From NCBI GenBank assembly GCA_914767715.1, contig OU612073.1:9238001-9302000 (forward strand): a stretch of DNA of 64,000 bases. The letters are read 5' to 3'. The notes below the pieces were generated by a model that was not told where the DNA came from, ran no database searches, and saw nothing but the letters and a program-made list of their open reading frames with translations. Origin of the DNA: Membranipora membranacea (taxonomy: Eukaryota; Bryozoa; Gymnolaemata; Cheilostomatida; Membraniporidae). The position numbers and the translations under genes were made by a program. Below are positions 1 through 64,000 of this stretch, piece by piece. Every line of letters begins with the position of its first letter. Within the stretch, counting starts at the first letter, position 1.

Positions 1-276
1 TGTGTGCTGAACTAGGCCCTGCAGAACTGTTACTTCTCAGACAGTTTTGTTTGTGAATGCTGAGCTGGTGTTTTCTTGTAAAAACTTTGCAACAGCCTAA
101 ACACTGAAATCCTATGAAATTCTGATCATGTTTAGTTTTCACATGTCTTTTCAGGTTTGATTTGGTTGAGAATTCACCAAGACACTCTTTACAGACCAAC
201 ATTTCTGTTTGTGATCACTTTACATGTATTTTATGAAGAAACGTTAAACGATAATGTGTTTTCAATATTAACTATT

Positions 277-3200
277 CTATATGGACAAAAAGTCAAAGGT
301 ACCTTCTGCCGCAGGGTTAGTGTTTGTGGAAGATCTATTGGGAAGGATCTCGTCTAGTTTTAGTATGTTGATCTGTGGCATTAAGTTCATCTTGTCGTCT
401 ATATTGGTGAATGACAGTTGTAGAACATACGAGACGAGGCACTGTTGCGTTCTGCAAGATGCACTGATCTCCAGTGCATCTTCTAATGCCAGTGCTCTTT
501 CCAAATTGTGGAGCCTACAAAATAAAAAAATCATATTATTTAAACCTACATGCATAATGAAAGTAGTAAATACCACAATACTGCTGTATTTAACCTATTG
601 GGAAACAATATTCTGAACATAAATTGTATTCAAATTTCAATAGTACGACCCATGACATGATTTGATGGTAGCTCAATGATGGCATTACATGAGACTCAGA
701 ATAAGGAAAGCATCTCATACTTACACTGTCTCTGTTGACTCAGGGGTTCCCCTGAGTCTGAATCGAGCATAGGTCCTCCTAAATCTCCGGTTCACTGGTC
801 TATATAATCTGTTATACTTGGATTCTATTTGCTCCAAGGCTCTTGACAGATCCGATGCCACTGCTGGTGATGCTTGGTACCCCTGAACTGTTTTGGATCT
901 GTATATGTACCTTGGAGTAATGACTACAAAACAAATGAAAAGAACATTCTTAGTATTGTATTATCGAGTCTGTTTTTCAAGTTATGACAACTCGCAAACT
1001 GCAGCAGCAATTATTACCAAGTTGGTAGCTGTCTGAAATAAATTCAAGGAGAGTGCGATTCCTTTTGAATGACAATTCTTTCCTTCCAAGCGGCACAATA
1101 ACTTATTTTGTTTTCCATTGTTTTATTTATTTATACAATTATGATATCTAACTTACATCCTTCTGATAACTGCCTTAGCGCCGTTATACTTAGGGGTCTC
1201 TTTAAAGGATCATTTGCATGCCATACATCTCCTTCCTCCTGTTAGTGAAAAAAAGTAAGTAACATATAAGATATAAAAATACTCTCACATATAAAATTGT
1301 TCACTGTTAGCTATTCAGAGGTTTTGAGGAGATATGCGTAATGAGATGACAATATGGCATTACATAATGGTGGGAGGTGATGCACAAGAACTTCACATGT
1401 GAATAAATATATGCCGTATTTTACTTACATTGAGCTGAATTTCATCAATGTTGAAGTCCGCTACCTTAACCGGATACACCGACAGACCAGGAAACGGTGT
1501 TGGTGTGGTTTGGGGTGCAGTTTGGGGAGAAGTTTGGGATGCTGTTTGGGGTCCGGTCAATGCTGTTGTTGGTGGTGGTGGTGGTGGTGCTGTTGCTGCT
1601 GCTGCCGATTGGTGTCTATACTCCCTCAAAACTGAGGAAGTAGATGGTCCCAAGTCTGGAAGTTCGAATTGGGTATCTTCCAAATCATCAGCTGCTGGGG
1701 GAGGGGGGTATACCAACATCTTCGTGTACTAAAATATTATTGAGAGAGAGAAATGATAAATTGCTTAAGGAGAAATTCATGAAGCTTTTTTTGATAAGTG
1801 AGCATTTGCAATGCAATAATGATACACCTTACCTATACAGGGGTGTATCCATTGGATTGCCTCTAGGGCTAACCCTTACCAACTTTAAAACATGACAATT
1901 ACTCAAAATGGTTATAAAGTCAGCCTCAAGGAGATAACGATTCCAATTTTATGAGATTTCCAAAACAAAAGCCCTAGCATTACCAGGTTGAAGGATAATT
2001 CTCTATGTCTGGAATTAAGTGATATCATTGATATTGAGCACATATAAAAACATAAGGAGAAGTGGTGTAATCTTACTTTTTTAGAGGGAGGGATTGCCTT
2101 GTTCACTCTTGTTGGAATAGGTGCATCGGGTCTATCATGAGAAAAAGTTTCATCATCTTCATCTTCGTCGAGATCACTCGGCAGCTGTGAAAAGAAATTG
2201 ACAAAACTGATTTATGCATGGGTAAGGTGGCACACATATGCAGCCAAGTGTACATAATCCCAACAGAATGAGGAGGTTGATAATTTTCTCCATCTAATAA
2301 AAATGAAATGAAAGGTTTGTCCTCTCTCAATCCTGTCCCTGACACAATAATATTGCAGATATGGAACACTTGACGTGAAACAAGAAGGTTGGAAATTACT
2401 CGATAATAATCATGATAAATGCTTACTTTTGCACATCGCTTGCGTTTCCTTGTCTCAACCTCAACATCCTCATCATCTTCGTCATCATCTTGCCTTTTTC
2501 TCTTTCGTGTGAGGTCAATGACTTCTTCTTCCTCATTCACACTCTATTAACATTAAACATTGAGCACTGATTGATATACAATTAAGTATGTAGAAAAGGG
2601 CAGCCCGTAGGCAGATATTTTTAACAGTGCAATGGAAACACAATCATTATCAAGGGCAAGAACTGTGCAGATTAAACACATGCACATTAGAGTTGTGTAA
2701 CAAAACAAAATTATTAGAAAAAAATTGAATAGGTAATACTCACTTTTTTGCTTCTCTTCGCTAAAGAGTGATTGGGCTTTTTGGCTGGTCGTTTACCCAG
2801 TCGCCTTTCCATTCGCATGTCGCTTTCATCCTCAAAATCATACTAAAACAAACAAGCGTTAAAGCCTTACATAAATGCATAGCAACACTGATAAGGTGAG
2901 GGGTGTAAATCCTGGAGAATCTGGCTGCCTAGTTTAACCAAAAAAAAACGTTTGAGATTTTACAAAAGACTTCTTGGCTTTCTATGCATTATAACCTCAA
3001 GAAGCAAAATTGGTGAAATTAATGCTGAATACTTTTTGTGTATAAGGTAGGTCAAACTTGATCTTCGAATTCACTAAAATCCCTTGCAAGGAAGAAGTCA
3101 TACACACTTGGTAAAAGTATATGGCATACCATGCTAGATTTATTTGTAATAATTAACTACAAAAGTCATTTTGCAAAGTCACTCACCATTTCATCATCAA

Positions 3201-3658
3201 AGCTCCCATCAGAGGCTTTCACCTCCTTCGCCTCACTGTCCAGAAACATTCTCTTGGCATAAGCACTCATAGCGTTGTTCATTTTGTTTGCAGTTTTGCG
3301 GGGCATCTATTTTAAAAGAAAGAACAAAAGTTAGTTGTTTTCAAATTTCTTTTGCCTAACAGGAATTAATAAGGATTTTTTTAAATATTTTTTCTACTGC
3401 TAAAGCACTCGCCAACACAAAAACCAATAAAATCTTTTTAAATTAGCCAAATCAAGCGGGAGGCACAAGTTCAAAATCATGAAATGCACATGTAAAATCT
3501 ACCAAAAGAACTTGAAGCAAACATTCATGAGAAATTATTCTTACTGGTGGAGTCGTTTTGGTGTCTGACTCAAGTTCAGGCTCCAGACACCCACCTGGAC
3601 CCATATGGGATCTTTGTCCCGGTTTGTCGTGAATGCAACCAAAACAAGTATCAAACAT
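277..3658 (-). CDS. Nine-exon gene of the virus-like block, unrecognised nuclear-type basic/acidic protein (458 aa)
   Basis: I read nine coding exons, 3658-3545, 3306-3187, 2842-2744, 2543-2427, 2184-2077, 1728-1429, 1238-1157, 923-725 and 514-277. All have GT-AG borders, and they sum to 459 codons with one stop. The first six junctions are phase 0. Exon 1 has a C-x2-C-x9-H-x5-C pattern containing GQRSHMGPGGC, a likely zinc-binding knuckle. Exons 3-5 alternate acidic runs with clusters such as RKRKR, suggesting nuclear location. Exon 6 is proline- and PQT-repeat rich (PPPPPP, then TGPQTASQTSPQTAPQTTP). The last three exons look globular. An acceptor directly precedes the ATG, implying the upstream noncoding exon annotated separately. 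It lies head-to-tail downstream of the packaging-ATPase cluster. I do not recognise the family; a DNA-binding core or regulatory protein of the element is a guess. Confidence 0.75.
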
Positions 3659-3823
3659 CTAAAATAGTAAATAAAAAAATACAAAAAATACAAAAAAAAT
3701 TAAAAAATTAAAAAATAAAACCTTATTTAAACAAACTCAGAACAGTAACATAATTAATTAATTTGAATTCAGCCAAAAATAAATTCTTATTAAAGGAAAA
3801 ATATGATTACAATTTTTACTTAC

Positions 3824-3905
3824 ATTGAAGAGTAGTAAGGCTTAAGTCTCCTTGGGTACAATGTGTTGACTTGCAAGCAGAGGTGAATTCACTTCAAACT
3901 GAATG
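3824..3905 (-). other. Probable 5' noncoding exon of the nine-exon gene
   Basis: A good donor (CAAT|GTAAGTAAAA) sits at 3824/3823. The coding exon starting at 3658 has an acceptor (TATTTTAG) directly against its ATG. The start near 3905 is inferred only from distance to the TATA box at 3932-3939. Confidence 0.5.
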
Positions 3906-3931
3906 AATGATTTGATGGTTCCAGCCTCATC

Positions 3932-3939
3932 CTTTTATA
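3932..3939 (-). promoter_or_regulatory. TATA box (TATAAAAG) of the nine-exon gene
   Basis: On the minus strand the sequence reads GTATAAAAGG, a consensus TATA box. It lies about 30 nt upstream of the inferred start of the noncoding exon and 280 nt upstream of the coding ATG. Region 3659-4188 otherwise holds AT-rich intron and spacer between this gene and the ATPase stop codon. Confidence 0.6.
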
Positions 3940-4188
3940 CCGTGGTGTTTAACCAAAGATCCATCGCAGGTTTGGAATTTGAAATTGCAATCCCTTAATC
4001 TGCTCTATTATAACTAGTAATTTTAGCCTGTGAGCCTAAATGTTAATTTATCATTGTAAAGCATGACTTGAACTCTCTATGTATTATATATAGCTTTATT
4101 ATTTAAATAACCACTTGGTAAAAATTTTCACAAACACAAGAGTGTTGTGCACCATGTAATAAAAAAAATGCTTATCAACAGAGCAAAA

Positions 4189-5357
4189 CTACTTTGGTAA
4201 ATACACGATACCAGGATTTTCAAAGACTTTTGCTCGTACACGGGCTTTATCATCACAAACTGGGGAGCAATTTAAAAACAGATAACCATAACGATCTTTT
4301 ACTGCATCCAAATATGCTTCTATCACAAGTTTTTCCTTACCCATTTGTCTGCCAATTGTTTTGATTACTGAAATGTCTCTCACAGATTTCATCAACCAGA
4401 AATGGTGTGAGTTCAAACTAATCGTACGGAAAAATGGTCCTTGACAAAATAAATTTTGTGTCAGTGTAATTATGCTATAATTATAATGATGACTAAACTT
4501 TGTATAAAAGTCAGCAATATCCTTAGAGCTGGAAACTTCCTCCATTAAATCATCAATGACTAGAAGTCTATGCTGTCGATCTTTAGGCAATGATTCCATT
4601 GTTGCTAGCCCTTCTATATATTTAATCGGCACCGAGGCATCATAAGAGTTGTAAAGTGGTTGGTAGATTGAGTAACAGATAATTATTTCCACAGGTGGTG
4701 GCACAAAGATTTTTTCAGCATGGGAAATAATTTCTCTTAGTAGGGTAGATTTACCACTTGATGTCGGCCCTAAAAATATACAGCATAAAAAGTCAGCAGG
4801 ATAGAGATTGTGACTAAAATTCTTTCATTTACACACAATCATAGAATATTGCACATTACTATTGACCTCTTGAGTGTTATTTTTTTCAAGTTTGCAGACA
4901 CAGATGATTTATTAGCGTTATACAAGCTGATCATCCCATAATAACCGTACCTCCAAGTACTGGGTGTGTTTAAAATTATGGGAAGGATTGCGGTGATGAA
5001 ATGCTCATTAAAGTTAAAATTTAATGGGAGTTTTTACCCGCAAAAGTTCCGATTTTATGGGAGATTTTGCCGCAAAATTTCCGCTTCTGCTCTAATTTTG
5101 AACGCATTAAGGGGATTAATAAGTCATTTTGCACCACCCTTTGACGTCAATTACAAATAGCCTAGGTTGTTTGCTCGGCAAATTCGCTGTCACAAATCCC
5201 AACAAAAATTTTCATGCAGGCTCCCCTCCGCTTTGGCTCAGAGGCTCATATAACCCTGCTTAAGGTCAAAAAACAACTAGATAAAAATCTTGCCTGAGAT
5301 TATAGATGTGAATGGTGCAGCAAGGTGAAATTCTGTTGTCTTAAGATTTGAAGCCAT
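4189..5357 (-). CDS. Polinton/adintovirus-type genome-packaging ATPase (HerA/FtsK superfamily), 214 aa, two exons
   Basis: Exons are 5357-5294 and 4769-4189, giving 215 codons including the stop. In this family the enzyme drives viral DNA into preformed capsids by ATP hydrolysis. Visible motifs are Walker A GPTSSGKST, an ICYSIYQPLYN block, Walker B LLVIDDLMEE, the sensor-like ITLTQNLFCQG, RTISLNSHHF, IGRQM and a C-terminal EAYLDA...GYLFLN...YLPK ending. Order and spacing match Polinton and adintovirus ATPases, and the length is usual for them. The intron splits the codon of the first Walker A glycine and uses a GC donor (TCAG|GCAAGA) with a TTTTTAG acceptor. The ATG is one base after the stop of the preceding small membrane-protein frame. 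The frame is intact, so it was either recently inserted or maintained. The ATPase call is firm; whether it is viral or domesticated is open. Confidence 0.9.
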
Positions 5358-5358
5358 A

Positions 5359-5559
5359 CTAGAATGTAGAGTTTGTTGACTTTGAAGTGGATTCAAAGTT
5401 TTCACCGAGGAGCTTTATTATAGAATGTAGCTCTCCCTTCTCTTGTTGAACAAACACTGCACACAGTGAACATATGGTGGCAACGGTAATCAGGATAATT
5501 GTGAGAAGTGCGCGGTATTGCGATAAAAACTGTCTGGTTGTGATATCAGACACAGGCAT
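5359..5559 (-). CDS. Small single-pass membrane protein of the virus-like block (66 aa)
   Basis: The protein has a 19-20-residue hydrophobic segment at about residues 19-38 (LLTIILITVATICSLCAVF). It is preceded by a short polar N-terminus and followed by a serine/threonine-rich, asparagine-containing tail (STSKSTNSTF). The frame starts 6 nt after the stop of the upstream 113-aa frame, and its stop is followed after one base by the ATPase ATG. This spacing, with no in-frame stops in any of the four neighbours, supports it as a real gene despite its size. The family is not recognised. By analogy with tectivirus/adenovirus-lineage gene sets, a small virion membrane protein is possible but unproven. 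Confidence 0.6.
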   Translation of the reverse strand: MPVSDITTRQFLSQYRALLTIILITVATICSLCAVFVQQEKGELHSIIKLLGENFESTSKSTNSTF

Positions 5560-5565
5560 GGCAAA

Positions 5566-5907
5566 CTAACGTAAATGAGGAGGTAATGTAACAGTGTAGG
5601 GTGCGTCTGGTAGCAGTACCACTATCTGACTGAACAAAGCCTCTTTCTTTGCCTTTATTAAATATCTGGTCACAGGTCTATGAAATCCTGATGGAATCAT
5701 CAACATTGCGATTTCATACCAAATATCAAAATGGTGGCGTAATTTATCAGTGTGCAGAAGATACATGTATTGATTTATAAGTTGACAGTCATGCTGAAAG
5801 AAGTCTGTATAGCCTTGAGCATTACAGCCTTGACAATGTTTGCTGACCTGGAGGGAGATTAATTTCCACAAAGTAGCAGCCATAGATGCATCTGCTGTTT
5901 TATCCAT
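5566..5907 (-). CDS. Unrecognised Cys/His protein of the virus-like block (113 aa)
   Basis: The protein carries a C-x2-C-x10-H-x-C pattern (CQGCNAQGYTDFFQHDC) near residues 25-41, resembling a small zinc knuckle. A largely helical, aromatic-rich region follows. The first exon of the nine-exon gene has a comparable C-x2-C-x9-H-x5-C pattern, so the two proteins may share a motif. The frame starts 7 nt after the stop of the 170-aa frame and ends 6 nt before the next ATG. It has no splice signals that would be needed to keep it open. Function unknown; the pattern is seen directly, zinc binding is inferred. Confidence 0.65.
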   Translation of the reverse strand: MDKTADASMAATLWKLISLQVSKHCQGCNAQGYTDFFQHDCQLINQYMYLLHTDKLRHHFDIWYEIAMLMIPSGFHRPVTRYLIKAKKEALFSQIVVLLPDAPYTVTLPPHLR

Positions 5908-5914
5908 TATGTTG

Positions 5915-6427
5915 TTACCATAGACAGATTATGCTAAATACCAACAAAGTAACCAACAGGTAAAATATCTGCCGCATCACTGCCTGAAATCTCACTCGAT
6001 TGATAGCTTTATTTAAAGTTCTGCAAAAGGTGTTTATTGAATGAGTACTTATGCTACCAACTTCATTTTTGCCCAATGACAAAAATACCTTCTGTAGAAT
6101 AGTCACTAATGTAATCGAATGAAACAGCAACTTCTTGCTGTTTGTGGTAGATGATAAGATTTCTTCACAGAGGGAGGCATAGGTCTGTGTAGTTTGGCTG
6201 GCAGATAAGGTTTTTCTTGATATCATTTCAATATCACTCACATACAATTCTTCCACATTTTGTTGAAGCATGTACAGCATCCTGGATTTGTAATCCATCA
6301 ATGTCAGAGATGGAGAATAACATTTGCCTGCAAGATTGGTTAATAAATATTGTCTTGTATTAATCGGTGAACTCAGATATTTTAACAGGTTAAGATAACC
6401 ACTTGTCTTTTCTGACAGTTCCATCAT
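5915..6427 (-). CDS. Unrecognised protein with C-terminal membrane anchor, first gene of the four-frame cluster (170 aa)
   Basis: The frame is open to 6472. I prefer the ATG at 6427 because a TATATA element at 6472-6478 would place transcription start inside the longer version. The body is helical and polar without an obvious enzyme motif. The C-terminus ends in a hydrophobic stretch (IFYLLVTLLVFSIICLW) that should insert in a membrane, making it a tail-anchored candidate. It leads the series of tightly spaced frames ending with the packaging ATPase. Its upstream region is shared with the divergent zinc-ribbon gene. No family recognised. Confidence 0.65.
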   Translation of the reverse strand: MMELSEKTSGYLNLLKYLSSPINTRQYLLTNLAGKCYSPSLTLMDYKSRMLYMLQQNVEELYVSDIEMISRKTLSASQTTQTYASLCEEILSSTTNSKKLLFHSITLVTILQKVFLSLGKNEVGSISTHSINTFCRTLNKAINRVRFQAVMRQIFYLLVTLLVFSIICLW

Positions 6428-6471
6428 AGGTTGCCTAGGAAACACTAATATGAATAAGTATCTTCCATACA

Positions 6472-6503
6472 ATATATAACTACTTGGTTCACGGCTATTT
6501 AAG
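6472..6503. promoter_or_regulatory. Divergent promoter region with two TATA-like elements
   Basis: TATATAT at 6472-6478 is suitably placed for the minus-strand cluster starting at 6427. TATTTAAG at 6496-6503 is suitably placed for the plus-strand gene starting at 6612. About 185 bp separates the two start codons, so the genes probably share control sequence. An imperfect CA-rich stretch follows at 6523-6565. Confidence 0.45.
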
Positions 6504-6611
6504 CGCTTGCCTGCTTACCAAATTCACACACACACTAGGAGGCACACAGACGCACTTACACACAACCAAAGTGACTATTTGTTCCATCTATTATAGGACA
6601 CTATTATTACA

Positions 6612-7343
6612 ATGGATCATGTGAGTATACACACATACATTGCTTTTATTTTTTGTACATAATTATCTTGTTTTTTATGCTCCGTATCGTTTTATTCTGA
6701 TTGTATACGACTTGTCAAATAGCTTATGTGATTTTCCATTGCTCAGAATAATATGTTTGCTTGGTAACTAGTCATAATATTTATTTTGCAGTCTCATTCC
6801 TGTCCAGAATGTGCCAAAGAATTAATTCCTAATGGTGAGGAGCTGCACCTCACGAGACAGTCGGCAAAGACTTCAGATGAATTAAAAGAATTATTTGCAG
6901 CTGATAGTTTTCACTGTCCGGCATGCGAGGGTAGAATAGCAATGATGGATGCCAAACGTAAGTACATACATTCAGTACAATTATACAAGTATATATACAA
7001 GTATATTCCTGAAGGTAATTTTCATTAATATGTAGTTATTACTGTCCAACATGCGAGAGTAGAATGTCAAATGTAAGTGCATACATTCAGCGCATCAACC
7101 ATCTATGTTTGCTGTAGGTAAAGATGCTTTCATTACATACCTGAAGGCAATTTACATTAATATGTAATCTCTAACTCCTGTGTTGTAGATGTAAAGAGGA
7201 TGCAACATCGGTTTAAAATTATGAGATCAGATCTGCTGCGTAAAACAAGGTCGACGCTTAGGGAGTTAGCAGCAGCAGAGGCAGAGTTAGATAGAGCTGT
7301 AAGACAAAAACTGCGACGAGTGGTTATGAAAGACAATCTTTAA
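6612..7343 (+). CDS. Zinc-ribbon/coiled-coil protein divergent from the ATPase cluster (109 aa, three exons)
   Basis: Exons are 6612-6620 (nine bases, encoding only MDH), 6792-6957 and 7189-7343, with consensus GTGAGT/GTAAGT donors and CAG/TAG acceptors. Together they make 110 codons with one stop. Residues 4-53 carry two CxxC pairs (CPEC and CPAC) about 38 residues apart, typical of a four-cysteine zinc ribbon. The last 50 residues are strongly charged and helical (LRKTRSTLRELAAAEAELDRA), likely a coiled coil. Similar paired CxxC proteins are common in DNA-virus gene sets as transcription or packaging accessories, but I cannot assign this one. The tiny first exon is unusual. It probably belongs to the same element as the minus-strand cluster because the promoters abut. 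Confidence 0.7.
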
Positions 7344-8640
7344 TCTGTAATTGAATCTCTAATATTTTGCTTTTCTTGTTAATTTTTTTTTATCTCTTCT
7401 TTCACATTGTTTTTGTTTTTATGCTGGGCTGCGTAATTTGTGTTGGAATGGTGGGTGTCAAAGTTATGCTCATCAAGGAAATCAAAGCATGAGCCTGGCA
7501 TTGTTACCCTGCTGCCTACGGGAGCACTCACGAATTATGTTGCCATTTCTGTCAGATCAGGAACGCATGCACCTGCTACCAGTAACATGTAATCTAGTAC
7601 AATCTGTTCCATGGACTATGTCAGATGCCTAATCTGACAACCTTGTATTCATTTATTCCCTGTAATTTATATTATGTGATTTTATACATGTCTTTGCTGT
7701 CTCTACCTCAGATTTATTATTGAAAATGTTTTAACACCTAAATTAACATATACCTACATTCAGCTGCATATTTATCAATTCAAGCCTGTACCAATGAGCA
7801 TTTTATCCCTCACAAACAAATATTTAACACAACACTAGCTAACTGTGAATCTTCTCAATCACTTTACCCACACAAGCATCTCATCATTTATTATGAATAA
7901 ATATACTGTGTAGAATTACATAAACAAACTTCCATCAGATCAATGACCCACCTCACCATACAAAATGATAACAAAAGCAATTGACAACTCCATAGCTTTA
8001 TGAGTAGTTGCTACACCACGTTGAGCACAAAATAAATACTGTGATGAATCACCGTAATTGAACAGCCAGTGGCTCCACCAGGAGCGTTACAGGCGGGAAC
8101 AGTCCGCCTATCTGTTAAAATGTGATCGAGCTGACCAACTCCTCCCAAATCTACTACTATTGCTGCATAACCATTTATATCACTGTTAGTGATTGGGTTA
8201 AAATGTCGACCTTGCCTAACATTTATACTTTTTTTTATAATTATAGAAGCATTCGATACTCTCCTCAGTGAGTTAAAGCTAACTGAAAGCGGTAAAGAGT
8301 GTTTGCGGGAACCAGGTGATCCGTATATGCCCCCTAACACTCCGCTAAGTGAACAACCGGCTCGTAATTGCACTCCACTTTTTCTCTACCGTTGACTCTA
8401 TGGTTTCCATATCTACACAGTAAGTACAAAAATTGTGAAACCTTTATATGTGGTACTGTAAAAATTGCCCGATAACAAGCGTAGATTTATTCCAATCCGC
8501 TTACTTGTGGGTATCGATGTGTATGTTATGGTGTATGTTATGGTGTACCAGCGCTGACCCCCTTATATTTCTGCACAAAACATTGTCATCTCATAATGAA
8601 AATTGTTATCAATAATGAATATGTCATTTTCATTATGCAT
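7344..8640. other. No gene recognised
   Basis: AT-rich sequence with short unsupported frames on both strands. No repeat boundary or terminal inverted repeat of the virus-like block was found here by eye. Confidence 0.5.
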
Positions 8641-8880
8641 TAGATTTCATGCCTATGAAAATTTTCCTATTACGGACAGCAGTTTGCTGCAGTTGTGCAG
8701 GTGGCTAGAAAACTATGTCACACAAACGTTGATGACAACGTTACCCACTCAGTTGTCCGGGAATGTGTTACGCGTATATATGATGCCCTTCTGGAGTTGG
8801 AAGAACGATATATAAATTAGCCAACAGATGAAGAAATGGCTATTGAAGAGGCCACATTCTTCACTAGATATGGTAAGTGA
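8641..8880 (+). pseudogene. PIF/Harbinger transposase, N-terminal part (decayed)
   Basis: In one frame from 8701 the sequence reads VARKLC, then SVVRECVTRIYDALLELEE, RYIN, a TAG stop, and PTDEEMAIEEATFF before a donor-like GTAAGT. This resembles the region ahead of the DDE catalytic core in Harbinger transposases (S.STV.R-CV, then a YI..P..EE...F block). The in-frame stop shows it is not functional. The matching C-terminal catalytic block lies at 10263-10490 on the same strand. A weak trace of the GFP-VIGAIDGTHI region may be present near 9675-9720. Family call from motif resemblance only. Confidence 0.5.
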
Positions 8881-9906
8881 GTTTTTATATCCTTAACAAA
8901 CTAGGTCATAGTCTGCATATTGGAGTAGGCCTGTTTGAGATTTACTTATAAATTAGCAATCATTATGTTAATACACTGCAAATTTGATGGTAACAGCCTG
9001 TTCTGACAGAGGGAAGTGTTGTCAATAAGTGTTTTAGCGTAAAGATGATATTCCAGTTCTGTTTGACCCATGAAACTGCAGGTAAGCCAATGTTTTCCTT
9101 AAAGTGAAAACTTAGTGTACTCAATCTAGTTGCAGCCTACCAATAAATCGAATCAAAGTGTTTAGGACGACTGCTGCTCAATCGTCTATGAATGTTGAGA
9201 TGCGATAGCCATATTAGTATCAAACCTTGACATGATACTTTACCAAGCACAACATTTGAGTACAACGTGGGATATGTAGTGATATCAATTTGTGTACTAG
9301 AAATGTATTTGCAGTCCGCAGTGCAGATCTTTGATGATAACCGGTTCAATTTCAATCTGTGATTACGAGTTCAAAAATTGCAGTACACTTAGCAGCTTGT
9401 CATGAACAATCTGATGATTTTTTGCACTATAACTACACACTGAAAAATGCAGTGATCAATACCACCAAATTTATCACAACAAGCAGCTGAACCTATTGTA
9501 GTTTTCTCATTCTTAATTGGATCAAGATTGATTGAGTTACGAAAAATATGAATTGCTGCCTGCAAATCAATGATAACACCATTGCCACCAGACATTTCAA
9601 TGCCGTATCTCACCCTCACAGTTATATATCTAGCTGTCTCAATGCCATCCCTCCATAGTACCTGTTTCTAGAAAAATTGTGGCATCCCCTGAGGCATTGT
9701 AGTTGCTCCCATCAACCACATCTATCTATAAGTTGTATCCATTTGACTGGTAAATTCCCCGCATCAGGGTAGAGCAGATAGACATTTACAATTTGTGGTA
9801 TCTCTTCCCCCCAGCCGGTTAGCTTCTAATTGACAATATTAAACATAGCTGAAAATAGCATTTCAGTACAAGATTTACAGACATTTTAACAATTGTCATA
9901 AGTATT

Positions 9907-10203
9907 GTGAAATTATCTTTTGCAATCTTCTATCTTTTAGAAAATCTCATAACGACGGTAAAGTTTCTAAGCCAGAAGGCAAAGCTGGAGAGGGAGTTAA
10001 TCTTGGAGGCTGACCCTGTCAGCAGTGCGCTGTGCACTAAAGTGCCAGTGCTCACGTACTTCAGCCGGAAGGTCTCTGTTGTGGTGCCTGGAGGCTCAGT
10101 ACTCCAGGCAAGGGCCATGGCCGAGGCAGTCCGGCTGTTGTTTATGCTGTTCTGGGTGTGTAACATCGAATACCCAGATGGCGTAAAATCATTCACATCA
10201 TAA
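9907..10203 (+). pseudogene. TE-like open frame between the Harbinger blocks (98 aa)
   Basis: The frame contains VPVLTYFSRKVSVVVPGG and ARAMAEAVRLLFMLFWVCNIEYP. This alternation of an FSRK/VPGG turn and an amphipathic helix ending in NIEYP looks like real decayed protein rather than chance, and resembles uncharacterised transposon-associated proteins. It is GC-richer than the flanks. It lies between the two Harbinger transposase blocks and may be a separate insertion. Function unknown. Confidence 0.35.
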
Positions 10204-10262
10204 ACATGTATTCTTTTGACAGATCTTATTCAGGTGATAGCGCATATAGGCAAGAGCTTATG

Positions 10263-10490
10263 TGATGAAACCTTACAGGGATAGAAAAAACAACCCGAGG
10301 AGAGTTAAAAGGTACAATCAGGTTCATAATGCTACCAGGGTACTTGTTGAGCATGCTAACGGCCGTTTGAAGAACACCTGGAGGAGATTGAAACATCTGG
10401 ATGTGTGCAATAGCCACAAAGGCCGTGTAACAATTTGATGCTGCCTTGTGCTGCATAATTATATGCTCAAAAGGTTTTGCAGATTTGTTT
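10263..10490 (+). pseudogene. PIF/Harbinger transposase, C-terminal DDE block (decayed)
   Basis: The plus-strand frame from 10264 reads RVKRYNQVHNATRVLVEHANGRLKNTWRRL and, after a TGA, CCLVLHNYML. The RYN-x(6)-RV-x-VEHA-x-GRLK-x-x-WRRL pattern and the terminal CC-x-LHNYM motif are hallmarks of the end of DDE_Tnp_4 (Harbinger) transposases, including the catalytic E of VEHA. The stop immediately before CCLVLHN inactivates it. The copy belongs with the N-terminal block near 8.7 kb and probably with the MADF frame at 12104; Harbinger elements commonly encode a transposase and a Myb/SANT-like or MADF protein. Confidence 0.8.
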
Positions 10491-10499
10491 AATGAAAAG

Positions 10500-12090
10500 C
10501 AACCGTTCTCCCTCCCAACTTATTGTGGACATGGACATGTTTGGGCCGTATAGCTCACAAGTTTTACATTTCTTGATGAACTCTGTATAAGCTCCTCATT
10601 AGTGCCTACAACATCCCAATCACACCTCTGAACACCTGTGAATAATAAACATAGCAAGAGTCACAATAGCTATGTTTACTTCAGGGTAATGAAAAATCAT
10701 GCCAAAAGTGCTGCAAGTCACCCTGAATAATGTATTTTTAAACTGTGTTGAATGCAATTTCTAAACCCTGAAACAGCCATGTAATATCTAACCGAAAACT
10801 TACATTTATTCAGTATCAAACCTAATTAAGCGAGGTAATTTCTTTCAACAACTTTATGAGCAAAACTGCAGACAATAATGTGGTGACTGTCCGATCAAAC
10901 AGAGGAGAGAATAAGTTGCAACGCAACAACTATATATATATATGCTAGAAAAACTAGCAGCACAGTAGCTGTTTATTGGTTGTGTGCTGATAGGTATAAA
11001 TATATGTGTAAAGGCTCACTGAAAACAACTATTATTTTAGAACATACTCAGCTAAGTGATTGTCTCTTGTATTTTTATATTTATTATCATTTAACCCTGT
11101 TCACGGAAGCTGCTCTCACCCTATTTATATGATTTACATAATTGATTAATTAATACAATTGAATGTGAAAATCTGATGATATGTTTTCAAGTGCTATACA
11201 TTATTTGTATCGATCTGTTGATTGATTTTACTACTCAAAATTGAAAGTTATCTACCCATTTACAAAGAGAAGAAAAACCACATAAATATTCAAATTCCAA
11301 ATATCTTGCTGCTTTTGAGCACTGATTCATTGTGATCATGTGAATGTAGGCTTTCCCTAATCAGAAGGCTACAGCAGCCATGATCGGGCGCATACGAAGA
11401 CAGCAGAGACCTGCAGTAATTAGTGATAGAGGGTCCCTTCAGTAACACTACCGATGATGATTATTGACAACCATGATGCCAACAGACATGTCATAGTGTT
11501 CTCTTCAGACAACTTCGTAAGGAAAATTGCTGCAGCTGATAGATGCCGAGTATGTATCTAATGGCGTTATATATTACTATTATATTATTATTATTATATT
11601 ACTCGAAAGTTTGTATTATGTAAAAACCAATCAAAAGTAACCGTTTTTTGTATAATTAGTGGATAAGTAATATGGCAATGACCATAAAAACAAACCCTCA
11701 TTTAAATATCAATTAAAAGCTAACCTATTATTTATCATATAATCGGGGCAAATGTAGTCCATCCTAAAATTGAGGTCAGTTGCCGCCTAAACAAGTGAAA
11801 GTTAACCTCAAAGCGATTCTTTATTTCAGCAATGAGTGCATTTTAGTGACTCTTTATTTTTACATATATCTACTGATACTCTATAAGCCGCCGATTTAAT
11901 AAATTCCAGTTTCGTATATTATTTTTATGTAGATTGCCGTAATTCCTCTTGAATATTATTATATAAATTGATTGTAACAAGTATAGATATAAAATTATAG
12001 TGTCAACTATATACTTAAACTTAATACTGTGTGCAGAACTCAGCAGCAATCGAACATCGGCCACAGCACACTTGTCAACAAATATAACTA
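10500..12090. other. Gene-free AT-rich stretch
   Basis: No coding region recognised. It includes a TA microsatellite (about 10930-10942) and an ATTATT-type run near 11570-11600. It separates the Harbinger transposase remnant from the MADF frame and may be the interior of a decayed element. Confidence 0.45.
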
Positions 12091-12103
12091 GATATCAAAT
12101 CAT

Positions 12104-12290
12104 CATGTCAGCAGTGAAGCTAATGAGCCATGAATCCAGAGAGATTTTGATCAACTTAGTCAAGACATACCCATGCCTATATAATATCAGGAGCAAGGAG
12201 TTCCAGGATAGGACAGTAACTGAAAATGCTTCCGTTGAGATAGCTAGGGAGCTAAACAAACTTGGAGGTACATGGAGAATGGACTGGTGA
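12104..12290 (+). pseudogene. MADF-domain protein fragment (Harbinger-associated type)
   Basis: The frame starts at the ATG at 12104 and encodes LINLVKTYPCLYN, then EFQDRTVTENASVEIARELN. This matches the start of MADF domains (LI-x-LV-x-x-x-P-x-L-[WY]-[DN], then [YF]-x-DR, then W/S-x-x-IA-x-EL). The domain breaks off after about 60 residues at a TGG|TGA that could also be a donor (TG|GTGAGT). The sequence after the next acceptor does not continue it convincingly. MADF proteins bind DNA, and many are second-ORF products of Harbinger transposons, which fits the transposase remnant upstream. A domesticated single-exon remnant is the alternative. Confidence 0.6.
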
Positions 12291-12559
12291 GTAACAACAT
12301 TTGTTATTAGCGTCTCTATCAATTCAAAAACACCTGTCAGGTATTTGATTTTTATTTCATAGACAGGACATTATTGTAACAAGGTAACTGTTCTGTTTTC
12401 ATTCTATCTGTAATTTGCAGACAAGAAAAGAACATGATGGCAGATACTGAAAAATCTGTAACCGGTAAAGCTTAGTGTGTGTTAACACACTCAAATTGTA
12501 CTTCTAACACATCTACTGGGGTTCACTTCTCACCGTCATATGTCACAAATTACGCCACG

Positions 12560-14250
12560 GAAACATCTTAAGGGCCGGAACCTGACTTCTAAGGAAAAAA
12601 AGACTCAGTTGCTGGAGAGGGAGGTGAACTCAAAAATCGAGTAAATGGACAAAATGCTCAGTTTGAGCAGAGGAAGGTTGACCTGCTAGAAAAACTGGTC
12701 ACCCATAATCACCTCATCATAATTGGAACCCGCAATTTTCTTCTTCCTAGACTCAAGAAAGACCTGTTTATTCCCGTATACTTGATGTTGCGACACGCTG
12801 GAACAGCACTCTTGATAATGATAGTGAGATACATAGAACTCCATACAGCTGTGTACTGTGTCTTCTTAGAGCTATACGAACCACCAAACATGTATTACAG
12901 ACTTGATAGCCACAACTGCCACTTTGTCTGGTATTTCTTTTTTTTTTCTGCACCTTATTATTAGTTACTTATAATGAATCATGATAATAATTCTTCAGAT
13001 AACTCTTGCATTATGGGACATTGGAGGTAATATGTCGGTGTCTGTCAGTGAGGCGGTTCAAACACCAGTGACACGGTAACAGCATTAGAGGTGATGATTA
13101 GCCTAATCCCCACAGAGGAGACAAGGTATAAACTTCTACAGATACCTTGTTTGAATGGTCAAACTAAGCTCGGGTAGCAGCTATTCGCATTCCATTATCA
13201 ACAATTCTTATTACTTATTAGACTGATTTATTAGAGCAAAGTTTTGTGCAACATCTTCATTCAAATCCATACCAACACATAGCATCGCAAGTATCTCTAC
13301 CTGCGTTATCTCAGACACCCTCTGTATCTGTCAACAGTGAGCGAGCTACCTAGTTGAAAACATTCATTATGGTTGAGGTGAACATGTAGTAAATGGACAT
13401 GCTGGGTCATTGCTGTACTACTGTGCTAATAAGTTTTTACTGTTTTGTCCCACATTATACAAAATGGCCAATTAAGGAGAAAATCTAATGTATACTTACT
13501 CCTTGATGGGCAACAATATCATTGTGTTGCTCGACAGTCACTCATTTTCAATGGATTGAGCAATATCCGAATTGTAAATTAAATATGTCATAACATGCTG
13601 TGGTTATAACATGCTCAAAATGATTAACTGTAGTGCCCACCAAGAAACAGGGCAGACCCCCCTTGCTTGATGGTACCCAGGAGCTCACTCTCAGGATTAA
13701 TTTTTAACTTCTTGATTCAACTAAGTGAAACCATCATCTAGCATTCTCAGTGTTTCTATCTACTCACTATAAGCATGACATTATGAAGGGAAGGGCGTCA
13801 GAGTGCAATCAATATCGTCAACTGTCCTAGAGGACACTTAATGTGATCAACACATTGCATTGTTGAGCCTATAGCCCTCTGCTCCATACAAGCATTTACA
13901 CTAGCTTTTACTGTTTCTGTCAGATGGTACAGAGCAGAGTGCAGTAGCACGTTGTCGCTGTTAGATGCAGCTCATACAGAAACCCTGAAAACAGAAGTCT
14001 TGCTAATGACACAGAAACACTGTAGAAGTGTGGGAATTGTTGTGAGATGCGCCGAAGGATGTCGAGAATAAGTGCTGTATTGATGAAGATCTGACAAAAA
14101 CTTCCATTCAACATGAAAATAAATCAGTTTGTATTCTTAACTCTGATGAGATACAACGCTGTATCAGTTGTTGGAGTTCGGATGACTCGGTTCCAAACAA
14201 TGAGAACATTTGCACATCAGGGACTACGCTTCGAGAAGATGACTAATTCA
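12560..14250. other. No gene recognised; possible coiled-coil remnant at 12560-12700
   Basis: A short basic/acidic stretch after 12560 (SKEKKTQLLEREVNSKIE) could be the C-terminal coiled coil of the MADF protein but is interrupted by stops. The remainder shows no convincing coding sequence. Confidence 0.35.
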
Positions 14251-14257
14251 AATTATA

Positions 14258-14400
14258 GGTTAAGGCTCTATAATAACACTGCTGGATTCACCCAGTCCCA
14301 CTGACGGAACCACCGGTAGCAACCATCCGTGTACGTATGCCCAGCAGTTATTACACCAAAATCCATAAACAAGATTACTTATATCAAAAAATGCTAAAAT
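14258..14400 (+). repeat. Diverged direct repeat, copy 1
   Basis: About 140 bp starting near 'aaggctctataataacactgct' recurs at 14640-14785 with scattered substitutions, in the same orientation about 385 bp away. Shared landmarks include cccagtcccactgacggaac and gtacgtatgcc. Probably two copies, or the two long ends, of one unidentified element. Confidence 0.75.
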
Positions 14401-14639
14401 CAAAGTATTCAATACACCACCTCAATAGCCTCACCTAGGTGTTACATTGGCCTGCTATGATTGGGTATTCTGTTTAAATAAGCCTATTCATAATAAGGTT
14501 GTCCAATGCAACATACAAAGGAAACACTGATCAAACTGATGTTCCATGTGGCGAACAAAGGTTCCATATTATGTGGAGCTCCGTTTGGAACATGTTAGAC
14601 CCGCTATATGGAACCTTTTTGAACGGATCACAACTGAGA

Positions 14640-14785
14640 AAGGCTCTTTACCTATAATAACACTGCTGGATTGACCCAGTCCCACTGACGGAACCACTGA
14701 TAGCAACCATCTGCGTACGTATGCCCGACAGTTATTACATCAAAATACATAAACAAGAATACTTATGTCAAAAAATGTTACAGCA
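14640..14785 (+). repeat. Diverged direct repeat, copy 2
   Basis: Second copy of the 14258-14400 repeat. Between the copies is the phrase 'gttccatattatgtggagct' and an imperfect inverted echo, suggesting a small nonautonomous element. Confidence 0.7.
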
Positions 14786-15860
14786 CCTCACCCTTAATTT
14801 CGACGAATAATATCTATATTTGATCATCTATAGTCAAGAAGCTGAACACTGAGACCCACGGATGGTATTTTGGCCCTGCATACAGTTTATAGTAGAATAA
14901 ATGGCTTCAGATTGAGACTGAAAGGAGTGCCGACGTTGGTTATATGCCTTTGAGAAAGAAGATCAGGGGGCTGGATCCCCAAGAGTTGAGAATGGCTGCT
15001 ATGGCTGAAGGTAATATACATGACCATATTTTATCCCCAAAAAATCAAACTTGTTCTTATCTGAGATGATTCGAAAGGCTGCATGCGAAAAACAGTGCTA
15101 TCACAAAGTCAGCTTAAACTTGAATATAACTGTCTTGCATTTTTTTTGTGTCTGATTCACTCTTTGTCACAAGATTAAAGGCAAACAGTCTGGCAGCAAT
15201 CACATTTATACCCTCTGCGGTTCAATATGATGTTGCCATTGATCCTCAGTATATTGATTTGTATTTGAAATCAAATGGAGTTATCGTTGCAGAACATACA
15301 ATGCAGTTATCCACTATAAAACTATTTCTGTTATGCTAGGTAAATATGCTGCTGAGGTGCCAAATATTTTGCCAATAACATTTTGTCAACTCAAATTGTC
15401 AATTAACGTGTACGAATATTCGTTCCAAAAAGGCTTCATGATGTTTGTAAGGAATGCGTTCCGAATCAAATGTAGGGATGGGACAATTCCAACTGGTTCT
15501 TAGCACGATAAATCAGAACTTATTGACTACCATTATCTTGGTGCTCTATCCTAATCCCTTTTTGCTGTAACCATAACCATTACCGATATCAGCGCCTATA
15601 TTTTATTTTGAGCAGCCATGCAAGACTGCAAGAACATCAATACAAGGAGTAAAAGAGAGGAGTGGTATCTAAGCTTTTCAGCTTCCCAATGATGCCTCTG
15701 ATGAAAGAATTTTAAGAATGCTCGCTAGAAATAATAGTGGGCACAACTCCCAATTAGTCTGAGCGCGCATGCCCAAAAGGCTGTTTCCTGTTATAAATTG
15801 AAGGTCATTAAAATTAAACACATTTCCACACACAAATTCCTAACTGATATCATCTGAAAT

Positions 15861-15959
15861 ATGGTCAGATATGCTGACTATCTTTATGAGAGCGACTTAG
15901 ATGATTTGTTTTCTGATGAGAAGATACAAATGTTGCTGTACTGGTACTGTAGTTTATGA
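15861..15959 (+). other. Short open frame, possible 5' exon of the TE-like gene
   Basis: An ATG at 15861 opens a 32-codon acidic frame (YADYLYESDLDDLFSDEK) that ends at 15959. It could be the first exon of the TE-like gene at 17150-17920 but the exon joins cannot be proven by eye. Confidence 0.25.
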
Positions 15960-17149
15960 TTTTCTTCTTCTGGATTTTTTTTTAGATAAAAATGTTAGAG
16001 CGCTCTTTAGTCCTATGTTAGAGTGTTATTTATCTGCTCATGAGGGCTGTCTAGGCCCAAATCCATTAATAAGGACTCATCTGCAATAGATAGGTCCAAT
16101 ACCATACAGGGACAGGGAATGACATACACTCAGTCAACTCAATAAAGTGGATCATTACACCTTGACTTGAGTAAATCATGATGATTGAATGAAATTAAAT
16201 TGTTGTCCTGTTAACCAAAATGATCAACACTACACAGTCTGTCAATCAACTTTAGACTCAGTAAAGCACATGCGGCACTGGTCATGATGTAGCTACTTGC
16301 TTTGCTCCCCAGTAATGAGTGAGTTACATTACTCCTAGTCCTCAGAGAGAGAGAGAGACGGGCTCATGGAGTACTCCTTGACTGGCTCATAGGCCTATAT
16401 ATACAATAACTAATACCTTAGGCCAACACTATATATCCTTAAGTACTATCATGAATGATTGCATTGCAGGTCAACTCTAGTACTAAGCAGAATGTGAAAC
16501 ATGTGGTAAGGGATACAAGACAAAGAAGTGGCTACAGAAATACACTGAGTCTCACTCAACAAGTGAAAAGCCTATTACAGAGAGTAACTCCACAGTGTCA
16601 AGTCAAGGTAAATCAGACTAGGATAGTGATCCTATATCATGTACAGGTAAAATCTTAGGACTTCAGGTAAACTCTCATCATACTATTGATCATAGAGATA
16701 CCCATATTGTTTTGCTGTTCTAAGTCACTAACTTAATCAGGGTGCTTGGTCACTGGGTGCAGGCCCCAGGAAACTGAGAAGAAGGTTCATTGAGTAAGGC
16801 GGTCCTTGCACCCTGCTTTGCTCTGCTTAAACCTGCCTATGGTTACCAGATTGAACCATGCAAGATGTTTATTCCTGGTCATAATACTGATTTTTGTTGA
16901 CAGATATGTAAATACATGTGTAACAGTTACACATGGCCAACACACTGGTAGGGGGTTTAGTGGTATTTATGTCAACTTGCTAAGACTCTCGGTAGTCATG
17001 GTAAGGCAGTAGATGCTTTCTATGATGGTATCATCTCAAAGTCTGATCAGTTATTTCAGTTGCTGATAAATAATTGAGTTGATATTGTGAGTGGAAATAT
17101 TTGTTCAATTTGATTTCTTTCTCCCTTTGTAGTCGGCCATGCTGCAGCA

Positions 17150-17920
17150 ATGACTTTGTATAGTAACGCAGTGAAAGCTATGAAAGAACAGAGAATCTTT
17201 TCATCCAGCACGGGAGTGAAGGTAGTTACAGAACTGGAGAGCCTCCCTGATACATTGAAATATGACATTGCAGCCTATGTTATCCAGATGAGGGGAAAGA
17301 GCACCAGCCAGGCGGTATGTGACATTCAGAAGGCCAAGTTTAACCATCTAAGCTACCAAGCACTAAATTACGCAGCATTTCAAATGATTTCCTACAAATC
17401 ATCAACCTCCTCCAGCTGTACTACAAGCCAACCGTGTGTTAACTTTACTCCAGCAGAACAAGAAGGGACCAAATATGTTGGTGGTGCTCTGATTCGTTCG
17501 ATGCTTAAAGCAAAATCTCTGAAGAAATTGAAACAATTAGTGAGTGGGTTCAGCAGAGAGATGACACATCTTGGACAAGTTAACAAGATCGTGGAGCTCT
17601 CATATATGTAACTGAGCGTTTCAGTAAATTTTTATTTAGTTGATAATGCTTCCTTGCCAATACTTCAAGCCATCGAACAAAACTGCAATATAAGGGAAAT
17701 GTTTATGGACGAGATTCTCAGTAATAGTGATGTTAGAATCCACTGGGATGCCGTATGTGACTTGACTGGTATCAGGGCATCTGAGCTATTTTATTCTTTT
17801 ACTCGAAAGTATTCATCCATAAGATGTAAGGCATTTGTTCTAAGTAAAAAAAGAAAACTTGACAAGTCGGAAGGCAAGCAAAAAAATCCCTCTGCTAGTT
17901 TCCGACAAAGCCTGCCTTGA
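17150..17920 (+). CDS. TE-like or exapted gene, two-part, unrecognised family
   Basis: The first frame (17150-17611, 153 aa) contains FTPAEQEGTKYVGGALIRSML followed by a basic helical tail. This resembles the 'E..AL-YVAGYV-R' block seen in many transposon-derived animal proteins. A second frame (17654-17920, 88 aa as opened by its own ATG) encodes EMFMDEILSNSDVRIHWDAVCDL and a basic C-terminus with KKRKLDKSEGKQK. The two can be joined in frame by a 32-nt GT-AG segment (17608-17639), giving VELSYIDNASLPIL across the join. Such a short intron is unusual. An internal deletion or frameshift in a decaying element is the alternative. Upstream small frames near 15861 and 16455 may be further exons. 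Confidence 0.45.
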
Positions 17921-17924
17921 GAAC

Positions 17925-18545
17925 TGTATTTTTACTGGGGAAGATAAATTATATTATTTTTAATCAAGTGAGAATTTGGTGAATAACGATAATTATCATC
18001 GCAACTGTCTTGTATACAAGGACTGAAAATAATAAGCTGAGTATAAGAGTCAAATTATCAGTATTGTTTATAAAATCATCGTAATTCTATACATCATAGA
18101 TTTTCTTCGGCTTTCTCTGACGTTTGGCCAGCGGCGCATCACTCACTACAACGGTCTTTTGTTGAGGTAGACTGCTACAGTTGCCTCCTCTGATTGGAGT
18201 TGTTACCTCTGAGGCACTACCCTGGGCACAGGTTGTTCCAGATGGAGCTTCTCAGTCTCTAACAGTTTACACTCTTCAAAGGTGAGGCAACCTCAGAAGG
18301 ACTCTTTTATTACAGAGGGAGTAGAGGACGACAAGTAATAGAAAATGCCTTTGAAATTCTTATTGCAAGATGGCGTGTCTTTGCGGATAGGCTGACAGTT
18401 CAACCTGACAAAGTCAAAGTTGTTGCCAAAGCATGCATTGTTTTGCAAAATTTGTGTTCCATAAATAATCAAAAACCGGGTGTCACTAACTACCTCTAGC
18501 CTGATCTTTGTCCAGAGATATTCAAGAAGGGATGGGCTACATATA
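17925..18545. other. No gene recognised
   Basis: AT-rich spacer with a possible decayed minus-strand frame at 18293-18592. No supported feature. Confidence 0.4.
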
Positions 18546-18549
18546 CCAG

Positions 18550-18720
18550 TCATGACAGCGGAGGAGTTAGATAAGGGAGATAATTCTATCACTCATCCAG
18601 TATCAGGGAACTGGAGTGTATCCCTAACTGGTTATCTGATGTAGCCCCAGATCTCTTACAGCTCAAACTGCGGAATGTAAACAAAGACTTTCTCAGAGAG
18701 GATAGAGTTGGATGGCAGAA
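18550..18720 (+). repeat. Exon-like repeat unit, copy 1 (frameshifted)
   Basis: First of about 13 copies of a roughly 180-bp unit running from agAGACATGACAGTGGAGGAG to GAATGGCAG|GTTTAAGT. An intact copy encodes MTVEEIELDKGDNSITHL, then CIPNWLSD(V/I)APDLLQLKL, then a basic VEWQ end. This copy has a frameshift after the ITH block. Confidence 0.7.
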
Positions 18721-18871
18721 TTAAGTAGAGTTTTTATACTTTTTTGTTTACTGATTATTTTAGTCGTGTTATTAGTGTCTTATAAGATTATATTACAGAA
18801 TATATTGCAGTATATTTTTTTAGACATGGACGTTTATTTATTTCATTTAACAAATTGAGGCCATTACTTAC

Positions 18872-19050
18872 AGAGACATGACAGTGGGGGGAGATAGAGT
18901 TAGATAAGGGAGATAACTCTATCACACATCTCAGTATCAGGGATCTTGAGTCTATCCCTAACTGGTTATCTGATGTAGCACCAGATCAGACACAGCTCAA
19001 ACTGGGGGATATAAATGAAGACTCTTTCAGACGGGAAGAGTTGAACAGCA
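18872..19050 (+). repeat. Exon-like repeat unit, copy 2
   Basis: Same unit with an extra G in the GTGGGGGGAG tract that shifts the frame. It is preceded by an acceptor-like TTACAG. Confidence 0.7.
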
Positions 19051-19385
19051 GGTTTAAGAGGAGTACATATACTATTTTATTTACAAGTTATTGTGATTAT
19101 CAATTTGCATTACAGAAGAAATACAGAGTCTGGTACAGAGTTTGGTACAGACACTCAGGAGAAGAAGAGATAGAGCAGATACCTTACTGTATGTCTTACA
19201 GAGACATGACAGAGGAGGAGATAGAGTTAGGTAAGGGAGATGATTCTATCACTCATCTCAGTATCCAAGACCTGGAGTGTATTCCTAACTGGTTATCTGA
19301 TATAGCTCCAGATCTTCTACAGCTCAAACTACAGGATATAAATAAAGACTCTCTCAGACGGGCTAGAGGTGAATGGCAGGGTTAA
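19041..19385 (+). CDS. Best-preserved copy of the duplicated exon family (114-aa frame)
   Basis: This continuous frame joins two repeated exon-like blocks. The first contains the tandem RVWYRVWYRHSGEEEIEQ; the second is the repeat unit proper, MTEEEIELGKGDDSITHLSI followed by CIPNWLSDIAPDLLQLKLQD and a basic GEWQG end. Acceptor-like TTACAG precedes each block (about 19110 and 19201), and GGCAG|GGTTAAG at the end resembles a donor. These are therefore probably exons that happen to be open across the short intron between them. The conserved protein-level reading across copies suggests a once-functional, locally amplified gene. I do not recognise the domain; it is helical and might be a death-fold-like adaptor, but that is speculation. 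Confidence 0.45.
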   Translation: MNSRFKRSTYTILFTSYCDYQFALQKKYRVWYRVWYRHSGEEEIEQIPYCMSYRDMTEEEIELGKGDDSITHLSIQDLECIPNWLSDIAPDLLQLKLQDINKDSLRRARGEWQG

Positions 19386-19441
19386 GTAGGTAGAGTCTTT
19401 ATACGTTTTTGTTTACTGGTTATTTTAGTCATGTTATTGCA

Positions 19442-19930
19442 GATGACGCCATTGTTTCAATATGTATGTGTATTTCCCCAACCATTTATATAGTAGATAC
19501 CACAGGCCTTTAAGGTTTCACGTCAAAGACTATTGTCTCCAGATGAGCGGCTGGAGAGGAGGCTTGGGTGTGTCCATAGGGTCCTTCCTCCCATGCGCCT
19601 ACTGCATTTTTGCATGCTTAGATACACTTGTCCAGTGTGACGAGGTTTAAAAACTGCAAGTTAGTTTATTATTGTCTTATTAGATTATATTACAGAATAT
19701 AGCAGATGACGCCATTGTTTCAATATGTATGTGTATTTCCCCAACCATTTATATAGTAGATACTACAGGCCATTAAGATTTCACCGTCAAAGACTATTGT
19801 CTCCAGATGAGCGGCTAGAGAGGAGGCTTGGGTGTGTCCCAAGGGTCCTTCCTCCCATGTGCCTACTGCATTTTTGCATGCTTAGATACACTTCTCCAGT
19901 GTGTCGAGGTTTAAAAACTGTAAGTTAATT
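19442..19930 (+). repeat. Tandem pair of 263-bp units (cagatgacgccattgtttca...)
   Basis: The block from 'gcagatgacgccattgtttc' (19440) recurs from about 19703 almost unchanged. In one frame both copies read RQRLLSPDERLERRLG and PP-M-x-LLHFCMLRYT. A diverged relative lies at 23270-23395 (RPLRFYGQTLPSP, MERIRLG). The conserved frame shows that this too is derived from coding sequence. Confidence 0.7.
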
Positions 19931-20017
19931 TATTATTGCCTTATTAGATTATATTACAGAATATATTGCAGTATATTTGTGCAACATGGAAGCTAGTTGA
20001 TTTAGTCAATTTCTTAC

Positions 20018-20192
20018 AGAGACACGACAGTGGGGGAGATAGAGTTAGATAAGGGAGATAACTCTATCACACATCTCAGTATACGGGACCTGGTGTGTAT
20101 TCCTGATTGGTTATCTGCTATAGCTCCAGATCTCATCCAGACTGGGGGAGATTAATGAAGAATCACTCAGACAGGATAGAGTTGAATGGCAG
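20018..20192 (+). repeat. Exon-like repeat unit, copy 4 (short deletion)
   Basis: A member of the 180-bp exon-like family. It lacks bases in the LLQLKL region, which breaks the frame. It lies immediately upstream of the 576-bp tandem array. Confidence 0.7.
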
Positions 20193-20210
20193 GTTTAAGT
20201 AGTGCACACA

Positions 20211-21938
20211 TTGTATTATTTTATTTACTAGTTATTTTAGTTATTTATTAGTTTTACAATATATTACATTATAGTTATATACATTGCAGCAAATTTTATT
20301 GCAACTGATATCTCAGGTTTCCTTTAGGAGGATGTGCCAAACAGACTTTGCTGGACACAGGGCCCATGCATCCTGTATCACAACAATATCATAAGAAAAT
20401 GTTAGTCCTAACAGTCAGTTATTATTAGTACAATGTAGGGATCATAGCCTCCTACTACAATGCTGACTAATTTGGTAAAAGACCAATCATTTAGCGGTGC
20501 AACTGGTTTTTTAATGTGTTTCAGTGAGAATTACGTATCTGCATCGCTTATGCCTTCTGTTATAGAAATCCAGACAGGAGCTAGAGAAGGCCGGATGCAT
20601 TGCAAAGGGCCCATCGTTTGAAAGAGTTCACCTGCGTAACATCCTCTTGCGTTATCTTAAGACGGTGAACAAGCATCTTATTGAACATTTACCACATTTG
20701 ACTTAACTTGATAAATAGATTTTCCCTTTCATTTTTGTGGTTGAGTCTCAAAGGCTCAGTTGAATATATATAATATATATAACATTGTATTATTTTATTT
20801 ACTAGTTATTTTAGTTAAATTATTAGTTTTACAATATATTACATTACAGTTATATACATTGCAGCAAATTTTATTGCAACTGATATCTCAGGTTTCCTTT
20901 AGGAGGATGTGCCAAACAGACTTTGCTGGACACAGGGGCCCATGCATCCTGTATCACAACAATATCATAAGAAAATGTTAGTCCTAACAGTCAGTTATTA
21001 TTAGTACAATGTAGGGATCACAGCCTCCTACTACAATGCTGACTAATTTGGTAAAGGACCAATCATTTAGCGGTGCAACTGGTTTTTTAATGTGTTTCAG
21101 TGAGAATTACGTATCTGCATCGCTTATGCCTTCTGTTATAGAAATCCAGACAGGAGCTAGAGAAGGCCGGATGCATTGCAAAGGGCCCATCGTTTGAAAG
21201 AGTTCACCTGCGTAACATCCTCTTGCGTTATCTTAAGACGGTGAACAAGCATCTTATTGAACATTTACCACATTTGACTTAACTTGATAAATAGATTTTC
21301 CCTTTCATTTTTGTGGTTGAGTCTCAAAGGCTCAGTTGAATATATATAATATATATAACATTGTATTATTTTATTTACTAGTTATTTTAGTTAAATTATT
21401 AGTTTTACAATATATTACATTACAGTTATATACATTGCAGCAAATTTTATTGCAACTGATATCTCAGGTTTCCTTTAGGAGGATGTGCCAAACAGACTTT
21501 GCTGGACACAGGGGCCCATGCATCCTGTATCACAACAATATCATAAGAAAATGTTAGTCCTAACAGTCAGTTATTATTAGTACAATGTAGGGATCACAGC
21601 CTCCTACTACAATGCTGACTAATTTGGTAAAGGACCAATCATTTAGCGGTGCAACTGGTTTTTTAATGTGTTTCAGTGAGAATTACGTATCTGCATCGCT
21701 TATGCCTTCTGTTATAGAAATCCAGACAGGAGCTAGAGAAGGCCGGATGCATTGCAAAGGCCCCATCGTTTGAAAGAGTTCACCTGCGGAACATCCTGTT
21801 GCGTTATCTTAAGACAGTGAACAAGCATCTTATTGAACATTTACCACATTTGACTAAACTTGATAAATAGATTTTCCCTTTTGTTTTTTGTGGTTGAGTC
21901 TCAAAGGCTCAGTTGAATATATATAATATATATAACAA
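20211..21938 (+). repeat. Tandem array, three copies of a 576-bp unit
   Basis: The unit boundaries are about 20211, 20787 and 21363. Units 2 and 3 are identical over the 222-bp frame starting at 20760 and 21336, and differ from each other and from unit 1 only at scattered single bases. Each unit holds an acceptor-like tract, the segment RRMCQTDFAGHRGPCILYHN, and later a frame reading QELEKAGCIAKGPSFERVHL and ending in an IEHLPHLT stop. That frame looks like a terminal exon of a gene. Near identity points to recent unequal crossing-over or amplification. Confidence 0.9.
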
Positions 21939-22283
21939 TTTATTTTGTCAGTCACGTAAGTGTAAAATCTCTCACTAATATTACTGCATATTTTTAGGGT
22001 CTCCAGATAAAAATTTAATTTTGGTGCAATGAGATTACACTTAACATAATTTTTACATCGTTTTTACGTATTGACCTGTTCAGTTGAAAAAATATATATT
22101 CTTCACAGTTCAAGAAATTTCTTTGCCCATATTGGCCCATATTGTAAGGTTTTTATACCAAATACAGAAATGGTGTGGGAAATAGAGAGATTCCCATATT
22201 AGGTATCATACAGCTAAATTTTCATGATTATTTAGTGCAACTTATCATTCGTTATCATCACATTAAACAGAAGTACCCGCCTC

Positions 22284-22345
22284 TGGCATAGAGCTTGGTA
22301 CAGACACTCAGGAGAGAAGGAGATAGAGGAGATACAGTGGTACCG
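22284..22345 (+). repeat. RVWYRHSGE-type exon block, isolated copy
   Basis: Contains 'gagcttggtacagacactcag' and the gagataga tract shared with 19111-19190, 22771-22830 and 27395-27450. It is followed by a different sequence (KVAFNLLQKSLLNAHILYRK) that looks like decayed coding DNA. Confidence 0.5.
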
Positions 22346-22770
22346 AAAGGTCGCCTTCAACCTCCTCCAGAAATCGCTGTTGAATGCCCACATCCTATAT
22401 CGCAAGAAAGGAGGTCCTCAAATCTATAAACAATTTCAGCCGGCAGTTATTGCCTCACTGTTGCTTGATGAGACAGAAAATATTAGAAGAATATTCATAA
22501 TGTACTCTTGCCGCAGGATGATTTCTTGACCAGATTAGAGGGAAATCATTTCCTATCTCTCAGTCCAATCATGCTGGTGGTCGGCTGCCACGCAAGAAGT
22601 GTAGAGTTGAATGGTAGGTTTAAGTAGATTACTTGTTATTTACTTGTTATTTTGGTCATGTTATTAGTGTCATATTAAACTATATTACAGTATATATTAT
22701 ATATTGCAATAAACTTTTTCGACAGATAACTTAGGTTTCCTATAGATGATGTGCCACAGAAGAAACAGCC

Positions 22771-23130
22771 ACTGGTACAGAGTTTGGTACAGACACTCAG
22801 GAGAGGAAGAGATAGAGTAGATACCTTACTGTATGTCTTACAGAGGCATGACAGTGGAGGAGATAGAGTTAGGTAAGGGAGATAATTCTATCACTCATCT
22901 CAGTATCCAAGACCTGGAGTGTATCCCTAACTGGTTATCTGATATAGCTCCAGATCTTCTACAGCTCAGACTGCAGAATATAAATTAAGACTCTCTCAGA
23001 CGGGATAGAGTAGAATAACAGGTTTAAGTCGAGTTTGTCTGTGTCATCATGCATAGTCTGGTGTTACTCTGTGTATTGTTTTATTTTATTTTACTATAGT
23101 TATTTTAGTCATGTTATTAGTTATACATAA
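22771..23130 (+). repeat. Long repeat copy A (exon units plus 3' flank), duplicated at 27395-27740
   Basis: Contains the RVWYRHSGE block, exon-like unit copy 5 and a 3' flank (gtcgagtttgtctgtgtcat...). From about 22855 to 23129 it is essentially identical to 27465-27740. The frame ends prematurely because 'aatataaattaagac' introduces a stop, a defect shared by both copies, so the duplication followed the mutation. Confidence 0.85.
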
Positions 23131-23269
23131 GAATATATTACAGTTTATCTATATTGCAGTAAATATTTTGACTGATAAGTAGGAATGGAAAGGCTTAGGC
23201 TTGGGTTAGGCATGCTATAGCAGATGACACAAACTTAGAGGTGGCTGCCTTTGTTAATTTTTACTAATT

Positions 23270-23395
23270 TTTACGCCCATTAAGATTTTATGGTCAAACC
23301 CTTCCGTCTCCAAGTGAAGAAATGGAAAGGATTAGGCTCGGGATGATCCCAAAGGGAATCCCCTCCATCAGAATGTTGCATCTATGCCAACCAAG
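23270..23395 (+). repeat. Diverged copy of the 263-bp unit
   Basis: One frame reads RPLRFYGQTLPSPSEEMERI, comparable with RPLRFHRQRLLSPDERLERR at about 19770-19830. It shows that the family also exists in an older, diverged form. Confidence 0.5.
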
Positions 23396-23639
23396 ATACA
23401 TCTATAATTAATACGACCAATGTATCAATAGTTGACCATAGTTGACTATAGTTATCACTGTCTGCGGATGCTTGACCGAAACACTCAAACAACCTCACGA
23501 CTCGCAGGCGTGTGTACAAGTGTTGGGATAATGTTGATGGTTGATGACTTCTATAAATGGTGACGATATCATATGGTAGGCCACGTTTCCATGTCAGCCT
23601 TCATGTAGATATAGAGTAGATAGCTTACTGTATGACCTA

Positions 23640-23800
23640 CAGAGACATGACAGAGTGGGAGATAGGAGTTAGATAAAAGAGATCAACGATCTGGTGTGTA
23701 TATCTGATATAGCATCAGATCTCATACACTGCTCAAACTGTGGGATATCTATGGAGACTACCAGAAAGGATAGAGCTGTATGTACACACTTGAACAGTAC
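23640..23800 (+). repeat. Exon-like repeat unit, copy 6 (heavily decayed)
   Basis: Recognisable by 'agagacatgacagag', 'gatctggtgtgtat', 'gctcaaactgtgggatat' and 'aggatagagctg', with several deletions. Confidence 0.5.
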
Positions 23801-24519
23801 ATGGACAAATAATATATTGTTGATACTGGAACCTGTGGCCTGCAGGGAGATAATTGATGCTGCATGGTTCAACCACGGGCTCGAAGATGCGGGTCCAAAA
23901 TCATCATTCCTGTATGTAGAGTACATAAATACAATTTTATTTACTTGTTATTTAAGTGATGTTAATAGTGTTATATTGGACTATATTACAGTATGTATGT
24001 TGCAGTATATACCTCTTGCGTCATGGAGACATGGAATCTAATTGTCTGTGTTGGTGAGTAATGGGAAAGCTAAAAATCTACAAACTACAACCAGAGTACA
24101 TTTACCACCTCAACTGTACAGGAGATAGATCCTACCAGAAAGCACATTGTATACCACTCTGCAACTCAGTTCCGAAGCAACTGTGATGACTTTCACCCTA
24201 GGATCGATTTGTGATATGTACGATTTATGCGGAGTTTCTCATCTGAAAAGTCTGAAATCATCAGTTAAATAAAAAACACCTACAATTTCCAAAACCGTAA
24301 AAACGACAGATATTGTGGTGATATGTTCCTTACACTCGTATATCTCATGTAATGTATTTTTGTGTATTGTTGTGAAGTTTAGCGTATTGTTGTGTATTTC
24401 AGTATTTATAGTATGATGAATATCAACCACATCTAGCAGGATGAAAACTTGATTGATTTCACGTTTTCTAATCATTGAAAAAAATTAATTGGCTGCCGCT
24501 CAAAATAACAAAACTAACC

Positions 24520-24620
24520 CCAAATTGGGTGTCTGATATAGCACCTCATCTGATAAAGCTCAAACTGGGGGATATTGGTAAAGACTTTCTCAGGCAGGAT
24601 AGAGTTGAATGACAGGCAGA
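24520..24620 (+). repeat. Exon-like repeat unit, copy 7 (3' part)
   Basis: Begins in the WLSDIAP region ('gtgtctgatatagcacctc') and runs through 'aagctcaaactgggggatat' to 'gagttgaatgacaggc'. Confidence 0.6.
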
Positions 24621-25280
24621 AGTAGATACATTAATTGTAACATTTCATTTACTAGTTATTTAAGTTGTTATAATTAATGTTATATTGGATTTTATCACAG
24701 CTGTCCCACAACCCTTACACTAACAGGAACAGGAACAACTTCCGTAACAACCACACACCTTATCTGTCGGTTGACGCGGCCCTCATGAGCCTACCACACT
24801 TTAATCTCCCCAGCATTTGATTGTTCTGCATGCTATCAAAGGTGTACACTAGTGAGCGCTCTAACATTGGACAAAAACGTTGACAAGCATACTATCAGTC
24901 AAAATAAACAATTATGGGTGTTGCAATGATACCAAATCCCCCAACAAAATATATGTTGATATCAAGAAAGCACGGCTCATGAGCACAACAAGGTTTATGT
25001 GAAACCCAACGCTTCTTCTACTGCCCAGATAGATGTTGGCAAGGTAAAGTTGTGTGAATTTGTTTTGTCGCCAATGCCTGGCCCGGCTGTCGTGTCAGCA
25101 GGTATGGCTCGGTGTGCCTCTGCGTGAGAGAAGACGGCACAATCTTTGTTTGCACATATAAGGGATTTCATTTTGAGGTGCAGTAAGTAGCCGAAGGACT
25201 GAATAAAATGCTCATGTTGTTCTATATTTTATAGATTGACTTTCCTAGCACTCTTAAAACGTTCTTCTACTTTCTCGCCG

Positions 25281-25446
25281 CACATGACGGTGGAGGAGAT
25301 AGAATTAGATTAGGGAGATAATTCTATCACTCATCTCAGTATCCGGGATCTGGAGTGTATCCCTGACTGGTTACCTGATGTAGCACCAGATATCTTACAG
25401 CTCAAACTGGGGGATATTGATGGTGACTCTCAGATAGGGTCGAAGT
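25281..25446 (+). repeat. Exon-like repeat unit, copy 8
   Basis: Nearly full length, starting 'cacatgacggtggaggaga'. It has a stop early in the unit (GATTAGGGAG) and a shortened 3' end. Confidence 0.65.
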
Positions 25447-25547
25447 AAAGCATAAATTGTTATATTTTGTTTATTTCTTGTTTAAGTTATTTTATTTTTT
25501 CGAAATTATTTTACAAACAGCGTAGATACCTTACTGTATGACTTGCA

Positions 25548-25660
25548 GAGACATGACAGTGGAGGAGATAGAGTTAGATAAGGGAGATAATTCTATCACT
25601 CATCTCGGTATCAGGGACCTGGGGTGTATCATTGGTTATCACTGGTTATCTGATGTCAGA
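25548..25660 (+). repeat. Exon-like repeat unit, copy 9 (5' part)
   Basis: The 5' two thirds of the unit is preserved. It then breaks off after a local duplication of 'tggttatc', with unrelated sequence following. Confidence 0.6.
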
Positions 25661-26139
25661 TACTGACCAGAAATTACCCATAGGGTTGATAACCTGATTA
25701 GGCTATAATGATAACTTGACTCTCCTCAAACTTATTAGTGACAGAGAAGGACATGAAGGGATCAGATTGTCAACCTCATCTAGTTTACCAGCATCATGTA
25801 CAATCACCAAACTACAACAGAGGGCAGAAATCTTTACCGATTGCTTATGTCTTTGGTCAAGCTCCAAAAGCTTGCTTACAGTGACGAGGCAGCAAGGTGC
25901 CAAAAGAGTATTTAAAGAGCCTATAACCAGAGCTTCATCTTTGCGATCATGTATATCAGACTGTTTGGTGATCCGTCCAAGACTAAGACATCACATCGGT
26001 CAATGTTTGGTGTCCCATTCCATAATATCAGTGTACACCTACCCAAGACTTTGAGACTAGGGAATGGAAGGTCAATCATGGCTGAGGCGGCAGAGCGCCA
26101 CTTCTACAAGCTCAGGTAATTATACCTCAGGGTGATATA

Positions 26140-26220
26140 ATCATCAGATATCAGATATTATACAGCTAAAGCTGTGGGAGATTTAAGAAGACCTGTCAGA
26201 CAGGATAGATTTGTAAGTAG
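26140..26220 (+). repeat. Exon-like repeat unit, copy 10 (3' part)
   Basis: Short 3' remnant: 'cagctaaagctgtgggagat' then 'cagacaggatagatttgtaag'. Confidence 0.45.
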
Positions 26221-26461
26221 AGTACATATATTATTATATTTTATTTACTTGTTATTTTAGTAGTGTTAATAGGGCTGTGAAAAAAATCGCGTTAATTAGA
26301 CAATTGACGCGATTAATCCATAATAAGATTAATCTGATTAATTCAATGATTAATTTTAATCTTTAAAAAAATTATGCCTTTGTATAAAAGTAAATTATAT
26401 ATGGGTATATTTTTAAATGTATAGAATATTTTACCATATTCACTAGTGCTTTAAATTGCAG

Positions 26462-27095
26462 GTAGAGATGGCTTACGGGGAAGTGATGGTAGGCTTGGCC
26501 CTCAAGGTCCACAGGGATCCTCTGGTTCCCCAAGCCCTCCTGGTCCCCCATCTGAATCAGTTTCAGTCTACATAAGATGGGACAGAACATCATGTGCTGG
26601 AAATTCTTCTCTTGTGTATCAATGTAAGAGCCTTTCTTTAGTGTATTAGTAATATGGCTAAAGATTATATCAAGGTGATAACCATGCTTAGGTTTATTGA
26701 GAGTGGGATGAATAATACGTAGAGAGATAATTACAAAATGTAGATATCATCCTTTGCTTCATAAGTGTTCACTTGTTCATTGTGATTTCGATTGAACACC
26801 AAACAGGAATTTTCCTGATGTTTCAACCTTGTTATGTGAATCATGACGCTTTGAAATGGATTTTGAGGCAAAAAAAACAAAAAGTGCTATCAAGGTTTTG
26901 CTGCTGGAAGTTACTATAATAGCATTGGAGGAGGTGTGAACTATCAATGTCTCCATCTACAGCCAGAGTATAACTCATGCAACCATGGTGGACCATCTAG
27001 TGTCTTATCTGGTGCTGAGTATGAGTCAGCTTACAATGGACATGTCCAACTAGCCATACTCGACCATAACATGAATTGCAACAGAAATGTAAAGA
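26462..27095 (+). pseudogene. Short-chain collagen C4-like fragment (collagen repeat plus C-terminal domain)
   Basis: Exon 26462-26623 begins with Gly-X-Y repeats (DGLRGSDGRLGPQGPQG, then PPGPP) and enters VYIRWDRTSCAGNSSLVY. The second exon, from about 26885, reads GFAAGSYYNSIGGGVNYQCL, then PEYNSC and GAEYESAY, and ends at a GTGTGT donor after NVKKG. This order (collagen stalk, Y-x-RW-x-R-x-[ST]-C, LVY-x-G, GGG-x-NY-x-CL, GAEY) is that of short-chain collagen C4-like extracellular proteins first described in sponges and found in several invertebrate phyla. No signal peptide exon or clear last exon is visible, and the surroundings are repeats, so I call it a gene fragment. The exact acceptor of exon 2 is ambiguous. 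Confidence 0.65.
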
Positions 27096-27243
27096 AAGGT
27101 GTGTTATCAATTTGGCAGAGAGAGTATGGAAGTTCAATATCATGACTTCTATGTTGACATAATAAGCTCAACAAGAATCCTGGTAAAAACAAATCAAGCT
27201 CATCGCTTACCACATTAACCACCGATGAATTTGTTATTTACAG

Positions 27244-27376
27244 ATGAGCACGGAGAACCGGTCATGAGGATGACCTACTCAGAGGCTGCAAAGGCGTACA
27301 GGTTGAGGAAGGTATATGTTCAAAGGACGTACAGTTTTAGAGAAAGAATCAAGGCTAGGGTCATGGATCCATTATA
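27244..27376 (+). other. Possible helix-turn-helix exon of transposon type
   Basis: After an acceptor-like TTTACAG at 27242 the frame reads GEPVMRMTYSEAAKAYRLRK and ends at a stop near 27375. The 'YSEAAKAY-L' pattern resembles Psq-type HTH motifs of pogo-like proteins. It is unlikely to be the next exon of the collagen fragment. Confidence 0.3.
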
Positions 27377-27394
27377 GCATCACATTAAACAGAA

Positions 27395-27740
27395 GTAGTA
27401 CAGAGGCTGGTACAGAGTTTGGTACAGGCATTCAGGAGAGAAGGGGATAGAGGCATGACAGTGGAGGAGATAGAGTTAGATAAGGGAGATAATTCAATCA
27501 CTCATCTCAGTATCCAAGACCTGGAGTGTATCCCTAACTGGTTATCTGATATAGCTCCAGATCTTCTACAGCTCAGACTGCAGAATATAAATTAAGACTC
27601 TCTCAGACGGGATAGAGTAGAATAACAGGTTTAAGTCGAGTTTGTCTGTGTCATCATGCATAGTCTGGTGTTACTCTGTGTATTGTTTTATTTTATTTTA
27701 CTATAGTTATTTTAGTCATGTTATTAGTTATACATAAGGG
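27395..27740 (+). repeat. Long repeat copy B, duplicate of 22771-23130
   Basis: Contains the RVWYRHSGE block and exon-like unit copy 11, with the same internal stop and the same 3' flank as copy A 4.6 kb upstream. Immediately after it (27741-27785) is a 3' remnant of another unit ('aggcaggaaagagttgaatgatgg'). Confidence 0.85.
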
Positions 27741-27835
27741 GTGGCTTTACTCTCTTAGGCAGGAAAGAGTTGAATGATGGTTTCAAGTATAGTGTACATA
27801 ACATGTTCTAATATTTTATTTACTTGTGTCAATAG

Positions 27836-28030
27836 GGTGTCAATATCGCCGAGTCAGAAACTGCCTGATGTGATCAAAGAAAAGTATCCCAACATGAGAG
27901 TCATCATTGACTGCACGGAGATATTCAACGACTTACCTCTACCAACTGTTGAACTCAATATTCCCATTTCTTGGCAACATAACCCAATTTCGACAACAAA
28001 TGCCTGGACGTTTTTCTATGAAACTTAACC
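27836..28030 (+). pseudogene. DDE transposase fragment (DDE_Tnp_4/ISL2EU-like)
   Basis: The frame reads LPDVIKEKYPNMRVIIDCTE, then IFNDLPLPTVELN. The motif YP-x-x-R-VIIDCTEIF includes the first catalytic aspartate and is characteristic of animal DDE_4 transposases, where the typical form is 'F-x-x-YP-x-x-R-x-IIDCTEIFIE-P'. The downstream catalytic region is missing and a second, worse copy lies at 28330-28420, so the element is dead. Confidence 0.65.
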
Positions 28031-28106
28031 ATAAATGAAAGAAAAAATTACATGTCAGCTTAAGGAATTATTAGACCGAGGTATCATGGGCATAACCATA
28101 TTACGC

Positions 28107-28295
28107 CCTTAGAGATATGACAGTGGGAGAAATAGAGTTAGATCAGGGAGATAATTTTATCACTCATCTCAGTATCAGGGATCAGTGTATCCCTAACTGG
28201 TTACTGATGTAGCGCCAGATCTCTTACAGCTCAAACTGGGTGATATCAATGAAGACTCTCTCAGACAGGATAGAGTTGAATGGCAGGTTCAAGTA
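28107..28295 (+). repeat. Exon-like repeat unit, copy 13
   Basis: The 3'-most member of the family, from 'agagatatgacagtgggaga' to 'gaatggcaggttcaagtag', with small deletions that interrupt the frame. Confidence 0.65.
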
Positions 28296-28329
28296 GAGTT
28301 CAAATACTATACTATTTTATTTGCTTCCG

Positions 28330-28425
28330 CCAATATGATGTCAATATGGCCTGGTCAGAAACTGGTGCCCCAACACAAGAGTCATCATTGACTGCACAGA
28401 GATATTCATCCTGGAAGAAGGCAGC
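28330..28425 (+). pseudogene. Second decayed copy of the DDE transposase fragment
   Basis: The nucleotide string 'agtcatcattgactgcac-gagatattca' is shared with 27896-27928 and follows a similar 'gatgtcaatat-gcc-gtcagaaactg' lead-in. It has a deletion that disrupts the VIIDCTEIF frame. Both fragments follow a copy of the exon-like repeat, so they were duplicated together. Confidence 0.55.
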
Positions 28426-28489
28426 TTTTTACTCAATACAAAAAAGAGAAGGAAGTCCATGATGCTGAGAGAAAAAACCCAATGTTGTA

Positions 28490-29590
28490 ATAAAAAAAAA
28501 TCAGCACAACAGGAAAGCTCTACATTGATACAGCAAACAGCAACTCGATAAAAAAAAGACTAAGGCAAATAAGAAAAGTGCAGAACGGTACTTCAGGTGT
28601 GGTACTCATCTTTTAAATAATAAAATGGAAGGGGAAATTGGAAGTGACTGGCAAGCTGCCGCTAAATTCAGCATACGCCCTGCTCAACAAGATTATGAGC
28701 ATCCAGATATAAAAAGAAAAATGTTTCGTCAGTGTCCTATACTTATCAGTTATTCATGAGAACTTCTCAGCAGACGACCCAGCACAGGAAGGCACGGACT
28801 ACCTCAGCTGCTAGACAATGTGGCCCGAAACGACAGTCAACCAATGAAACTTGACAATCAATCCACAATCGACATAGCCGATGGCATCAATGTGAGCCAT
28901 ATGGATGAGAATTGAGTAATGTTCAATAGACATTACGATCGCTGATATCTTTAAAAAAAAACTCGCTTGTTACCGATATGATAGGCCTAAGCTCTGCAAT
29001 ATGCCAGACCTAAGGAAGTGGTTTGGCCTTAGGAAGGACTAACCTAAAACTAACTAACCTATATTTTTAAAACTAACCTAAAAAACTAACCTATATTTTT
29101 TATTTTTGTGTTTAATATGATATATCTTTATACATTGTTATTGCATGAACCATCAGCCATAGGTGTTCTCCCTGGTGTGTAAAAAAACAAAATAAAACAA
29201 TCGCATAAAGGGAAGAAAACGCATAAAAAGAACCAAGGGAATGTTCTTGAACTACCCTCTTTTTGCCATTGTATGTTGCTTTGTTTCTTGTTTGATCGTG
29301 TGGTTTTTTCAATTACTTTGCATCTACCTTCATTCCAAGTCAACCAAAAATATGTGACATCGTTGAATCAGGGTTAAATATTAAAGTTTCATTTGTTGTT
29401 TTTAAAACTGGAGTTGTGCATACAATGTACCGAGAAGACAACTCTGGCCCTTTGCATTGTACTGTTTCCTGTTTACCAGTATCCCTTCCATGCTCTCTGA
29501 ATAGAAGAATAGAATAAACTCACCATCAGAAACAACAACAAAGGTTTCCATGTAGAACATTGCACCTCATTCCAAAGTAGATGGAACTTG
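28490..29590. other. No gene recognised
   Basis: Poly-A interrupted, low-complexity DNA with short tandem 'aaactaacctatattttt' repeats (29045-29105). It may be further decayed transposon. It ends at the MTRF1L terminal exon. Confidence 0.4.
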
Positions 29591-29597
29591 CCAGATT

Positions 29598-32500
29598 TCA
29601 GGATCCAGATGTTTCCATGTCATCAAGGAGTCGACTGAGCTGATCGCGTCGATCGATGGATATGAGCTCAGTGAGAAATTCTTCAAATGACTCATCACCT
29701 GTCATGAAGTCCCGTATACTATTCACAGACAGCTTAACTCTGTGATCTGTCACTCTGTCTTGTGGGAAATTGTATGTCCTGATCTTTTCATTCCTATAGA
29801 GAGAAGAAAATAATCGACAATAAATGACAACAAAACCCATCTGAGTCCTGCATTTCAAATATATCGCTACATATATATATATAAGCTTTAACCTATCTGG
29901 TATATTATTAGAATATTACAAAATATTAGACACATTCACACAAAAAAGTTATAAGTTATCATACCAAGTATGTATGATTATGATACAATGAACACAAAAC
30001 TCTGTGAAATATGCCAAACGCCAACCACAGTTACCTTATTGGTTGAAATTATAATGTGTTGCCCCTACCAGAACACTCAGTGAGCAGGGAGACAAATATC
30101 CAATGTTTGAAAAACCCATGAACATATCATGATGTTACATCTGTTTACGGTCATTTTTTTAAAATTTATTGGCATAACTTCCATTGATATAACAGGCATG
30201 ATCGATTGAATGACGTGCACAAACTACTAATATCATTATCACTGACCTGTTGGCACCACCTATCTGTAGTTTCCTCATGGTGGAGGTCTTAGTCTGTTGG
30301 GCAGTGAGCTGTTGTTCGTACAAACGTGATTGGAGATTACTCAGGGCTTTAGCTCTATTTTGATGCTGTGATCGTGTTTCTTGACATTCTACGGCCATAC
30401 CTAATAGAATAACATACCAACTTATCAGATAAGCACAATGATCAATCAAATCAGTCAAGGAGAATTAATGTGAGGTATGGGGGGCTGGAACAATCAACCT
30501 GGAAAGCTCCCCAAGCGGGGCTTGGAAACCGTGACTTCGGCCGCACCAATCGCCTGGCAGTGAACAGGATGCATGCTAAGCGAATACGCCATCTCACCAT
30601 CCCAAAAAAGAAAGGGTTGATGGTGCTATAAAATTTTAAATTGATTTTTTTTATCAGTGTTTTGGAGAAAACAACTGACAGAAATCAGGAGCGATATAGA
30701 TATAGATATAAATATAGATCGCAAGCACTGTCAAAATAAATAATAATGAGTTTAATTTACTATGTGATACAGAATCAGATCTGATCAGGTCATGAAAGAC
30801 CAACAGTAACCTTCAACTCACCTGTAGGTAGATGAGTAATACGAACAGCTGAACTTGTTTTGTTTACATGTTGTCCTCCACCACCAGAGGCACGAAATGT
30901 GTCAATCTAAAACAATATAATACAATGAAATATCTTAATTGTCAAGCTTTTCAATTGTAGGAATCTATTTCTATCCTATGATTCATACCATTAATCCAAT
31001 AAATAGAGGCTGAATTTAAGTTGTGTTGTGCACAGCGCTGTTCTGAACCGGCTGCGAGCGACTGTCATGCTAAAAAACCTTGTGATAAAATGTGATGCAC
31101 CCAAGTTCATGCGTACTACATTGGATGTCTGGGAGTGGACAAAGTCATGAGCATCCCCAAATACATAAATTCACACCCTGTAATACATCATTGCAAGGGG
31201 GATAGATTGCAATGGCCTTGCTACCTGCAACTTAGCACACAATCCAGCCCTGACAAAACACAAACTCATTGCTTAGCTTACCTTGAGGTCTTTAGGCTGG
31301 ATATCGATAGTAATATTACGAGGTGTAGGGAGCACAACTACCACCACTGTACTGGTATGTATACGACCTGACCTATCAGTTAACGGTGACCTCTGAACTC
31401 TGTGAACTCCACCTATAAATAAGTAAGAATTAATTAGGTACACACAAGTCCGCTTCCATTGCATTCTACTTGTTAGATCAGAGTTCAAAATGAGGGATTC
31501 TACAAGAACAGTCGATTGTACATCATATACATTGTAGCCTTATCTCATTGGGCCTTTTCAGATAAGGCTATACATTGACATCAGATAAACAGACGGTAAT
31601 ATTTACATGACATCACTATTTCTCAACTAAAATACTTAACCCCTAAACTAAAGTTTGGATCCTTTAGATCACATTGAATATTGAGCCATAATGAAGTTAA
31701 TGATTATTACTGTAAGGAGTATACACTAATTTGGTGAGTGTCATTTGGGATTTTGTAAAGTAAAGTACAGAAGCACTACACTACATTAGAAATTGATAAG
31801 CAACTTACTTTCGAATTTCATTAGATTGTAGACACCCTCCCCTGAGATTGTAGTAACAGCCTTGAGCATAGACTGATCACCACCTGCCTCAGTCATCGGT
31901 ATCCACTCTATGGCGCCCATACTCCAACCTCGATACTGACAAAACCTGTAATGGCAATAACGTCAAACTGAAACCAAAGTTAAGACTGAGACCTGCCATA
32001 CAGCCAAATATGTGCTTATTGAATTCTGTATAGCCCAAAACTAATAATATGAGGCTGTGATCCATTGTCACCTAATGACCAGATAATTTGCACAATCTGA
32101 TCGTCAAAATCAAGGTGTGAAATTAATTATCTACCTTATCATGTGAAGTAGTTACTGTCTTACTAGCGGAAAATAATGGTGTCATCAGCTAGTGCTTAAA
32201 TTTCATGCCCGATTGTGAAGATCTTGGAGCTATTCAGAATTAGATGAGCACAAATTTGCCCTGGTGACAGAAGTAGATTAATATGTGTGCTGAATGCTAA
32301 CCATCTGATCACGCAAGGCAACTTGCCCGGATTGTAACCGAAGACATTTGGAGAAAAGTAGGCTCAAGATACTGTATACAGACGAAAAATCTGGGGGTTC
32401 TTCCAATAAGAGAGAGCAAAAACTCATATCTCACTATTAATAATTTTGCTCCCTCAATGGCTCTTTGCTTGAAATGAGGCCACAGTCTAATTTAGACCTT

Positions 32501-34044
32501 GCCAGTGTTCTCTAAGTTAGACTAAGAGCTTCAAAACGATACCAAAATCTCAAAGGTGATTGGAGTCTTTAATTAACCTTTTGGTTTATTAATCCAAGCA
32601 ATTTTGTTCCCAAATCATTCACTTAGAAGAAGTAGTTTCATCAAGCAGTGAGCAATTTGGAACCAAAGGCCTCTGGCAGGTCCCATTCATCACAGCAAGA
32701 AGGATCAGACAGCGATTATTACAGCCTGTAACTGAACACCCCGCAGTAGAAAGATCCAGTGACACAGGCTTTTTTATGCCATAGTTGTGAGTGGTAATTG
32801 CCTACCCTTTGTACATTCTAAACATCTCTGCAGCGAATAGGCCTGCCTCTGTACCACCAACTCCAGCGTGCACTTCTAGGGTCACCTCACAGATGTCATC
32901 TATGGAAAAAACAACAATTCCAAAACATAACACATATGACAGGAATCTACAGCATTTATTTGGCTGTCAAAATAGATCAATTCATTTACACTGACGCTAC
33001 AATGACTGAGAATTATTACAAAAACATTAACAATCCAAACAGTAAAAGACAAGTCATCCTGTTATAACCTGTGATAAAGTTACTAAAAAGTAACTAAGAC
33101 AAAACAAGACTAAGCAAGTAGTATAGTCAGCCCTAAGCACACAAATATATTGTGGCAGTGAACCTGCTATTGTTATATTAATGCTCAACCTACCAATTTC
33201 CATTGGCATCAGAGAGTCAATTATTGCATCCATGAGGCTATGTTTGGTGCCATTCAGTTGAACTCTTTCATCTTTTAGCAGAGTTGTCATAGATTCATCA
33301 TTTTCTGATTCGAGCATCGAATCCAGCTCTGCCATGTCTTTCTCCACAGTCATCAATTGCTTACTCTAAATTAGAAAAGAGAAAGAATAACACAATTACA
33401 GTAGATATAGTATTATGTCCACATTATATCCCAAAGAGACATAAAATTTGTGTTCTGTTAATATGTAGTATTGTCCGTCTGGCATATCTAGGCCTATGTC
33501 ATCGTTCATCGTTTCAAATATGAGTACATAGAGAGCTGCCTAAGCAAAGTAAAGTTGTCCAGCTCGAGTATTGCATGATAAAGAGAGCAAAAGATAAATA
33601 TGTGTTAAAGGATGTATTCATGCTAGAACGCTCCCACTCCTACTCCGCATACATGAAAACTGATCAAAATTCACCATCTTGAAGGTTCTACACACCATGT
33701 CACATAGGCTCATTGTATCTGCTTCGGGTATAGGCCTACGCACAATATGTGAACTATTATTAAATTATTCCATTCCTTTGCCCTGTTACACTGCGGATTT
33801 TGTTGATTTGAAATTGCTAGAATTCTCATATAGCCATGATTGGCTGTGTTGACTAACTTACCAGATTTGCAGGTGTTGAGATTTCATGTAGACGAGCAAC
33901 AGCCCTCTCACTAGGTACTTCCGACATAGCGTCACTCTCTAGGGTACTGTGCTCCTTCACAAGCTTTTCTAAATATCTCCTCAACCTCGGCCCGTGGCCA
34001 GGAGCAATTTGATTGAGAGAGCACAAGCACCTTGAAAACTTCAT
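29598..34044 (-). CDS. MTRF1L: Mitochondrial peptide chain release factor 1-like, complete, eight exons (383 aa)
   Basis: Exons are 34044-33862, 33365-33194, 32899-32806, 31945-31809, 31412-31282, 30906-30822, 30400-30247 and 29793-29598. They sum to exactly 384 codons with the stop. Class I release factors hydrolyse peptidyl-tRNA at stop codons in mitochondrial ribosomes. The protein has a basic N-terminus ([11 protein letters not shown]...RLRRYLEKL) fitting a mitochondrial presequence, a helical domain 1, then [15 protein letters not shown]-like [29 protein letters not shown], the catalytic loop [20 protein letters not shown] with the GGQ tripeptide, and the terminal [19 protein letters not shown]. 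Length agrees with animal MTRF1L (about 380 aa) rather than MTRF1. No disrupted frames. The assignment to MTRF1L over MTRF1 rests mainly on length. Confidence 0.93.
30487..30605 (-). repeat. tRNA-derived SINE-like sequence in an MTRF1L intron
   Basis: On the minus strand a GGTGAGATGGCG...GCTTAGC box A-like start is followed about 50 bp later by GGTTTCCAAGCCC, a degenerate B box. It lies in the intron between exons 6 and 7 and is distinctly GC-richer than its surroundings. The head resembles the element at 49130-49215 (TGAGAT-GCG). Confidence 0.45.
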
Positions 34045-34099
34045 CCTTAGATAAAGAACCAAGAAATTATACATTAAAATAACACCTACATACAAATAA

Positions 34100-35230
34100 A
34101 AGAAAATTTGAGTCATGGAAAGCAATCATCACCATATTTATTACAAAATTTTTTAACAAAAGACTAACACTAAGTGATAATCTTGACAATGCAACCAAAG
34201 AGTAACTCCTTGATGCAACCAATGTAGTGTTGGCGACTGCCATCAAAACACAAATCTTTGCAATTCTAAAAGGGACTTAAAACAGGCGCTGGTGATAGGT
34301 CTTGTGAGATTGTAGCAAAACTGTTGTATGGCAGTCTCAGGTGTTTTAAGGATAGGTATAATATGATTCAGATGCTGCAGCCATGTCACACAAAAGAAGA
34401 GTAGGGGCTCTGAGTCTGATCCACTATCTGTGGCCTAACACCCTACTATAAACACTGTTAGTGTTATCCAATGAATGAGACCAGTCCATTCTCCCTGATG
34501 AGACAACAATCCTTGCATTTTTTTAAGTTCCTGACAATAATAATGTATATCCAACCCAGGATTCAGGGAATTGATACTGGAGAATTCCCCTTGGTCACTG
34601 GTGCAACTATACATTTTTAAGAAAACCTTTATTTTATAAGTAAATAAATATATTTTATTTTAAATAAATGTAGGTAAGGTAGTAAAAAAAAAAGCTCTAC
34701 TCACCTTCTTTCGAGTTTTATCAAGTGTCTGATAGAAAACATAGCTGATAGATATATCTACCCACTATCAACAAGGAGTAACTCCTTACTATCAATATGC
34801 ATAGATAACTGTATCAGGTAAAAAAATTTGCACATGCGACCGGTACAGAGACTAGAGAAGAAAAAGAATGAACTCGACAACAGTCACTACTCCTGCACAT
34901 GCAAATGCATTGCTTAGAAAATTATGGTCTGACGCGATAATGTTCATTGCTGCATGCAAATTAGTTAACCTCAGTTCATCATGTTGATTTGCCTGGGTTT
35001 ATAATCCTGGACTATCATAGGTAAGGTGGATACAACTCCAAAATAATGATATTTTCTTGGTTTTGTGTAGTTGTCTGTTCAATGTGCAGTGAAGCATAAC
35101 TTCCACCTTCAGAACAAGTTTGCAATCAGCTGACATCAGGGACGGCGAATGCATTGTGTCAAAAGCTCCATTTTTGCAAACAAGGAAAACTGTGGCCTTT
35201 GAGATAACGCTGGATGGTGCCACAGTCGAA
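34100..35230. other. Gene-free region upstream of MTRF1L
   Basis: Presumed promoter side of MTRF1L; no TATA box is obvious. Contains AT-rich and poly-A tracts (34640-34695) but no supported feature. Confidence 0.4.
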
Positions 35231-35236
35231 CCTTAA

Positions 35237-35613
35237 AGGGCAACCCAGGTTTCGTAGCGATGCATTAATGGGTAGTAAATTATGTGCTAGGCAGCATCAG
35301 CTTTGTGCATTACGCGACGCAAAACTCAAAGTAGTTGCTGACTGTAAGCTGGGTAACACTTCAATTTAGGGGAGGTTCCAAGACATTGCTGTTATGATGA
35401 TAGAGTACAGGCTAAATAATAACAGGAACAGGAAACTGCTCTGTGGTATTCTATTTTAGCTGAGTTTGAGTACCTGATGGATGAAATGTTTCCCAATAAC
35501 TCTGGCTGAATAATCATCCGAATTAGATTTGGTCTTTTTTCCTATTTCCCTATATGCAGAAGGTGCAATCTGCTATCAATCAATGAGAACATGATTGAAA
35601 CCTTGGTTGCCCT
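35237..35613. mobile_element. TTAA-flanked nonautonomous DNA transposon (377 bp)
   Basis: Left end AGGGCAACCCAGGTTTC and right end GAAACCTTGGTTGCCCT form 17-18-bp terminal inverted repeats with one mismatch. The element is bounded by TTAA at 35233-35236 and TTAA at 35614-35617, the target duplication used by piggyBac and Kolobok elements. No coding capacity. Confidence 0.8.
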
Positions 35614-35896
35614 TTAAAGGTTATCAATGGTGGACAGAAGAATTTGCATGGGTAGACAGAAGTTATCAGGGGAAACCCCCTTTATTCACATCAGGTTATT
35701 CAGCGTTTATATAGGCTATTGTTACGCGTGGTTATGGTAAAACATTGTAATGCTCAGTAGGGAGGGCGAATATCACATCCTCAGACAGAGGGAATTTTGA
35801 GTATCCTCTTGGTATTTACAAGCTGACTATGGACCTAGACGTTTTCACTTCCTTTTGCTATAGGCTTTAGATTCCATCATGTGTAATACCCTAGAG

Positions 35897-36390
35897 CAGG
35901 GGTGCCCAACCTATGGCTCATGAGCCACCTCGGCTCATTTTGGCTTTTTGGGTGGCTCATTTTAATATTTGCAAATTTCACGCACTTTTTGGCGCGAATT
36001 TCATGCATTCAATTCATGCATGTACAATGTACAAGTTCATTGTACTGGGTGCCTGCATTGTACATATGTGTGTAGAGTTGTCTTCTTGCAGACTTGCCAA
36101 CCTAAATTTTCCAAAATGCTTATAAAAATTTGCAAAATGCTTAAAATGCTTACAAAACTCCAGGACGCCTCATATGACCAGAAATTGCCTCAAAAAAATT
36201 TTCGCGCTACGCGCATAATCTCATACAGTGACTTTGCTTTGGTAATTTTGCCAGCACTTATACATAAATGAATATTATACATATATATCACTGTTTCCAT
36301 CTTGTCTACACGTGATGCGACGTGGTCAGCTCATTTGGTGTGATTGAATTTTTAAATGGCTCATGTGAGAGAAAAGGTTGGGCACCCCTG
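35897..36390. mobile_element. Nonautonomous hAT transposon (494 bp) with 8-bp target duplication
   Basis: Terminal inverted repeats CAGGGGTGCCCAACCT...AGGTTGGGCACCCCTG are perfect over 16 bp. Perfect 8-bp direct repeats CCCTAGAG flank it (35889-35896 and 36391-36398). The CAGGG-G-CCCAAC ends and the 8-bp duplication are diagnostic of the hAT superfamily. Internal sequence has GGCTCAT repeats near both ends and no transposase. Confidence 0.95.
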
Positions 36391-36399
36391 CCCTAGAGT

Positions 36400-37620
36400 G
36401 AGTTCATTGACAAAACAAGTTTACAGCCCCACAGTGTTGGCTGCAGACCATGCAATTTATGTTGTGCATTAACTTTGAAACATATTTGACTAACTAAATC
36501 TAAATCTGACATAATATTTATTGTGGTTTTTGGATGACAAAAACAGGACATCCTAGTATCTTTATGTCTATAAGGTGATAAATATACAGATATTTTGAGT
36601 GGAAGCGATTATTATGCTTTCCAAATTTTTGGCCAAAATCACAACGCGTGTTAAGAAAACTCTGGAAACTTAAAAGAGTATCTACCCACTGTTATAAAAA
36701 TGTATATGCTGCTCCTAAGCTCATATGGTAATCTTACCTTTTTGTGCCATTTTGCTATGGAGACATATTATTTATAACAATCATATAACGTATAACGTTA
36801 ATTTTATGCTATACTATGAGAAAGTTAGTCCACATAATTCAATCAATTTCGTTTCATCCTCAGTGATTTTTCAAACCACTTGCAAAAGGCAGCAAACAGA
36901 TTTGACAGTAGTAGTGAGAACCTCCCAAATTCTTGCCCTCACCCCTGCCGGGCATGGGCCCTAACTAGTAGATAATAATGATCATTCCAACAGGTGCTGG
37001 CAGCTTACAATCAATAGAATGGATATCTACTCTTGCGTAGCTGCTCTATTATGTGGATGGATGGTCACAAACAGTATAATGTATAAAGTTACCTGAATAG
37101 GGTTTGTGATGTCAGGTAATTGCTATCTCTTACGTAATCAGTCAGTCCATCAAGGATATTGCGCAAAAAATGATTTAAACACACCTGCTGCTTGGCCTTG
37201 CCAAAAATCACAATGATTCATGCACTAGCTTCTCTAATCTAAGTGCAGCGACATTACTGCATCCTCTTAATCAGTCAGTGAACTAATATTAAAACATCTC
37301 GTGTTTGGATAGCTTGCATTAATTCATTGTCTTTTAATTGGCTCGGACAAATCAAGTCATACCTGCCAGCGCAAACAATTCAAGTGGCCAACCGGAGCAA
37401 GGACAATTTTTTGTGAATTCAAAACAACCTTCATTTTTTCTCTGTGACAAATCAAGGTAAGTCAATGTTTTTCATCTGCTAAGCTGTTTTTATCCACATG
37501 GCCACTGAATGATATCGAAGCTTCGATTAAAAATTTAATAGGTTCATTATAGTCTCTGTCTTTGCCATCTTTGGTGCGTTATTTGTCATTAATTTTTTAG
37601 AAAGAACTGAAAAGAAAGGG
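36400..37620. other. Upstream region of the FABP gene, no other gene
   Basis: No coding sequence recognised. A donor-like 'tcaaggtaagtcaatg' at about 37453-37468 followed by an acceptor-like 'ttttttag' at 37594-37601 suggests a 5' untranslated exon of the FABP gene ending near 37456. Confidence 0.4.
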
Positions 37621-37622
37621 AT

Positions 37623-39583
37623 ATGGCTGGAACCATTGCTGAGTCTTTTGTTGGTAAATGGCTAGAAACAAGTGTTGATAACTTTGATGGCTACTGTAAA
37701 GCTATAGGTAAGCAAGTAATATAATTATACTCAAATCCACTTTCGCTTTTCTGCTGGTGGAATTTTACTATATTGCTGATTTTTACTTTTTCAACCAATT
37801 ACCTTGGAAAACATAAAGCAACCCTAATGGGTGTAGTGTAAGAAATTTTACATAGGACATGTTTAGCTAACTGGTGGATTGTTAATTGATCTCTCAAGCC
37901 TCATCTCATATTAGCCAAATTCAATAGAGATAAAAAAAATTCATCTCATTATAAACATGCTGGGAGCCAAAAGTATTAAAAGTAGTAATTATGGAAATAG
38001 TGCGATCTGAGATCTTTTCTTGTTACAACTTTGAACTCTTTAAAGTTATGTTCATTATAACGATTTTTATTGGTGTAAAACAAGCTCTCTACAGAATATG
38101 GCCTGTATATTATTTATGTGTATTTGTGTTGTGAAGTAGCAAATATACTTATATTGTCAGGTTTGGATCCAGCGCTGATTGCTGCCGCAATGAAGGTCAA
38201 GGTAGATGAAGTTTGGAAGGTCAGCGGTGACCAGATATCATACGGAATGCACTCCGATCTAAAGAGCAGTACACTTACCTTCAAGCTGAATGAGGAGTTT
38301 GATGAAAAAACACCAGGGGGACGACAGCTCCGAGTGAGTTTGGCAACATATTTACAGGATATAGGATATAGTATAGAATGAGAAAAATTCAATTTAGGAC
38401 AAAAATAATTTATTGGTAACCTTACAATTAAGGTATGAATCCATCAGTATTGCAGAGAGACTATTCGAACAGAACTGATTTCTAATTTGGTTGGGGCAGC
38501 TAAATTTTATGGGTACATAAAACCTGTGTTCTGAACTTTGCTTCTATAGGCGAATTGTATTCAGTTCAGTTGGGCCACTTTTTGGCAATGTCACTATGGT
38601 GCAGAACGACGGATCTCCGAGATGATCTGCAAGCAGTATGGTCTGATTAATTGAGTAGTCATGCAGAATGGAAAAATATGGCTTTGTATGTTCACTCTAC
38701 CAGTACAGGACAGCAACAGGAAAAGTCACATCATTAGTGGTTGCATACCTGTTCCGTTTGGCTTGTTGTTTTCACCCCATGCTGGGTGTTCTAGTTTTAG
38801 TGTCAAGATATTGGTTACTACTGGTTGTTTATTTGGATAAAAGTTCGTAATAGGATATAACACAAGCCTGTGTGCCTTTTCCATAGTTGGTTCTCTGCAG
38901 CTATCAATATTCTCGCACCCACATTTAGATTTCTTTTACAGAAGTGATAGTAAGGTTTGTTTATATTTGTAAATCCTCATTTTTAGACAAAGTACACGAT
39001 AGAGGATGGGAAGTTGGTCAAGAGACAGCTTGGGAAGCCCTTCAACTGTATATCATACATGGAACTCAGCAAAGAAGGTCAACTTATAGAGGTAAACTAG
39101 GCGACCTATGAATTTACACAATCAATATGAGTTTAATCAGGGCTGCACTTATACTGCAATAGAGCCTTGGGGTCCTCATAGAATCCTCATACAGGGCAGT
39201 ACATTCATTTTTTAACCAAACCCATCGCTGCCAGCGTTTGTTTTATATTACTGAAGGTTGTCACTGATTTAAGGTCAAAAAGTAAAACATACCGAGCTAT
39301 TTAAGGTTTTAAACTATTCAAAATTAAATTCTGCTTTTAATTAAACTTTCACTGCTGCAATTTGGATTAAAGGAAAGCAGTTACTAATAGCCATATAGCA
39401 CTGCCTATGTCTGTTGCAATGATAGTCGAGATTGTTACTCTTATCAACTCAGGCTGCGGATTTACTCGACAATAGAATGTTTTTACACATATAACTTATG
39501 GAATGTTGTACACCTTCTTGTAGAAAATGGTTTGTCAATCTCCAGTCCCGGTAACTGCAATTCGAATAATGCATCGAGTCTGA
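37623..39583 (+). CDS. Fatty-acid-binding protein family (FABP/CRABP-like), four exons, 140 aa
   Basis: Exons are 37623-37707, 38161-38333, 38987-39091 and 39524-39583, summing to 141 codons with the stop. This four-exon layout is the classic intracellular lipid-binding-protein structure. The protein starts SFVGKWLETSVDNFDGYCKA, matching the family opening (F-x-GKW-x-L-x-x-S-x-NFD-x-[YF]). It continues with a helix-turn-helix portal region (DPALIAAAMKVKV), then STLTFKLNEEFDEKTPGGRQ and KPFNCISYMELSKEGQLIE. It ends VTAIRIMHRV, equivalent to the R-x-[YF]-x-[RK]-V terminus whose arginine helps bind the carboxylate of the ligand. Such proteins carry fatty acids or retinoids in the cytosol. Ligand class cannot be set from sequence alone. 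Confidence 0.92.
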
Positions 39584-39589
39584 TCTCTG

Positions 39590-41470
39590 CCTCTCATGAG
39601 AAGCAATGAACCCTACCTCTGTACTTTGTAATCATTACTACCCAGTACCTACCTGAAATCAGCTCCGAATGTGCTACTATCCTGCAACAAGGAGGTGTAG
39701 AAGGACTTCTTGTCAGTGCTGATAGCTTCTGGATTAGCGATGTCAAACTCCATTTAGATGATTTTCCACTGTTAGGTTATTTATTTGTTTTAAACTGTTA
39801 AGCTGTTTAAACTGTTTTTAAGCTTCTTTCCAAAATTTGTATACATGAATGTGAATTAATATTTACAAGCTTTCATTGGTACCAAGTCTATGTTGTATGA
39901 TATATATACTCATATTTATAATCCTAAGCAATCAGGCAATAAAGCTAGTATTAATCTGTACAACACCAGCTACTCCTTCATTCTCCTACCTGTCACTCAG
40001 TCGAACATATTTATTGATTCTTTTTTGATGCGATGCAGAGAACCAAGGCGTTGATTGTACCTGACTTATTGTATCAGTATGCTGTGTTTTTCTGATGTGA
40101 ATAGGAGCCAAGTCAATGTTTAATTCATCTATACACAGGCAAACATATAGAAAAGAGTTGTCTTCTCATAGTTACAAACAAGACAACTCCTTACTGAGCA
40201 GTATTTATTCAAGAGCTGCTATCATTTCAAACATGTTTCATCTTTGATACATACAGCTTGCAATCTGGTGATTTGAAGACTGGGGTGGCTTTTTTCATCT
40301 CTGTAGAGCATTGTTGGGCAATCCTTTTTGAAAAAGGATGCATTATAAGCAGGCTCAACTCAGCAGGCCACATCAAAATTTGAGCCCATTTTGGAATTTG
40401 TCTTGAAATATATTCACTACATATTTGTGCCCCTCGGTTTGTATCAATAAGTCTTTAAAGGGCCAAGGGCGGGTTGGGTGAGGGTGAAGTGATGTGACGT
40501 CGTTCAGCAAGGTAAGTTTTTTGCAAACAATGGACAAAAAATTGGCAATATGGAATATTTCAGCTTGAACTTCTTGTTCATAACTGCAGCGTTGCAAAAC
40601 AACTGACACAAAGTTATTGCTAGTTTTCAATGTTCAAAGTCAGCAACAAATAAAATTATGAGATTGAATTTAATGTTTATTTCTAGCACAGCGCAGAGAA
40701 ATAAAATTCAGTTTGATTTTGGGCTGAATTCAAAATGCCGTGGCCCGATGTCCAAGCTACGAATACAGGCCTATTTTGATCAATATAATATGGGATGTGC
40801 TGTAAGAAACATCCATTTTTCCCAATGCGCTAGCAGCAGAAAAGAAGTCTGTAAATCAGCGTTGAGTATCTTTGCGAGAAAGGTTGATATGCCAATGTCA
40901 TACAGAATGGCAACGAAATTCAATGCTATCGAATCGAACTAAGAGAGGACATGCATACTTGTTTTATGCGAGATAACAAAAATGATAAGGGAATAAATGT
41001 TTATCAAATTTCATAGTGGCCCATAGTCATAAGGTCACAATTGGGCCGCTAAATTTGCCCGTTAGGCCCACACAGCACAGCTGACCACAGCTGCTTTCCT
41101 TCAAAACTCTCAAGATCGATAAACATAACATTTGAACTTGCAAAAGAATTTCAATCGTTTGATATAATATGCAGAACTTCATATATGTATTGTAAAAATT
41201 TAATATAAACAGTAATAATTGTAACCAAGAGATCATCATTGATACATGAATGCCCATTTATCTCATTGTACTGAAATTGGAACTCTAACTAGATGAAGTA
41301 TCAATGTTCTTCTGTGTGACCTGCTGGTGACCTGTTAGCCTCTGTACCCAAAAAGTTAGACATAAATCCATACTAATAATGTACAGGATTTCTTCTTATT
41401 TATCGGTGAAGGCTATTATTTCATAGATTCTGAGCTCTAGATGCACTCTTTCCTGATCTTAATCTGACAA
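39590..41470. other. Intergenic region between FABP and the SLC22 pair
   Basis: No supported gene. An open frame at 40658-40942 lacks family motifs and splice logic. AATAAA-type signals (for example 'caataaagc' at about 39938) could serve the FABP transcript. Confidence 0.4.
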
Positions 41471-41474
41471 GTGC

Positions 41475-44400
41475 CTAATCATCATTTTCCTTTTTATCAG
41501 TAGATTCGCTTTCCCTTTTTCCGCAGCAATAAAATGGGGATAACGGTGACTCATTTTCTACTTCTACAAATAGGAAAAAACAACTTTACAGTGAAGTAAC
41601 AAGTTACATCATCATGCAATACCATTCTGGAAAAAAAAGATGTTGTTCAATTGCATAGTTGCTAGAAAGCAAATTTTGTTAAAATATTTTTGTTGTTTTT
41701 ATTTCTATTTTTTGATAGTTTTATTTTATTTCATATCTTTTCTATTAGGTTTTGTTCATTATTTTTCCTTTTTTATATTATATAGCCTTCTTTAGATGTC
41801 AATATCTATCATTATGCTTTCATACTTACGCGTTAATGAATCCGGAATTGACTTTCCTTTCGTTTCAGGCATTTTGATGGTCACAAGCCCAGCAACCAGT
41901 GCAATCACACCAAATATAATGTAAGGCATGTTTGGCCAATAATCATTCTGTAAGAAAAAACTGAGGTTAGAACGGCTTGGGAAGCTTACAAGTTCACATA
42001 AAATCACCTACTGATTTGAGTTACTTCAGACTGACCAGGGTGATCTCAGTGACTTGTACTCAAAACATGGAGTTTTGTTAAGAAAAAAAGCTCGAGATAA
42101 ATTTAATTGCACAATGATTAATACATATTAGGAACTGCTTGTAACACTCAAAGTACCCACTCGGTATCTTTTACGATGATTGACCGAGAAAAAGAGGTAA
42201 ACTATATTATGATTCCTGATCTCACTGGGAATTCCAGAAAAATGCATTGTGGGATACTCATTAACACACCCTATTTGGTTGAGAACTGGCACCTCCATCA
42301 CCTTATGGGGGCATGAGCTTTAAATTGGAGTGATCCAAAAAACTTAAATTACTACAGTAACTATAGTCAGGGATCCCAGGGTCAAAATCCATGTTAAAAG
42401 TGTAAAAGCTGAGTTTCATACATTACAGCTTTTACACTTTTAACATGGATTTTGACCCCGAAATCCCCGACTACTAGCCTTAGATTATGACTTACTGTGA
42501 GCACAACATACGGGGCGATAGCACCTGCCACCCTGGCCACAGCGGATCCCATACCAAGAGCTGTGACACGGGCTGTCGTAGGATATATCTCAGCTGTCAC
42601 TATGTATATCATCTCAAAGTTTGTCTCAATGAACAGCTTACCTATCATACTCAAGACTATCACTGCTATGTTTATACCTACAGTACACAGATTTGTTATA
42701 TAAATGATTCCATTTATCGTTGTCGAGTTTTTGAGAACAATTTCCATAATACCATTGGCAATAAATATACAAATTGGTATCAAAGTACCATTGGCATATG
42801 GCTTCAAAGTTCAGAGAAATTTGTTTATTGTAAATGTATATCACTCAATAGCTGGAATAGATTATATGTGAATGATAAATAACAATAAATTATATGTAAA
42901 TAATCAAACAAGATGTGAAACAATATTACCGATTCTTTTCAACCACAGTAGATAGCACCATATCAATAATCATTCACTATAGTCTAGTCTAGTAAACATC
43001 ATTGGTACTCAGAATGAATAGCTGAATTCTGCTTTCTTATTTAAATTTCTGTTTGTCATTTAATTATTTTGCTCTGATGTAAGCTTGATATATTTTGAAT
43101 CTCATCTGAAACAAACAGCCTATTTGCACAAGCCATGCAAAAATAATATTTAATATACAGCAGAGCAGAGAATAACTATTGCCTATAACCTCAAGCAGAA
43201 TTAACCATAATGGAGCGTAGTACCTACCTCCAATCGAATTCGGAACTGCAAATATTGTAAATGGATGTTGTTCACATATACGAAGTGGTGGAAATGAGGT
43301 TAATTCTAAAACTATATTATGATTATAATAATGTTCTCAGATCTGTTGCCTGGATGACTATTTTTGCACCAGTTATTGCAGCAAACGTGTAAAGGTTTTA
43401 GCGCCCAAACTTCCGGCAGGTCACTGTTGGTGGCTGTCTGTTATCAACATTTGAATTAAATTTAGTCTGGCCTAATGTTAGATGTATGACATCATAACCA
43501 GGGTGTTGTAAAGGGAATTCAAATAACCACACCAAAGTTACAACTAACTGAACTAATAAGATACGTATCTACATGATTTTATCTAGGCTTTATATTATCT
43601 TACCATATTCAGACAACACAGGAACAATTGCAGATACAACACATGCCATCAGGAAAGCACTGGAGATAGCGTTCCTACGCCCAATATTTATATACCAAAT
43701 TCCAAAAAACTCCAACAAACCGCTCACTTGTAGCAAGTAATTGTTGACGAAGATGTTCCCACCAATGTTGCCTGAAAATTTAATTGTAATTATTATTTAG
43801 ATTATGCGAATAATGAAGGGATGATTTGTACATGGAGGTCAAAATCACGATGAAGTTATCTTCTCTCCAATGATGGTAAGACAACTCAAATTTCTAAATT
43901 ATGCCTTTGCAACATTGTCTCTGGAATTCGGCCAAAGCACCACAACGACAAAAGATTTTCATCAACCAAATCGAAGAACAGATTAAACAAAACTACACTA
44001 TACATCACTTTGTAAAGTTGGGTTAGTCCATCCTATAGGGGTCAGCTAAGTCAACTTGCATCAGTGTTACGGATTGGCCTTGATTCGACCAATAGTGTGG
44101 TGGGGTGTCTTGAACAGTGATGCCACATAAACATTAGTTACATGGAAGGCTTGAGTTCTATGGGTCTCTGAGGCCTGAACCCAGGCTTGCTCAATTTACT
44201 TTGACCAGCTTCCTCTCAAAGACAAGACAATACAACACAGTGGCCATTACTAACAAGCAGCACAATATAGTTCCTGTGCTTTAGAAATGAGATAAATCTT
44301 TCTCTGACTACACATGTGGCTGTGACTTACCGACATTGAAGTTCATACCAAAGAATACTATTGAGACGCTGAACCATGCAACACAAACTATGAGTGATTT

Positions 44401-47400
44401 GTTCCTGACATTTTTTGTCTTGAACAAAGTCAATACTGTCCCTTCTTTCTTGACCTGTAAACAGAAGGAGAATCGAGCTATTAAAAAGAATGAATGGAAG
44501 TTGTAAGGTTAAAGAGTCATTACCTTATTGGTGTGAATGCACTGATGGCTGAAATCCTTTGAACCAAATAATCGTAAAATGTTAACAAGAATCTTAAATA
44601 CAGAATGAATTTTCAGACTGTTGCTCCAGTGTCTTAGTCTTTTGGTACCCATGTTGAACAAACAGTCATAAATCAAAGGTAATTCAAACCTCAACGAGAA
44701 AACCCAGGGGGTAATAACTGGTGATTTGAAATGGCCTCACCATGAGGTTAGTGTATGTCAGTGTTCTATTGGCTCAAGTCAAGTACAAACGTACCAATAA
44801 AATTATGGTCATTGACAGCAGTATGTATGATCAAAGGTTGAAAAGTAGATACTCAGTGTCGAACCTGATGAACCAAATATGTATCCATTCCATCCGTACA
44901 TATATAACAGAAGAATGAGTTTGTAGCGTACTATTCGCCAAAATCTGTTGCACAACCTCTCAACAAACCCATAAGAGGGTGATGAACTCGTTATGGTTTT
45001 CCGAACATTGATACTAGTACTTAGCTAAGTATAAACTTTTCCCAACAGCCACGATCAAAGGTCATCAAAACTTTCTGCAGAATAAACCTTTGTTAGATAC
45101 CTGATGATCCAAATATGTGTCGATTTCTTTTTCTGCGAGTGGCACTTTGTTAATTTTAGCAGACTTTTTGAAATATTTGTTGGCTGATTTGCTGTCTCCC
45201 ATACTCAGTTTCCACCGTGGAGATTCAGGCATCAGCCTGCAAACATGAAATATATATATAATAATTATAAAAATTGTACAACTCAACTGGACACAATTAA
45301 ATCAGGTTTGTCTTATCTAAAGCGTTCACGAGAGCAGCTTTACAATGATTGATGTGTCCTCTATAGCTTTGCCTGTTGGACATTTTATTAACACCCTATT
45401 TGGAGGAATTGAAATGATAGTAGTTTGGCGCTCAGTATTATTTGGTGTTTTAGTTTGCCCACATGAGGTTATAGTGAATTTATTGTTATTTAATTGATTA
45501 ATTAATTGTTTCATTTCAATATTTAATCCACCAGTTGATGTCACTTAGGAGAGGGAGGACTTTAAACTAGCGCACTCTTATTTCTTGGATGATGACCGGA
45601 TAATGGGAGACCACGAGACAAAACACCCGAATGAATTCCAGATTTACTCGAGAAAACTTTATACTTATCCCATTATATATATGTGCCTAGATTCCTGACT
45701 TAGTTTTTAAGTGAAATTGGTATGTTATTAAGGTGCAAATCAGACCTGCATGGACAGTCTAGCGCATATCAATATGTCACATTAGAAGTGTAGGGCTAGC
45801 TAGGCTAACTTATCAGAAATATGGTATATAAGAGCAGACTTAGTTTTTAAGTGAAGTAAGTAAGCATAAAATTGGCCTACCTAGACAATCTTAAGCATAA
45901 ATTTTACATATTACGATCTACTATATTAGATTAACTCACCAGTAATATGGTATATAGAGAGCATAAACGCAGGCACAACATAACTGGAAATGTCTCCAGT
46001 TAGGCAGGGCATGTGCTATGGCTGTAACCGCCACCCCTCCTGCACTGTACACCACACCGTGTATCATACCAGCCAGGGCTCGGTCCTTATATATCTCTTG
46101 TACTACAAACAGATTATCAACATCAGCATGACTTTGCCTCATGAAAGTGCTCGTTTCTTGTATTGCATATCCGGGAGACTGTGACATCATTAATAACGCA
46201 GAGAATGAGAGTTACCTTCCCTTATGGAAGACACTCTTTCCATCATCAATAATTCATTCAAAGTAGAGCATTGAATCATTTTACTATGCAAATCTGACAC
46301 AACTTTATCATAAGTAACTGCCTGGCTATAACATGCTTTTGTCTTTTGGTAGTCTTTAACAATCATAGCATGAACTCTATATCACAAAATGTCTCAGAGG
46401 AAATTTATCAGCTCAATTATTTATGTGAGGCTGACAGCAAGATGTCAAAACAGGGTTAAATTCGTATGACATATTGGCGAGTAGGCATCAGTGCTTCTTT
46501 TTTAAATTCTCAGGAAGGTCATTCAAATGATAACATATAATTACGTAGGTTTGACTAGATCAACCTCGGACTTCCAGGCATATATTGCATTATGGGAAAC
46601 TTGTCCTGCACTATTTTTTGGCCTTAAAACTTACCATAGACGAACCCAGCGTTTCTAGCACCAGCTGTAAAAATACCTAATATGAGTCTCGTGACTATCA
46701 ACATCTCCAAGTTAACAGAGAAGCTAGCAGCAACACCAGCGGCTATCATTGATAGGTTAGATATGAGTAACATCTTACTTCTACCGAACCTGAAAATTAT
46801 CCAGAAGGCACCGTGAAACCTCGTTATCTAGAGCAGCACAGAAAATTTCCCTTAAATCTTTTGAATCTGAGGGATTGTTTTCAAGTTGTGTTGCTCATTC
46901 AGAGTGCCACAATAAGATTAAGAACCTTTAAACTGATGGTGCTAAGTTCAAGCCTTCATGTTTAGAACATTGCTCTTTGTTATCCTTGTGTTCCACTATG
47001 GCTCGCATCAACCAATTCAAACCTAGACCAAGGTTGGTCCATTTGTCTGCGTTCCGAGTTGCTCCCTTCCACTGGACACACTGCAGGCAAAAAGTTACCC
47101 AATGTGTTGGATCTTATTGACTGAACAGCCGATCATATCACAGCCAACACATTGGCTAGCAAAAAGCCTGCGGTGTGACCCGTGGAAGGGGAGCAACTGG
47201 AAGGCAGGCAAACTGGATCAAACTTGATCTAATTCAAACCCAATACTAAGCAGAATCAATCGGGAAAACCAGCAGAAAAGCCCAAAAATAGAAACAACTT
47301 GGCTAATATCATATTATAGGCTATCTAGTTTTACTAGTCCAATCTGGTTACAACCAGTCTAGACTAATTAATGGTAAAGCGCCAATTATCAACTCTTCGG

Positions 47401-50256
47401 ATAGCAGCGACTAAATCCTTGTTCCAATTCTGCGCGGCGAAAGCCGGTCGGAGCATAACTGGGGGTCCAACGAACCCCAGTAGTCATTGGGTGCTGTTGA
47501 TTGGTAATCGTAAACGTCCTAAGAACCATGACAGACCACACAGCATTGTGTGACAGGCAACAACAAATAAAAGTAAATAGTAACATACGTAAAACAATGG
47601 ATAACTTTAAAATTGACTTTAATTTGTTATTTGTTTTGAGAACATACCTGTCAGAGAGATCAGCCAGCAGAATACATCCTATAAGAAATCCTACCATATA
47701 CATCGAGTTAGCCAGTGATATCAGCCATTTACCAGAGCAGCTGTTCAGGTCCCACTGAAAATAAAAATAAACAATCACTTTTATTCATTTTGGTAAAGGT
47801 AGCAGTAGTGGTCACTACTATTTAGCAATATATTTTCCTGTTCAGACATCCGAGCCTCATGGGATTGTCAGAAGGAGGGTAAATGTCTGTCGGTTGTTTA
47901 TGTGTGCGTTCAATAATGGTCGGATAAATGTCGTAGCGTAAATTGACGTGAGAGTTGCAGGTGGTGCCTTTATATCCGGCTACACATAAACATAATAACA
48001 GAAATCAGTCATCAATTGCTCTACCGGCCATAACGCGATGCCGTTTTAACTTCGTAAAATTTGAAGCCGAGTGACATAGTTATTTTTTCCCAGAAACTTT
48101 AGACATGCTCTTCAATATATCAAAGAAAATGCATCGAATATTCACACCTGTGGATATGAAATTTGTTGTGCCAAAAAGCAGAATTTCTAGTTTCTAATGT
48201 TACGGGCATGGGCAAGTCAATGAGCAAATATACTTTTCATAGAATCGAAAAACGAGCATCTTATTGTTTGCCCAATTTCCATGAAACATATTAGAAAGAA
48301 AGACTGGTTTTTTATTGTCTGCTTGATATTTGATACACTCCAAACGTTTTCCTTATTTATCAGCTATTCGCTAAGGTTACCATTTGGAGTTGGCCTTAGT
48401 TTTACCCTTCATATAAAATGCAATACCTCTGACATGATGGTGAGGGTGAATTCTGATTGGTCATAATCCCAGCTGTCACATTTTGTTTTCTCTTCCAGAG
48501 TAACATTTGTACCATTGCCATAATATGCCACCTTGTCGTAGGTACATGTGTCTGCAAAATACACAAAGTACATATTTAAATTCTAATAAGTATTTTATTA
48601 TTTATTATTTATTTATTTATAGAGGTTGGCTTGAAAGTATACAAATAACAGATAGTTAAAGGCAACTTGTTAGCCTAGAGAAGTAAATTATGCTTGTTTG
48701 GGGGTGAGTAAATGTCAACAAGAAATAAATTTCACTACTTCTAGCATGTGCAAAAAGGCAAAGTTTTCCTCTTGCTCTGATGTACTGTGATTTGTACACA
48801 GTGATGACAACAGCCAGATGGAGATTACGATAAAAAACATGGACGACCATATGAATCTCAAGGAAAGTCTGTAACTGATCAACACATAATTCATCACATA
48901 TTGTGCCCTGCCATCATTTTGGCACCCTCAAAGTTGTTCCTTAACTCCTTGGATGAATTGGGCAATTAGAGATTTAATCCCTAGGCTGGTCACACCCCAC
49001 CAAACCATATCTTGTCTAGTCTTATGTGGGGGGAGGGTGGTGGTATGAGACCGTACTCTTCAGAGAACAGGTGATTGACACATTTTGATTATTACTTGTA
49101 AAACACATCCTTGATGTTAGAAGGATTAATCCATTGGGACGAGGGCTGGAATTGAACCTAACACCTCTCGCATTATAGCCAATGGATGTGATCATGTGCG
49201 CTATCTCAAGCTCCACACCAAACCATTTGGATCTCTAATAGGAGTAAACAACTCCCACAACTCAACTGTATCTTAAGACTAACCAGGGACTAACTAACTA
49301 TATCTGCTCTTTGAGCAAAGTAACCGACCTGGTATATACACGATAGTGACAGACTGATTATCCGTAGTGTTAGCAGGCACTGTACATGTATGCTTCTGAT
49401 TGGCTCCTATGAATATCATTCCGTTGTTGTTGAATACAGTCGACCAAGTGACAAAAGTCAGCAGAACTGAAAACAGATAGAATCTCAATTATCAACCAAA
49501 AGTGAACCATGTGTAAAGACAAATTTTGCTGTCTGTTGGCTGGTTTTGAAAACATATATCAAACTTACTCCATTATAAATTAACATTTTTAGCGACATAA
49601 AAATGGGTTTCAAGAGGACTTAAAGTTACCACATCCTCTTTTTTTATCTACACAAGTGCATGTTTAGGACCTAGCAGGTTTAGATGAAAGATGAGATTAG
49701 CATTATCTGCTTTGCTCATTGTTATTCTTTGGATACAGACACCCTTGTTAAGGTGTAATTATCCAAGTATCAAACCATTCTGTGGTCTTCCTGCTTCTGA
49801 TCATGATATGATATCTAAATTATTGCTGAGGAAAAATTTGTATAAATACTTGCAATTTCATTATGGATAAAAGTTCTAAATCCTCAAATCAATTTCAGTT
49901 GGATTATGAATCATAGTACTAATAATTACCCTGTTAGATCTCAGCCTCAAATGAATTATAATTCAATCCAAATACAAATTTTCTTGTCATCGACAAAATT
50001 TTCTAGAATTTCTATTTGTACGCTGTAACTTACTGAATATGAAGATTTGATATCTCCCGCTGCCGTATTTATTCAGCGCTTCATCATAAGACAATCTCTC
50101 CACCCCCTCATCAACCTTGCCGGACGCTTTATCTTCAAGGTCGTCCATCTCCATGTCTCCGTTCTCAAACTTCATGCCGACGTTTTCAAACTTGGCGCTG
50201 CCATCTTCAACGGCAACATCCATGTCTAAATCTGTCCGAGACTCTGATGTAGGCAT
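41475..50256 (-). CDS. SLC22-type organic ion transporter, paralogue A, 12 exons (575 aa)
   Basis: Exons are 50256-50034, 49466-49329, 48551-48427, 47754-47648, 46789-46635, 46102-45940, 45236-45101, 44454-44331, 43771-43604, 42677-42496, 41947-41830 and 41563-41475, totalling 576 codons with the stop. It is a major-facilitator transporter of the organic cation/anion (SLC22) family in the plasma membrane. Visible features: TM1 followed by a large extracellular loop with cysteines and NGTNVT/NTTDN glycosylation sites; GCILLADLSDR|FGRSK (the TM2-3 G-x-L-x-D-R-x-GR loop); MPESPRWKLS (after TM6); EIYPTTARVTALG; and MPETKGK (after TM12). The N-terminus is an acidic 70-residue extension starting MPTSESRTDLDMD; the C-terminus has FYCCGKRESES. 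Substrate is not predictable. The neighbour at 52225-58496 is its tandem duplicate. Confidence 0.93.
42364..42473. repeat. Near-perfect hairpin (inverted repeat) in an SLC22-A intron
   Basis: Arms of about 50 bp share GGGTCAAAATCCATGTTAAA and AGTGTAAAAGCTG, separated by an 11-bp loop. Outer ends read TAGTC...GACTA. It lies between exons 10 and 11. No target duplication was found. Confidence 0.85.
47024..47231. mobile_element. Foldback element with TAG...CTA ends and 9-bp target duplication (208 bp)
   Basis: The left arm starts TAGACCAAGGTTGGTCC and the right end is GGATCAAACTTGATCTA. The arms pair over about 80 bp with mismatches (shared GTTGCTCC-CTTCCAC and CCAATGTGTTGG). The 9-bp repeat ATTCAAACC flanks it exactly (47015-47023, 47232-47240). 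It lies between SLC22-A exons 4 and 5. The 9-bp duplication is typical of Mutator-like elements. Confidence 0.8.
49130..49215 (-). repeat. tRNA-derived SINE-like sequence in an SLC22-A intron
   Basis: Minus strand reads GGAGCTTGAGATAGCGCACATG, then GGTTCAATTCC (B box, 49148-49158) about 50 nt on. The spacing is that of a tRNA promoter but the acceptor stem does not pair, so a SINE head rather than a tRNA gene. Confidence 0.5.
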
Positions 50257-50259
50257 TGT

Positions 50260-52220
50260 GATGAGTAAAATAGCCAGGCGTTAGATCATTGATTGGTATT
50301 ATTTGTCTGCAAGGGAAATTGAAACCAATAAAAATCATTTATTGTAATACTCTAGCCATCAACTAGGTCAAGGCTGGAGGCATTTTAAATGAGTAGGCAG
50401 CGTTATTTAAGCTGCCTATCAATTAATCGTAAATCTAATAACCTAATTTTAGGGCATTGTTAACAAGGTTATAGAATACCCTTGTGCTCATAATCAAAAA
50501 GAGAGTAGGATCAGTTCATTCAAGATAATAAAACAGTCGCACAACTTTTTACCGTGCTCCGAGCTCTGCGAACGAACCTTGTACATTTATCTTTATATAT
50601 ATACTCGGAATATGACGGGTTAAGAGCTAGAGAAATGAACACATAAGGCATTTGAGAATCATTTACCAGCGAATTCTAAATATGTATCCAGCAGAAAAAA
50701 GAAATTAGTTCTTAGAAAAGCCCATCAAGCCTCAGCCTGTGTTCTTTCTTATTTTAATGTACGGGGCACCAGTCAGTGCTCCCCTTAAATACTGAGGCTA
50801 ACCACGCTCAAATTTGGCACACGCATTGATATTGACACCAAAGCGTTTAATATGGGTTCTGATTGCAAAACATTCAGAGAGAAAATTTTCATTTTTTCAA
50901 CTTGATGTAATTTTGAATTCAAAAAATCATTCTTATGACCACCCTTGAACAATGCTGCTGTAATTACAGAAAAAATCCCAGTTTTAGGAAAAAATCATAG
51001 TAGAGAGTTTGTTGATGCACCCCATGTTGCGCATTTAGGCATTTAGTCCAATCCATTACTCTGGTGTTGTGAGGCGTGTGGCAGGTTCGGTATGGGACAT
51101 ATCTTACAGCACTCCTGCAGCCCCTGCAGCGCAAACAACAATGCTGTAATGGCCTTGAGTGCTGTAAGACATGTCCATACAGCACCCGCCACACATCTTA
51201 CAACACCTGTCGCCAGCTACGGATTTTAGCTTCTTTAACTTCTCAGCTTTTAGCCCTTTCAGAACAGCATAAGTTTTCGTAAAGGTCACAAAATTCTGCA
51301 GAGAAAATAATGAATGATGAATTAGGAACAACTTACCAGAGCGATATTGGTGCACCAAAAGACATTGGGACATTGGGACATTGGATATGCCGAGTTATAG
51401 ACCACTTTAGATTACCTTATCTATTATTTGATCCGGATAAGCTCTAGCCTGAGATAACACCGGGTGCAAGATGTTTCGGATGACGATATTTCATATTTGT
51501 ATATTATTCATAATATATTAAATATCAAAATGACACTGGATACTGTATGCAAATTTTCGTCTGAGGTCTTAGACTTTTTTGAGATCTCGACAAACACAAA
51601 TCGTCACAACACCTCTCCAAAAATTGTTACCACGTCATAATTGTGTTGTCAAATCAAACAAAACCCTTAACAATGGGAATATATTTGAGGATCACATACT
51701 ACTGTAATGGAAGCTCATTCCCCTGAAATCGCAATCTATGAGTTTCACTTAATCTTTGATAAAATTACATAATTAGCATATCAGAGGCTCTAGTATTTTT
51801 ATCATCATGCTCCTAGTTTATGGTTTGTGTCATCAAGCTGTTGGCAGAAAGGATTTTGGTGTTTTACCACTCAACAAAAACTAAATATTAGATCTCAGTC
51901 ACTGACCTAAAGGATGAGACAACAATACTGTCACCTTAATTACTGAACCAACGGAAGCGGGGAGATGGGAGACCCAGCCTCCCCTTTAAAAAAAATATAT
52001 TGGGTACTGCAGCTGTGCCTGTTACCAGTGCGGTTATTGCAGATTTGCAAGGGAAGAAGCCATCAATGTTTTGGAATAACATTAGGAAATAGTTGGAAGT
52101 TGTCTTTTATTATCCCCCTCTCGCAGAGGAACTCGGAGCTGTCTATGACTCTATATCCTCAAAACCTATAGAGTCTTTTGGAGGTCTATGAAATGTGAGG
52201 TGGCATTAGTTGATGCAGAG
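50260..52220. other. Spacer between the two SLC22 genes
   Basis: Holds the promoter of paralogue A and the 3' flank of paralogue B. Apart from the inverted repeat at 51063-51207 no feature is supported. 'ctttatatatatactcgg' near 50590 may be a TATA region for paralogue A. Confidence 0.4.
51063..51207. repeat. Imperfect inverted repeat (foldback element)
   Basis: The arm GGTGTTGTGAGGCGTGTGGC...ACATATCTTACAGCACT pairs with AGTGCTGTAAGACATGTCC...GCCACACATCTTACAACACC, about 50 bp each, around a 40-bp centre with GCAGCCCCTGCAGCGC. No clear target duplication. Confidence 0.75.
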
Positions 52221-52224
52221 CTCT

Positions 52225-55200
52225 CTATCTGTTCGATGCATAGTACATATCTGGAACATCGTTGTCATTGTTTCGCTTTCCACAGCAGAAAAATGGCGAT
52301 AATGGCGACTCATTCTCAACTTCTACAAACAGGGAAGATCATCTCATCAAAACAATGAAACTTTGTAGACTTACACACAGTTGATTCAAATCTATAAGTT
52401 CATAAACTTAGGTGATTATTGAGAGATTGGGCTGCTGCTATCCTAATACACTTTGAACTTTGTGCGCACATTGTGAAGAATAGTTGAGTTCTACCCAGCA
52501 TGCATTGCATGGTAATGAGGTTTATTCACAGGAGAAGCCAAAGTCTGAAACAAGCTACTACATTGCGCCATGAACAGTATTAAAATAAAATCAGTTCAAG
52601 TTGAACCTATAGGAATGGTCCAACAGATGGCATTTTCCATAAGATATTACTATTATTTACTTACGATCCAATGAATCTGGAATTGTCTTATCTTTAGTTT
52701 CAGGTAGTTTGATAGTAGTGATGCCAGCAACCAAAGCGACAGCTCCGAATATAATATAAGGCATGTTTGGCCAGTAGTCATTCTAAAAGTAATCAAAAAC
52801 GGTATGACAGGTTCATACTTCTCAGCAATCTTTGTCATATTTATCACTAAATGGTCCAAAGCAAAACTTATTGAAAATTTTGTTTGTCTCTTGTTTCTTG
52901 TTTTTCTCTGTCATTTGTGGTCTATATACCTTTGAAAGTGATAATTTCTGCACCAATATGAGTAGTTTGATATATATATAGTTACCAGATTACATTGTGT
53001 AGATCTGTACCAAGACATCATGACCAATTTTAGAGCTGTTAATGGATGTGATTGCACATACCTTTAGAAGAATGGTATGGGTTTAGTCTTCGAAAAACAA
53101 ACCAATGACAAATAAAAAATTCATTCAACTCTCTACGTTAACTTACAGTCAGCACAACATAAGGAGCTAAAGCACCTGCTGCACGGGCCAATGCAGATCC
53201 CATACCAAGAGCTGTGACACGGGCTGTCGTCGGATATATCTCAGCTGTCACTACATATATCATCTCAAAGTTTGTCTCAATGAACAGCTTACCTATCATA
53301 CAGAACACTATCACTCCAGAAGTAATACCTATGATAACAAGGTATTGAAAAATGGTTAGTTTAGTAATTTTGAGCTGGCCATGTATAAAGGGAGCATACA
53401 TAATTCATATTTGGCAGGTGTCTTGTTGTATTGTGGTAACACTAAACTGAATTCTGATTTTAATCAAACTACAGGGAAAGGAAGAATATTTTAACAACTT
53501 GAATGCAGTGTTTATGATTCTAGGAAGCTGAACTAATGAAAGGAGTTCATTGGATGGATGGATGAAACAAATCATATATGAATGGGGAAATAAAAAAGAT
53601 GTAAGCAGTTTGCTGCCCATGACATGTGAGCAGACAACTTATCTTTAAACTAAAGATATTCTTTACATCTAATTTTCTAGTCACAATGCACTGTTTGATG
53701 TTAAATGTCACAATAAGGGACTTGAGTTTTGATAAGACCTATAGCAGCATGTGATCCATATAAAGCCACCTAATGAGCAATTTCCCAAAAATCAGTATCT
53801 AATCCATTAGCATAAAAAATTGAATAGAAAACTAATATGTTTGTGATCTAATCTTACCGTATTCTGCAAAGGGAAGTACGGCTAGGGAAACTGCACATGC
53901 TACCAAGAAGGCACTAGAGATTGCATTCCTTCTCCCAATTTTGAGATACCACACCCCCAAAAACTCCAATAATCCAGTGATTTGCAGCAAATAATTGTTG
54001 ACGAATATATTCCCAGCGATATTACCTGGAAAAAAAAGAAAAATCGCGTCAACATCTTCAGCATTTTACTCAGTGCTATACTCAATGCAGCAATGTGAGA
54101 CCTTATGTTGAAGGATGGTGACAAGCAAGGGTGAAGGCATTTATATTTACATTACTATTTCATCAATCATCTGAAGATGTTCTCCCTGACATGCAAAAAA
54201 ATAACAAAAAGAAAACCAACCAAAATAAAATCAAGGGAATAATACTCTATTCAATGAGAACAAATGGTTTGACAATTCATATTGAAATTTAGTATGTACC
54301 CTCAGGTTGTAGAGAATAAACCTCACCAACATTGAAGTTCATGCCGAAGAATACTATTGAGACGCTGAACCAGGCAACACAAACTATGAGTGATTTGTTC
54401 CTGACATTTGTTGTCTTGAACAAAGTAAGAACTGTCCCTTCTTTCCTCACCTGTAAATGAAAGGAATAAAAATTAAGTCAAAATATCCTTCACGTTTACA
54501 AGGGGAAAAAAATAAAGTCCCCACAGATTGTGTCACCTGATATATTGATTTTCTCTCCTACCGCAACAACACATGATATGCATCTTTACCTTTTTTCAAA
54601 TCTTTAGGCCAAACTACAAACTAAATAGCATTACCTGATGCTCAAGATATGTGTCTATTTCCTTCTCCGCCATTGGAACTTGGTTCAATTTTGCTGACTT
54701 TTTGAAATATTTGTTAGCATCCTTGCTGTGTCCCATACTCAATCTCCACCGAGGGGATTCCGGCATAATCCTACCAATGTTGGGATATATAAGATTATAT
54801 TTTCATTTAATTAAAACCAGTGAATTTCAATTTAAAGCAGGACTGTCTTGAACCTTAATGATATTGTCTTGTACTAACTACTCTTGAAGGGTTAGAGGGT
54901 TTCAAAGCAGGATGCAATAAGTAAATCCTGGAACAATGCCATGACTCAGAATTTTTTATATACCCCTAGATATTAAAAACACAACAAAGTCTGTGGACCA
55001 TGAAAGACTCAACAATAAAAATCACAGATTACTGAAATTAAAACCTACCAAAACTATTTGACAAATTAAAAGGGTTTCAAAAACTTTGAGTAAACCTGAA
55101 AAACATCTTCTTGTGTTATTATTGAGTACTGTATTTTAACATCTTTAACTCATTAAAACGTTTAACTTAGACATCCAATAGTGCACATGACTGTTCCAGT

Positions 55201-58200
55201 GCCTAGCCAGACTATTTTGAGAGTCTCTGAAAATTTGGATTGCAGGCATTCAAATATGTGACTAATCAAGGAGGATGTGCAACAATACCAGCTGACCGAG
55301 TTCAACAAATTATTAGAGAAGGAGTTGAGTTTTGCCTCTGATAAGGCTATAATGTGATCAAGAAATAAAACCAGAACCCCTTGTATTTTGTCACACTATT
55401 GCCTATGCATCTGCTATCAACTGTCCTGTATCACTAGAAAGGATCAATGGTCTCCTGTCCAATAAATACTATCAGTAAGTATATCTTTGTGTAGTTTAAG
55501 TGCTAAAACTCTATATTTGGGTTGTTGGAGTGCTGCTAATGGAAATCCGGGCAGAGTTGGAGCACATAAAACAACTCCGTGCACAAATTCAGCTTATCTT
55601 TTTGCAGAGATTATATATCTCCTACGTTCTTCATTGAACATGAAAACAGATTCTCTGACAAGAGTCAATAACACATTAACGCTTTTCCAGTAACAATAGG
55701 AAAATTCTAGTGTCAACTAACCAGTAGAATGGAATGTAAAGAGCGTAGACACAGGCACAGCAGAGCTGGAAATGTCTCCAGTTAGGCAGGGCGTGTGCTA
55801 TGGCTGTAACCAATACGCCACCAACGCTGTACACCACACCGTGTATCATACCAGCTAAGGCTCGATTCTTGTATATCTCTGACACTAAAAAAGTATGTAA
55901 GTAACGTGTCTCCTTCTTTTGTTTTGGGGGTAAAACAAAAAGTAGCCGTGTGACTGTGAGCAATGATGGGCCTAATGATCTGCCACAAGGACTTACCGTA
56001 GACAAAGCCAGCATTTCTAGCACCAGCTGTAAATATACCTAGTACGAGTCTCATTGCCATCAACATCTCCAGATTAACAGAGAAGCTCGCAGCAACACCA
56101 GCCACTAACATCGCTAGATTAGATATAAGCAAGATCCTACTCCGACCAAACCTACAAAAAAATACAGATGACGGTTTCAGTTCAAGAGCTGGATCAAAGA
56201 TCGTCAGAACACAACGTTGGGCCTAATAAATGTGGGGTTCTTATGAATGTGCAAGGTCTCTGTGAATTAGGGATCTCTATGAATGTGGGTTTTCTATGCT
56301 GTCAAAATGAGTGTCAAATTCGCTGCAGCTATAACATTCAATTGGTATTTTAGCTTATTATGATCGCTGCTAGGATATTCTTGACAGCAGCTGGCATGTC
56401 AATTACCAACAAATGTCAAACTGATCAAGTGATTTTACAAGCTGCATGTGAATTGAGTTGCATTGTGATACATTCTCCACTCCTAAATCTACCTGTCAGC
56501 TAGATCCGCCAGTAGAATACAACCTATGAGAAAGCCAATCATATACATTGAGCTAGCCAGTGATATTAGCCATTTCCCAGAGCAGCTATTTAGGTTCCAC
56601 TGCAAATAAATAAATAGCCGTTTTATAAATTTGAGCCGTGATAGTTTCCATTAATTTTGAATTTTCTAAAATGATTGAATTTGGAATTGGCCAAGGTGTT
56701 AAACCACCATATAAAATACATTACCTCCGACATGATGGTGAGGGTGAATTCTGATTGGTCATAATCCCAGCTGTCACATTTTGTTTTCTCTTCCAGAGTA
56801 ACATTTGTGCCATTGTCATAATATGCCACCTTGTCATATGTACATGTGTCTGCAAAATTGTAATACAAGTAAATAAATAAATAAAATAAAAATTAAAAAT
56901 AGTTTATAACATTTTGTGACTATTATCATTAAAAGTCCGACTGTCGCACATGTTAAATTCAATGGTTTCGTTTATACCGTAATCTCAAAGTTATACAGAG
57001 GAAGAAAACTGCACAATGGTTTTTAAATCCTATCGAATATCTTTCTCATCTATTTGGGTGACAAAGTTTGCAGAATAGGGTAGAATGGCCTCCCTTCCTC
57101 AATGATGGATGGCCAAATGTTAGTCTGATGAACTTTCCCTCGTTCTTTCTCAAATATTATCTCAAAAAATTTCTTACTGCAGCTATACAGTCTCTATTAG
57201 AATTATAAAGTAGGATTTTCCCACATGGCCTGCCAGTTTTTACTGGATCAAAAATTTAACAAGACCCATTTCCATTGGAACTGATTATCATTTTTATCTT
57301 ATTATTTATTCAATTGAAGACATTGAACCATCAAGATCACCACATCCTGGTGTCAGCGATGATTAGGACAATCTCCTTTGCTATACCAGTCTAAGGGCTC
57401 AGACGGATTCAATGCGAGATATTGACATTATTTTTTCTACCAAAAAACCAGAAAATGGGTGTTTGATAACATACTGACTCTCGTGATCTGACTGGGCATG
57501 TAGATCACTGATAAACTAGGTTATCATTACCACAAAGAGAATGTCGTAAGGCTAAGTATGTATCATGCGTGACCTGAATTTGCGCATGTGCAAGAACAAT
57601 GAGTTTAGTCTGGGTTCTGATTGCAATTTTGGTCTGGGGATATAGGACACCGCCTGCATAAATTGCCAGTCAAATTTAGCTAATAGTGACAAAAGAAGAT
57701 AACTCTTTCTAACAATTCCGCACGCATTTGTGAGTGTGCCACCAAAGCAGGTAGCCAATCAGATGGCTTAGGAATTCCGAGACTCAATTTTGCAGAGATC
57801 AGCTCATGCCCAGAGCTGAGCATGCGCAGAATGGTTTGATAATGTAATGCCAGTAACTTGCATTGCAGCCGTCTGAGCACTTAGACTAATGTTTTACCTA
57901 CGTGCGATGTATTTGATAGTGACAGTCTGGTTGTCACTCCAGTCAGCAGGTACATGACAGATGTGATTCTGATTTGCTCCAATAAATATCATGCCATTGT
58001 TGTTGAATACACACGAAAAGGTCACAGTCGACAGCAGAACTGGAAATTATAGATAAATTATAGCTATGAAATTTATTGCAGGAGTAACCATAGATGAGTA
58101 TAGGCTTAAAAAAAGTTAAGTGTGTAGGGCTCTACTCCAGTCCTAGTTTAAGTGCTCAAACGGTGCAAGATGCTGGTAGAGGCATTTCATTGTCAACCAC

Positions 58201-58496
58201 TTTCTCCGGAGGGGAGAAAGTGGTTGATAATGAAATGCCTCTACCAGCATCTTGCACCGTTTGAGCACTTAAACTACTCCAGTCCTAGTGTGTAGCAAGC
58301 AAAAGCAAAATTTCAGGGAGAGATGATTTCAATAAGTGCCAAAAAAAGAGAAAAACTTACGGAATATGAAAACTTGATACCTGCCACTTCCATATTTATC
58401 TAGAGCTTCGTCATAAGATAGCCTCTCAACTCCAGGCTTCATTTTGGAGTCTGTCAGCTCCAGGCTGCTTCTGCTGCCACCAAGTGGTTCATCCAT
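52225..58496 (-). CDS. SLC22-type organic ion transporter, paralogue B, 12 exons (549 aa)
   Basis: Exons are 58496-58361, 58039-57902, 56849-56725, 56599-56493, 56151-55997, 55884-55722, 54770-54635, 54450-54327, 54025-53858, 53328-53147, 52782-52665 and 52322-52225, totalling 550 codons with the stop. It carries the same family signatures as paralogue A: LADLADR|FGRSR, MPESPRWRLS, EIYPTTARVTALG and LPETKDK. Exons 2-11 have exactly the same lengths and phases as in paralogue A, and long stretches are identical (FIETNFEMIY, SLIVCVAWFSVSIVFFGMNF). The start is fixed by an in-frame TAA upstream of the ATG. The acidic N-terminal extension is shorter than in A and the C-terminal tail differs after CCGKR. 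Probably a plasma-membrane polyspecific transporter; substrate unknown. Confidence 0.93.
57388..57887. mobile_element. 500-bp nonautonomous element related to the palindromic family
   Basis: Ends AGTCTAAGGGCTCAGACGG...GCAATGCGAG and the inverted CTTGCATTGCAGCCGTCTGAGCACTTAGACT form terminal inverted repeats of about 43 bp. They resemble the ends of the 63625 and 58144 palindromes (G-T-[CT]-TAAGTGCTCA-ACGG). It lies between SLC22-B exons 2 and 3. No target duplication was recognised, and the interior has no coding capacity. Confidence 0.7.
58144..58276. mobile_element. Perfect palindromic element, TAG...CTA ends, 9-bp target duplication (133 bp)
   Basis: TAGTTTAAGTGCTCAAACGG runs to an exact inverted copy CCGTTTGAGCACTTAAACTA. 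Arms of about 60 bp pair almost completely around a short TCTCCGGAGGGGAGA centre. It is flanked by CTCCAGTCC at 58135-58143 and 58277-58285. It is in SLC22-B intron 1. Confidence 0.9.
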
Positions 58497-58499
58497 GTC

Positions 58500-58860
58500 C
58501 AAGTAGTCTTAGCAAGGAGTAACAGTAACTGTAACTGTTCCTCCTTGGTCTCAGAATCTGACACTGGCATAGCAAGATCAGGATCCTTCTAAAGAGATTA
58601 TAGCTGTCAGTGAACTGAAATAAGCCAATGAAATGCTGAGTAGTGTAGGATGGCTGCCAAATTGAAGCCATGCAGCCTGGACATGCTAGTTTATTCCAGG
58701 GTGGTTTCAACTCATGCACTAGTACTTAGCGCTCAATCTAATTAAATGAAAACTCAAAAACAGTTTAAATTTGCTATTCATTCACGATGAGATTGTGTCG
58801 GATAGTACACTTAGTGGGACGTTATTGTAGCAGTAGCAGTCACTTTCCAAATTAAATGAG
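58500..58860. other. Upstream region of SLC22 paralogue B
   Basis: Presumed promoter side. No clear TATA element; no coding region supported. Confidence 0.35.
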
Positions 58861-59674
58861 TTGATATATATACTTTTATTGGCAACCAAAGTCATCTCAT
58901 TCGAAATGTTTTGCACTCAGTGCCAGAAAAAAAAATTTTTTTTTGAAAACGAAAAAAGAGAAACAGAAAGGAAATGATATCATCAATGATGTTGGTCAAG
59001 TCGATAATATATGGTTGAAAAGTAAAGTTTTGAATGAACTGAACTTCTCTTTAGATCTCAAATGTAACGGTAAAGAATTGTATGTAGCAGAAACTTTGTA
59101 TCTTAGATTGTCTGTATGATATAAAAGTAAATGTTTATCACGAAAATTGAACTTGGTAGTGTTTTTAAATCCTCTATATATAAATGGAGGTGGTAAAAAT
59201 TTGTTTATCTTATACGCAAAAAGTGAAGTGAAATAACAAACAAGCTTAGGAAGAGGTAGGAGTTGTAATGATTGTGTAATGGATTCGGTTGGAATGAGAT
59301 AATATGGGATGTAGTGTAATGCACATTTGCGATAATGCGCAAAGCCCGTTTTGCAACAAAAATAATCTATTGAGGGCATTATTGCAGGACAAGTTGCCAA
59401 TGATATGGATACCATATAAAAGGTGACAATAGATAAACTGGAAGTAAAATGTGCGGGCACTTGCTATGTCCAAGAAGTATCTCAAATTTTGAAGTAGGTA
59501 AACATTCCGTTGTACCTTTTTATATACATATATAGATGACAGCTCTAGTATATACATACTTGATAAATGACAGCTCTGACTGTATTTTAGGGCGTAACGG
59601 TAATTGACACAATGACCTTGCATCTGGCTATTATTTTGCACTATCCACTCTATGATGTGTACTGGAGTTGCCAT
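58860..59674 (-). pseudogene. Non-LTR retrotransposon, 3' end of the reverse-transcriptase ORF plus 3' UTR
   Basis: Two overlapping minus-strand frames carry consecutive parts of one protein. The upstream part reads LRYFLDIASARTFYFQFIYC, then GIHIIGNLS, the post-palm 'L..LY.SLI.PHL.YG..IWG' block of LINE reverse transcriptases. The downstream part reads LLPLPKLVCYFTSLFAYK, then NSLPLHLRSKEKFSSFKTLL, the terminal 'WN-LP-x-I-x-x-x-x-S-x-x-x-FK' block. A frameshift near 59300-59400 separates them, so the copy is dead. Downstream, an A/T-rich 3' UTR ends with GCCAATAAAAGTATATATATC around 58860. Clade (CR1/Jockey-like) not resolved. Confidence 0.7.
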
Positions 59675-59899
59675 ATTTCATTGACAAAGTACTGGTATTT
59701 GGCAAGATATGGATTGTACACGATAATGCATAGGAAAAACTCTACTGTTTACATAACTACATCTGGTCAGCGCATGCATGAATGTCGATATTTTCTCATA
59801 TCTCATATAACAGTACCTGCGTGGATTTGTCAAGACTATCGTAAGTTCATTGATCAGGGTCAGAAAGGCTATCAGTAAGGTCAATTCACACTGGCGGTA

Positions 59900-61830
59900 A
59901 CATAACAATTTTTATACAGCATTCTAATTGAACTGTTTTGATTATGGAGAAAATGGAACCGCCAGATCTTACCTGATAGGTGCAGTGATAGATCTCACTT
60001 GGGGAAATTCCCAAAGACAGGCGGAGATAATAAATTTTCTGCTTATTATAATAGTTAAAGTTAGTTAGTTAGTTAAATCTTTTATTTCATGTAATATTGA
60101 ACCTCAAAATTACACAAAGGAACTAAAAAAGGCCTATTTTGAAGGCAAATGTGTACATAGAATGTGATACTCAATAACAAAAAATATATAATAAAATGTT
60201 CTTCTAGGCTATTTTGAAATATATGTGAGAATTCTAATGTGTTATTATGCTGGTGATGTGAGATGACGAGATGATGGGTGGAGCACCTGAGGTGGTTCGT
60301 TCGATTATCTGGCAGATACGGCTCAACTGATTATATATATATCACCATCTCCTTCAGGTCATCCTCAATATCCATAGCCAAGAATCTAGATAAATGGTTA
60401 TGGTGACAATTCAACGCTTTTTGTTTGAGGTGCCAAATAAATTACAAATGAAGTGCGGGATAAATTCTCATAACAACTCATTGAGTTTAGTAAAAGGACT
60501 CACCAAATTTACTGCTGGAAAAAAAATTGCATTTGTGATGATTAGAAAATCAGAAAGCCATAGTGAGACTTTGTACTGTAACCAATGACTATAATCCAAT
60601 GAGTATTTATAATCTTTGCTGTAACTTAGACATTCAGTGCAATTTGTAGACGTCATTCCACAAACTCACACACATTTTGATGAATTGCACAGTGCTATGG
60701 CAGGGCTATGACCTGGTTACAGGTTATGCACTTACATTATCAACAACAACCACAGGGATGTGGTTGATATTGAAATCCTGCTACCACTCTAATAGGGTCA
60801 TCATATCAATTGTGAAAGTTCTGCCAATTCATGCTATGCCCCATTATGAAACGTAAATGTGTCTGCAAAATAAACATAGAATCAAGAGGCGTGACAACAT
60901 TCACTGGGTTTCCATAATGCAAATCACTTCGGAGTTGTCTGTTCGGGCTTTTGGGAAATCCAGCAGAGAGAGTAGATGGATGGATCGACAAATCAGAAAT
61001 GATAACACAGCTTCTTTAACTCCTCTTTTAGGTAATCACTGAAGAATATCTTTCGCCAATTTGTAGGAAATAATTCACTAAGACAGAAGAGCAAACTTAT
61101 CGGTTGGAAGTCTTTGTAAAATGTGGGATTATTTAGCTTCGGAGTAGAAATTCCCGATCTCAGATCAACAGGGTTTACATAATGCTGAGGAGGGGGGGGG
61201 GGGTTTAGCGGGGGCCAAGGGTCTGGGGGGGCTTAGACAAGGTTTAGATGAGCTAGAGTGGTGAAATGCCTTGGAATCGTTAATCTTCACCCCATCATAC
61301 AATATTGCAAAGCACTTCCTAGTCCTACTGTGAAAAAAAAGAAGAAAATTATTGATCACAATAATTGGTCATTAATGTTTTGTTCCCTGATACACCGAAT
61401 TTCGATGAAAATATTTGTTAGAGTTCAGTTTAGCTAACTAAGGGATGACTCATTGCTGGCTAGCATCAAACTTTTTCTAGCTAAGGTGGGACTCTATTTA
61501 AAGTAAAGTCGGCCTGTAAATGTAAGCCAGTCTTAAATTTAGCTATTCTATGCCTGTGCAAAATGGCCAACTTTCCCTCCTGCGAATACAGGTAAAATCT
61601 TATTATTACAGGTGATATCAAATGCTGAGATATGATAGATTTGTGGTGTATAATAAAGTAAACATAAAGCTATACGGTTAAGGGTATTTGCAAAAATAGT
61701 ACCACTTTATTTGACAAAAGAGCATGACTCCCAAAAGCCACTACGATTGTAATTATAAAAAATTAAATTATTACTGGATATGATTGACTAGACTAGCAGT
61801 GGACCCACGCAGAAAAGATTATCACATATT
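59900..61830. other. Intergenic, mostly featureless; LINE-tail-like tract at 60055-60110
   Basis: On the minus strand 'gaaataaaagatttaactaactaactaac' at 60060-60095 resembles a LINE 3' end with a microsatellite tail. A G-rich run (61190-61205) is also present. No gene is supported. Confidence 0.4.
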
Positions 61831-61838
61831 GGTTTAGG

Positions 61839-63215
61839 TTATAAATGAGGCCGAATCATCATTATAGACTTCACCGGTCGCTTGCCCAAACTTTGCCACA
61901 GTGCATACATCTTGCTTTCGATATCATCTATATTTTTGTTGGAGATTATTCCATTGAGATTTGAATTTGCACAGTTTTGAAACCACCAGCCACCCGTGTG
62001 TAGAGTGGCACACGATTCGGCTGGGTTGAGATCATTATCCCTGTCTGATGTGGAAAATTGACTTCCATAATGCCCCGATATCAAGCTGTCGCCTGCAAAT
62101 AAGATATATACTCATTCAGCTACACATACAGCTAACTCTAACACTAAGCTGATACTATTTTTAGGTTGGACACAGTTCACTTGCTAGACATTCTAGGGAA
62201 TATTTGTGTGTAACACATCTTCATATCTAGTTTAAACGCTTAAACGGTGTCGGGGTAGCTGGTAGTAGCATTTCATTATCAACCACGGTTTGGGAAAGTG
62301 GTTGATAATGAAATGCCTCTACAAGCATCCCGCCACCGTTTGAGCGCTTAAACTACTTCATATCTTTCAGTTTACTGTTGCAATGCCTTTGGTGTTATCT
62401 TGAAGTAATGACATTCAAAACTTCATACATAAGTTCATACATACAAACATTCAAAACAATATTAAAATTGAATTCGCTGAATGACATTAGGATGGCAGTT
62501 AGCTTCCTCCTGTATGAAGTCATACCATACAGGAGTGTTCTTTTATCTGCATGCTAGTTTAAGCGCTCAAACGATGGCGGGATGCTGGTAGAGGCATTTC
62601 ATTATCAACTACTTTGGTTGATAATTAAGTGGTTGATAATGAAATGCTACTACCAGCTATCCCGACACTGTATAAGCGCTTAAACTATCTGCATGCACAT
62701 GTTGTTGTACATAATGAAGACCTCCATTATTTTGAGGCCCGATGGAAGTGAGTATGTGATCAGTCAAAGTCGAAGCGAAATTTGGTACGAGATGGGATTT
62801 GAACCTATTACCGGCTGGTCAAATGGCAGATGCGCTTACCACTGAGCCAAACTGACGCATAATATATGATATGATATAAATTTTAGAATGCATCAGACTA
62901 GATAGTGCTAATGATTTGACAAAGCCCAGAGACAACTGTATTTAACCCACCAGCGGTGCCAGAATATCCTGATATATTGAGATAGTAGTTAGTTATCTCC
63001 TCCCCGACAGAAAATCTATTATAATGTGCATCAGCTTCATGACCATCAGAGGAAGTTAGCTCCACCTGCAGCTCATACGGAGGATTAGTGTTCGTGATCG
63101 AGGCTATATTGTCATTTCCTAACCAGAAGTCTCCCTGCAGATCTCCGAATCCTATCTTGTACTCCTTCCACGGCCGATGGAAGTTAGTATTGCCGACAGT
63201 ACGCCTCTGGATAAT
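61839..63215 (-). CDS. Fibrinogen-related (FReD) protein, 3' part; 5' exons beyond or unresolved
   Basis: The two last exons are 63215-62951 and 62092-61839. The first begins [20 protein letters not shown] and continues [14 protein letters not shown], then [12 protein letters not shown] and ISGYSGTAG. The second continues [20 protein letters not shown], then [20 protein letters not shown] and ends [10 protein letters not shown]. This is the C-terminal fibrinogen globe found in ficolins, tenascins, angiopoietin-like and FREP proteins, with the DRDND calcium-site region and the CxxxxxGGWW...CxxSNLNG core. Secreted, often a lectin or immune recognition module. The loop between NLNG and the last KIRP-like motif is unusual ([15 protein letters not shown]). 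The exon carrying the first cysteines and signal peptide was not found before the window end. Confidence 0.88.
62228..62355. mobile_element. Palindromic TAG...CTA element with 9-bp target duplication (128 bp)
   Basis: Ends TAGTTTAAACGCTTAAACGG and CCGTTTGAGCGCTTAAACTA. The arms pair with some mismatches around GGTTTGGGAAAGTGG. Perfect flanking CTTCATATC (62219-62227, 62356-62364). It is in the intron of the fibrinogen-related gene. Confidence 0.88.
62555..62687. mobile_element. Palindromic TAG...CTA element with 9-bp target duplication (133 bp)
   Basis: Ends TAGTTTAAGCGCTCAAACG and TATAAGCGCTTAAACTA, with the shared interior GGCATTTCATTATCAAC. Perfect flanking TCTGCATGC (62546-62554, 62688-62696). 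It lies only 200 bp from the preceding family member, in the same intron. Confidence 0.88.
62780..62865 (-). repeat. tRNA-derived SINE head
   Basis: Minus strand has a clear A box TGGCTCAGTGG (62839-62849) and B box GGTTCAAATCC (62795-62805) at tRNA-like spacing. The acceptor-stem halves (GCGTCAG and ...TCTCGTACC) do not pair, so this is a SINE head, not a functional tRNA gene. It lies in the intron of the fibrinogen-related gene. Confidence 0.65.
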
Positions 63216-63624
63216 CTGAAAATTTAATTGAAAAATTTAAAATAAAATTCAATATAAATAAAGTACAATGGATACAGGTAGCACACACAACTAGTCTTGA
63301 CTACATGACGTAGTTGTTGTGTTAGCAATCAGGATGGTCCTAATTTTGGATGTATTTAGAATGCATGGAAGTCTTTTTGGTTTTCATAAGAATAAATCTG
63401 TTACATTGTTTTAAATAACATCTAGCTGAATTATCAACTTTGTTGTCTGCTTAATCAAGTTACTTATCCCGACTTGGGCTGAGCTCTCCATGTATCTTAA
63501 TAAGGTCAAGGTCAAGGTCAAGAGTTCTCATTTCAGTTCTCAGGGCAAAGGGTTGATTTCAAACCGCTCGGAGAAGACAATTCATTAGATATTAAATCAT
63601 CACACCCCCCTGATCACACCCTAA

Positions 63625-63765
63625 GTCTAAGTGCTCAGCTCAAATGGCTGCAATGTGAGTTGGTGGCAATACATTATCAAACACTCAGCTCCAACTTCGA
63701 ATCGAGTGTTTGATAACGTTATGCCACTAACTCGAATTGCAGCCGCCTGAGCTGAGCACTTAGAC
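63625..63765. mobile_element. Palindromic element of the GTCTAAGTGCTCAG type (141 bp)
   Basis: Arms GTCTAAGTGCTCAGCTCAAA... and ...GCTGAGCACTTAGAC enclose a hairpin with ATTATCAAACACT / AGTGTTTGATAAC near the centre. Related to the 500-bp element at 57388-57887. No clean target duplication could be defined. Confidence 0.75.
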
Positions 63766-64000
63766 AACACACAAAGCAACGAAATGAAATGCCAATAAAA
63801 GTGTAAAAAAATATGGTTGTGCGGCAATAACTAGTACACAGAGAGGGGATGTAATGGACACCAGAGGAAGGAGAGGAACTCTGAATGCAGGCAAATGAAT
63901 CAAATTTGATCTACATTTACATAGATAGCGGTATATGATATTTATTTACACTCAGTTTGGTCATAGACTAATGTCCATTGTATCGGATCGTTTAAACATG

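Follow-up and report, generated by a model that had tools for sequence, protein, structure and literature searches.

The question raised by this locus of the bryozoan Membranipora membranacea is whether a compact, virus-like gene block built around a packaging ATPase belongs to a longer endogenous element as one of its ends, represents a lineage that is reduced or new and lacks core genes, or is a domesticated cluster. An earlier note left these three options side by side, placing six genes at positions 277 to 7343 of the window (the whole 64,000-nucleotide stretch of DNA that was analyzed). The first option is borne out: the block very probably belongs to the right arm of a Polinton (Maverick) that is complete and was recently mobile. 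This element measures 17.8 kb and comprises window positions 1 to 8158 together with 9,667 bases left of the window (C9:9228334-9238000). The six-gene block is real, and 277 and 7343 are exactly the stop codons of its leftmost and rightmost genes, but it covers only half of the element, which ends on the right at 8158 and has its remainder left of position 1.

Terminal inverted repeats (TIRs) and target site duplications (TSDs), which the earlier note had suggested looking for, were both found. The right TIR (8024 to 8158, about 135 bp, ending ...AAATCTACTACT) is identical to the left end at 131 of 136 aligned bases, the first aligned base lying outside it; the left TIR starts at L009:334, and the element ends begin AGTAGT. 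Both flanks were read directly and carry the 6-bp duplication ATTGCT, with the right copy at 8159 to 8164 and the left copy preceding L009:334. The ATPase has 43 matching stretches in its own genome, and ATPase-based counts give at least 5 nearly identical copies of family A, the window element included, and at least 22 copies of family B. The five A copies are 98.7-99.8% identical by stretch and sit at different sites; one of them, A2, holds about 2 kb of other DNA. A 6-bp TSD was present in all five copies with two ends read (ATTGCT in the window, ATCATG in A3, CGTATG in A5, GAGGAC in B1, and ATCCCA in B2). The major capsid protein (MCP) frame was free of stops or splits in 5/5 A and 20/22 B copies (25 of 27 in total) and broken in the other 2 B copies. 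Scanning the window for Rfam families and tRNAs gave no matches.

Inside the same TIRs lie an integrase gene, candidate genes for the minor and major capsid proteins, the protease, and PolB, and the packaging ATPase gene, so that the search of the left flank advised earlier did recover the core genes. The reported lack of integrase, protease, and capsid genes describes the window and not the element, which has them to the left of position 1. The reported lack of a polymerase was mistaken even for the window, where positions 1 to 202 (minus strand), in a frame read directly, encode the N-terminal C2H2 part of PolB; the gene continues at L009:5988-9998 (C9:9233988-9237998), where the PolB motifs GYDANSLY, KLSGNAIYG, and DTDS are kept. 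PolB is 39% identical to the PolB of a second Polinton family, which likewise has no polymerase match in Pfam, and because Pfam and PDB sequence searches returned no polymerase for the window element either, its identity rests on these motifs. The integrase matched Pfam rve at E 3.1e-6, below the curated cut-off, and also has a chromodomain; it shares 35-43% identity over long stretches with the integrases of other Polinton loci, and among these one does score above the rve cut-off. Matches of the MCP to the Pfam DJR-like family (E 0.0022) and of the protease to Peptidase_C5 (E 0.011) were also below the curated cut-offs; the position of the protease after the MCP fits, and the MCP structure model (pLDDT 45) was too poor to use. 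The putative penton-like minor capsid protein (PX) had no match in the Pfam search, is placed before the MCP, and was matched in all six other Polinton loci of the genome. PDB sequence searches with the ATPase, PolB, and an MCP alignment gave nothing useful, and scans of viral contigs with the ATPase alone, an ATPase alignment, an ORF170 alignment, and the MCP detected no relative.

The minus-strand frame at 4192 to 4824 contains the motifs quoted in the earlier note, and, judged by its sequence, its identification as a packaging ATPase was right. This core gene appears to be split by an intron just before the P-loop. Predicted exon 1 (5294 to 5357, minus strand) is 90% identical to B in amino acids, the predicted intron (4770 to 5293, minus strand) spans 524 bp, and exon 2 (4189 to 4769, minus strand) runs from the P-loop to the YLPK end. 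Because the start codon and the strand preceding the P-loop belong to exon 1, and the P-loop itself to exon 2, the full ATPase would be made only from spliced mRNA. Exon 2 matched Pfam Pox_A32 (1.8e-4) and Adeno_IVa2 (6e-4), both below cut-off, had relatives in 50 proteins at E ≤ 0.001 among 140 candidates, and showed a dN/dS of 0.088 between A and B. The intron has GC-AG borders in A and GT-AG borders in B, the donor being GC in 5/5 A copies (window and four others) and GT in 3/3 B copies read. It contains a 33-bp tandem repeat and is 84-89% identical to its B2 counterpart, which is longer (about 770 bp); when the frame is read back from the P-loop, one TGA is met in 22/22 B copies, and in the three that were read it lies inside the intron. 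In a tree without named references, from which three database relatives shorter than 165 aa (P0003, P0007, and P0050) were omitted and the other 47 kept, the ATPases of the window and B formed a supported clade with P0001, P0002, P0004, and P0005 (100/99).

The neighboring genes had been taken as plain open frames throughout, which does not hold for the minus-strand stretch 277 to 3658 or for the plus-strand gene, which is predicted to be spliced as well. The former reads as a single nine-exon gene (SPL) with eight GT-AG introns and a continuous frame. Its exons lie at 3545 to 3658 (exon 1, with a CFGC...GQRSH...GGCL knuckle), 3187 to 3306, 2744 to 2842 (exon 3), 2427 to 2543 (exon 4, acidic/basic), 2077 to 2184 (exon 5), 1429 to 1728 (exon 6, Pro/Gln-rich), 1157 to 1238, 725 to 923, and 277 to 514 (exon 9, with the stop). 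Seven of the nine, supported by their borders and the B comparison, had matches (E ≤ 0.001) in both B copies that were compared; exon 3 had a weak match (E 0.99) and exon 4 none, both being placed by GT-AG borders. None of the eight introns aligned to these two B copies, although the phases of the last two (1 and 2) are kept between A and B, and dS between the families is saturated (1.4-2.3 or beyond). In copy A4, exon 5 differs by 8 bases in length, which is not a multiple of three. An acceptor-like TTTTAG before the ATG of exon 1 hints at a leader intron. From its make-up, a knuckle with basic and acidic stretches, we guess that SPL is a nuclear-looking protein that probably regulates expression or replication of the element.

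On the plus strand, the zinc-ribbon gene is predicted to begin with a 9-nt exon, ATGGATCAT (6612 to 6620), followed by a GTGAGT donor; B2 has ATGGAACAT and then GTGAGT. Exon 2 (6792 to 6957), with two CxxC knuckles, has GCAG and GTAAGT borders with matching borders in B2, and is 75% identical to B in amino acids (dN/dS 1.03 on 55 codons). The last exon (7189 to 7343, acceptor TTGTAG) is basic and coiled-coil-like by eye, with 82% amino acid identity in B and a dN/dS of 0.22. Between them, 7036 to 7072 (plus strand), with AG and GT at its borders, duplicates the last part of exon 2 in decayed or alternative form, near direct repeats at 7002/7134 and 6949/7064. Its composition likewise makes a role in regulating element expression or replication probable, as a guess. 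Three further genes lie on the minus strand: ORF170 (5915 to 6427), a helical protein with a C-terminal membrane helix, nine database relatives, and a dN/dS of 0.37 (185 codons, including 15 upstream of the ATG); ORF113 (5566 to 5907), with a CxGC...HxC knuckle, three database relatives, and a dN/dS of 0.21; and TM66 (5359 to 5559), 66 aa with one membrane helix by eye, 94% amino acid identity in B, and a dN/dS of 0.14. Inspection by eye agrees with the earlier description of membrane-anchored, Cys/His, and zinc-ribbon frames. The proposed structure prediction was carried out for ORF170, and the low-confidence helical model (pLDDT 53) was too poor to use. Bcl-2-family entries made up 19 of the 50 listed among 223 Foldseek rows, none significant (best E 0.74); the list of a second aligner, with no Bcl-2 entry in the 50 rows shown, spoke neither for nor against a Bcl-2 fold. 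The make-up of ORF170 and TM66 again allows a guess, that both are probably accessory proteins acting on membranes.

The Polinton reading is based on the TIRs, the 6-bp TSDs, the gene set, the 27 dispersed copies, exon borders matching those of B, and purifying selection on most right-arm genes. A reading compatible with it, possible and on balance somewhat unlikely, is that an otherwise ordinary Polinton captured a spliced host gene, SPL, and that the ATPase intron is the sole change to a core gene. Consistent with capture, the six further Polinton loci known in this genome (L027-L032), which the ATPase tree divides into three families, gave no match at E ≤ 0.01 to SPL, ORF170, ORF113, TM66, or the zinc-ribbon gene within the 10-kb piece read at each locus. 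In these loci PolB, integrase, and ATPase, like the minor capsid protein, were matched in 6/6, and MCP, p157, and p109 in 5/6 each, at roughly 22-56% amino acid identity by piece. Their ATPase reads through the P-loop as one open frame in 6/6 and adjoins p109 in 5/6; in A, the ATPase is placed beyond PolB and does not adjoin p109/PM.

It is improbable that the "introns" arose by insertion and disrupted the genes of a dying element, moved only with the help of intact relatives. Splicing is something that we infer from genomic DNA, and both the rare GC donor of A and the 33-bp tandem repeat, which could be inserted repeat DNA, would suit such decay. Against this, AG and GT/GC borders flank the modeled exons, these borders are common to A and B although the SPL introns fail to align, dN/dS is 0.09-0.37 for ATPase exon 2, TM66, ORF113, and ORF170, and 17/17 right-arm pieces are free of stops in 4/4 other A copies. 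The introns of the right arm look functional and older than the split between A and B. Domestication of a Polinton-derived cluster by the host is very unlikely, even with multi-exon genes that resemble host genes and purifying selection in most of the right arm, because the copies are dispersed, their MCP frames are largely intact, and the 6-bp TSDs are present; the TIRs, the core genes, and the near identity of the A copies at different sites speak against it as well. A reduced element of the adenovirus/PRD1 lineage that lacks polymerase, integrase, and capsid is effectively ruled out by the presence of all three left of position 1 within the same TIRs. Our verdict is a probably intron-bearing variant of the Polinton, neither a reduced lineage nor a domesticated cluster.

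Core virion genes of this kind are also those of adintoviruses and Polinton-like viruses. In adenoviruses, a short first exon of IVa2 is spliced to the ATPase body; the window element resembles this in that its packaging ATPase would likewise need a very short first exon to be joined to the rest by splicing, but its match to Pfam Adeno_IVa2 is below cut-off. Passages on vertebrate Mavericks/Polintons (Barreat and Katzourakis 2021, PMC8097293) describe a PolB-ATPase-PM-PZ module and intact elements observed without introns. Compared with the elements described there, the window element shares (AGT)2//(ACT)2-type ends, a 6-bp TSD, a length of about 17 kb, the integrase - minor capsid - PW - MCP - protease module, and accessory regions beside the core. 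It differs in having the ATPase beyond PolB, split by a predicted intron, together with two further genes predicted to be spliced; intronless genes, general in those intact vertebrate elements and not defining, are a feature it appears to lack.

By analogy with the Polinton family, the element would be copied by protein-primed PolB and inserted by its own integrase, and the ATPase would package it into a double-jelly-roll capsid, with the protease carrying out capsid maturation. In this lineage, the DNA suggests that the ATPase lies outside the PolB-ATP-PM block, beyond PolB among lineage-specific accessory genes, and that the ATPase, nine-exon, and zinc-ribbon genes may be expressed through spliced mRNAs. 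Between A and B, dS is about 0.13-0.44 in the ATPase, ORF170, ORF113, TM66, and zinc-ribbon genes, versus saturation in the adjoining nine-exon gene. We propose, tentatively and at less than even odds, a recently mobile lineage whose packaging motor depends on host splicing and whose right-arm cassette of these five genes was swapped between families as a unit. If so, splicing could switch the element between silent or early and packaging phases. Intact Polintons with introns would be evidence that a tie to host splicing need not keep such elements from spreading, and would offer a handle on the timing and place of packaging-motor production.

No report of an intron-bearing Polinton was found in the literature searched by titles and abstract openings, and passages on Polintons in PMC5718144 and PMC6431247 are silent about introns. 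In at least one large survey of such endogenous viruses with DNA genomes, genes were called with a prokaryote-style gene finder, the reason given being that these viruses lack introns (PMC10120064). This rule appears to fail here for a core gene: among the six database ATPases from the same clade or nearest in identity, four are fragmentary and lack the P-loop, a fifth runs on into the intron, and the P-loop is present in 40 of the remaining 44. Database relatives also occur on contigs of 17.5-18.7 kb, which look element-sized and may be free genomes or collapsed repeats.

The six-gene virus-like block at the left end of the window is half of a complete Polinton. Comparison of the window and its left flank with four near-identical copies (family A, together with the window copy) placed the element between position 334 of the stretch to the left of the window (L009:334, C9:9228334) and window position 8158, a length of 17,825 bases. 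Its termini are inverted repeats starting with AGTAGT (131 of 136 aligned bases identical), with ATTGCT on each flank; the terminal repeats and target duplication that the earlier note had proposed to look for were found, the duplication being of 6 bases. The further copies read at both ends also carry flanking duplications: A3 (ATCATG) and A5 (CGTATG), and B1 (GAGGAC) and B2 (ATCCCA) of a second family, B. We consider the element to represent a recently mobile Polinton family with predicted spliced genes, one of which is an unusually placed core virion gene. In its core the element is a standard Polinton; what is new is how its genes are structured.

An integrase gene and candidate polymerase, protease, and capsid genes, all of which had appeared to be missing, are present inside the element, just left of the window. 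Frames and Pfam matches on the forward strand of its left part identified p109, p290, an integrase that matches rve and a chromodomain, a putative minor capsid protein named from its position, p157, and, from weak matches to DJR and Peptidase_C5 respectively, a probable capsid protein and a probable protease. PM, PZ, and PW are provisional names for p109, p290, and p157, assigned by position after PMC8097293. In PMC4028283, PX is the penton and PY the major capsid protein (MCP). The reverse-strand PolB (1,405 codons, with its C2H2 start at window positions 1-202) had no polymerase match in Pfam or PDB and was named from its motifs.

A search of the genome (339 Mb, 18 contigs), in which the window is C9:9238001-9302000, recovered at least 43 stretches matching the ATPase: at least 5 at 99-100% identity (family A), at least 22 at 92-93% (family B), and at least 16 that were more distant, some being pieces of one gene. 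The MCP matched 51 stretches. Its frame is free of stops and splits in all five members of family A and in 20 of the 22 of family B; of the other two, one has a TAA and the other a split frame. Because the A copies are near-identical (98.7-99.8% to the window across long stretches) and MCP frames are mostly intact across copies, the sequences indicate that the element moved recently. Copy A2 carries ~2 kb of other DNA in its left half, near the protease/PolB region (C3:15763034-15765063). Capsid-gene pieces with stops at C5:11839584-11840697, 41-59% identical to the window family, may represent a third relative, now decayed, that falls between A/B and the more distant families.

In the right arm, the gene SPL (3658-277, reverse strand) is predicted to have nine exons and eight GT-AG introns, and its joined exons form one continuous frame of 458 codons plus stop. 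The forward-strand zinc-ribbon gene has predicted exons of 9, 166, and 155 bases (330 bases in sum); an exon-like duplicate of 37 bases lies between the second and the third. By eye, a CxGC...H...C knuckle is alike in the proteins of 3545-3658 and 5566-5907. The ATPase frame (4192-4824, reverse strand) contains all of the packaging-ATPase motifs quoted in the earlier note; Pfam matches to Pox_A32 (1.8e-4) and Adeno_IVa2 (6e-4) were both under curated cut-offs, and 50 of 140 candidate proteins were related at E <= 0.001. Its predicted 64-base exon 1 (5357-5294, reverse strand) is followed by a 524-base intron that stops immediately ahead of the P-loop. All five A copies, the window copy included, have a GC donor; all three B copies read have a GT donor and an intron of ~770 bases. 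Unspliced reading back from the P-loop meets one TGA in the matched frame in 22 of 22 B copies, and this TGA sits inside the intron in the three read (L006-L008). P0001, a B-type database protein, has W at that position, as would be expected had its prediction translated TGA as Trp.

Family distances were computed against B2, except for SPL exon 8 (B1). In the right cassette, A-B dS was 0.26 for the ATPase, 0.19 for TM66, 0.16 for ORF113, 0.25 for ORF170, and 0.13 and 0.44 for the zinc-ribbon gene, and the ATPase intron was 84-89% identical to B2; in SPL, dS was saturated. Protein identity was ~80% for PolB, ~84% for MCP, ~65% for the integrase, and ~54% for the protease. The simplest reading would be that the cassette was exchanged between families, although uneven rates may instead explain a close cassette against a diverged rest.

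Seven of the nine SPL exons matched the two B copies examined at E <= 0.001, with order kept; in these copies exon 4 had no match and exon 3 only one at E 0.99. Splice signals occurred at corresponding places wherever a match extended to the exon end, and the last two introns kept phases 1 and 2, while at E <= 1e-3 none of the eight A introns could be aligned with B sequence in the pieces compared. A-B dN/dS was 0.088 for ATPase exon 2, 0.14 for TM66, 0.21 for ORF113, 0.37 for ORF170 (15 upstream codons included), 0.22 for the last zinc-ribbon exon (1.03 for exon 2, on 55 codons), and 0.14-0.29, with saturated dS, for SPL exons 1, 2, 6, and 8 (exons 7 and 9 were not computable; 3, 4, and 5 were left out). 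No stop interrupts any of the 17 right-arm pieces in the remaining four A copies, and all splice dinucleotides are preserved there; where SPL exons 5 and 6 differ in length, they do so by multiples of three, except for +8 in A4 exon 5. This pattern appears more consistent with functional introns than with insertions into genes that are no longer functional.

PMC8097293 reports that no introns were observed in intact vertebrate Polintons and states that this accords with Kapitonov and Jurka 2006. Other studies describe a prokaryotic/virus gene finder chosen on the ground that endogenous viruses lack introns (PMC10120064), endogenous virus genes mostly without introns, with exons kept in KDM4-like genes (PMC11244446), and group I introns in Polinton-like viruses (PMC12220804). 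The word "intron" is absent from PMC11071308 and PMC10328495. We found no report of an intron-bearing Polinton in the literature searched; subscription papers, mostly uncovered, may describe invertebrate cases.

At six distant Polinton loci of the same genome, which form three families in the ATPase tree, we examined 10 kb each. The ATPase frame was open across the P-loop in all six and directly adjoined p109 in five (p109 was not found in L031), and none of the right-arm accessory genes was detected at E <= 0.01 within these 10 kb. In contrast, the window ATPase lies beyond PolB, on the far side, and may have been moved or captured. It belongs to a supported clade (100/99) with family B and the database proteins P0001, P0002, P0004, and P0005. 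When these four were compared together with P0003 and P0007, added by identity, four of the six lacked the P-loop; P0001 extends into the intron and P0002 has no start codon. Among the 44 other database ATPases, a loose pattern recovered the P-loop in 40, each of which begins with M. This comparison suggests that the intron could be clade-wide.

The right part of the window looks by eye like ordinary intron-rich host genes. Many degenerate direct repeats lie in the host stretch 18553-28317, among them tandem arrays of a 576-bp unit (threefold) and a 264-bp unit (twofold), and 42397-58046 holds a tandem host gene pair, transporter-like by eye, with pieces 73-93% identical and ~8-11 kb apart.
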